Positions 1 to 37,085 of a DNA stretch of 37,085 nt are shown in pieces; position 1 is the first letter of the stretch, and every line of letters starts with the position of its first letter. This stretch comes from Pseudorhodobacter antarcticus. GTDB taxonomy: Bacteria; Pseudomonadota; Alphaproteobacteria; Rhodobacterales; Rhodobacteraceae. The position numbers and the translations under genes were made by a program. The notes under the pieces were generated by a model. It did no database searches. It was not told where the DNA came from and was given only the letters and a program-made list of their open reading frames with translations. The stretch is taken from the NCBI GenBank assembly GCA_945860375.1, contig CAMAQR010000036.1, positions 1 through 37,085 on the forward strand. The letters run 5' to 3'.

Positions 1-2
1 AC

Positions 3-179
3 GAGGGTGGCCGCAACTGGGCTCGCTTTGCCAGTTTGATCGGCACCTGCAAAATGAACGGCGTCGAGCCCTACGCCTACCTGCGCGATCTCTTCACCAG
101 GCTGGCCAACGGCCACCTCGAAAAGGACATCGACGCCCTGATGCCGTGGACCCACATCCCGCCAGTCAAAGCATCATAA
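3..179 (+). CDS. IS66-family transposase, C-terminal fragment cut by the window edge
   Basis: The frame opening at base 3 gives 58 residues ending in TAA at 177-179. It reads EGGRNWARFASLIGTCKMNG, then an AYLRDLFTRLANG segment and the tail DALMPWTHIPPVKAS. This matches the conserved C-terminus of IS66 (TnpC) transposases, where a stretch on the pattern MNGVDPxAYLxDVLxR is followed by a short LLPW tail. The rest of the gene lies to the left, outside the window. Whether the element is intact cannot be judged. It forms the left boundary of the catabolic region. Confidence 0.85.
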   Translation, partial: EGGRNWARFASLIGTCKMNGVEPYAYLRDLFTRLANGHLEKDIDALMPWTHIPPVKAS

Positions 180-254
180 TGAGCTCATCCGGGACTCCCC
201 GACGAGCCCATCGGCCTAGGTCCAACTGCCAAAACCGCTGAATGCAACCGAAAA

Positions 255-280
255 TTCAATGGGCCGCAGACGCCGCTTAC
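255..280. repeat. Probable right terminal inverted repeat of the IS66 element
   Basis: Read on the minus strand from base 280 the sequence begins GTAAGCGGCGTCTGCG. IS66-family ends characteristically begin GTAAGCG, so this is probably the right end of the element, about 100 bp beyond the transposase stop. IS66 elements usually duplicate 8 bp of target, which would make 281-288 (ggtcaaac) one copy. The other copy lies outside the window, so this is not confirmed. Confidence 0.6.
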
Positions 281-329
281 GGTCAAACAGGGTGGTCAGT
301 GGTAAGAACCGAGGCGCCTCTGGCTCCGG

Positions 330-1124
330 TCACGAGTTGCTTCTCGCGAAGTGCTGCGCAAACCCCATAAGTTCTCGCGTATAGGCCTGACCCGGTTCGG
401 CCATGAGCCTCTCGGTAGGCCCGGCCTCTACCACCACGCCGCGTTGCATGACCATGAGCAGGTCGGAGATATGAGCCACCACTTTCAGGTTATGGGTCAC
501 AAAGAGCATCGACAGGCCGAAATCGGCCTTGATCTCCATCAGAAGGTTCAGGATCTGTGCCTGCACCGAGACATCCAGAGCGGAGGTCGGTTCGTCCAGC
601 ACGAGAAGCTTGGGCCCCAGAGCCAGAGCGCGGGCAATCGCCACGCGCTGGGCCTGACCGCCGGACAACTCGTGTGCGCGGCGCGGCAGGAAATCGGGCG
701 GCAGGCCGCAGCGGGACAAGAGGGCTGCGGTTTTGTCAACCATGTCAGGGCCGGGCCGGTCGCCGCGCGCCAGAAGCGGTTCGGACAGGATCTGTGCGAT
801 GGTAAGGCGCGGGCTGAGGGAGAGGAACGGGTTTTGCGCGACCACGCCGATGTCCTGGCGCGCGCTGCGCAATTCGGGGCCGCGTAGGGCCAGCCAGTCT
901 TGGCCGCCAAAGGTGATGCTGCCACTTTCGACCGGGATCAGCCGGAGAATGGCGCGCAACAGACTGCTCTTGCCCGAGCCGGATTCGCCCACCACGCCCA
1001 GAGTGGCCCCGGCAGGCAGACTTAGGCTGACGCGGTTCACGGCGGGTTGCGGTGTGGCTGCGAACACGCCGCGGGGCTTGTAGCGTACCACGAGGTTTTG
1101 AACTTCAAGGATGGGGTTGGTCAT
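330..1124 (-). CDS. Oligopeptide-type ABC importer ATPase (DppF/OppF-like)
   Basis: This 264-residue nucleotide-binding subunit powers a peptide/nickel-type ABC importer at the inner face of the membrane. Walker A GESGSGKS is at residues 46-53, the Q-loop Gln near 97, the signature LSGGQ at 153-157, Walker B LLVLDE at 173-178 and the switch His at 211. Its ATG overlaps the stop of the partner ATPase by 4 bp (ATGA at 1121-1124), so the two are translationally coupled. It is the last gene of the operon that begins with the Lrp-type regulator at 8715. It is somewhat short for DppF because it lacks the long C-terminal oligopeptide-transporter extension seen in its partner. The family call is secure; the substrate cannot be read from this subunit. 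Confidence 0.93.
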   Translation of the reverse strand: MTNPILEVQNLVVRYKPRGVFAATPQPAVNRVSLSLPAGATLGVVGESGSGKSSLLRAILRLIPVESGSITFGGQDWLALRGPELRSARQDIGVVAQNPFLSLSPRLTIAQILSEPLLARGDRPGPDMVDKTAALLSRCGLPPDFLPRRAHELSGGQAQRVAIARALALGPKLLVLDEPTSALDVSVQAQILNLLMEIKADFGLSMLFVTHNLKVVAHISDLLMVMQRGVVVEAGPTERLMAEPGQAYTRELMGFAQHFARSNS

Positions 1125-2074
1125 GGGGCGCCCCCGTCCAGATGGCAGAGCCAGCTGTGATCGCTGCTACCGCATTGGGGCGGCGGGACCTCGTGGCATA
1201 TGGGCATCACGGAAGGGCAGCGAGGTGCAAAGGCGCAGCCGGTGATTGGTTGGGTCGGCGATGGGATCCGCCCTTCGATTGCCGCGAGCCTTTGGCCGTG
1301 CGGCACGGCATCGGGCAAGGCCGCGAGCAGCGCTGTGGTGTAGGGGTGGCGCGGACGGTTCAGTATCGCGCGGGCCGGACCTTCTTCGACCGACAGGCCG
1401 GCGTAAAGGACGGTGGCGCGGTCACAGACCGCCGCCACGACATCCATGTCGTGGGTGATCATCAGGATGGTCAGGCCTCGCTCGGCCACCAGTTTGCGCA
1501 AGAGCGCCAGAACCTGTGAGCCCACGGTCACGTCCAGCGCGGTCGTCGGCTCGTCTGCGATCAGAAAGTCAGCGCCGGTCGCCAGGGCTTGCGCGATCAC
1601 AACGCGTTGCTGCATGCCACCCGACAACTGGTGTGGGTAGCGGTTGAGCAATTGCTCTGGATCGGCAAGCCCTGTTGCAGCCAAAAGCGCGGCTGCCTCT
1701 GCCCGCCGCTCGGCCTTGGGCCGGGGGTGGTGGATGCGCAGGACATCGTCCATCTGGCGGCCGATGGTCAACACGGGGTTCAGCGCAGCGGCCGGGTCTT
1801 GCGAGATCAGGGCAATCCGCCTGCCCCTCAGACTGGATGCATGGGTGGTCAGGTCCATCCCGTCAAAGCGGAACACCTCGGCCGCGATCCGCGCGCCTTG
1901 CGGCAACAGGCCCAACAGCGACATCCCGGTCATGGTCTTGCCGCAACCGGATTCGCCGATCAGCCCGTGGATGGAACCCCGCTCGATCTGCAAATCGACG
2001 CTGCGGACCGCCTGAACCGGGCCTGTCTTGGAGGGGAAGGTGACCGACAGCGCTTTGATGTCAAGAAGGGTCAT
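1121..2074 (-). CDS. Oligopeptide-type ABC importer ATPase (DppD/OppD-like)
   Basis: This 317-residue ATPase forms a heterodimer with the downstream ATPase to energise the Dpp/Opp-type importer. Walker A GESGCGKT is at residues 40-47, the signature LSGGM at 150-154 and Walker B FLIADE at 170-175. The C-terminal oligopeptide-transporter tail carries the usual Cys cluster (CAFAPRC, then a further Cys). The frame is open for another 74 codons upstream, but the ATG at 2074 begins [11 protein letters not shown], the normal family N-terminus. It also gives a short overlap with the preceding permease stop (2061). Those two facts decide the start. Confidence 0.93.
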
Positions 2075-2897
2075 CGCGCTTACCCCCCTCGCGGCCACGC
2101 AGCGCATCGCCAAGCACGCTGAAGGCCAGCGCCAGAAAGAAGATCGCGACGCCGGGCGCGGTCGATACCCACCAACGGTCCGGAAAGAACTTGCGCCCCT
2201 CATCGACCATCTTGCCCCAGTCCGCCGTGGGGGGCAGCACGCCAAGGCCAAGGAAGGAGAGGGCCGACGCGGTGAGCAGGGCCGGGCCGAAATCAAGCGC
2301 GGCCTGAACCAGCAGGGGGCGGGCTGCGCCGGGCAGGATATGGCGGATCAGGATGCGGGGATGCGAGACGCCCATCAACCGCGCCGCCTCGACGTAAGGC
2401 TGCCCGCGCAACACCAGCACCTCGGCCCGTGCCATGCGGGCATACCATGGCCACCACGTGACCGAGACCGCGACGATGCTGTTGAAAAGCCCGGGCCCGA
2501 GCGCTGCGGCCATCAGCACCGCCAGCAAGAGCGCCGGGAAGGCCAGAAAAATATCGGTGACCCGCATCAGCGCTTCGTCCACCCAGCCGCCGAAATAGCC
2601 CGCCAAAAGACCGACCGGCAAGCCAAGCAGCAGCGAAACGGCGACGATCAAGAGACCCGCCGACATCGACACCCGCGTGCCAAAGATCACCCGGCTTAGG
2701 ACATCCCGGCCAAGATGGTCGGTGCCAAGCCAGAACTCGGTCGATGGTGGTTTCAGTTTGGCGATCACATTGGGATCGCCAAGGCCCTGGCCGGGAAAGG
2801 GGGCGAGCCAGGGCGCGGCCACGGCCAGAAGGGCGAAGGTCAGGATCAATGCCAGTCCGGCTCCGCCGCCAAAGCCCAAACGACGCAGCGCGCTCAT
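2061..2897 (-). CDS. Dpp/Opp-type ABC permease (DppC-like)
   Basis: This 278-residue inner-membrane permease has about six hydrophobic segments. The N-terminal region ending in the motif FWLGTDHLGRDVLSRVIFG is diagnostic of DppC/OppC proteins. The EAA loop follows at YVEAARLMGVSHPRILIRH, where the ATPase docks. The start at 2897 (MSALRRLGF) overlaps the stop of the DppB-like gene by 4 bp (ATGA at 2894-2897). An in-frame extension upstream to 3305 is only open reading frame inside the neighbour and was not used. Confidence 0.93.
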   Translation of the reverse strand: MSALRRLGFGGGAGLALILTFALLAVAAPWLAPFPGQGLGDPNVIAKLKPPSTEFWLGTDHLGRDVLSRVIFGTRVSMSAGLLIVAVSLLLGLPVGLLAGYFGGWVDEALMRVTDIFLAFPALLLAVLMAAALGPGLFNSIVAVSVTWWPWYARMARAEVLVLRGQPYVEAARLMGVSHPRILIRHILPGAARPLLVQAALDFGPALLTASALSFLGLGVLPPTADWGKMVDEGRKFFPDRWWVSTAPGVAIFFLALAFSVLGDALRGREGGKRDDPS

Positions 2898-3916
2898 GTC
2901 AGTGCCACGCGCGGATCGACCAAGGCTTGCGCCAGGTCGATCACAAGGTTCATCAGCACATAGCAGACAGTGACAACCAGCGTCGCCGCTGCGATCACCG
3001 GGAAATCCTTGGACAGGATGGATTCGGAGACATAACGGCCCAAGCCGGGCCAAGCAAAGATGATCTCGACCAGAACGGACCCGGTCAGGGCAAAGGCGAA
3101 GGACAGGCCGATCATGGTCAGGGCGGGGCCGACCGCGTTGCGCAGGGCGTGGCCGTAGAGGATCCGCCGCTCTGGCAGGCCAAGAGCGCGGGCGGCGGTG
3201 ATGTGGCGGCGCGACAGGATGTCGATCATGGCCGAGCGGGTAAGGCGCATCGCAATGCCCGCCGGATAGGCGGCCAGCGTCAGCGCAGGCAGGATCAGGT
3301 GCCAAAGCGCGTCGACAAAGACCTGCGGCCGCCCGGCCACCACGGCGTCAATCAGGTTGAAGCCGGTCACGAAGGGCAAGGGGTCGGACACTGAAATCTC
3401 GCGCGACAGACGGCCCGACAGGGGCAGAAGGCCAAGCCAGCTGGCAAAAACCATCTGCAACAGCATCGCAAAGAAGAAAGTGGGCATCGCCACCGCAAGG
3501 ATCGAGCCAAAGCTACCCAGCCGGTCGGTCCACGACCCTTGCCTTGCCGCTGTGGCAACGCCTGCGGGAATGCCGATCAGCAGTGCCAGAAGGGTCGAGA
3601 ACACCGCTAACTCCAGCGTGGCGGGCAGGTAGACCCGCAGGTCCTGCGAAATCAGCCGGCGCGACTTGTAAGAGACACCGAAGTCGCCCGAAGCCATCGA
3701 CACGGCGAACCGAGCAAATCGTTCGGGCAGCGGCGCGTCGAGGTTCAGCGTGACGCGGGCCTTTTCGATCTGCTCGGCATTGGGGCGCGGCCCGGCATAA
3801 AGTGCCGCCGGGTCCGAGGGCACGACTTGCGCCACGACGAATATCAGAAACGTCACCCCGACGACCACGAAGGCCGACAGGATGGCACGCCGCAGGATGT
3901 ATCTTGCAATATCCAT
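2894..3916 (-). CDS. Dpp/Opp-type ABC permease (DppB-like)
   Basis: This 340-residue membrane permease opens with the hallmark MDIARYILRRAILSAFVVVG, followed by VTFLIFVVAQVVPSDPA. This is the usual first transmembrane segment and motif of DppB/OppB. Five or six further hydrophobic stretches follow, with an EAA-type loop (TAARALGLPERRILYGHAL) near residue 240. It pairs with the next gene to form the channel. It lies 18 bp after the stop of the binding-protein gene and overlaps the DppC-like gene, so all importer genes are one transcript. Confidence 0.93.
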   Translation of the reverse strand: MDIARYILRRAILSAFVVVGVTFLIFVVAQVVPSDPAALYAGPRPNAEQIEKARVTLNLDAPLPERFARFAVSMASGDFGVSYKSRRLISQDLRVYLPATLELAVFSTLLALLIGIPAGVATAARQGSWTDRLGSFGSILAVAMPTFFFAMLLQMVFASWLGLLPLSGRLSREISVSDPLPFVTGFNLIDAVVAGRPQVFVDALWHLILPALTLAAYPAGIAMRLTRSAMIDILSRRHITAARALGLPERRILYGHALRNAVGPALTMIGLSFAFALTGSVLVEIIFAWPGLGRYVSESILSKDFPVIAAATLVVTVCYVLMNLVIDLAQALVDPRVALT

Positions 3917-3934
3917 CGGCGCGGCGGCCCCGTT

Positions 3935-5512
3935 CTAACGGTTCAGCTTGTTGACAAAGACGACATGACCATAGGCCGGGTTATCTTCGTAACCTTGAAT
4001 ATCCGCGCGGATGATATGGATGTTGGGCTTGTCTAGCATGAAAACCGCCGCCGCATCCGCGATGACCATGCGCTGGGCTTCGATGAACATCGCCTCGGCG
4101 CGGGCGCGGTCGGTGCCCGACAGCGTGGCGGCCTCGTCGATCAGCGTGTCAAAGGCCGGGTTGGAGTAGGAGCCGAGATTGTAAACCGGGCTTTGCTCAC
4201 TGTGGAACAGGTTGAGCAGATAGTCATGGGGGGTCACATAGGTCGGCCACCAATACATGACGAAGATATCCTGCGCCGTTGCCGGATCGGCCTTGGCCAA
4301 TTGCCACTGCGCTTCCCAAGCCATGGGTTGCAGGGTCAGGGTGATGCCCAGTTGCGCCAGATTGGCCTTCCACAATTCGCCGGCGGTGGATTCCAACTGG
4401 TCAGAAGTGGCATAGGTCATCACCAGTTCCAACCCGCTGTCGGCCAGCCCCTCTTCGGCCAGAAGGGCGCGGGCGGCTTCGATGTCGGTGTTGGGAACCG
4501 GCGCTGCCGGGTCATGACCCCAGATGCCTTTGGGAATCACCCCCATCGCCCGCGACCCCATGCCCGAGGTGCCGGCCATGATCACGTCGTCAAAGGGAAA
4601 GGCCAGCGACAGGGCTTGGCGTACCTTGGGCCGGTCCAGCGGCGCCCTTTTGGTGTTGTACATGCCGAACAGGGTTTCGAACGACGGGTTCACCACCACC
4701 GAAAGATCGGGATTGGCCTGCAGGGCCTCAAGGTTTTCGTAAGGCAGGCCATAGGTCCAGTCGGCCTGACCGCCTTCGATCATGCTTTGGTCCAGCACGG
4801 CATCTTCAACAACCTCAAAGGCTACTGTGTCGAAACCGCCCTCAGGCGCGCCGCCCCAATAGTCGGCAAAGCGGGTCAGGATGACGCGCTGGCCGGGTTC
4901 GTAGCGGTCAAGCGTAAAGGGCCCGGTGCCAGCGCCATTTCCAGCATTGAACCAAGCATTGTCCTTGTCTAGGGCCGCCGGGCTGATGATCCAGGCGGCA
5001 AAACCCGAGGCCGCAATCACGTCCAGGGGTTGAGGCGAGGACAGGGTAAAGACCACGGTCAAAGGATCGGGCGCGGCAATGGCGGTGACCGGAGACCAGA
5101 TGAAGGCCGCGCCGCCCGCGATGGTGATGGTGCGCTCGACCGAGCCTTTCACCGCTTCGGCTGCAAGATCGCTGCCGTCATGGAACTTGACCCCGGCGCG
5201 CAGTCGAAAGGTCCAGGTCAGGCCATCGGCCGAGGTTTCCCAGCTTTCGGCCAGAAGCGGCTCCACCGTTGCCGGTGCGCCATCCATGCCGGGAATGTAG
5301 CGGGTCAGGCTTTCATAGACATTTGCCAGCACTGCCCCGTCGTTGGAAAAGGAGGTTGCCGGATCAAGGTCGGGAAAACCGGTCGGATAGGCCAGGGTGA
5401 AAATGCGGCTGCCGTCCTGAGCCAAGGCCATGGTCCAACGGTTGCCCGCAAGGGGAAGGGTCGTGGCCAGCGCGGCAAGGGCAGCGGATCTGATAACTTC
5501 ACGTCTATTCAC
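3935..5512 (-). CDS. Family 5 extracellular solute-binding protein of the Dpp-type importer
   Basis: This 525-residue periplasmic binding protein has the order of family 5 (DppA/OppA) proteins: a PLLAESWETSADGLTWTFRL region, then FHDGSDLAAEAVKGSVERT, and later the TGPF element. The N-terminus MNRREVIRSAALAALATTL carries a twin-arginine pair followed by a hydrophobic stretch ending near TMALA, suggesting Tat export. The start is GTG at 5512, supported by GGGAG about 7 bp upstream. The ligand is unknown. Because the operon also encodes DUF917 and HyuA-like proteins, the cargo may be a hydantoin, oxoproline-like or modified-amino-acid compound and not an ordinary peptide. That is inference. Confidence 0.92.
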   Translation of the reverse strand: MNRREVIRSAALAALATTLPLAGNRWTMALAQDGSRIFTLAYPTGFPDLDPATSFSNDGAVLANVYESLTRYIPGMDGAPATVEPLLAESWETSADGLTWTFRLRAGVKFHDGSDLAAEAVKGSVERTITIAGGAAFIWSPVTAIAAPDPLTVVFTLSSPQPLDVIAASGFAAWIISPAALDKDNAWFNAGNGAGTGPFTLDRYEPGQRVILTRFADYWGGAPEGGFDTVAFEVVEDAVLDQSMIEGGQADWTYGLPYENLEALQANPDLSVVVNPSFETLFGMYNTKRAPLDRPKVRQALSLAFPFDDVIMAGTSGMGSRAMGVIPKGIWGHDPAAPVPNTDIEAARALLAEEGLADSGLELVMTYATSDQLESTAGELWKANLAQLGITLTLQPMAWEAQWQLAKADPATAQDIFVMYWWPTYVTPHDYLLNLFHSEQSPVYNLGSYSNPAFDTLIDEAATLSGTDRARAEAMFIEAQRMVIADAAAVFMLDKPNIHIIRADIQGYEDNPAYGHVVFVNKLNR

Positions 5513-5543
5513 GGCAGGTCTCCCGGTTTGATGGGTTCATGGG

Positions 5544-6662
5544 TCAGGTGGCCTGATAGGCGGCCACGGGTCTGGGTTCGGTCGATTGACCAAGGGGCAC
5601 AAAGTCGAAGTCATAGCCAAAGGCGCGCGGGCCCATCAGGCGCAGGGCGGGTTCGGTGCGCAGGATGGCCGGGGCGGGCAAGGACAAGATCGCCACGCGC
5701 AGGCCATAGCGCTGTTCCTCGGTGCCGATGGGACGGCCAGTTTCGGAATCCACAATGCAGATCAGGTCAGGGACCATGGCTAGCCGCTTGCCGCCCTCGC
5801 TCGCCACCAAATATTCGTTCTGGATGTCGATCACCATGCTGCGCCCGGCGTCGGTGCCAAGCCCGGAGACGATCAGCGCGCCGCGCACAAAGCCCCCGGC
5901 GATGCGGCGGCTGATGTCGGTGACCTTGCCCTTCATCAGGAACGTGCCCCCGGCCTCTGCCAAAATGGTGGCGACGGGGTCGGTCTTGGCCTCCCGTGCG
6001 CGGATCACGGCATCGCCCAGTGTCCAGGCCTGACTGGTGGTGTGGGCCACGCCGTAGCGGCGCACGAAATCGCCGGTCATCGGCGCAGTCGTCATGCAGG
6101 CGGTGCAGCCCATGGCCACGGTCGCCATACGCATCAGCTTCTCCAGCATCTGGGGCGTGGTGGCCCGCGTGATGATCAGGGTGTTGCCATCGGCATCCGA
6201 CAACGCTGCGGGCTGGCTGGCCTGACCATAGGCAAAAAAGCTGGTCATCTGCACTTCGGGAAAGGCGCGACCCATGCCGTCGGCGTCGACCACCGGCAGG
6301 TCCAAGAGGGCCGCCGTGATCATCGGATAGATGCCGTTGCCGCCGCCAACCTCGTCGCCCAGCACGGCATCCACCTTGCGCCCGGTATGCGCCTCGATCG
6401 CCTGCAGCACGCGGACGCCTTCAAAGCCTTCCTCCATCTTTTCGATGCCCACCGTCGGCGCGCCGATGCCGCCAAGGCCGATGATTTGGGCGTCCGGTGC
6501 CAGATCGGCGGGGCGAATCATGCGGATGCGCTTGCCCTCGCGCAACATCTGTTTGGCGATCAGCGCTTGCAGATAGGGGCTGCCGCCGCCGCCCGTGCCC
6601 AGAATGCCGACGCCAATGGCGATGCGGTCGATGTCGCTTTCGGTCAGGCTCCAATAGGTCAT
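5544..6662 (-). CDS. DUF917 family protein
   Basis: This 372-residue protein belongs to the DUF917 family, listed in Pfam as an S-methyl-thiohydantoin desulfurase-type domain. Glycine-rich GILGTGGGGSPY lies at residues 19-30, GLGGIGAPTVG follows near 63, and the LGDEVGGGNG motif around 101-110 is typical. A central DADGMGRAFPE motif (around 125-135) is another family hallmark. DUF917 genes are commonly paired with HyuA-type hydantoinase/oxoprolinase genes, as here, where its ATG overlaps the HyuA stop (6659-6662). It is probably cytoplasmic and acts with HyuA on the imported substrate. The actual reaction is not deducible from this sequence. Confidence 0.88.
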   Translation of the reverse strand: MTYWSLTESDIDRIAIGVGILGTGGGGSPYLQALIAKQMLREGKRIRMIRPADLAPDAQIIGLGGIGAPTVGIEKMEEGFEGVRVLQAIEAHTGRKVDAVLGDEVGGGNGIYPMITAALLDLPVVDADGMGRAFPEVQMTSFFAYGQASQPAALSDADGNTLIITRATTPQMLEKLMRMATVAMGCTACMTTAPMTGDFVRRYGVAHTTSQAWTLGDAVIRAREAKTDPVATILAEAGGTFLMKGKVTDISRRIAGGFVRGALIVSGLGTDAGRSMVIDIQNEYLVASEGGKRLAMVPDLICIVDSETGRPIGTEEQRYGLRVAILSLPAPAILRTEPALRLMGPRAFGYDFDFVPLGQSTEPRPVAAYQAT

Positions 6663-8209
6663 GCCGCAAGGTCTCCCACCACTTTTGCAGCAATCCGGAT
6701 GGCATTGCCGGGCAGATAGGACAGCGGGGTTTCCTCCAGTTCTGCCAGATTGATCGTCGCCTCGACCGCCCCAGCCTCGACCGCGCGCTGGCGGGCTTCG
6801 GCCACGATGCCCTCCAATGCCTTTTCCCGCGTCGTGCCCTCCAGCGACACCACACGGTCCACCTCGCCCGAGACCTGGGCGATGGCGGCACCGATGGCAT
6901 TGGCCCCGCCGAAATGATCGGGCCGCAGAGAAACGGTCGTGCCCTCCAAAAGCCCGTCGATCAGCATCGAGCCACCACCCACCAGAACGGCGGGCACCGG
7001 CTCGGCACTCGGCTTCATGCGGTCGATCACGGTTTCGACGTCGGATTTCATCTTGGCCAGCGCGGCCTTGATCATTCCCGCATCCAGATGCCGCAGACGC
7101 GAGGCATCACCCAAGGTGACCAGCCCCGCCGCCACAGCAATGTCGGTGGCAGTCAACGTGTCGCCGCCAAAGCACAGCGCCTTCTGCGGCAGGCGGAAGC
7201 CCACCGACTCGGGCCCAATGCTGAGCGGCTTGTGCCTGACAAGGCTGCCGCCGCCGAGGCCAAAGGAATAGACATCCGGCACGCGGAAATTCGTCGGGAT
7301 GCCGCCGATGACCGCGCCTTCGCTGCGATTGCGCGGAAAGCCCGCGACGAGCATCCCCACATCGGTCGTGGTCCCGCCCACGTCAATCACCACTGCATCC
7401 TTCAGCCCGGTCAGAAAGGCCGCGCCGCGCATGGAGTTGGTCGGGCCCGAGGAGATGGTGAAAACCGGATGCCGCTCGGCAAATTCGGCGGCCATCAGCG
7501 TGCCGTCGTTCTGGGTCAGATACAGCGGGCAGGTCAGCCCCAGACTGGCAAAGGCGGTGCGGAAGGCGGCCACCGTATCCGCCCCAAGGCGGTGCAGGCC
7601 CGCGTTCAGCACCGTGGCGCTTTCCCGCGCCAAAAGCCCAGTGCGCCCGATGCGGTGTGACAGGCTGATCGCCACGCCGGGAATTTCATCCGCGACTACG
7701 GCGGCGGCCTCGATCTCCATACGCGCATCGACTTGAGAAAAGACCGCCGAGATGGCGATGGCGCCGATGCCTCTGGCCCGCCAGTCACGGCAGGCGGCAC
7801 GGATCGCCGTTATGTCCAGCGCGGCGATGGGCGTGCCGTCGTAATTCACCCCGCCGCCCACCAGCGCCGCGCCGCCGTCGATCAGGCTGCGCAAACGGCC
7901 CGGCCAGTCGATCAGGGGCGGTAGGGCCCGGGTCGAAGCCCCGCACAGACGCAGGATGCCGACCTTCTCCAAATCCTTGCCCTCGACCACCGCATTCAGG
8001 AAATGAGTGGTGCCGATCATTACGCCGCCCACATCCGCTGCCGTGGCGCCACCCGAGCCCAGCACCGCCCGGATCGCCGCCGCCACGCCCCCGGTCACGT
8101 CAACGGTCGTGCCTGTCTTGATCGTGGCCAGCACCTGTGATCCGCGCAGCAGGGCCGCATCGGTATTGGTCCCGCCGACATCGACACCGATTCGCAGCAT
8201 CCCGCTCAT
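6659..8209 (-). CDS. Hydantoinase/oxoprolinase (HyuA-like) family protein
   Basis: This 516-residue protein has the acetate/sugar-kinase/Hsp70-like fold of HyuA proteins. The N-terminal phosphate motif is MLRIGVDVGGTNTDAALL and a second glycine-rich motif is VVIDVGGTTTDVGML, near residue 320. HyuA family members use ATP to open hydantoin or 5-oxoproline rings. At about 515 residues it is shorter than classical HyuA (about 690), matching the DUF917-associated subgroup. No HyuB gene is nearby. The start at 8209 is set by the ATGA overlap with the regulator stop (8206-8209); a longer in-frame extension has no family similarity. It is co-translated with DUF917. Confidence 0.9.
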   Translation of the reverse strand: MSGMLRIGVDVGGTNTDAALLRGSQVLATIKTGTTVDVTGGVAAAIRAVLGSGGATAADVGGVMIGTTHFLNAVVEGKDLEKVGILRLCGASTRALPPLIDWPGRLRSLIDGGAALVGGGVNYDGTPIAALDITAIRAACRDWRARGIGAIAISAVFSQVDARMEIEAAAVVADEIPGVAISLSHRIGRTGLLARESATVLNAGLHRLGADTVAAFRTAFASLGLTCPLYLTQNDGTLMAAEFAERHPVFTISSGPTNSMRGAAFLTGLKDAVVIDVGGTTTDVGMLVAGFPRNRSEGAVIGGIPTNFRVPDVYSFGLGGGSLVRHKPLSIGPESVGFRLPQKALCFGGDTLTATDIAVAAGLVTLGDASRLRHLDAGMIKAALAKMKSDVETVIDRMKPSAEPVPAVLVGGGSMLIDGLLEGTTVSLRPDHFGGANAIGAAIAQVSGEVDRVVSLEGTTREKALEGIVAEARQRAVEAGAVEATINLAELEETPLSYLPGNAIRIAAKVVGDLAA

Positions 8210-8715
8210 GTCCGCTTCCTTCCCAGCCGGGCCGCAGTCTCGGCCACAGCCGTTGTCCGTGTTCCAAAGGTCTTGTACATACGCAAGATCACCCAAGGTT
8301 CGACCCGCCTTACCCCTTCCAGCCCGCCGATGGCGGTCTCGCAAAAGTCCAGAAGCTCCGCATGGCTGGCCACGGACAGCGAGCCGACAAGGTTGAACGG
8401 CCCGCTGGAGGCCGCCAAATACCCAATCTCGTCATATTCCCCCAGCGCGACGGCCACGCTTTCCACCATGCCCGGCGCGACCTCGATCATCACATCGGCC
8501 TGAACCTCACGCCCCATGGCGGTCGGGTCGGGAATGGCGCCGATTGTGATCATCTTGCTTTGCAACAACGCCGTGATGCGGTTGCGCACCGTCCGCTCCG
8601 ACACCGCGCCAATGCGCGTGGCCACTTCCGAGGCCGACAGACGCCCGTCCACGCCCAGAAGCGTGATGATCGTTCGGTCAAGGTCGTCGAGATCAGAACG
8701 TTGCATGGGTTTCAT
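8206..8715 (-). CDS. Lrp/AsnC-family transcriptional regulator
   Basis: This 169-residue regulator has an N-terminal AsnC-type winged helix (LDDLDRTIITLLGVDGRLS, then VSERTVRNRITALL, residues about 8-55). The C-terminal effector-binding half carries the GPFNLVGSLSVAS element typical of the RAM domain. It is the first gene of the operon and overlaps the HyuA start, so it probably senses the imported substrate or its amino-acid product and controls the whole operon, including itself. A second ATG three codons in (MQRSD) is an alternative start; neither has a strong ribosome binding site. Confidence 0.9.
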   Translation of the reverse strand: MKPMQRSDLDDLDRTIITLLGVDGRLSASEVATRIGAVSERTVRNRITALLQSKMITIGAIPDPTAMGREVQADVMIEVAPGMVESVAVALGEYDEIGYLAASSGPFNLVGSLSVASHAELLDFCETAIGGLEGVRRVEPWVILRMYKTFGTRTTAVAETAARLGRKRT

Positions 8716-8734
8716 TCTGCTGAATTGGGCGATA

Positions 8735-8773
8735 TTTTCGAAAAGTTAGTGCCGAATAGGATAATATGTCAAC
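8735..8773 (-). promoter_or_regulatory. Putative promoter and operator of the Lrp-HyuA-DUF917-Dpp operon
   Basis: Just upstream of the regulator start there is a perfect palindrome TTTTCGAAAA at 8735-8744, and a minus-strand TTGACA (plus strand tgtcaa, 8768-8773) that could be a -35 box. The -10 at the right distance is poor. The palindrome would suit autoregulation by the Lrp-type protein. This rests on sequence pattern only. Confidence 0.35.
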
Positions 8774-9241
8774 AAAATTTTCCGTTTCGGCAATCATGAG
8801 GCTTGAGGGTTCAGGGACACACTCTTTTGTTTCTCCGGGCGCGACCTCTGTTCAGTCCGAAGGTGTTGCCCTTGGCAAAGCATCTGTCTTGGGCATGGCT
8901 GGTAGCAATTCGAACCTATGTTACTTAGACAACTTCGCACGCGACGGTGCTTGAAAGCATTCGCGCTTGCCCAGAGGTGCAAATGAGCCCAGGGCACATG
9001 GGGTTGTCCAAGAACTGAACATCGCATTTGGCCCCTGCAAATGCTTGATTTGTTTTGCTGCGAAGATCCGCTGTCGCCCTTTTTGCAATCTGCAGACTCC
9101 TCGCGAAACGCTTCGGAGTCGTCTCATTCAAATCCCCACGACCCGCAGCCTCGGCTTCAGCATTTCCCCCACGGCGTTCACCCCCGCGCGCAGCGGCGAG
9201 TCGATCAGATGGGCATGCCCCATAGTCTCGGCGGCATCCGT
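8774..9241. other. Non-coding stretch with no convincing gene
   Basis: About 470 bp between the Lrp operon promoter and the phage-like gene at 9242. All frames contain short open stretches, but none has a family motif or plausible start and ribosome site. On the minus strand, 9128 to about 9210 gives a 30-residue open tail (GHAHLIDSPLRAG, then GEMLKPRLRVVGI) ending in a stop. It could be the last remnant of a gene cut by the phage-like fragment, but no family is recognised. Nothing else is seen. Confidence 0.4.
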
Positions 9242-9601
9242 ATGGCGATCAGCGTCGCGGAACTGGCGCGCGCCGGAATGACGCCCAACTGGATGCCCGG
9301 CGCGGTGCCCCGCTGTGTGCCTCTTGACATGAAGCGCAACCGGCACGGTGATCGCGCCGTCAGCGTCGTGGTAGGCACCGAGAAGATACTGGTCCGCGGC
9401 AAATGGCGGACGGTCGAAGTCCGCGCATGTCCGGTGACATTTTCCCCAGCCCCACAGCAGATCGAGGCCGCCCGGCGTGGGTATGAGGATTGGTGGCAGG
9501 CGCTGGATTGGGTGCGCGATGGGCTGGTGGCCGGGCGGATGCTGCGGGAGATGGATGTGACGGAAGTTATGCCGAAGGTGAGACCTTGGGGAACCAGGTG
9601 A
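9242..9601 (+). CDS. Phage-like small hypothetical protein
   Basis: This 119-residue protein begins MAISVAELARAGMTPNWMPG and contains an RGKWRTVEVRACPV segment. From memory it resembles small genes in the replication/recombination part of Rhodobacteraceae prophages, so I treat it as a phage relic; no biochemical function is known. Reading is open upstream to 9041, but the family-like part starts near SLGGIRMAISV, so the ATG at 9242 is chosen. In such prophages a similar gene appears to follow the gene found here at 14554. That suggests 9242-9601 and 14554-14838 were once neighbours. No other phage gene lies beside it. Confidence 0.5.
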   Translation: MAISVAELARAGMTPNWMPGAVPRCVPLDMKRNRHGDRAVSVVVGTEKILVRGKWRTVEVRACPVTFSPAPQQIEAARRGYEDWWQALDWVRDGLVAGRMLREMDVTEVMPKVRPWGTR

Positions 9602-9769
9602 CAACGTCACGAAGGGCGGAGAGCGGCAATTGAGCGCGTTTCACCAGTGACTTAAAGCTGCCGCGCGATGGAGGGAACGAATGCTGCCGACTGACCTTCT
9701 TTGGCGGGAACTGCCAAGTCTGCTGCAAACTGCCCCGGTTCCCGTCCAGCGATCAAGCAAGAGCCCAAG

Positions 9770-11329
9770 TTACGCCAGCAGGGGTGCACCACCTTCGGCA
9801 GTACGGCGGGCGATGAAGGGGTCGATCAGATCTGCACAGGCTGCCAGACTTGCAGGCGGTTGGAAGTCGCGCAGGACCTGCTGCCACAGCCCTCGCGCGC
9901 GGTCGGTGGCGGTGAGCGAACCTGCCTCGGTCCAGGTGCCAAAGTTGGTCGCATCGGTCACAAGCGGCTGATAGAAAGCGGTTTTATAGCGGGTTATGGT
10001 GTGTTCGGTGGCAAAGAAATGCCCGCCGGGTTGCACATCCTCGATGGCGGCATAGGCAATTGCGGCATCGTCACTAGGGGTGGGGCTGCACATCTCGGCA
10101 ATGGTCTGCAACACATCCACATCAGTGATCAGCTTTTCAAACGACACACTGAGGCCACCCTCCAGCCAGCCCGCCGCGTGGATCAGCACTGTCGCGCCCG
10201 CCAGCACCGACCCCCACAGGGCCAGGCCGTTTTCCTGCGCCGCCTGCACGTCGGCTGCGTTGGAGGCCGAACCACCCCCCGCCCGCCACGGCAAGCCGAT
10301 ATAGCGCGCCAGTTGCCCGGTGCCGAGGGTTGCCTTCATATGCTCGGGCGTGCCGAACAGGGGCGCGCCCGATTTCATGTCGACGTTGGACGAAAAGCTG
10401 CCATAGACCACCGGGGCGCCCTTGCGGGAAAGTTGGGCCAGCGTCAGGCCCGCCAACGCCTCCGCATGTTGCAAGGTCAAGGCGCCTGCCACGGTGATTG
10501 GGGCCATTGCACCCGCCAAACAGAACGGCGTGATGATCGAAATCTGCCCGGCGCGGGCAAAGTCGATGATGCCTTGCGACATCGGCAGGTCCAGCTGGCG
10601 CGGCGAGTTGGTGTTGATGACGGTATAGGTGTGCGGCTCGGCCTCGAACTGTTCCTGGGTCAGGCCATGCGCTAGGCGGATCATCTCGAATCCGTCCAGC
10701 ACCTGCGCCGTGCCGCGCGCATAGACGAAGGGGAACTTGTCCGACAGCGTCAGTTGCGCCCGCGTCATCGCATAGTGGCGCAGGTGGGTCGGGATGTCTT
10801 GCGGTTCGACAAACGGGCCCTGCATGTGCAGCACGTCGAAATGTTGGGTCAGTCGAACGATATCGGCATAATCGGCAAGGCTGCCGGGGCGACGGCCGCG
10901 CACTGTGTCAGTCACGTTTGGCGCACCGCATCCGGCGATGAAGTTCAACGCGCCATGGGCAAAGTTCACATCCCGATCAGGGTTGCCCGCACGGCCCCAG
11001 AAGGATTTCGGCGCAGTCGCCAGCGCCTGTTGAACAATGTCCTGCCCGATGCGGACCATCAGCGTGTCTTCATCCACCAGCGCTCCGGCGGATCTAAAGA
11101 TCGCCCGCGCTTCGGGCAACAGCATCTTGACGCCAAGCTCCTGCAGAACCCGCAGGGCGGTGGCATGGATATTGGCAATCTGATCTGCGCTGAACACAGT
11201 TTGCGGCTGGAAGGGGTTGATCAGACGGCGGTAGGCCAAGGACCGCGCAGGTGGCGCTTCGGCATTGCCCGTGGTGCGTCGGCCGCTGCGGCGCGTTTCG
11301 CGCGGCGGTTGGTTGTCTTGGTCGATCAC
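9770..11329 (-). CDS. MttB-family (non-pyrrolysine) trimethylamine methyltransferase homologue
   Basis: This 519-residue TIM-barrel protein belongs to the COG5598/MttB superfamily. It has the N-terminal YRRLINPFQPQ, the FSADQIANIHATALRVLQELG helix and the GGGSASNAADVQAAQENG region found in this group. It has no internal amber codon at the pyrrolysine position, so it belongs with the MtgB-like methyltransferases that demethylate glycine betaine, carnitine, proline betaine and similar quaternary amines. These need a corrinoid protein, and none is encoded in the window. GTG at 11329 is chosen because AAGGGG lies 7 bp upstream and it starts 34 bp after the preceding enolase stop. A longer frame to 11452 would run into that gene. 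It forms an operon with the enolase. Confidence 0.88.
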   Translation of the reverse strand: MIDQDNQPPRETRRSGRRTTGNAEAPPARSLAYRRLINPFQPQTVFSADQIANIHATALRVLQELGVKMLLPEARAIFRSAGALVDEDTLMVRIGQDIVQQALATAPKSFWGRAGNPDRDVNFAHGALNFIAGCGAPNVTDTVRGRRPGSLADYADIVRLTQHFDVLHMQGPFVEPQDIPTHLRHYAMTRAQLTLSDKFPFVYARGTAQVLDGFEMIRLAHGLTQEQFEAEPHTYTVINTNSPRQLDLPMSQGIIDFARAGQISIITPFCLAGAMAPITVAGALTLQHAEALAGLTLAQLSRKGAPVVYGSFSSNVDMKSGAPLFGTPEHMKATLGTGQLARYIGLPWRAGGGSASNAADVQAAQENGLALWGSVLAGATVLIHAAGWLEGGLSVSFEKLITDVDVLQTIAEMCSPTPSDDAAIAYAAIEDVQPGGHFFATEHTITRYKTAFYQPLVTDATNFGTWTEAGSLTATDRARGLWQQVLRDFQPPASLAACADLIDPFIARRTAEGGAPLLA

Positions 11330-11363
11330 GCGCTTGCCCCTTGTAATGATTGTTCCTGCCGGC

Positions 11364-12545
11364 TCATGTTTTGCGGAACACGCTGCCATAGGCCGACCCC
11401 GCCGGAGCCGCGGCCCCTGCCGGAAAGGCCCCCTCGGACAGGTATCGCTCATGGCAGCGTTTCAGCGCCTTTGGGTCTATCGTCACGCCCAGTCCCGGCC
11501 CGTCGGGCACCTTGACCACGCCGCTTTTCGGGACCATCGGCCCGCCTTCGATCACATCGTCGCCATACCAGCGGAACAGCGTCTGGCTGGCCCCGCGCAC
11601 ATGCTCCATCGCGGCGCTGACATGCAGATAGGCGGCGGACCCCACCCCCGTTTCGCCGGAATGAAAGCGGAACCCCACACCCATTGCGGCGCAAGACCCG
11701 ATGAAATCCACCGCGCCTCGGATGCCGCCAAGATCGTTGATGTTGGTCACAATTGCATCTGGGCAGCCCAGCAGCACGGCTTTGGGCAGATCGACTTTGT
11801 GGGTGGAAAAGGAAACGTCGAAATGCACCCGAAGCGCCGCCATTTCCTCGTAATTCTCGCAGGGCTCTTCGAACCACGAAATGTCATAAGGCAGCAGTTT
11901 GCGCAGCGCGACCCGAGCCGTCGGCAGCGTCCATTTGCCGTTGGCGTCGAGTTGCATCGGGCGGTCGCCAATGGCGGCGCGCACCTCGGCCACCATCTGC
12001 ACCTCTTCAGCCAAATCGACGGTGCCGACCTTGCCCTCGAATTCGCGGGCGTCGTGATCCTCGATCATCCGGGCACAAAACCGGGCGACGTCGGTGGGGC
12101 TGGCCTCGCCCGGCTCATCCGTGCCGGGCAGCCGATAGCTGAAATATTCGGTCAGCGCGATATCGGTCCGCACTGCCCCACCCAGCAGGCGCGACAAAGC
12201 CACGCCCTCGGTCTTGCCGCGTGCATCCCACATCGCCATCTCGATCCCGCCAAAGATGCGGCGGTCCCCCATCACATTGCCCCACGGCGTATAGGACATG
12301 CCCGGCACGCAGCGCTGCATCGCGGGCGAGATGTCGCGGATATCGTGGCCGACCAGCCGCGCACCCATCCGCATGACCTCGGCCGCGCGGTCGCCATCGG
12401 CACATTCGCCAAGGCCCCAGACGCCGTCTTCGGTTTGCAACTCGATCACCGTTTTGGTCACCGAGGCGATGGAGCCATAGCTGAAGCGATAAGGTGCCCG
12501 CAGCGGGATGTTCACGGGGGTGGCGCGTATGGATCGGATTTTCAT
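11364..12545 (-). CDS. Enolase-superfamily dehydratase (glucarate dehydratase-like)
   Basis: This 393-residue protein has an N-terminal capping domain followed by an enolase barrel. Metal ligands are seen in MQLDANGKW, FEEPCE and the IVTNIND segment. The Asp of NIND and the His of FRFHSGETG form the His-Asp dyad expected of the mandelate racemase/glucarate dehydratase side. The C-terminal GLGVTIDPKAL is GlucD-like. The usual KxK of muconate-cycloisomerase-type members is replaced by FEGKVG. The likely reaction is dehydration of a sugar acid or hydroxy acid; the substrate is unknown. The ATG at 12545 (MKIRSIRAT) has GGAG a few bases upstream and is preferred over a longer frame. It is divergent from the LysR gene. 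Confidence 0.85.
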   Translation of the reverse strand: MKIRSIRATPVNIPLRAPYRFSYGSIASVTKTVIELQTEDGVWGLGECADGDRAAEVMRMGARLVGHDIRDISPAMQRCVPGMSYTPWGNVMGDRRIFGGIEMAMWDARGKTEGVALSRLLGGAVRTDIALTEYFSYRLPGTDEPGEASPTDVARFCARMIEDHDAREFEGKVGTVDLAEEVQMVAEVRAAIGDRPMQLDANGKWTLPTARVALRKLLPYDISWFEEPCENYEEMAALRVHFDVSFSTHKVDLPKAVLLGCPDAIVTNINDLGGIRGAVDFIGSCAAMGVGFRFHSGETGVGSAAYLHVSAAMEHVRGASQTLFRWYGDDVIEGGPMVPKSGVVKVPDGPGLGVTIDPKALKRCHERYLSEGAFPAGAAAPAGSAYGSVFRKT

Positions 12546-12620
12546 CGGGGTCTCCGCAGGTTTACCGCAGGCTACCCCGAAAGCCGGACTATTCAAATTG
12601 ACAGATCAGACGGCCGCCTA

Positions 12621-12633
12621 TTACCTGAGGTAA
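12621..12633. promoter_or_regulatory. Perfect palindrome between the enolase and LysR genes
   Basis: TTACCTGAGGTAA is a perfect 13-bp palindrome in the divergent intergenic region, immediately before the LysR ribosome site (AAAGGAG, 12633-12639). LysR regulators normally bind between themselves and the divergent operon, so this is a plausible operator. Its position over the LysR leader would allow autorepression. Confidence 0.45.
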
Positions 12634-12645
12634 AAGGAGTACCCC

Positions 12646-13542
12646 TTGCGCCAAGCACCTTCGATGACCGGCCTTCGCGTGCTGGAGGCGGTGGTGCGTT
12701 GCGGTTCGCTGTCTGCTGCAGCGCGCGAACTGTGTGTCACACCGGCTGCCATCAGTCACAGGCTCCGCAGTCTGGAGGCGCAGGGCAAGGCAGCCCTCGT
12801 CCGCCGCACTGGTGGGCGCTTTGTGGCAACAGATGTCGGACAGCGGGTGCTGGACCAGCTGGGCGACGCCTTCCAGCGCATCCGTGCCGCCGACGCGGTC
12901 CTGTCCGAGGAAAGCACCCAAGTGCTGCACATCTCAGCCTCATACTCCTTTGCGGTGCTGTGGCTGGCCCCCCGGCTGTCGCAGTTTCGGGATCGCCATC
13001 CGGCAATCGAGTTGCATCTCGAACCGTCGCACAGCCCCTTGCAGCAATCAGGTGCCAATGTCGTCATCCTGCACGCGACGCATCCGCCGGACCAAACCGG
13101 CTGGACCCGGCTTTGCACCGAAACCTGCATTGCCGTGGCGAGGCCAAGACATCCTTTGTTTGGCCAGCCCCACGCCGGGCCAGCGGATGTGCTCAGCGCC
13201 AAACTGGTCCATATCGCGCATGGCAAGGGCCCAGAACCCGGCGAATTCACCTGGCGGACATGGGCTGACAGACTTGGTCTGGCAGGTCCGGTGCCCACAA
13301 CCATGCTGACGGTTTCGGCGGAGCATTTGGCAGTCGATCTGGCATTGGCCGAAGATGTTCTGACCTTGGTCAACCTGCATTGCGCCGCGCGTCTGATTGG
13401 TGAGGGGCACCTGCGCGTGGTGGCGGGCAGCGCCGTTGAAACCGGTCGTAGCTATTGGGCGCGGGTCGGAGCCTCGGACGACGGACACCACAATGCGGCG
13501 CGCGGGTTTCTGGGCTGGCTGCAGTCCGCCTTTGGGCCGTAG
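12646..13542 (+). CDS. LysR-family transcriptional regulator (GcvA-like)
   Basis: This 298-residue regulator has a winged helix at residues 6-65 (LRVLEAVVRCGSLSAAAREL and TPAAISHRLRSLE) of the GcvA type. A periplasmic-binding-like effector domain follows and ends in ARGFLGWLQSAF. It starts at TTG 12646, chosen because the strong AAAGGAG at 12633-12639 is 6 bp upstream; the first in-frame ATG (12664) is too far from that site. It is divergent from the enolase-MttB pair and most likely controls them. Confidence 0.9.
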   Translation: MRQAPSMTGLRVLEAVVRCGSLSAAARELCVTPAAISHRLRSLEAQGKAALVRRTGGRFVATDVGQRVLDQLGDAFQRIRAADAVLSEESTQVLHISASYSFAVLWLAPRLSQFRDRHPAIELHLEPSHSPLQQSGANVVILHATHPPDQTGWTRLCTETCIAVARPRHPLFGQPHAGPADVLSAKLVHIAHGKGPEPGEFTWRTWADRLGLAGPVPTTMLTVSAEHLAVDLALAEDVLTLVNLHCAARLIGEGHLRVVAGSAVETGRSYWARVGASDDGHHNAARGFLGWLQSAFGP

Positions 13543-13557
13543 GAGTTCGCCACTGTC

Positions 13558-13943
13558 CTAAAGCCGTGCGCCCAATGTACGAAGCGTGTCCAGCATGGGC
13601 GCATCGACAAACACGCCTTCCGCCGCGATCCTTTGGCGATTGGCGTGGCGGCGGTCGCCGGGAACCCGGACACCCGGCTCACTTGCCATATCGGCCAACA
13701 TGCCTTCGATCCGGCTGACAAAACCATTGTCGCCCGGACGAATGGCAATGATGGTCTGGCCCAATCGCGGCGGGCCGCCCAGATCATCCCCAAGAGACGA
13801 GGCCTGATGCGACCAATGCGCGCCGGTCAGCCCTGCGGCCAGAACTTCGACCATAAGGGCCAGTGCAGAACCCTTGTGGCCCCCCGCCGGGGCCATCACC
13901 AACTGGTCGACGCCGAAAGGATCGGACGGCGCGAAGGGTGGGC
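13558..13943 (-). pseudogene. Truncated Ldh2-type malate/L-lactate dehydrogenase, C-terminal third only
   Basis: Reading left from about 13943 to TAG at 13558-13560, the frame carries MAPAGGHKGSALALMVEVLA, then GLTGAHWSHQAS and a late NRQRIAAEGVFVDAPML region. This is the C-terminal part of NAD(P)-dependent Ldh2/YlbC-family dehydrogenases. The N-terminal two thirds that should lie to the right are missing. They are replaced near 13943 by phage-like sequence, and an in-frame stop appears at 13954-13956. It converges on the LysR gene with a 15-bp gap. It looks like a genuine enzyme gene broken by rearrangement and is not expected to work. Confidence 0.75.
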
Positions 13944-14557
13944 CGGGCCAGAGTTATGGCTCGGGCGGGATACCACCCCTGCCAGCACAGGCGGCGCAAT
14001 GGCAGACACCGGTTGCCGACGATCAGGTCGACCGGCTGCGGGGCAAGATCAACAGTCGAGGCGAACCCAAGCTGTCGGCGCAGGCGCTGCAATGGCCGAC
14101 ACCGGCGGCGCAGAACTGGAAGGGCAGCAGCCCGGCCAGCGTGACGCGGGCCGATGGCAAAAGCTGGATGGATATCCTGCGCTATCGGGCGGAACAGGGC
14201 TTCACCCGCCCGGCCCCGGCGATCACGCCGCATGGGCTACAACCCTCGCATCACGCCCCGATCTCGCGCCCGCTGTGGGCTTCGATGATTGCATCGCATG
14301 GGGTGCCCTTGTCGCGCAGGATCTTGAAAGCCCGGACGCGGCGGCGACTGAACCCGCTGTTCGTCGGCTGGTTGATGGGCTGGCCCATCGGTCACGCGCT
14401 TTGCGCCTGCTCGGAAACGGAGTTCACCCACTGGCAGCAGCGCATGCGTGGCGCTCTCTCGCGGCTGCCCATGGCCTCGGGTCCGTGGATCTGGCGACCG
14501 GCGGACGACGCCCAGCGCCCGACGCAGATGAACCTGTTTGAAGGATTGCTGCCATGA
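13944..14557 (+). pseudogene. Phage-like methyltransferase-type gene, 3' fragment
   Basis: About 200 residues in one frame contain repeated tryptophan-proline motifs (AQWQTPVAD, LQWPTPAAQNWKG), then LNPLFVGWLMGWPIGHA and a terminal TQMNLFEGLLP. This C-terminal arrangement occurs, from memory, in phage-encoded DNA cytosine methyltransferase-type proteins of Rhodobacteraceae prophages. No catalytic domain is present, because the 5' part is lost at the junction with the broken dehydrogenase near 13943. The stop overlaps the next phage-like start (ATGA at 14554-14557), as in an intact phage operon. The family call is moderate; the truncation is clear from the fused contexts. Confidence 0.5.
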
Positions 14558-14838
14558 GCATGCAGGGACGGATCGGCCAAAACGGCAGCACCAAGGTCAA
14601 GCGCGCGCTGGGCGTGCAGGCAGTGCTGGAATGGGCCTTCCGGGTCGAGAAGGCCCAGCTGGAACTTCCCCTGCCGAAGGATGTGTCAGAGGAGGGCTTC
14701 GGTTTTGGCATGGAGTACATCTTGCTTCAGCGGGGGGCGCTGGGCTGCAAGGTGGACGGTGGCCGACACAAGATGGGCAGTTACATCCATGTGCATGCGG
14801 AGGTGGTGACCGCTACCCTTGCGGGGATGCCAGTTGCG
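14554..14838 (+). pseudogene. Phage-like hypothetical gene, 3' end lost into the flavoprotein gene
   Basis: It begins at ATG 14554 and runs about 94 residues (key pieces ALGVQAVLEWAFRVEKAQLE and GGRHKMGSYIHVHAEVV) before the sequence changes character near TLAGMPV. The frame then continues without a stop into the downstream oxidoreductase, so a naive call would fuse the two. The protein resembles a small conserved prophage gene of unknown function. The break near 14835 is probably the right edge of the phage-like insertion. Confidence 0.5.
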
Positions 14839-14865
14839 CAAGACCACCCGATGAAAGGCGCTGAT

Positions 14866-16872
14866 ATGTCCCGTATGGATCCCCACTATGGCGTGCTGTT
14901 TGAACCTGTGCGCATCGGCCCTGTCACCGCGCCAAACCGGTTTTACCAGGTGCCGCATTGCACCGGCATCGCAGATCGCGCCCCTGCCGACGTGGCCGCC
15001 ATGCGCGAGATGAAGGCGATGGGCGGCTGGGGCGTGGTTTGCACCGAGAATATCGAGATTTCCGAGGATGCAGATATCTCGCCCTATCCCGCTCTGCGGT
15101 TTTCCAGTGACGCAGACATTGCGCGCCAAGCTCGCATGGCAGATCTGGTGCACAAGCATGGGGCGCTTGCGGGGGCAGAACTGGCCCATATGGGGCTTTA
15201 TTCGGCCAATCGCACGTCACGGCGGCCCAGCATCGGCCCATCGTCGCGTTTGCTGATCGAGGCGATCGAGCCGGTTCAGGCCCGCGCGATGGACAAAGCC
15301 GACATCCGCACCCTGCGTCAAGACCACCGCGCCGCTGCCTTGCGCGCCAAGGCGGCAGGGTTCGATATCATCTACGTCTATGCCAGCCACAACCTGTCCA
15401 TCGCCTCGCATTTTCTGGCCCGGCGCTTCAACGACCGCAGCGACGAATATGGCGGCAGTCTGGAAAACCGCGCCCGGCTGTTGCGCGAACTGCTGGAGGA
15501 TACCAAGGAGGCGGTCGGGGATCGCTGTGCCGTAGCGCTGCGTTTCGCCGTGGAAGAGTTCCTTGGCCCGGATGGGTTGACCCACGATGGCGAAGGGGCA
15601 GAGGTGGTTGAACTGCTGAAAGACCTGCCCGATCTTTGGGACGTCAACCTTTCTGATTGGTCAAATGACAGCCAAACCGCGCGGTTTTCGCAAGAAGGCT
15701 ATCAAGAGCCGTTCGTGCGATTTGTGAAACAGATCACCGGCAAGCCGGTTGTAGGCGTGGGGCGCTTTACCTCACCCGATACCATGGTCAGCCAGATCAG
15801 GCGGGGCGTACTGGATTTCATCGGGGCCGCGCGGCCTTCGATTGCCGACCCGTTCCTGCCGCTAAAGATTGCCGAAGGCCGCATCGACGATATTCGTGAA
15901 TGTATTGGCTGCAATATCTGCCTGTCGTGCGAAAACAGCTTTGTGCCAATCCGTTGTACGCAGAACCCCACGATGATGGAGGAAGGCCGCGCCGGTTGGC
16001 ATCCCGAAACCATGCCCCCCCGTCGCTCTGAGGATCGGGTGTTGATTGTGGGCGGCGGGCCGGCGGGGCTTGAATGTGCGCTGTCGTTGGCGCGGCGCGG
16101 CCATCACGTCACGCTGGCAGAAGCCCGCGACAGCTTTGGCGGTCGGGTGTCGCGTGAGGCGACCTTGCCGGGCATCGCGGCGTGGGGGCGGGTGCGTGAT
16201 TACCGTTTGGGCCAGTTGGCCAGGCTGCCCAATGTGGACCTTTATCCGGCCAGCCGAATGGAGCTTGCCGATATACTGGGCTTTGGGGCCGAGCGCGTGG
16301 TGATCGCCACCGGGGCGGAGTGGCGGCGTCGGCCAATGGCGCGCGATGGGCGGCCAGGGGTGGCGTTGTCCGGTCCGGTTCTGACACCGGATGACATTAT
16401 GGATGGCCTTTGCCTCCAAGGCCGGATTTTGGTGCATGATACCGAAGGCGGTTACATGGGCGGCCTGATTGCCGAAAAACTGCGGCTTTCCGGGGCGGAG
16501 GTTATATTTTTCACCCCGGCGATGACACATTCGGGCTTTCTAAGCCTGACTCTGGAACAGGATCGCGTGTTGCGCCGTTTGACAAGCCTTGGGGTTGAAC
16601 TGATCGCGGGGCGTGATTTGGGCGATGTTTCCGGGGACAAAGCCCAGCTTGTCTCAATGCTGGGCGGTGCAGTGTTGGAGTGCCGGATAGATCACCTTGT
16701 GTTGGTGGCAGACCGGATTCCGCAAGATGGGCTGGCAACGCAGTTGCTGTCAGACCGGAACCGGCTGACCGAGGCGGGTATTCAATCTGTCGTCCCCGTG
16801 GGTGATTGCGTGGCGCCTGGCCTGATTGCCCATGCCATCTACGAAGCGCATCGCTTGGCGCGTTTGTTTTAA
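14866..16872 (+). CDS. Trimethylamine/dimethylamine dehydrogenase-like iron-sulphur flavoprotein (TMADH/DgcA family)
   Basis: This 668-residue protein has an Old Yellow Enzyme-type FMN barrel (1-340), a 4Fe-4S segment and a C-terminal NAD/ADP-binding half (VLIVGGGPAGLECALSLARRG). RFYQVPHCTG near residue 32 contains the Cys that carries covalent FMN in TMADH. CIGCNICLSC followed by a further Cys 11 residues after the third matches the cluster ligands. The YxxxH pair in YVYASH matches the active-site Tyr/His. Such enzymes oxidatively demethylate trimethylamine, dimethylamine or dimethylglycine, passing electrons to an ETF-type carrier. The ATG at 14866 (MSRMDPHYGVLFEP) is chosen, with an AAAGG about 8 bp upstream; the open frame continues back into a phage-like gene and must be cut. 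The exact substrate is undetermined. Confidence 0.9.
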   Translation: MSRMDPHYGVLFEPVRIGPVTAPNRFYQVPHCTGIADRAPADVAAMREMKAMGGWGVVCTENIEISEDADISPYPALRFSSDADIARQARMADLVHKHGALAGAELAHMGLYSANRTSRRPSIGPSSRLLIEAIEPVQARAMDKADIRTLRQDHRAAALRAKAAGFDIIYVYASHNLSIASHFLARRFNDRSDEYGGSLENRARLLRELLEDTKEAVGDRCAVALRFAVEEFLGPDGLTHDGEGAEVVELLKDLPDLWDVNLSDWSNDSQTARFSQEGYQEPFVRFVKQITGKPVVGVGRFTSPDTMVSQIRRGVLDFIGAARPSIADPFLPLKIAEGRIDDIRECIGCNICLSCENSFVPIRCTQNPTMMEEGRAGWHPETMPPRRSEDRVLIVGGGPAGLECALSLARRGHHVTLAEARDSFGGRVSREATLPGIAAWGRVRDYRLGQLARLPNVDLYPASRMELADILGFGAERVVIATGAEWRRRPMARDGRPGVALSGPVLTPDDIMDGLCLQGRILVHDTEGGYMGGLIAEKLRLSGAEVIFFTPAMTHSGFLSLTLEQDRVLRRLTSLGVELIAGRDLGDVSGDKAQLVSMLGGAVLECRIDHLVLVADRIPQDGLATQLLSDRNRLTEAGIQSVVPVGDCVAPGLIAHAIYEAHRLARLF

Positions 16873-17524
16873 GGCTACTGGCTGATCGGGCCTGTGGCGA
16901 CGTGTCCTACAAAATGCCCGGCCTTCATGCTGATATCAGCGCTAGCCGCAATCGAGGGCGAAAAAATTGAGGTTTCGTAAGCAGTTGAAAAGCGCCCGAA
17001 GCAGACCAAGCTGTGGCGCGGCGATCTTTGTGGGAGCGTCCAAGGTATTTGACGAGGCTTCAAAGGCCTGCCGCAGACTGTGACTGAGGTGCGCCGCTTC
17101 TTGCAGTGCTTGAAGTCACGACATCAGAACAAGATCTTTTATCCGGAGCGCTTACCAAGGCGGGTCGATTTGCGCACGCCAGACTGCGGTTGATCCCGCC
17201 GCAAAGCTGAACGTTTTCCGTCTGGCCATCAGGTTTGCGATCAGCAGGCACGGCACATATATCGCGCGACGGCCGCGCTAGGCTGCCTATTTTAAGCCGA
17301 CGCATCGGGTCCGTTTTCTGGCAACGGTTGCGACATGATTAGAGTTGAAAACCACCTGCAACGCGCAAAATTAATCGTTCCCATAAACCCGATAGCCTTT
17401 TTTGATGCAGGCCAATGAAGTGAGGCTTTTCTTCAAATCGCTTACTTATTGGCGCTTCGACTGTGTGAGTGGGCGGGCTACACCTTGTTGCAGCTTTATG
17501 TGAAAAGGGTGCGGCCTGTCTTGT
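16873..17524. other. 650-bp intergenic stretch without a convincing gene
   Basis: This separates the convergent flavoprotein and beta-lactamase-fold genes. Open stretches on the minus strand (16875-17063, 17060-17305) are short, lack ribosome sites and show no recognisable motif. The sequence is more AT-rich than its neighbours around 17340-17420. It may be decayed sequence between two separately acquired blocks. No terminator with a clear T-run was found. Confidence 0.4.
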
Positions 17525-18652
17525 TTAGCCGCAACAAATCGTTTCAAGGCCCGCAATCACGCCTGTCATGTAATCATCATCATAGCCGGAGTCGTTCTCG
17601 AGAACACTTTGAAACGCCGCGACCCGGCCTGATGCCATGTCGGCCATAACGAACTGGCCGCCATATCCGGCATGGCCGATCCAATGGCCGTTGGTCATCA
17701 GGTGGTTGGAATACCGGATTGCGCCGCGTTTTGGGCCAAGCAGGGGGGCGGGGCGGCGGATCGACATTTGCAGAAAATCCGGCGACCCGACCGCAGGGCC
17801 AAACACCGCCTGCCCTTGCCGCGCCAAAAGCAAACCAAAGCGAGCAAGATCGCGGGCGGAAAGGCAGCCACCACCCGAAAAGGCCGGAAGGTGTTCCGGG
17901 CTAAGGCTGATATGGAACGCGGCTTCGTAGCCAGCGGCGTCGACGATGGTCTCGATCTTCGCATGCAGGTCAACGAAACAAGCGGCGATGAGCGTCAACA
18001 CATCGGTGTTGGCGGATTTATAGCGGGCAAAGGCGGTTTGGCCCGCAGCGCCGCTTCCCGTCAGGCTGCCGATGAAACTGCGCAAGGTTAATTCTGGCTG
18101 ATCGTCCGATGGAAGCCGCCAGCCCAGCGCCTGTTCCTCGCGAAAGCAGTCGGCGTTCGGATCGCTGTAGTTTTCCGAAAAATCGTTTTCGACATTCATG
18201 TCCAGCACGTTTTGAACGCTTGCCGTGGCATAGGCAGAGCCGATCCACGGCAAGATATCCCCGACGCTCGCTTCAAGGCGAAGGTGACCTGCGGCAATCA
18301 ATTCTCCAATGATCAGATGGATATGCATCTTACTGATGGATTGCAGCGAGTGGACGCGGTTGGTGGCAAAATCGGGCGCTGCAGCCTCAAAAAGGCAGTC
18401 GGTGCCTTGGGCGACCACAAGGGCACTGAAAGCGGGGTGTGCGGTCAGACCAGAGGCCTGGGCGCTGCGGGCGATTTCGGGATCGGGGGCGTGCTTCAGA
18501 TCAAGCACCCGGCGCGCGCGGACCATCAGGGTGCGGCGAAACAGCAGATGCGCGTTGTGAAACCCGGCGCGGCGCTGGTGCGGCTGGTTCCAGCCCTGCT
18601 TGTTATCGGCACCCACCGTCAGCGCCGGGTTTGGATGGCTGATCAGAGGCAC
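17525..18652 (-). CDS. Beta-lactamase-fold serine hydrolase (NylB/EstB-like)
   Basis: About 375 residues with a serine beta-lactamase/esterase fold. SISK (SxxK) lies at 105-108 and the second motif is YKSANTD with Tyr at about 211. GHAGYGGQ near the C-terminus replaces the KTG box. The YxSxNTD form resembles 6-aminohexanoate-dimer hydrolases, so an amide or ester hydrolase is likelier than antibiotic resistance. No signal peptide is visible, suggesting a cytoplasmic enzyme. The start is uncertain: GTG at 18652 overlaps the upstream ligase stop by 10 bp and is chosen for coupling; GTG at 18616 is an alternative. It is the last gene of the operon that begins with BKACE. It might cleave an ester or amide of the imported quaternary amine; that is inference. 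Confidence 0.75.
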   Translation of the reverse strand: MPLISHPNPALTVGADNKQGWNQPHQRRAGFHNAHLLFRRTLMVRARRVLDLKHAPDPEIARSAQASGLTAHPAFSALVVAQGTDCLFEAAAPDFATNRVHSLQSISKMHIHLIIGELIAAGHLRLEASVGDILPWIGSAYATASVQNVLDMNVENDFSENYSDPNADCFREEQALGWRLPSDDQPELTLRSFIGSLTGSGAAGQTAFARYKSANTDVLTLIAACFVDLHAKIETIVDAAGYEAAFHISLSPEHLPAFSGGGCLSARDLARFGLLLARQGQAVFGPAVGSPDFLQMSIRRPAPLLGPKRGAIRYSNHLMTNGHWIGHAGYGGQFVMADMASGRVAAFQSVLENDSGYDDDYMTGVIAGLETICCG

Positions 18653-20748
18653 GGTTGCACCGCACTCTGGATCAGGGCATCCACCGCCCAAACCCCGTCC
18701 GGGGTGACGAAAAGGGGGTTGATCTCTATTTCCGTCAGGCTGTGGGCGTTGGCTTCAAAGGTGGTTGCAAGCTGTGCCAGAAAGCCAGCAAGCGCGGGCA
18801 TATCGCCGACGGCACCGCCGCGAAACCCTGTCAGCAGCGGGGATATTCTCAACCGCGACAGGGCGTGCAGAATATCGGTTTCGGTGGTGGGCAGCAGCAG
18901 CGTTTCGGCGTCCTTCAGCAGTTCCACCAAAACGCCGCCCGCGCCAAGTGTCAGGATCAGACCAAACTGCGCATCGCGGCGCAGGTTGACCAGCAATTCG
19001 GCCAAGGGTCGCGGGGCCATACGTTCGACAAGGAAGCGATCTGTCACCGCCATAGGGTCATGGCGCAGAACATCGGCGCGCATTCTCTCCAAGGCTTGGG
19101 TCAGGGCGGTTGCGGTATCAAGGCCAATGGCCACGGCACCTGCTTCGGATTTGTGAGCAAGTCTTGGGCCCATCATCTTCAGAACCACCGGATAGCCCAC
19201 GCGCGCGGCGGCCGCGATGATGCCTGCGGCGGATACGACTTCGCCTTGCGGAACCGGCAAGCCAAGTTGGCGTAGATGGTCTTTGCCTTCGGCCTCATCC
19301 AGAACCTTGATGGCGGCGGTGGCTGGCAGGGCGTGCAGAGGCGCTGGCGGCATTTGCAGGATCTGCGCGCGTCGCGCGTTCCAAAGTACGGCGCAGCGGA
19401 TTGCGTTCAGGGTTTCGGTCAGACCCTGCATCGGAGCTATGCCTTGCGAGACCAGCCAAGTGCGCGTTTCGACATCGATATTTTCGGGCAAGGTTGCGCA
19501 AATGGCTGCGGGGATGCCGCGCGCATGGGCAGCGGCGATAAAGGCAGAGGCGTCGGCCCGGTAGAAGCCTTTGGAATCGTCAAGGCCAGCAGCCGGATAA
19601 TCTTGCACCAGCAGGGTGGCGTCGGCGGACAAGCCATCTATCGCCGCGCGAAACACTGGGCCGGTGCGCGCGGGATTGCCCCAGATCGGGGTGGTGTAAT
19701 CCAGTGGGTTTGACACCGTGGCGATGTCGGGCAGCAAGGCTGTCAGGGTGGTGCGGGCCGCATCGGGGAAGGTCGGAAAGCCCAAACCGATGGTTTCGGC
19801 ATGATCGGCCAACATGGTGGCGCCTCCCCCTGAACAGGTGAAACCCGCGATCCGGTTGCCGCTGGGGATTCCGGCCACACAGAGAAATTTCAGCGTCTCC
19901 AGCAGCTGTGCCGGACTGTTGACCCGAATGACCCCAACGCGGGCAAAAAGGGCATCGTAAAGATCATCGGTACCGGAAAGTGATCCAGTGTGGCTGACCG
20001 TCAGCGATGCCCCGATTTGTGAAGACCCGGTTTTCAACGCCACCAAGGGGATTCCCTTTTGCACTGCCCGCAGCGCCGCTGCTGCGAAGCGTGGCACGTC
20101 GCGCAGACCCTCTATGTGCATTCCAATGGCGCGCACGGCAGGGTGGTCGATCAGATGATCGACAAAGTCTTCAAGGCTCAGGACGGATTGATTGCCGCAG
20201 GAAATCATATGGGTCAGCGGCAGCGAGCGCTGGCTCATGGTGATGTCAGAGGACAGCATACCGCTTTGGGTGATGATGGCGGCCCCGTAGCCCGGCGAGC
20301 CACCACCATGCGCAAAGGGCCACATCGCGGCGCGGTCGAGGTAGTTGATCACGCCGTAACAATTGGGGCCGACAAGGGCGAGATCACCAGCGGCCTTGAT
20401 CAGATCGGCTTCCAACGCCGCGCCTGCCGTCCCTGCTTCGCGAAAACCGGCGGTGTAGCAGACAATTCCCCCAGCGCCCCGTGCGGCCAGCTTTGCCGTG
20501 GTGGCAATGGCGGCAGCGGCAGGAACGGCCAGAAAACAGCCGTCGGGGGCTTCTGGCAGATCGTCGACCGACGCATAACAGCGATAGCCCGCCAAGGTTT
20601 CGCGGCGCGGATTCACCGGCCAGATTTGGCCCTGAAAGCCGATGCGTTGGGCCTCTTGGATCGCCACCTCTGCATCGCGCCCGCCGATGAAGGCGATGTG
20701 GCGGGGCGACAGCAGGCGGCGCAGGTTTTCAGAGCGCTGCGTCGTCAT
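18643..20748 (-). CDS. NDP-forming acyl-CoA synthetase (acetyl-CoA synthetase/ACD family)
   Basis: This 701-residue protein fuses alpha-type and beta-type halves of the NDP-forming acyl-CoA ligase family. A CoA-binding domain (residues about 8-130, starting LRRLLSPRHIAFIGG) is followed by flavodoxin-like domains (including AGFTCSGGGATMLAD). The C-terminal ATP-grasp region (about 480-701) includes VVLKMMGPRLAHKSEAGAVA and ends in ITEIEINPLFV. It joins an acid to CoA with ATP hydrolysis. Beside an acyl-CoA dehydrogenase and carnitine genes, it could activate gamma-butyrobetaine, crotonobetaine or carnitine. The ATG at 20748 overlaps the acyl-CoA dehydrogenase stop by 4 bp, which sets the start. 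The family is secure; the substrate is inference. Confidence 0.9.
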   Translation of the reverse strand: MTTQRSENLRRLLSPRHIAFIGGRDAEVAIQEAQRIGFQGQIWPVNPRRETLAGYRCYASVDDLPEAPDGCFLAVPAAAAIATTAKLAARGAGGIVCYTAGFREAGTAGAALEADLIKAAGDLALVGPNCYGVINYLDRAAMWPFAHGGGSPGYGAAIITQSGMLSSDITMSQRSLPLTHMISCGNQSVLSLEDFVDHLIDHPAVRAIGMHIEGLRDVPRFAAAALRAVQKGIPLVALKTGSSQIGASLTVSHTGSLSGTDDLYDALFARVGVIRVNSPAQLLETLKFLCVAGIPSGNRIAGFTCSGGGATMLADHAETIGLGFPTFPDAARTTLTALLPDIATVSNPLDYTTPIWGNPARTGPVFRAAIDGLSADATLLVQDYPAAGLDDSKGFYRADASAFIAAAHARGIPAAICATLPENIDVETRTWLVSQGIAPMQGLTETLNAIRCAVLWNARRAQILQMPPAPLHALPATAAIKVLDEAEGKDHLRQLGLPVPQGEVVSAAGIIAAAARVGYPVVLKMMGPRLAHKSEAGAVAIGLDTATALTQALERMRADVLRHDPMAVTDRFLVERMAPRPLAELLVNLRRDAQFGLILTLGAGGVLVELLKDAETLLLPTTETDILHALSRLRISPLLTGFRGGAVGDMPALAGFLAQLATTFEANAHSLTEIEINPLFVTPDGVWAVDALIQSAVQPCL

Positions 20749-21902
20749 GCGCCCAATGGCCTTAGGATGGAGCGGGTGATGATGTGGCGCTGAATTTCCG
20801 AAGTGCCGTCCCATATCCGTTCCAGCCGACTGTCGCGCCAAAGGCGTTGGATCGGCAGTTCCTCCATCAGGCCCATGCCGCCAAAGATTTGCACGGCATC
20901 ATCCGCCACCCGGTTCAGCATTTCCGAACAATAGACCTTTACCATCGAGACATCGGCATCGGTCAACCGGCCTTCCTCGGCGCGCACAACAGCGTCAGCC
21001 ACCAGCAAATCTGCGGTGCGCAGGCCGATGGCCATATCCGCCAGCTTGAACCCCGTGCCCTGAAACTGGCCAATCGGTTGGCCGAATTGTTTGCGGTTGG
21101 CCGCCCATTCGGTGGCAAGCCCGATGATCCGTTCGGCCTTGCCACAACAGCAGGTGCCAACCCAAACCCGACCCATTCCCAGCCATTCTCCCGCGAGCTC
21201 AAAGCCTTTGCCCTCTTCGCCCAAGATCTGATCTGGCCCAAGCCGGACATCGTTGAAGGCAAGCTGGAAGGTCTTATAGCCGCGATAGCTGACCGATTTA
21301 TTGCCTTCGCGGACATCAAAACCGGGGGTGCCGACATCCACCAGAAAGGCGGTTATGCGTTTGCGCGGCCCGCGTTTGGTTTCATCGACGCCGGTGACGG
21401 CAAAGACGATTGCGAAATCCGGCATGCGTGGGCCAGAGATGAAATGTTTCGAACCGTTCAATATCCAATCCGCGCCGTCGAGGTGCGCGTTGGATTTCAT
21501 CCCCATCGCATCGGACCCTGCTTCGGGTTCAGTCAATGCGAACAACTCACGCTTTTCGCCACGCACCGTCGGCATCAGGTATTTCTCAATCTGATCGCCT
21601 TTACAGGCCAGCAGCAGTTCGGTGGGTCGTCCGATCCATGCATGGAGTGCATGGGTAGATTTGCCGTATTCCCGTTCGATCAAGGACATCGCCTTCATCG
21701 ACAGCCCACCACCGCCGACGCGTTCGGGCATGTTGGCGGAATAGAGCCCCGCCTGTTTGGCGCGGGTTTCAATTTGAAGGCCAAGTTCTGGCGGGACGCT
21801 GCCAGTGCGATCCACCATGTCTTCGTGAGGATAGATCTCGGCCGCCATGAAGGCGCGAACGGTGCTTAGCAGAAGCTCGGTTTCGTGGACATCGCTTGTC
21901 AC
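20745..21902 (-). CDS. Acyl-CoA dehydrogenase (CaiA-type role possible)
   Basis: This 385-residue FAD enzyme has an N-terminal helical domain, the middle-domain motif LFALTEPEAGSDA (about 115-130) and the C-terminal helical domain ending IWDGTSEIQRHIITRSIL. It would introduce a 2,3-double bond into an acyl-CoA with electrons going to ETF. Between a CoA ligase and a PotABCD-type importer in a carnitine cluster, it is a candidate gamma-butyrobetainyl-CoA dehydrogenase. The position corresponding to the MCAD catalytic Glu (in YEGTS) is Asp here (WDGTS), which also occurs in some bacterial members. The start is GTG at 21902 with AGGGGAA upstream; it lies 9 bp after the permease stop. Confidence 0.9.
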   Translation of the reverse strand: MTSDVHETELLLSTVRAFMAAEIYPHEDMVDRTGSVPPELGLQIETRAKQAGLYSANMPERVGGGGLSMKAMSLIEREYGKSTHALHAWIGRPTELLLACKGDQIEKYLMPTVRGEKRELFALTEPEAGSDAMGMKSNAHLDGADWILNGSKHFISGPRMPDFAIVFAVTGVDETKRGPRKRITAFLVDVGTPGFDVREGNKSVSYRGYKTFQLAFNDVRLGPDQILGEEGKGFELAGEWLGMGRVWVGTCCCGKAERIIGLATEWAANRKQFGQPIGQFQGTGFKLADMAIGLRTADLLVADAVVRAEEGRLTDADVSMVKVYCSEMLNRVADDAVQIFGGMGLMEELPIQRLWRDSRLERIWDGTSEIQRHIITRSILRPLGA

Positions 21903-21911
21903 AGGGTTCCC

Positions 21912-22703
21912 CTATTTGGTTGTTCGGTTGCGCCGCGCAGCGAAGGCCCAAACGGTGAACGCCACCAAGGTGACGACCATCAGAACCACAGCAGCAGCAG
22001 CAACGGTTGGATCGGTATTTTCGCGGATGCCGTTCCACATCCGGCGCGGCAGGGTGTAAACGCTGAATTTTGACAGAAACAACGTGACAACGATTTCATC
22101 CCACGACGAGATGAACGCGAACACAGCACCCGCCAGAATGCCGGGTTTGATGCACGGAACGATCACGCGGCGCATTGTGGTCCAGTTTGATGCCCCAAGA
22201 TTGCGCGAGGCTTGTTCCAGCCGTGGATCAAAGCCTGCCAAAGACGCAGAGACCGTGATCAGCACAAGGGGCGCAGACAAAACGGTGTGGGCAAGGATCA
22301 GGCCCACATAGCTGTCTATCAGGCCCAAAGGGACGAACAGGCGGTAGAACGCCATCGCGGCGATGATCGGCGGGATCACCAGCGGCAGCAGCAGGATCGC
22401 GCGTACCACCTCACCGGCTTTGGAGGATACCCGCCATAGCCCAATGGCGCATAGCGTGCCAATCACGGTGGCAAGCAGCGTTGACGCAATGGCGATCAGC
22501 GCGCTTTGCCAAAAGCTTGACATCCATTCCGGGCTGCTGAAAAGCTTGATGTAATATTGCAGCGAAAGCTCGTTTGTCGGGAAGGACAGAAAGCGTTTCG
22601 GGGTAAGCGATACGGGAATGGCCACCAAAGCCGGTGCCACAAGAAACACCAGCAAAGCCCAGGACAGTCCAGAATTAAGTCGTGCGGGAAGGCTGGGCCT
22701 CAT
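21912..22703 (-). CDS. Polyamine-type ABC permease (PotC-like)
   Basis: This 263-residue inner-membrane permease has about six hydrophobic segments and a PotC-type EAA loop (LEQASRNLGASNWTTMRRVIVP). It begins MRPSLPARLNSGLSW at 22703, where ATGA overlaps the stop of the PotB-like partner (22700-22703). A longer frame upstream lies inside that partner and was rejected. With the PotB-like subunit it forms the channel for the substrate delivered by the binding protein at 23617. Confidence 0.92.
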   Translation of the reverse strand: MRPSLPARLNSGLSWALLVFLVAPALVAIPVSLTPKRFLSFPTNELSLQYYIKLFSSPEWMSSFWQSALIAIASTLLATVIGTLCAIGLWRVSSKAGEVVRAILLLPLVIPPIIAAMAFYRLFVPLGLIDSYVGLILAHTVLSAPLVLITVSASLAGFDPRLEQASRNLGASNWTTMRRVIVPCIKPGILAGAVFAFISSWDEIVVTLFLSKFSVYTLPRRMWNGIRENTDPTVAAAAVVLMVVTLVAFTVWAFAARRNRTTK

Positions 22704-23551
22704 GCTTTTGCCCCCCCGAACACGGTTGAAAGCTTCATGAAGCGCGACATCACAAACAACAGCGCCAGCACACCGAACAACATCAGCGCCGCCAACATCG
22801 CAGCCGTGCCCCATTGCAGCGTGACCAACACCTGAACCGAAACATATTCGGCCACCATCAGCACTTTGCCGCCGCCCAAAACTGCAGGCACAACATAAAA
22901 CCCAAGGTTGATTATAAACACCAAAAGTGCAGCCGCAACGATGCCGGCACGGGTCAGCGGCAGATAGACACGCCAAAACGTCTGCGCACCCGTGGCCCCA
23001 AGCGAACGCGACGCCTGCACCACGCGGCCATCCATGCTTTGCATCGACGCAAGGATCGGCAGAACCGCATAAGGCACCATGTAGTGCACCATGCCGATCA
23101 ACACGCCCAACTCATTTCGCATGAAGGAAATCGGTTGCGAGATGATTCCAAGCGCCTCAAGCCCGTTGTTCACTACGCCATTGCGACCCAACAGCATCAG
23201 CCACGAAAACGCGCGCACAAGCACCGAAATCCAGAACGACATCAGCAAAAGACCCAACATTTTATTGCGCGCACCATCGGCGGCATGCACCATGGCGTAG
23301 GCAATGGAATAGCCCAGCGCGACGCTGATCGCGGTGCAGATCACGCATATACGCACTGTCGTCCAGATAATCCGACCCAAAGAGTCCGAGGTGAAAAGTT
23401 CGGTATAGTTGCCAAGCCCCGGTGTGGGTTCGCTGACACTCAGCCAAAGGATGTTCACGATCGGGCCAAGAAACAGCGCGCCCACCAACACAAGGAAGGG
23501 CAGCACAAGAATCCACCCGGTATTCAAGGCATGACGTAGCAAAGCGCTCAT
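22700..23551 (-). CDS. Polyamine-type ABC permease (PotB-like)
   Basis: This 283-residue membrane permease has a typical PotB first helix (GWILVLPFLVLVGALFLGPIV) and the EAA loop VVQASRSLGATGAQTFWRVYLP near 200. It is followed by an overlapping PotC-like gene and preceded by the binding-protein gene, with a hairpin between them (23578-23608). In E. coli such systems carry spermidine or putrescine. Homologues in proteobacteria carry diverse cations and quaternary amines, which suits the carnitine neighbourhood. Confidence 0.92.
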   Translation of the reverse strand: MSALLRHALNTGWILVLPFLVLVGALFLGPIVNILWLSVSEPTPGLGNYTELFTSDSLGRIIWTTVRICVICTAISVALGYSIAYAMVHAADGARNKMLGLLLMSFWISVLVRAFSWLMLLGRNGVVNNGLEALGIISQPISFMRNELGVLIGMVHYMVPYAVLPILASMQSMDGRVVQASRSLGATGAQTFWRVYLPLTRAGIVAAALLVFIINLGFYVVPAVLGGGKVLMVAEYVSVQVLVTLQWGTAAMLAALMLFGVLALLFVMSRFMKLSTVFGGAKA

Positions 23552-23577
23552 CTGCGGCTACCTGATTAGGAAAAGGG

Positions 23578-23608
23578 GCCCGGCAGGGCAAGTGTCACGC
23601 TGCCGGGC
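23578..23608 (-). terminator. Intercistronic hairpin between binding-protein and permease genes
   Basis: GCCCGGCAG at 23578-23586 pairs perfectly with CTGCCGGGC at 23600-23608 (9-bp stem, 13-nt loop). On the minus strand it is followed by CCCTTTTCC. It lies 8 bp after the binding-protein stop and would act as a partial terminator or RNA-stabilising hairpin. This would raise binding protein over permease, as often seen in ABC operons. Confidence 0.65.
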
Positions 23609-23616
23609 GGGAGCTA

Positions 23617-24723
23617 TCAGCTGATCGCAGCGAGGAAGGCGTTCACGGCTGCATCGGTGTTTTCGCCCCACCATGTGGGATCGTTCATCGCCACATTCGG
23701 CAGATTCGCCGCTGAAGTGATGGAATAGGGCTGATCCGCTTCGGCCAAGGCCGCGATGGCCTCGGGGTTGGTCGGGGTCATGCCAAGGCAGGCAAACAGG
23801 TCAAGTTGCGCTGGAACCGACTGTGCCGTTGCGATGAACTTCATGACCGCAGCGCCACCGGGATTGCCTTTCGGCACAATGTAGGCGCCCGGCATTGCAA
23901 TCGCCTGGTTCGTCACCAACTTGTAGCGGCCATTGGTGTCGTTTTCGATCGAGCGGCCCCGGTTTTGCCAGACCATGCCCATGGAAACTTCGCCGTTCAC
24001 AATCATCTGCTGGGCTTCTGCACCCGACGCCCAGTAAATCGTGTCGGCCTTGATCGCTTTGATCTTGGCCAGCGCCCGATCCATATCCAACGGATAAAGC
24101 GCATCTTTTGCAATGCCATCTGCCATCAAAGCGGCTTCAAGAGATCCATTGGCCCATTTGTAAAGTGAACGGGTGCCGGGGAATTTGGTGGTGTCGAAGA
24201 AATCTGCCCAATTGCTTGGCGCGCCATCCGGGTAGGCTTGGGTGTCATACATGAAAGCATAGCCGTAAAGGATGATCGACACCCCAAACTCCAACGCATA
24301 ACCGTCAATGGTCTTGGCCTTATCGACCACGGTGTAGTCGATTGGCTCCAGATGGCCGGTTTTGCCCAAGGCGACGGCATCAAACAGATCGCCATCGCAG
24401 ACATCGGCGGTGACATTGCCACTGTCGACCATTTCCTTGATCTTGCCCTGAAGCGGGCCGGATGTGTCAAACTTCAGCGGGATACCGGTTTCTGCGGTGA
24501 AAGCGTTGCCGATGGCGCTGGTGTGGCATTCTTCCGATTGCCCGCCCCAATTCCACATCACGATCTCACCGGCGGCGGCTTCGGCGCGGCCTGCCAAGAC
24601 CGAAGCGCTGGCGAAACCCGCCATCCCGCAAAGGGCCAGAAAACTGCGCCGCCCCATCTTGCCCGCCTGAAATGCCTGAGCGCCTTGTAGCAGCGATTCA
24701 CGCATAAACTGTTTATCTTGCAT
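23617..24723 (-). CDS. PotD/PotF-like periplasmic binding protein with Tat signal
   Basis: This 368-residue solute-binding protein has a twin-arginine signal (GRRSFLALCGMAGFASA, about residues 24-40, cleavage after AEA) and a PotD-type start of the mature domain (IVMWNWGGQ). It captures the substrate in the periplasm for the PotABC-like transporter. The cargo could be a quaternary amine such as carnitine or gamma-butyrobetaine, given the neighbouring catabolic genes; polyamine remains possible. The ATG at 24723 has AGGAGG about 9 bp upstream. The 79-bp gap to the ATPase gene holds no clear promoter. Confidence 0.9.
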   Translation of the reverse strand: MQDKQFMRESLLQGAQAFQAGKMGRRSFLALCGMAGFASASVLAGRAEAAAGEIVMWNWGGQSEECHTSAIGNAFTAETGIPLKFDTSGPLQGKIKEMVDSGNVTADVCDGDLFDAVALGKTGHLEPIDYTVVDKAKTIDGYALEFGVSIILYGYAFMYDTQAYPDGAPSNWADFFDTTKFPGTRSLYKWANGSLEAALMADGIAKDALYPLDMDRALAKIKAIKADTIYWASGAEAQQMIVNGEVSMGMVWQNRGRSIENDTNGRYKLVTNQAIAMPGAYIVPKGNPGGAAVMKFIATAQSVPAQLDLFACLGMTPTNPEAIAALAEADQPYSITSAANLPNVAMNDPTWWGENTDAAVNAFLAAIS

Positions 24724-24802
24724 GGTTTATTCCTCCTGTTGACTGGGCCAGAACGACCCATATTTCATGGCACCGGGTTGATCCCGGCTTTGGCTTATTC
24801 CG

Positions 24803-25810
24803 TCAGATTGGGTCGCGCAGCCGCACGGCAGCATTGTCCGCCCAAGTCAGATCGACGGGGCTGTGTACAGCCACCGGCGCGCCACCGCGCCAGGCATCCA
24901 CATCCACTTCGATCAGACCCATGCCTGGCACTTCGACCTGGTATTTCAGCACCGACCCAAAATAGGTCACGGATTGCACGCGCCCGCTTACCTTGTTGGC
25001 GCCCTGCCCGTTGCCCGCAGTGGCAAGGTCGATCTTTTCCGGGCGCAGCGCATAAACCACGCCGTCACGTTGCAAAAAGTTGCTTTTGCCAAGAAAACTC
25101 GCCGCAAACCGTGTGCTTGGCCGCTGATACAGTTCTGACGGTGTGCCAATTTGTTCGATGTGGCCGTTGCGCATGATCACGATGCGATCCGACATCGACA
25201 GCGCCTCTTCCTGATCATGCGTCACATAGACAAACGTCGTGCCGATGCGCTGATGGATGTCTTTCAACTGCGCCTGCACTTCGGTACGCAGGTTCTTGTC
25301 CAACGCCCCCAGGGGTTCATCCAGCAACAAAACTGGCGGCGCAAAGCACAACGCCCGCGCCAACGCCACACGCTGCTGTTGACCGCCCGAAAGCTCTTTT
25401 GGCAGACGATGCGCGAATTCGCCCAAGCGGACCAATTCCATCATCTCGGCCACACGGGCGTCAATCTCGGCCTTTGGGCGTTTGCGCACTGACAGCGGAT
25501 AGGCGATGTTGTCGCGCACTGTCATGTGCGGAAACAGCGCATAGCCTTGAAACACCATGCCAAAGTTGCGCTTTTCCGCCGGCATCTCGGCTATGGAGCG
25601 GCCGTCCAGCAAGATGTCGCCCGAGGTGATGTCCTGAAACCCGGCCATCATCATCAAAAGCGTGGTCTTGCCAGAACCGGACGGCCCCAGCAGCGTTAGA
25701 AACTCACCGCTCTGAATTTCCAGATCAACATTTTCCACGGCGACAAAGGCACCATAATGCTTGGTCAGCGACCTCAACTGCAGACAGCCACTTTTGCCGG
25801 GCTCTGCCAT
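24803..25810 (-). CDS. Polyamine-type ABC importer ATPase (PotA-like)
   Basis: This 335-residue ATPase has Walker A GPSGSGKT at 42-49, the signature LSGGQ at 140-144, Walker B VLLLDE at 160-165 and the switch His in YVTHDQEEA. A C-terminal TOBE-type regulatory domain begins at ALRPEKIDLA. It starts 2 bp after the BKACE stop with no strong ribosome site of its own, so it is translationally coupled to BKACE. That coupling links import directly to carnitine-type breakdown. Confidence 0.93.
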   Translation of the reverse strand: MAEPGKSGCLQLRSLTKHYGAFVAVENVDLEIQSGEFLTLLGPSGSGKTTLLMMMAGFQDITSGDILLDGRSIAEMPAEKRNFGMVFQGYALFPHMTVRDNIAYPLSVRKRPKAEIDARVAEMMELVRLGEFAHRLPKELSGGQQQRVALARALCFAPPVLLLDEPLGALDKNLRTEVQAQLKDIHQRIGTTFVYVTHDQEEALSMSDRIVIMRNGHIEQIGTPSELYQRPSTRFAASFLGKSNFLQRDGVVYALRPEKIDLATAGNGQGANKVSGRVQSVTYFGSVLKYQVEVPGMGLIEVDVDAWRGGAPVAVHSPVDLTWADNAAVRLRDPI

Positions 25811-25812
25811 GC

Positions 25813-26703
25813 TCAGGCGACCGCGCCGCGAAGCTTCAACTTGTTGCGCGCCTCTTGCGGAGTCAGCGCACGCGCGCCCATTCGTTCGACGATGCCGATC
25901 ACCCGTTCGACCAACTGGGCATTGGTTGCCAAAACCCCGCGATCAAGGAACAGATTGTCTTCCAGCCCCACCCGGACGTTGCCACCCATCGCAACCGCCG
26001 CAGCGGCCATTGGCATTTGCATGCGACTGATGCCGAAACTTGCCCAGCTTGCCTCGGGGGGCAGATGCTCTTTCATGGCCTTCATTGTTTCGACGGTTTG
26101 ATCGGCGCCCCAAGGAATTCCCAGACACAGTTGGAACATCGGCGGATCAGTCAGCAGGCCTTCGGACATCATCTGTCTGGCAAAGCGGATGTGGCCCAGT
26201 TCAAAAACCTCAAGCTCTGGCTTTACGCCCCATTCCTTTGTCAGCGCCGCCATTCGGCGCAAAATCGGGGGGGTGGAAATGTAAATGCTGTTGTCATTGC
26301 CAAAGTTCAGCGTGCCGCAATCCAGCGAGCAGATTTCCGGCAGGCAATCCTTCACATGGGCCAGCCGTTCATCAGGCCCGATCATATCGGTTCCAGGCCC
26401 AGGCATCGCCCAATTCAGCGGATCTGGGGTCCAATCCCCACCCATCCCCGCGGTCAGGTTGATGACAACATCGGTGCCGCTGTCGCGGATGCGCTCAACC
26501 ACTTCGCGGAACAAAGCGGGGTCGCGGGAGCCCTTTCCGGTTTCAGGATCACGGACATGAATGTGGGCAATGGCGGCGCCGGCTTTCGCGGCCTCTATGG
26601 CTTCGCGCGCAATTTCTGCGGGTGTTACAGGCACATGCGGGCTCTTGCCCGCGGTATCTCCTGCCCCGGTTACAGCACAGGTCACCACTACTTCGAAGTT
26701 CAT
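25813..26703 (-). CDS. BKACE-family beta-keto acid cleavage enzyme (candidate dehydrocarnitine:acetyl-CoA cleavage enzyme)
   Basis: This 296-residue protein of the DUF849/BKACE family has the Zn-binding [16 protein letters not shown] stretch (about residues 45-60), the [10 protein letters not shown] segment and the VGLEDNLFL motif. BKACE enzymes condense a beta-keto acid with acetyl-CoA to yield acetoacetate and a new acyl-CoA. CdhC of carnitine clusters turns 3-dehydrocarnitine into betainyl-CoA. The neighbours (CdhR-like regulator divergent, L-carnitine dehydrogenase beyond it) support that role. The ATG at 26703 has AAGGAG about 7 bp upstream. It heads the eight-gene minus-strand operon. 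Confidence 0.9.
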
Positions 26704-26781
26704 TTCGATCTCCTTCTTTCGCCTGATCTTGTGCGGAAGATTTCGATTTCTTTTCATTTATTCGCCATATATCATGTATCG

Positions 26782-27906
26782 ATGTCGAAAAATCGCACCA
26801 GTAATTCGGATGATGCCGCAGAGTCCCGTCCTGCGATGGATCTGACAGAAGGCGCCGTCTCGAACGTGACGTTCCTGATCGTACCGCGCTTTAACATGTC
26901 GACTTTGATGACCATGATCGAGCCGATGCGTATCGCGAACTATCTGTCGCCACTGCCAATTTATGGCTGGGAAATCGTGTCGTTTGACGGCGAGGTGATC
27001 GTGGCGAGTAATGGGTTTTCCTTGCCCGCACATGCGCCAACAAACCGCAATCGGCGCGGCGAGGTGATCTTCGTCATGGGCAGCTGGGGCGCGGAAAGCT
27101 ATCGGAATACCACGGTATTTTCATGGATCCGCAGGCAAGCCCGTGAGGGCGCGCGGATTTGCGCGGTGGAGCTTGGCACCTATCTGGTGGCGCGATCCGG
27201 GCTCTTGTCGGGGCGTAACGTTACAACGCATTGGTCCTACGGGCCGGGATTTCAGGAGCAATTCCCCGACATCACATTTGTCGAACAAATATACACCGTT
27301 GACGATGGGGTGATGACCTGCGGCGGCGGGATGGCAGGGGTGGACATGATGCTGCGCCTGATTGGTGAAGCACATGGAGAAAGCCTAATCGGTGAGATCG
27401 CGGACCAACTCATGCATCACCCCGTGCGTCCAGCGACCGCTCCGCAACGCCGGACCATGGGACGCAGCACCGATACGATGGCGCCAATGGTGCGCGAGGC
27501 AATTGCCCTGATTGAGCGTAACATCACGGAACCCCTAAGCGTTCCGGATATTGCCGGTGCTTTGGGGGTATCTCAGCGCCAGATGGAGCGGCAATTCAAG
27601 CAAACGATTGGCTGTACCGTTGTGCAGTTTGGCTTACTTTTGCGGTTGCAGCACGCACGGGTTTTGCTGATCTCGACCACACTCAGCGTGCGTGACATCG
27701 CGACAGCATCAGGGTTTAACACGCTGTCGCATTTCGCGTTTTCGTTCGGAAAATGCTTTGGGCGCAGGCCCAGCGAATACCGTCAAGCTTGGCCGGAAAA
27801 AGACAGCGCCCCCAGTTGGCCGGGGACGCTGTCGAAGTTTTTGCTGGCATTGCAGAACCGGGGAACGACGAAACCGATACAGGTTCTACGTAAAAGCCGG
27901 ATTTAG
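26782..27906 (+). CDS. cdhR: CdhR-like AraC regulator with DJ-1/PfpI (GATase1-like) sensor domain
   Basis: This 374-residue regulator has an N-terminal DJ-1/PfpI-like domain (VTFLIVPRFNMSTLMTMIEP, later CAVELGTYLVARSGLLSG with the nucleophile elbow Cys). A C-terminal AraC-type double helix-turn-helix follows (LSVPDIAGALGVSQRQMERQ and LSVRDIATASGFNTLSHF). GbdR and CdhR, which sense betaine and carnitine, have this architecture. It is divergent from BKACE and convergent, by a 4-bp overlap, with the L-carnitine dehydrogenase gene, so the call CdhR-like is well supported. The ATG at 26782 has no clear ribosome site; the next in-frame ATG (26836) has none either. Confidence 0.85.
   Translation: MSKNRTSNSDDAAESRPAMDLTEGAVSNVTFLIVPRFNMSTLMTMIEPMRIANYLSPLPIYGWEIVSFDGEVIVASNGFSLPAHAPTNRNRRGEVIFVMGSWGAESYRNTTVFSWIRRQAREGARICAVELGTYLVARSGLLSGRNVTTHWSYGPGFQEQFPDITFVEQIYTVDDGVMTCGGGMAGVDMMLRLIGEAHGESLIGEIADQLMHHPVRPATAPQRRTMGRSTDTMAPMVREAIALIERNITEPLSVPDIAGALGVSQRQMERQFKQTIGCTVVQFGLLLRLQHARVLLISTTLSVRDIATASGFNTLSHFAFSFGKCFGRRPSEYRQAWPEKDSAPSWPGTLSKFLLALQNRGTTKPIQVLRKSRI
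26784..26798 (+). promoter_or_regulatory. Shared motif, site D (regulator/BKACE divergent region)
   Basis: GTCGAAAAATCGCAC overlaps the first codons of the CdhR-like gene, about 80 bp upstream of BKACE. It matches the core GNCGAAAAA(A)NCGC found before the CdhA, LLM and RidA/ALDH genes. It is the weakest of the four copies (five instead of six A residues). Confidence 0.4.
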
Positions 27907-28847
27907 CGGCGGGCTTCGCGGATCGCGTTTAGAACGGCGACGATTTCACGGTCACGCGTGGCCGCCAAATCCTCGAAATGCCGTCCAGCGGCGATTTCGT
28001 TGCAGCCGTCCACCATGCGATCTCGCAGGTCTTGGGTTAGCTCCGGCGCTTCCAGCCGCGTCCACGGCCATTTCAGGGCCGGGCCGAATTGGTCCAGATT
28101 GGTCGCCATGCCGCCTTCACCACAAGCAACATGAAAGGCCATGCATTGCCCCTGCACCGCCATACGCGTTGCGGGGCCGTTCATCAGCGCGTTGTCAATG
28201 TCGGCGGGTGTTGCTTCGCCGTTGGCGACCATGTGCAGCGCTTCACGCCAGAGGGCTTCTTGCAGGCGAGTGGCGACAAATCCCGGAATTTCCTTTTTCA
28301 TTGCCAGCGGCGCTTTTCCCGCAATCTGGTAGAACTCTACTGCCCAAGCGACAGCGGCAGGGTCGGTGCCTTTGCCGCCAACCACTTCAACCAATGGCAA
28401 AAGATAGGGTGGGTTGAAGGGGTGGCCAATAACGGTGCGCTGCGGGGTCATGCAGTTGGCCTGAATCTGGCTCATCGTCAGGCCCGAGGTGGACGAGGCA
28501 ATGACGCAAGTTTCAGGCGCGAGTTCGCCCAGACGTTGGTAAAGCGCCTGCTTGATGTCCAGCCGTTCGGGCGCGCTTTCCTGAATGAACTGTGCTTCCC
28601 GCACCGCATCGGCCAGATCGGTGGTGATGCGCAACCGATCTCGAGATGCGCCGGGGGCCAGACCCAAAGCCATCAGGCTGATCCAGCCGGTATTGATCAC
28701 CGACATCAGCGCCGGCACTTCGGCGTCAGAATGGATATAGGCGGTAACATCATAGCCGCGCGCCAGAAAATGGGCGGCCCAACCGCCACCGATGGGTCCA
28801 GCGCCGATTGTTGTAATGCGGGTGACGGATTTGGGATCGGGATACAT
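27903..28847 (-). CDS. cdhA: L-carnitine dehydrogenase (3-hydroxyacyl-CoA dehydrogenase family)
   Basis: This 314-residue NAD-dependent enzyme has the Rossmann motif GAGPIGGGW (15-23), ASSTSGLTMSQIQ at about 117-129 and the catalytic His in IGHPFNPPYLLPLVEV (His142). GHPFNPPYLLPLVEVVGG is characteristic of carnitine dehydrogenases, not of the fatty-acid FadB type. It oxidises L-carnitine to 3-dehydrocarnitine. The start at 28847 (MYPDPKSVTRI) matches the family; a longer frame to 28946 has no support. No CdhB-type thioesterase gene is linked to it here. Its stop overlaps the convergent regulator stop by 4 bp. Confidence 0.9.
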   Translation of the reverse strand: MYPDPKSVTRITTIGAGPIGGGWAAHFLARGYDVTAYIHSDAEVPALMSVINTGWISLMALGLAPGASRDRLRITTDLADAVREAQFIQESAPERLDIKQALYQRLGELAPETCVIASSTSGLTMSQIQANCMTPQRTVIGHPFNPPYLLPLVEVVGGKGTDPAAVAWAVEFYQIAGKAPLAMKKEIPGFVATRLQEALWREALHMVANGEATPADIDNALMNGPATRMAVQGQCMAFHVACGEGGMATNLDQFGPALKWPWTRLEAPELTQDLRDRMVDGCNEIAAGRHFEDLAATRDREIVAVLNAIREARR

Positions 28848-28875
28848 CGTGCGGACTTTCAGGTAAAAGGGAGGA

Positions 28876-28890
28876 GCGATTTTTTCGCCC
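28876..28890 (-). promoter_or_regulatory. Shared motif, site C (upstream of L-carnitine dehydrogenase)
   Basis: On the minus strand, GGGCGAAAAAATCGC lies 29-43 bp upstream of the cdhA start. It shares the core GGCGAAAAAANCGC with the sites near 30850 and 32540. The location fits an activator or repressor operator for cdhA. The 61-bp gap between CaiD and CdhA is otherwise empty. Confidence 0.5.
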
Positions 28891-28908
28891 AAAAGGCGGA
28901 TTGTGGCT

Positions 28909-29709
28909 TTAGCGGCCCTTGAAGACGGGATCGCGTTTTTCGACAAACGCCGCGATGCCTTCGGCAGAATCTTCGGATTTCAGCATGGCGCGGTAGGTTG
29001 GCAGATCGCCTGTGCGCATGTGGTTGAAGGCCACTTCCAAAGGCATGGCCTGAATGGCGCGTTCAACTTCCTTGACGGTTTGCATCGCAAGCGGCGCGGA
29101 TCCCGCAATCTGATCCGCCCAAGCGCGGGCGGTTTCCATCAGGCTTTCTTTCGGCACCACCTTGTTCACAAGGCCGTAATGCGCCGCCTCTGCCGCAGGC
29201 ATCCGACGCCCCAGCAGCAGCATTTCCATTGCGATGTTGCGCGGAATCAGGCGCGGCAGGCGTTGCAGCGCGCCCGCGTCCGGCACAATCCCCAAGGGCA
29301 TTTCCGGCAGGCCAAACTGCACATGATCTGCGGCGATGATCAGATCGCAGGACATGGCAATTTCAAACCCGCCACCAATTGCCATGCCGTTCAAGGCGCA
29401 GATCACCGGCTTGTTCATTTGCCAGTTTTCCGTCAATCCGCCAAAGCCGCCGATGCCATAATCAGCGGTTTCCCACCAGTTATCCAACGTCATCTCACCT
29501 GCATTGAGCGCCTTAAGATCCCATCCTGCGGAAAAAATGCGATCGCCTTCCGCCGTCAGAATCCCGACCCAAAGTTCAGGATCGTCGCGCAGCAAGGCAA
29601 AGGCGCGGCCCATATCCTGGCTCATCGCGACGTCAATCGCGTTCACTTTTGGCTTGTTCAGCTTTATTTCCAGCACCCGGCCGCGGCGGGTAACTTCAAC
29701 GTGGCTCAT
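28909..29709 (-). CDS. caiD: Carnitinyl-CoA dehydratase/crotonobetainyl-CoA hydratase (CaiD-like)
   Basis: This 266-residue crotonase-fold enzyme is close to E. coli CaiD along its length: IFSAGWDLKAL (about 58-68), GFGGLTENWQMNKPV, AIGGGFEIAMSCD (about 111-122) and LPEMPLGIVPDAG. Both catalytic glutamates are present (in GGGFE and LPE), and the tail EKRDPVFKGR is nearly identical to CaiD. It interconverts crotonobetainyl-CoA and L-carnitinyl-CoA. The ATG at 29709 has AAGGAAG upstream. It lies 25 bp after the LLM monooxygenase stop and probably shares its transcript. Confidence 0.92.
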   Translation of the reverse strand: MSHVEVTRRGRVLEIKLNKPKVNAIDVAMSQDMGRAFALLRDDPELWVGILTAEGDRIFSAGWDLKALNAGEMTLDNWWETADYGIGGFGGLTENWQMNKPVICALNGMAIGGGFEIAMSCDLIIAADHVQFGLPEMPLGIVPDAGALQRLPRLIPRNIAMEMLLLGRRMPAAEAAHYGLVNKVVPKESLMETARAWADQIAGSAPLAMQTVKEVERAIQAMPLEVAFNHMRTGDLPTYRAMLKSEDSAEGIAAFVEKRDPVFKGR

Positions 29710-29734
29710 AGGGCTTCCTTTCGGGAAAAGACGT

Positions 29735-30769
29735 TCAAGCGAAAGCCGGGATGACTTCCTTGCAAAACAGCTCTAACGAGCGTTTTTGCTCGGCAAGTCC
29801 GAGGCCAAGGCTGGCGTAATAGATGAATTCATCCACGCCCAACGCCTGATAGAGTTTCAATTTCGCAATCACCTCATCCGGGGTGCCGAACATCAGATTG
29901 CGGTGCAGCATGTCAGGATCATATTCAGCGCGGTTGCCAAGTTGATCGAACGGGATCGCTTTCGGGAAACCGTTTTCGACATCACCCATGTTCTTGAACA
30001 GATTCTCAAACTGTGAAAGCTGGCGCTGTGCAGCGCGAATTGGCACCATCCAGTCCTCTTTACTGTCATAGACCGCGGTGTGGCGCATCATCGCCATGAT
30101 CGGGCGTTTGGAGCCAGGATTGTTGGCAATGGCCTCGTCCATGCGGCCCATGTAGATTTCCGCTTCGGACATATCGCGGGTCAGGGGCCAAGACATGATG
30201 TTGCAGCCATTCTTGACCGCATAATCATAAGTGATCGGGGCGCGGGCGGCGATCCAAACCGGAACTTCAGCCTGCAACGGTTTGGGGCAAGACGTAGAGG
30301 TGGGGAAGCTCCAGAACTCGCCGGTGTGATCATAATCGCCCTTCCAGAGCGCACGCACGGCGGGCAGCATTTCTTGCATGTAGCGCCACGCGTCGGATTG
30401 TTTCAGCCCTGGGTGCATGCGGTCAAACTCGCGCTGATATGCGCCTGAACCGATGCCAAACTCCAGCCGCCCGCCCGAGATCAGGTCAACGAAAGCCGCC
30501 TCTCCCGCCACTTTGATCGGATGCCAATAAGCTGCGGCGACGCAGGCGGTGCCAAGGCGGATGCGGTCGGTGTGGCCCGCCCACCACGCCAGGATGGAAA
30601 ACGGGTTCGGCGCGATGGTCATTTCCAGTGCGTGATGTTCAGCGGCCCAAGCAATGTTGAAGCCACCCAGTTCGGCCATCTGAACCATGTCAATCGTGTG
30701 GCGCGCGACGTCCTTCATATCCAGACTTTCGTCCATCCGTTCCAAGTTAATGGCGAGTTGAAACTTCAT
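29735..30769 (-). CDS. LLM class flavin-dependent monooxygenase (luciferase-like)
   Basis: This 344-residue luciferase-fold protein begins MKFQLAINLERM and has AEHHALEMTIAPNPFSILAW and RIRLGTACVAAAYWHPIKVA. It also carries GGRLEFGIGSGAYQREFDRM, all hallmarks of group C flavin-dependent monooxygenases. Such enzymes use reduced FMN from a separate flavin reductase and O2. A candidate reductase is fused to the CoA-transferase at 33801-35894. The substrate is unknown; oxygenation of the acyl or amine part of a carnitine-like compound is a possibility. The ATG at 30769 has GGAGG 6 bp upstream, against a four-codon-longer alternative. Confidence 0.9.
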   Translation of the reverse strand: MKFQLAINLERMDESLDMKDVARHTIDMVQMAELGGFNIAWAAEHHALEMTIAPNPFSILAWWAGHTDRIRLGTACVAAAYWHPIKVAGEAAFVDLISGGRLEFGIGSGAYQREFDRMHPGLKQSDAWRYMQEMLPAVRALWKGDYDHTGEFWSFPTSTSCPKPLQAEVPVWIAARAPITYDYAVKNGCNIMSWPLTRDMSEAEIYMGRMDEAIANNPGSKRPIMAMMRHTAVYDSKEDWMVPIRAAQRQLSQFENLFKNMGDVENGFPKAIPFDQLGNRAEYDPDMLHRNLMFGTPDEVIAKLKLYQALGVDEFIYYASLGLGLAEQKRSLELFCKEVIPAFA

Positions 30770-30828
30770 GTCATCCTCCACGAGTGCGCTTTGTTACAGG
30801 AATGTTGGTTGGAACCGCGGGCAATAAT

Positions 30829-30864
30829 GTCGAAATTTCGACGTTGGTTGCGTTTTTTCGCCAC
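30829..30864 (-). promoter_or_regulatory. LLM promoter region: palindrome plus shared motif, site B
   Basis: GTCGAAATTTCGAC (30829-30842) is a perfect 14-bp palindrome 60 bp upstream of the LLM start. Next to it, at 30847-30864 on the minus strand, is GTGGCGAAAAAACGCAAC, which matches the site before RidA (32537-32555) except for one inserted base. This makes a probable operator region for the LLM-caiD transcript. Confidence 0.5.
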
Positions 30865-30884
30865 AACATTTGCGCAAGCTGGCA

Positions 30885-30922
30885 CAGGCAAAAATAACAG
30901 GGCCAGCCGCGATGGCTGGCCC
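30885..30922 (-). terminator. Rho-independent terminator of the aldehyde dehydrogenase transcript
   Basis: GGGCCAGCC (30900-30908) and GGCTGGCCC (30914-30922) form a 9-bp perfect stem with a 5-nt loop. On the minus strand the stem is followed by TGTTATTTTTG. It lies 25 bp after the aldehyde dehydrogenase stop. It implies that LLM-caiD has its own promoter downstream. Confidence 0.8.
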
Positions 30923-30947
30923 TGGCGTTCCCTGCATCAAAGTCGGT

Positions 30948-32429
30948 TCAGCGCATGACGAAAGGATTGGCCATCGGTTCGGTTGACGTATTGACCCAAA
31001 CCGTCTTGGGCCGGGTGTAGTCATACATCGCCTGAAACCCGCTTTCCCGGCCATAACCGGAACCTTTGACCCCGCCAAATTCCGCGATGGGGGACACCAC
31101 GCGGTAGGTGTTGATCCAGACAATGCCCGACCTGATCGCTTTGGCCATCCGCATTTGCCGCGCGCCATCGCGGGTGAAAATACCTGCGGCAAGCCCGTGT
31201 TTCGTATCATTGGCCAGCGCAATAACCTCTGCCTCGGTCTTGAACCGCAGAACGGAGAGCACCGGGCCAAACAGTTCGGTGTCAACGATGCGCAAATCTT
31301 GACGCGGACACTCGATGATGGTCGGTTCATAATAGGTGCCGCCCAAACCGTCGGGTTGCTTGCCGCCGCATAGAACGCGGCCACCTTCGGTTTGCGCATG
31401 TGCCACCTCACGTTCAATCGTGGCCAGTTGGCCCTGCGTGCACAGCGGGCCCATTTGGGTGTCTTCGTCCAAAGGATCGCCGATGCGGATTTGTCGGGCA
31501 AGGCCGACCATCTTTTCAAGGAACGCATCGGCAATGTCTTCATGCAGATAGAGCCGCGATCCTGCCACACAGCTTTGCCCGGTGGCGCCGAATATACCTG
31601 CAATCGAGCCGTTCACCGCACTGTCGATATCGGCGTCTTCAAACACGATGAACGGGGATTTTCCGCCCAGTTCCAACGACACCTGTGCAAAGTTTTCGCA
31701 TGAATTGGTCAGCACAGCGCGCCCCGCGCCCGCGCCGCCGGTAAATGAAATCCGCGCCACCAAAGGGTGCGATGTCAACACCCGACCGCAGGGTTCGCCG
31801 TGGCCCGACACAATGTTCACCACGCCCGGCGGAAAGCCCGCAGCTTCGATCAATTCGCCAAATTCCAGCATCGCGGCAGAGGCGTGTTCAGACGCCTTCA
31901 ACACCACGGTATTGCCGGCCGCCAGCGCAGGGCCAATTTTCACCGCCACAAGGAAAAGCTGTGAATTCCATGGCACGATGGCGGCGACGACACCCAAGGG
32001 TTCGCGTCGGGTGAACACAAACAAATCCGGCTTATCGATTGGCAGCGTTTCACCGGAAATCTTGTCGGCACAACCGGCATAAAAGTGGAAAAACTCGGCA
32101 ATGTATTTCGCCTGCCAGCGGGTTTCTTTCAGCATCTTGCCGGTATCGATGGTTTCGATGCGGCCCAGACTTTCGGATTTCTCAGCCAGCAAATCCCCGA
32201 GTTTACGCAGGCAGCGGCCCCGCGCCGATGGGCTCATCTCGGCCCAGGGGCCAGAGGTGAAGGCGCGGTCAGCCGCCCGCACCGCACGGTCGACATCTTC
32301 GGCGGTTGCCTCTGGCACACGGCACCAAACTTCGCCGGTGGTTGGATTGGTACTTTGGAACAGAGCGCCATCCGACGCGCCGACCCAAACGCCATCAATC
32401 AACATTTGATAGTCCTTGATTGCAGTCAC
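30948..32429 (-). CDS. NAD(P)-dependent aldehyde dehydrogenase
   Basis: This 493-residue aldehyde dehydrogenase of standard length has the catalytic Cys in GQSCVAGSRLY (about residue 287), the general-base Glu in LELGGKSPFIVFEDAD and the cofactor segment PWNSQLFLVAVKIGPALAAG. It would oxidise an aldehyde formed by the neighbouring monooxygenase, for instance malic semialdehyde or betaine aldehyde; this is inference. The start is GTG at 32429 because GGAGG lies 7 bp upstream, and it gives a normal N-terminus (TAIKDYQMLIDG). The frame is open to 32603 but the extension is not family-like. It is divergent from RidA. Confidence 0.92.
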   Translation of the reverse strand: MTAIKDYQMLIDGVWVGASDGALFQSTNPTTGEVWCRVPEATAEDVDRAVRAADRAFTSGPWAEMSPSARGRCLRKLGDLLAEKSESLGRIETIDTGKMLKETRWQAKYIAEFFHFYAGCADKISGETLPIDKPDLFVFTRREPLGVVAAIVPWNSQLFLVAVKIGPALAAGNTVVLKASEHASAAMLEFGELIEAAGFPPGVVNIVSGHGEPCGRVLTSHPLVARISFTGGAGAGRAVLTNSCENFAQVSLELGGKSPFIVFEDADIDSAVNGSIAGIFGATGQSCVAGSRLYLHEDIADAFLEKMVGLARQIRIGDPLDEDTQMGPLCTQGQLATIEREVAHAQTEGGRVLCGGKQPDGLGGTYYEPTIIECPRQDLRIVDTELFGPVLSVLRFKTEAEVIALANDTKHGLAAGIFTRDGARQMRMAKAIRSGIVWINTYRVVSPIAEFGGVKGSGYGRESGFQAMYDYTRPKTVWVNTSTEPMANPFVMR

Positions 32430-32523
32430 CCCGCAGCCCTCCATAAAGCCTGTCTGATAGTGCCAGCATGACGTTGCCAGCCTGAGGTTGATAGTGAGTG
32501 CGACAGGCCGAAGAATGTGCGGA

Positions 32524-32555
32524 TTTTCGCCACGGCGTGGCGAAAAAAGCGCAAC
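32524..32555. promoter_or_regulatory. 23-bp perfect palindrome with shared motif, site A (ALDH/RidA divergent promoter)
   Basis: TTTTCGCCACG, a single central G, and CGTGGCGAAAA form a perfect 23-bp palindrome at 32524-32546. Its right half continues as GTGGCGAAAAAAGCGCAAC (32537-32555), the same sequence found before LLM. It lies 49-80 bp upstream of RidA and about 95-125 bp upstream of the aldehyde dehydrogenase. It is well placed to control both divergent transcripts, and it is the strongest operator candidate in the window. Confidence 0.6.
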
Positions 32556-32603
32556 TGGTGACGGTTGGGCGGTGTTTGATGACACCTCAAGGGGAGAACT
32601 CAT

Positions 32604-33011
32604 GTGCCAAATTGTAAAACCGTGATCGGTGAACCCCTGGTGATTGCCGGGCGAACGCTGTCGTTGTCACGTGCCATCCGCGCGGGTGATCACGTCTATC
32701 TAACCGGACAAATCCCAATGAAAAACGGGGCTCCGATGACCGATGGCAGCATTGAAGATCAAACCCGTGCAGTGCTGGATGCCGTCACAGAGACGTTGGC
32801 TTTGGCCGCATGCAAGCGATCAGACGTCGTCAAGGCGATGATCTGGCTGCGCGACCGCGCTGATTTTGCTGGTTTTAACGCTGTCTACGGTGAATACTTC
32901 CCCTTTGACCCGCCCGCACGATCCGCCGTTGTCAGTGACCTACTGGTCGATTGCAGGGTCGAAATAGAGGTGGTGGCATGGCGGCCGCTTCAAGGCGAGG
33001 GAAGCCGATGA
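32604..33011 (+). CDS. RidA/YjgF/RutC-family protein
   Basis: This 135-residue RidA fold protein has RAGDHVYLTGQIPMKNG, the Ala-Arg-Ser element PPARSAVVSDLL and the terminal VEIEVVAW. RidA proteins hydrolyse reactive enamines/imines, and the RutC member serves the Rut pyrimidine pathway. The GTG at 32604 starts the family-like frame, with AAGGGGAG about 10 bp upstream. An ATG two bases earlier is in another frame and stops after 7 codons. Its stop overlaps the hydrolase start (ATGA at 33008-33011), so they are co-translated. It probably detoxifies or converts an aminoacrylate-like or imine product of the pathway. Confidence 0.88.
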   Translation: MPNCKTVIGEPLVIAGRTLSLSRAIRAGDHVYLTGQIPMKNGAPMTDGSIEDQTRAVLDAVTETLALAACKRSDVVKAMIWLRDRADFAGFNAVYGEYFPFDPPARSAVVSDLLVDCRVEIEVVAWRPLQGEGSR

Positions 33012-33808
33012 TGCCTGCACCCGATGGCACCGCATACGACACCTACGGCCCTGCGGACGCGCCCTTGGTCGTGCTTGTTCATGGGCTTGGCCTGACCCGC
33101 GCGGTTTGGGACCTGACCATCCCTGATCTAGCCAAGAACGTTCGGGTGCTGGCCTATGACATTTTTGGTCACGGGCAAACGCCCCCGCCTCTGGACCCAC
33201 CCAGCCTTGCCCTGATGGCCAGACAGCTTGCTGACTTGCTCGATCATTGTGGTGCGAAAGCTGCAACTGTGGTTGGGTTTTCGTTAGGGGGCATGATCGC
33301 GCGGCGCTTTGCGCAGGATTTTCCCGATCGCACGCAAGGGCTTGTCATCATGCACTCGCCCCACCGCCGGACACCCGAGGCGCAGGCGGCCATTCTGGCG
33401 CGCGTCGCGCAGGCCAGCGATGCGGGACCTGCTTCGACGGTTGAAGCTGCATTGGCCCGATGGTTCACCGATGATTTCCGCTTTGCCAACCCAAGCGTCA
33501 TGAACCTTGTGCGCGGCTGGGTGCTTGCGAACGATCCCAAAACCTATCCGTCCTTTTACAGTATTCTGGCCGATGGGATTGATGAAATCGTGGCCCCACA
33601 GCCACCCATCAGTTGCCCGACGCTTGTGATGACGGCCGACCAGGATTATGGCAATGGCCCCGAGATGAGTACTGCCATCGCCGCCGAGATCGCCGGGGCA
33701 GAGACCATCATCCTGCCGGGCCTGCGCCACATGGCCTTGATGGAAGACCCGGCCCGCACCAATGCGGCTTTGGGGCGTTTTTTGCAAAAGGCGGTTCTCC
33801 GTGGTTGA
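33008..33808 (+). CDS. Alpha/beta hydrolase
   Basis: This 266-residue alpha/beta hydrolase has the oxyanion-side motif LVHGLGLTRAVWD, the nucleophile elbow GFSLGG (Ser92), an acid near TADQDYG (211-213) and the base His in LRHMALMED (241). It would hydrolyse an ester, amide or thioester, or act like RutD on a peroxy- or carbamoyl intermediate. Its start is set by the ATGA overlap with RidA. The second ATG at 33011 is equally possible. The stop lies 8 bp into the next gene, so RidA, hydrolase and the CoA-transferase fusion form one coupled operon. Confidence 0.9.
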   Translation: MMPAPDGTAYDTYGPADAPLVVLVHGLGLTRAVWDLTIPDLAKNVRVLAYDIFGHGQTPPPLDPPSLALMARQLADLLDHCGAKAATVVGFSLGGMIARRFAQDFPDRTQGLVIMHSPHRRTPEAQAAILARVAQASDAGPASTVEAALARWFTDDFRFANPSVMNLVRGWVLANDPKTYPSFYSILADGIDEIVAPQPPISCPTLVMTADQDYGNGPEMSTAIAAEIAGAETIILPGLRHMALMEDPARTNAALGRFLQKAVLRG

Positions 33809-35894
33809 GGCAAAAGGCATTCTTTCGGGCCTGCGCGTGCTGGATCTGAGCCGAATGTTGTCTGGCCCCTATTGCACGATGATGCTGGCCGACAATGGCG
33901 CCGAAGTGATCAAAATCGAAGATCGCGGCGGCGATACCAGCCGCAGCAACGGCCCCTTCCGCGACGATGATCCGAACCACGATTGGGCAGGCTATTTTGT
34001 CAGCCTGAACCGGTCGAAGAAAAGTGTCGTGCTGGATTTGAAATCCGAGTCTGGCAAATCAGATCTTTTGGCGCTGGTTGCGACTGCGGATGTGCTGGTG
34101 GAAAATTATCGCCCCGGCGTGATGGAGCGGTTGGGCCTGTCCTATGAGCGGTTGGCAGAAATCAACCCCCGGCTGGTTTATGCGGCGATCCGCGGATTTG
34201 GCGACCCGCGCTCGGGGAAAAGCCCCTATGCGGATTGGCCCTCTTATGACGTGGTCGCGCAGGCGATGGGGGGGCTTATTTCCCTGACCGGACCAGATTC
34301 TACTACGCCAACCAAGGTAGGCCCCGGTATCGGCGATGTGTTTGCAGGCGCGTTGATGTCTTTTGGAATCCTTGCCGCCCTGCGGCAGGTCGAAGCCACG
34401 GGGCGCGGGCAATTCATTGATATTGCAATGTATGACGCCATGATCAGCCTGTGCGAGCGGGCGATATATCAGCATGATTTCGACGGCTCGATCCCCGGTC
34501 CAGAGGGCAACGGCCACCCGCTGCTGGCCCCATTTGGGGTATTTGCGGCCAAAGATGGCCATGTGGCTTTGGGGGTTGTTGACGATACGTTCTGGCAGGC
34601 TTTGGCGCAGGCTATGGAGCAACCCGGCTGGGCTACGGACCCACGCTTTGCCACGCGGGCGGCGCGGCGCGTCCACGCGTCGGTGCTTAATCCTTTGGTG
34701 GCCGAGTGGACTGCGCGCCACTCCAAGGTCGAGCTTGCGCAGAAACTGGGTGGCAAGGTGCCGTTTGGACCAGTGAACACCGTGGCTGATATTTTTGCCG
34801 ATCCGCATGTTGCAGCACGCGGTATGATTGCTACAATCCCTCACGCAGATGCGGGATCACGGCCTTGGCGGGTGGCGGCCAACCCGCTGCACTTTTCGAC
34901 CAACCCCACGCCTGAACCGCAAGCCCCTGCCCGCTTGGGCGCGCAGATGGCGCAGGACTTTCTGCCACCCGCCGTGGCCGATATTGACCCCCGCCGCCTG
35001 CGCGATGCCTTTGGCAGCTTTGCAACCGGGGTTACCGTGCTCACGGCCCGGCAAGCCGATGGTACGCCACGAGGGTTCACCGCGAATTCTTTCAGTTCTG
35101 TTTCCCTCGACCCGCCGCTCTTGCTGGTTTGCCTTGCAAAAACGGCCCACAGTTGCGCGACGTTCATAGCGGCCGACCACTTTGGCGTGAATGTTCTTGG
35201 CAAGGATCAGCAGGCTGTTTCATCGCTTTTTGCCTCTCGCGCCACCGACAAGTTTGAGCAGTGCAATTGGCATGCAGGCGCTGGCAACGTGCCACTGATT
35301 GAAGGGACACTGGCGCAGTTTGCCTGCCGTCAGGAACGTCTTGTCGATGCGGGGGATCACATCGTGCTTATTGGCAGAGTAATCCAATTCGCAACTGGAG
35401 AGAGCGCGCCCTTGGGCTATTTTCGGGGCCGTTATTTCTCGGTTGATGCCGATACACAGCTGGTGCAGGCCGTCGTTTCGGGGTCTGGGGCGCACATTGG
35501 CGCGGTGCTGATGCAAGATGGTGCCGTCCTTATGACGGTCGCCAACGATGGCGCGCTGTCGTTGCCCTTGTCCGCACAGCCGAGCCCAAGCATTGACAAG
35601 CTGCGGGACGCTCTGGCGGCACGTGGCCTGCACCCCGAGGTTGATTTTCTATATGCTGTGTTTGAAGATCGGATCGCCAAGACCCATGGTATTTATTACC
35701 ACGGTTCGGTGCGCGGCGTGGCACCACAAGGAATGGAATTCTACGCCCTGCCAGATATCCCTTGGGGATCAATGAAGAATCCTGCTGAACGTAGCATGCT
35801 GCAACGCTACTGCGAAGAATCCCGCGATGGCGCGTTCGGTATTTATCAGGGCAACGAAACTGAAGGAAAAGTGCGCCGCCTCCGCGGAGCCTGA
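33801..35894 (+). CDS. CaiB/BaiF-type CoA-transferase fused to a flavin reductase domain
   Basis: This 697-residue protein starts at GTG 33801, overlapping the hydrolase stop. Residues about 5-385 form a family III CoA-transferase: GLRVLDLSRMLSGPYCTMMLADNGAEVIKIE, later NRSKKSVVLDLK, and the catalytic Asp179 in GIGDVFAG. The tail PARLGAQMAQDFLP is where such proteins end. Residues about 396-550 form an FMN-binding flavin reductase: RLRDAFGSFATGVTVLTA, then FTANSFSSVSLDPPLLLVCL, and GDHIVLIGRV. Residues 551-697 are a further domain, possibly Nudix-like (GAVLMQDGAVLMTV). No stop or frame change lies between them. It likely moves CoA between carnitine-type acids while its reductase part feeds FMNH2 to the LLM enzyme. 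The first two domains are clear; the third is not identified. Confidence 0.9.
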   Translation: MVEAKGILSGLRVLDLSRMLSGPYCTMMLADNGAEVIKIEDRGGDTSRSNGPFRDDDPNHDWAGYFVSLNRSKKSVVLDLKSESGKSDLLALVATADVLVENYRPGVMERLGLSYERLAEINPRLVYAAIRGFGDPRSGKSPYADWPSYDVVAQAMGGLISLTGPDSTTPTKVGPGIGDVFAGALMSFGILAALRQVEATGRGQFIDIAMYDAMISLCERAIYQHDFDGSIPGPEGNGHPLLAPFGVFAAKDGHVALGVVDDTFWQALAQAMEQPGWATDPRFATRAARRVHASVLNPLVAEWTARHSKVELAQKLGGKVPFGPVNTVADIFADPHVAARGMIATIPHADAGSRPWRVAANPLHFSTNPTPEPQAPARLGAQMAQDFLPPAVADIDPRRLRDAFGSFATGVTVLTARQADGTPRGFTANSFSSVSLDPPLLLVCLAKTAHSCATFIAADHFGVNVLGKDQQAVSSLFASRATDKFEQCNWHAGAGNVPLIEGTLAQFACRQERLVDAGDHIVLIGRVIQFATGESAPLGYFRGRYFSVDADTQLVQAVVSGSGAHIGAVLMQDGAVLMTVANDGALSLPLSAQPSPSIDKLRDALAARGLHPEVDFLYAVFEDRIAKTHGIYYHGSVRGVAPQGMEFYALPDIPWGSMKNPAERSMLQRYCEESRDGAFGIYQGNETEGKVRRLRGA

Positions 35895-35908
35895 AAAAGG
35901 AGATGCAG

Positions 35909-36511
35909 ATGTTCCCTGAACTACGCAAAGTCGTGACCTATGATGAAGTGATCTACCGAGAAGGCGTGCGCGCAGCCGAGCCGCCACTTCGCTTGATCGG
36001 CGTGGCGGCCGTGGTCAAGAACCCGTGGCACGGCCGCGGCTATGTTGAAGACCTGTCGCCTGAAATTAACCGTATTGCCCCGCTTTTGGGGAAAACGTTG
36101 ACTGATATGCTAATCGGTTTGGCAGGATCTGGCGATGGGATAGAGGCCTATGGCAAGGCGGCAATGGCAGGCACGGATTGCGAACTGGAACACGGCTCGG
36201 CGCTGATCCACACGTTGCGGTTTGGCAATTTCTATCGCGAAGCGGTTGGGGCCAAGACCTATCTTGGCTTCACCAACAGCCGTGGCCCAGCCAATACCCA
36301 GATCCAAATTCCGCTGATGGATAAGCATGATAGCGGACGGCGGTCGCATTATCTGACGGTGCAATTTTCCATCCCGGATGCACCCGGCCATGATGAACTG
36401 GTGGCAGCGCTCGGGGCCTCCACCGGGGGGCGGCCGCATCATCGGATTGGCGACCGCTATGCAGATCTGAAATCTATCGGCAGAGACATCGAAAACCCTG
36501 CGGGCGTCTGA
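35909..36511 (+). CDS. DUF1185 family protein (amino acid synthesis family)
   Basis: This 200-residue protein of Pfam family PF06684 (DUF1185) has EVIYREGVRAAEPPLRLIGVAAVVKNPWHG, GYVEDLSPEINRIAPLLG, then YGKAAMAGTDCELEHGSALIHT and a GGRPHHRIGDRYADL tail. The family has a chorismate-mutase-like fold from solved structures, with a suggested role in amino-acid metabolism but no proven reaction. It often neighbours LLM monooxygenases and flavin reductases. Two ATGs are close: 35903 sits directly on the GGAG, so 35909, with AAAGGAG about 6 bp upstream, is the better start. It is the last intact gene of the plus-strand operon. Confidence 0.9.
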   Translation: MFPELRKVVTYDEVIYREGVRAAEPPLRLIGVAAVVKNPWHGRGYVEDLSPEINRIAPLLGKTLTDMLIGLAGSGDGIEAYGKAAMAGTDCELEHGSALIHTLRFGNFYREAVGAKTYLGFTNSRGPANTQIQIPLMDKHDSGRRSHYLTVQFSIPDAPGHDELVAALGASTGGRPHHRIGDRYADLKSIGRDIENPAGV

Positions 36512-36559
36512 TGCGCTACGCAATTTTCTGTCCAAAATTCCAGAGTAAGGAGCATCAAA

Positions 36560-36733
36560 ATGATCGGGTCTGCAATTGGCATGGACTACTTTGGAACCGC
36601 GACCAACATGGGCGGATGCCCTGAGTCCGTGTCTTGGTTACGCGCGTATCGATCCTACATTGGGCGCATCTGGAAAAACCTTTCTGAACCGCCAGTAGGG
36701 GGTAAAACGGCAATCTATTATCGCCCATATTAG
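36560..36733 (+). pseudogene. Short open frame with strong ribosome site, probable 5' remnant of a lost gene
   Basis: An ATG at 36560 lies about 7 bp after AAGGAG and begins MIGSAIGMDYFGTATNMGGC; it ends after 57 residues. The ribosome site and the 48-bp gap after DUF1185 look like the next gene of the operon. The composition changes near 36650, and the stop falls inside a 98-bp inverted-repeat segment. I recognise no family. It may be the start of a gene cut away by rearrangement towards the rRNA region, or simply a small protein. Confidence 0.4.
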
Positions 36734-36782
36734 GGCAGACTGGTGCTCGCTCATCAAGCCGATCACTAGATCTGGCGGTTCA
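36685..36782. repeat. 98-bp segment with 11-bp perfect inverted ends
   Basis: TGAACCGCCAG (36685-36695) and CTGGCGGTTCA (36772-36782) are perfect inverted repeats enclosing 76 bp without coding capacity. This is the size of a small non-autonomous transposable relic. No target duplication is evident in the immediate flanks (cttTC and CCCC). Confidence 0.45.
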
Positions 36783-36985
36783 CCCCGCGGCTTTTCGCGA
36801 CATGCTCCCAGGCGCAGGTTCCCATTTCGCATTGTGAAGAAGGGGGCACGGGGGTAGCCGCGCGTCAGTCAAACAGCTTTCGCAATCATCTCGATGGCTT
36901 TTTTCTGCTTCATAAACGCCAGAAGTCCCCTGATTTCAGAGGGGACTCTTCAAACGTTGACATGGCGTTGACACAAAATGTGGAA
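36783..36985. other. Non-coding stretch before the tRNA terminator
   Basis: No gene is seen. It contains a hairpin at 36924-36947 (AGTCCCCT, 8-nt loop, AGGGGACT) with no T-run on either side. This could act as a second, RNA-processing or factor-dependent end for transcripts arriving from the rRNA/tRNA side. Confidence 0.45.
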
Positions 36986-37013
36986 GCAAAAACCCGACTG
37001 TTTAGGTCGGGTT
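36986..37013 (-). terminator. Rho-independent terminator of the tRNA-Met (rRNA operon) transcript
   Basis: On the minus strand, AACCCGAC, a 7-nt loop, GTCGGGTT and then TTTG form a perfect 8-bp stem with a T-run (plus-strand stem 36991-36998 with 37006-37013). It starts 27 bp downstream of the tRNA 3' end. Confidence 0.85.
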
Positions 37014-37040
37014 CTAAGTCTCTGATATATTTAGATAATT

Positions 37041-37085
37041 TGGTTGCGGGGACAGGATTTGAACCTGTGACCTTCAGGTTATGAG
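37041..37085 (-). tRNA. tRNA-Met (CAT), probably initiator, 3' half only
   Basis: On the minus strand the last 45 bases give the anticodon loop CTCATAA (anticodon CAT), the stem start CCTGA, variable region AGGTC, the T-arm with GGTTCAAATCC, and an acceptor end CCCCGCAACCA with encoded CCA. The 5' half is outside the window. The CCCCGCAACCA end and AAGGTC variable loop fit alphaproteobacterial initiator tRNA-fMet. In Rhodobacter relatives that tRNA closes 16S-23S-5S operons, so a 5S rRNA probably lies just beyond base 37085. The lineage-specific operon order is established knowledge, not visible here. Confidence 0.88.

Follow-up and report, generated by a model that had tools for sequence, protein, structure and literature searches.

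A CoA-transferase, flavin reductase and Nudix-fold fusion protein encoded in a conserved gene cluster of Rhodobacterales

The window analysed here is a whole stretch of 37,085 nucleotides from Pseudorhodobacter antarcticus (assembly GCA_945860375.1, contig CAMAQR010000036.1, forward strand). It carries a three-domain fusion gene among the genes listed below. Neighbour counts refer to 50 of the 64 fused loci described further on, those whose flanks exceed 9 kb upstream and 0.9 kb downstream; for the acyl-CoA dehydrogenase, ligase, binding protein and regulator they are counts within a 10-kb flank, absence and a place beyond it being indistinguishable.

17525..18691, minus strand: beta-lactamase-fold serine hydrolase
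18643..20841, minus strand: acyl-CoA ligase, acetate--CoA ligase (ATP-grasp) type; 14/50 loci within the flank
20745..21902, minus strand: acyl-CoA dehydrogenase; 14/50 loci within the flank
21912..25810, minus strand: polyamine/GABA-type ABC transporter (two permeases, binding protein, ATPase); binding protein in 27/50 loci within the flank
25813..26757, minus strand: beta-keto acid cleavage enzyme (BKACE), PF05853; 43/50 loci
26770..27906, plus strand: AraC regulator, GlxA/GbdR type, start approximate; GbdR 234.8 bits, below the cut-off of 480; 38/50 loci within the flank
27903..28946, minus strand: HCDH, 3-hydroxyacyl-CoA/L-carnitine dehydrogenase-like; NF005471 308.6 bits, below the cut-off of 414; 43/50 loci
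28909..29709, minus strand: CaiD-like enoyl-CoA hydratase; NF002936 313.7 bits, below the cut-off of 500; 43/50 loci
29735..30769, minus strand: LLM flavin-dependent monooxygenase, proposed acceptor of reduced flavin; PF00296; 44/50 loci
30948..32603, minus strand: aldehyde dehydrogenase (ALDH), PF00171, listed start probably too far upstream; 47/50 loci
32604..33011, plus strand: RidA-family protein, PF01042; 41/50 loci
32951..33808, plus strand: alpha/beta hydrolase, start approximate, 8-base overlap with the fusion start; 47/50 loci
33801..35894, plus strand: fusion, 697 aa (CaiB/BaiF CoA-transferase, flavin reductase, Nudix-fold domain), GTG start, stop ending at 35894
35903..36511, plus strand: DUF1185/AA_synth protein, PF06684, 3byq; 43/50 loci

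The fusion is encoded by a single unbroken frame, as a sequence-only reading of the window had stated. Translation from an ATG at 33762 would lengthen the product to 710 aa. That codon, however, falls within the hydrolase gene upstream, and the homologues nearest to the fusion among the matches listed measure 696-701 aa; the GTG at 33801 is favoured for both reasons. The frame comprises the following parts.

33822..34931, plus strand: CoA-transferase family III domain, residues 8-377, PF02515; PDB relatives 4ed9, 10uh and 4hl6
34335..34337, plus strand: codon of Asp179 in GIGDVFAG
34932..35009, plus strand: linker from CoA-transferase to reductase, near-constant in length
35010..35444, plus strand: flavin reductase domain, residues 404-548, PF01613
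35484..35864, plus strand: Nudix-fold domain without Nudix box, residues about 562-688

Domain searches of the 697-aa product returned the proposed architecture. PF02515 (CoA_transf_3) matches with E 3e-124 and 415.2 bits against a cut-off of 23.3, and PF01613 (Flavin_Reduct) matches over the Pfam cut-off with E 4e-39, the flavin reductase fold being found in the same residues, which removes the objection that such a fold might be absent. Asp179, presumably the catalytic Asp by what is known of the family, is kept in all 65 aligned rows (64 fused genome loci and the window), and residues of the flavin domain are nearly invariant in the aligned fused loci. The linker measures 24-30 residues between fixed points across the 64 fused loci. 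The third domain had been called Nudix-like: the fold is present, but the Nudix box (G-x5-E-x7-RE-U-x-EE-x-G-U) is missing from 53/53 copies by strict or loose pattern, so that an active Nudix hydrolase is rejected. The Pfam search of residues 549-697 gave no match, and no Nudix model in Pfam matched any of the four third domains submitted. The whole-length structure model has a mean pLDDT of 72.7, with low confidence in places in the CoA-transferase part; domain-wise structure matches were used because whole-length fits were poor (rmsd 12-15 Å).

The closest solved protein is SMa0793 of Sinorhizobium meliloti (3RH7), which has a flavin reductase and the same C-terminal Nudix-fold domain and matches residues 395-692 of the fusion (E 5e-63, about 38% identity), but lacks the CoA-transferase domain. 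Its locus (L010) has an LLM/ALDH/hydrolase/DUF1185 cluster like that of the window; CaiD and HCDH gave no match in the 40 kb read there. Reductase C1 of p-hydroxyphenylacetate 3-hydroxylase (5ZC2/5ZYR) is 44-45% identical in the flavin reductase domain and also has an extra C-terminal part, which does not align with the third domain of the fusion. The extra part of C1 is MarR-like and effector-responsive. Family III CoA-transferases, including the succinyl-CoA:mesaconate enzyme, YfdE (4HL6) and SUGCT (9BR6), share the family and the catalytic Asp; the solved ones (YfdE, SUGCT) are stand-alone proteins, whereas that of the window is fused.

Of the 80 genome loci kept, 64 have the same in-frame fusion, and 52 of these 64 also have the third domain, so the three-domain order looked for in other genomes is indeed found there. 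Among the 12 fused loci without it, one lies at a contig end (L056) and one has a frame break (L057), which leaves 10 counted as missing the Nudix part. Both Pfam domains are present in 120/120 of the listed homologues (best 120 of 7210; 60-98% identity, 97-100% coverage). The junction on plasmid pW43B (L001) is in frame as in the window, and this wide sharing bears on the reading that a sequencing or assembly artefact has joined two genes. A sequencing-error junction is ruled out because 64/80 loci share the in-frame fusion, as do pW43B and the best 120 of 7210 homologues; an artefact of any kind has practically no probability left. Among 72,556 plasmid records surveyed, one covers at least 80% of the fusion.

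The fusion is common within one bacterial group, and in Rhodobacterales, including Cypionkella, Tabrizicola, Ruegeria and Planktomarina, it marks the cluster. The claim that no such enzyme had been described holds in so far as the papers listed in the literature search gave, by their titles and abstract beginnings, no description of the architecture; it needs qualifying, as the protein is common, is labelled by JGI ('CoA transferase/flavin reductase' on 10/120 listed homologues, best 120 of 7210) and has its reductase-Nudix half solved in 3RH7. Its parts are known and what is new is how they are combined; it does not represent a new kind of system.

The genes around the fusion (LLM, CaiD-like, HCDH, ALDH, RidA, hydrolase and DUF1185) form a conserved cluster. 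Co-occurrence with DUF1185, which had been proposed, is borne out by its presence near the fusion in 43/50 loci. An LLM orthologue is found in 14/15 chosen genomes, and LLM lies beside CaiD and HCDH in 8/10 LLM loci fetched. A survey of 295 genomes from a single family placed CaiD and HCDH orthologues together in 12 of them, all with LLM, to which they are adjacent in 11 and 5.7 kb distant in one. The fusion is present in 8 of these 12 genomes and in 0/283 others (p 4e-13 by Fisher's test, uncorrected for kinship); the survey was centred on G014, a genome picked for its fusion. Absences in this survey are soft, as scoring was restricted to the best 3 to 8 candidates of each genome, at chosen E-value limits and in genomes of unstated completeness. 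The proposed link of the fusion to the LLM and CaiD genes is supported accordingly: all 8 full-fusion genomes among the 295 surveyed hold LLM, CaiD and HCDH, although in the genome of L025 the fusion is present and the LLM search gave no match. A reductase-Nudix protein occurs with no LLM at the threshold used in G293 and G019, and LLM with no reductase match covering the third domain in G206, G036 and G178. In Rhizobiales-type genomes the cluster is split: LLM stays with CaiD/HCDH (5 loci), and the CoA-transferase with ALDH, RidA, hydrolase, acyl-CoA dehydrogenase and ligase (6 loci). These split loci, and the occurrence of CaiD and HCDH in the same 12/295 genomes, disfavour two unrelated pathways lying merely side by side.

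The history of the fusion can be traced in part, from neighbour genes through fusion to later loss of outer domains. When every one of the 82 rows is included, the CoA-transferase tree requires two changes of the fused label; L068 and L082, with broken CoA-transferase frames, stand outside this tree. When the long-branch row L083 and 14 near-copies are dropped, the 50 fused rows form one side of a single branch (SH-aLRT 89, unstarred). In a sister group the CoA-transferase is unfused in 9 loci, and at L073 unfused CoA-transferase and reductase genes are neighbouring and overlapping. A single fusion of two overlapping neighbour genes is compatible with the trees. On the reductase-Nudix tree (54 hand-picked rows) the CoA-transferase-fused label requires six changes, two of them forced by starred branches. 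The CoA-transferase is gutted in L114; the Aminobacter locus L006 lacks it next to the reductase, and L115 and L116, where the hydrolase is fused to the reductase, lack it as well. Genome G187 keeps a lone CoA-transferase, and its reductase search gave no match at all, which weakens the reading of the reductase as an always-kept core (ABH-free or CaiB-free). Among relatives, the CoA-transferase and the Nudix part have each been lost, as has the reductase in one genome; hence no single part is indispensable.

The account we consider probable, without great assurance, is a bifunctional catabolic enzyme, derived from fused overlapping neighbour genes, in which the reductase feeds the LLM monooxygenase and the CoA-transferase acts in the same pathway. 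As we infer its activities, LLM partnership and direction of CoA transfer, the reductase domain would use NAD(P)H to supply reduced flavin to the LLM protein of the cluster, and the CoA-transferase domain would move CoA from a pathway thioester to the incoming carboxylic acid, thus recycling CoA. The thioester donor would most likely be the 3-hydroxyacyl-CoA from the CaiD-like hydratase, and the free hydroxy acid released might then pass to HCDH and BKACE. The Nudix-fold domain is most likely non-catalytic, with a presumed ligand-sensing or structural role in tuning the reductase; a flavin reductase bearing a box-less Nudix fold is a candidate for gating the flavin supply by substrate.

The protein contains both domains; a functional tie between their two activities is a hypothesis, since the CoA-transferase part has gone from some relatives. 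The fusion may fix only the ratio of a reductase serving LLM and a CoA-transferase serving another step or pathway. This is possible, if rather doubtful: the reductase-Nudix unit is elsewhere joined to an alpha/beta hydrolase (L008, L111/L125, L122, L115, L116), and the gutted L114 and hydrolase-fused L115 and L116 are nested among CoA-transferase-fused rows of the reductase tree, but the near-constant linker, Asp179 in 65/65 rows and fusion in 64/80 loci argue against it, and by the same evidence selection seems to act on both halves in most such lineages.

Carnitine, the substrate implied by the sequence-only reading, finds no support, as the L-carnitine CoA-transferase model (CaiB, NF002914) scores 125.4 bits against a cut-off of 413. 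Likewise, the neighbour genes fall below the equivalog cut-offs for crotonobetainyl-CoA hydratase CaiD and L-carnitine dehydrogenase. The best NCBIfam model is the succinyl-CoA:mesaconate CoA-transferase (NF041294; 433.6 bits against 700), and the substrate of the fusion may differ from that of the mesaconate enzyme because the score is below the equivalog cut-off. The cluster genes suggest breakdown of a betaine-like compound, and the pathway substrate is probably a betaine-like or N-methylated acid. The ABC binding protein is similar to binders of polyamines and GABA; a trimethyl-GABA-like solute would fit this.

The LLM, reductase, ALDH and hydrolase might alternatively perform a trigonelline-type (Tgn) ring cleavage, the CoA-transferase activating the ring-cleavage dicarboxylate as the mesaconate enzyme does its acid. 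The trigonelline degradation genes tgnA-D, reportedly described by Perchat et al. in 2018, have the LLM, flavin reductase, ALDH and hydrolase gene types in common with the window (a likeness by gene type), to which the window cluster adds the CoA-pathway genes CaiD, HCDH, BKACE and CaiB. Unfused modules of the same gene types occur in S. meliloti pSymA (L010), Leisingera (L007), Agrobacterium (L009) and a near twin of the window (L123). Of the LLM orthologues that JGI has named (22 among 120 matches listed), 8 bear the name 'trigonelline monooxygenase, oxygenase component' and 14 bear 'SsuD-like', and JGI labels 3 of the best 120 fusion homologues as the Tgn-pathway hydrolase; the mesaconate enzyme as best CoA-transferase model also points this way. 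Against it, the Tgn-type module of the near twin is separate and paralogous, with an LLM 40% identical, and CaiD and HCDH accompany the fusion-type LLM, which makes trigonelline-type cleavage unlikely here. Ruegeria pomeroyi DSS-3 uses trigonelline according to a passage of PMC8269262, which was set aside as support for the cluster: the fusion record (L044) belongs to another R. pomeroyi strain, and DSS-3 is absent from the 80 loci returned.

A bolder reading, to which we give a low probability, is that a betaine-like acid is processed by an aerobic pathway not yet described, combining CoA-thioester chemistry (ligase, acyl-CoA dehydrogenase, CaiD, CaiB) with LLM oxygenation. The fusion would be its hub, the pseudo-Nudix and CoA-transferase domains sensing substrate or CoA ester and gating reduced flavin to the substrate-bound state.

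Relatives of the beta-lactamase-fold serine hydrolase at 17525..18691 adjoin LLM-CaiD-HCDH in 5 Rhizobiales-type loci.

The fusion protein (33801..35894, forward strand; 697 residues) joins a family III CoA-transferase (CaiB/BaiF) to a flavin reductase and a Nudix-fold domain without a Nudix box, and it is real and lineage-wide. Both Pfam domains are present in all 120 homologues (best 120 of 7210 matching proteins), with 97–100% query coverage. A scan with one genome per species retained 80 loci, and the in-frame fusion proposed in the sequence-only reading recurs in 64 of them, where CoA-transferase and reductase share a single frame. The same three-domain order, for which a search in other genomes had been suggested, is found in 52 of these 64 loci; the third domain is missing in 12, one being at a contig end, one having a frame break, and 10 having no third-domain match in the locus. 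In the MAG locus L057, the reading frame is broken near 11698, between the reductase and the Nudix-fold part, by error or decay. According to record titles, the fused loci belong to Rhodobacterales (57), Alphaproteobacteria without order (4) and Hyphomicrobiales (1), with 2 unplaced. The nearest relative of the window fusion, in a Cypionkella MAG (L012), is 98% identical.

Asp179, named earlier as the catalytic residue of the CoA-transferase, is kept in 65 of 65 aligned rows, as are Gly425, Ser430, Phe431, Lys447 and Asp519 of the reductase; His520 is kept in 64. In most lines, selection seems to be acting on the CoA-transferase part.

That no enzyme with this architecture had been described holds for the literature searched (titles and abstract starts, among the matches listed, subscription papers being mostly outside), where no description of the three-domain protein was found. 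However, 10 of the best 120 homologues carry the JGI label 'CaiB-like acyl-CoA transferase/flavin reductase', and the reductase-Nudix half alone has a solved structure, SMa0793 of S. meliloti (3RH7). Its gene lies within a pSymA stretch (L010; sequence letters agree), in an LLM/ALDH/hydrolase/DUF1185/ABC cluster. The architecture is apparently new as a described one, built from known families.

Among 50 fused loci with long flanks, the proposed companions LLM (flavin-dependent monooxygenase), CaiD (enoyl-CoA hydratase-like) and DUF1185 lie near the fusion in 44, 43 and 43, respectively. Aldehyde dehydrogenase (ALDH, 47), alpha/beta hydrolase (47), RidA (41), HCDH (3-hydroxyacyl-CoA/L-carnitine dehydrogenase-like, 43), BKACE (beta-keto acid cleavage enzyme, 43), an AraC regulator (38), a transporter binding protein (27), acyl-CoA dehydrogenase (14) and acyl-CoA ligase (14) also occur nearby. 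Fifteen genomes were picked for having LLM not near or CoA-transferase unfused, plus two for comparison; 14 have an LLM 69–98% identical, the L025 genome, with no LLM match, being the sole exception. LLM adjoins CaiD and HCDH in 8 of 10 LLM loci fetched.

In the 295-genome survey of the family of G014, LLM matches at E ≤1e-140 in 27 genomes (≥65% identity in 16). The genomes with CaiD (E ≤1e-105) and those with HCDH (E ≤1e-100) are the same 12, and CaiD and LLM are ≤40 bases apart in 11 of them and 5.7 kb in one. The full fusion is found in 8 of these 12 vs. none of the 283 others (Fisher p 4e-13, uncorrected for kinship and with G014 chosen for having the fusion). Of the remaining four, G156 has a hydrolase-reductase fusion, G254 a gutted form and G239 a separate reductase-Nudix protein. 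In G187 the CoA-transferase stands by itself and no reductase matches, which contradicts the reductase as the always-retained part; the preferred functional reading does not depend on that point. The LLM-fusion pairing is imperfect: G069 combines LLM with a hydrolase-reductase fusion and shows no CaiD or HCDH at the survey limits, G206, G036 and G178 have LLM with no reductase match covering the third domain, and in G293 and G019 a reductase-Nudix protein is present with no LLM at its limit.

Stand-alone CoA-transferases occur in related clusters at nine loci (six Hyphomicrobiales, two other Alphaproteobacteria, one unplaced), in seven of them at the position that the fusion takes elsewhere, flanked by alpha/beta hydrolase and DUF1185. 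In one locus, L073, the stop codon of the CoA-transferase and the start codon of a separate flavin reductase share an ATGA overlap, and the contig stops before any third domain. A diol/glycerol dehydratase large subunit lies next to LLM, CoA-transferase, DUF1185 and ALDH in locus L071. In the CoA-transferase tree the nine unfused loci form one group (SH-aLRT 95), and, after removal of L083 and 14 near-copies, a branch (89, not starred) has the 50 fused rows, and no others, on one side. A single fusion event is compatible with this topology but not proven by it.

The reductase-Nudix tree places L073 outside the fused group (95 for the branch) and several rows without full CoA-transferase inside it. 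These include two with the reductase joined to the hydrolase instead, L116 (99 for its group of three) and L115 (beside L114, 93), and, with weaker support, L117, L118 and Aminobacter L006. In L114 (8649-10499) a gutted CoA-transferase still shares its frame with a reductase-Nudix unit that looks intact. In our reading, neighboring genes would have fused once, after which some lines would have shed the CoA-transferase and others the Nudix part; L114 is the one direct case of CoA-transferase loss, and the tree suggests the rest. Reductase-Nudix units joined to hydrolase are also found in paralogous modules (L008, L122, L111/L125). Since the L012 genome has a second, unfused DUF1185-hydrolase-reductase/Nudix-LLM-ALDH module (L123; LLM 40% and reductase 43% identical to the fusion type), the LLM of the fusion type probably acts on a substrate of its own.

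The function predicted from these sequences is plausible. Its best-supported step, to which family knowledge, cluster and co-occurrence point, is that the reductase would supply LLM with reduced flavin. The CoA-transferase is accompanied by CaiD, HCDH, acyl-CoA dehydrogenase and ligase genes, and may exchange CoA, CaiB-like, between hydrated acyl-CoA and incoming acid, which would release free acids for HCDH and BKACE. The binding protein of the transporter encoded in the cluster scores best against a polyamine binder and GABA-sensor proteins, a hint at a trimethyl-GABA-like solute, e.g., gamma-butyrobetaine. C1 reductase carries an extra domain, and the C-terminal domain of MutY has a non-catalytic Nudix fold; by analogy with both, the Nudix-fold part is likely a sensor or spacer.

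A beta-lactamase-fold serine hydrolase is encoded at 17525-18691 of the window, and relatives adjoin LLM-CaiD-HCDH in five Rhizobiales-type loci (L096-L099, L101); it may serve the pathway as a thioesterase or lactonase. Window 330-16872 looks like a betaine/methylamine island, with a Dpp-type ABC transporter, an S-Me-THD/hydantoinase pair, an enolase-superfamily protein, an OYE/FAD oxidoreductase and an MttB-family methyltransferase (9770-11452). In a distant bacterium, CoA-transferase, flavin reductase and LLM genes are clustered unfused on a Peribacillus plasmid (L002), the reductase being distantly related.
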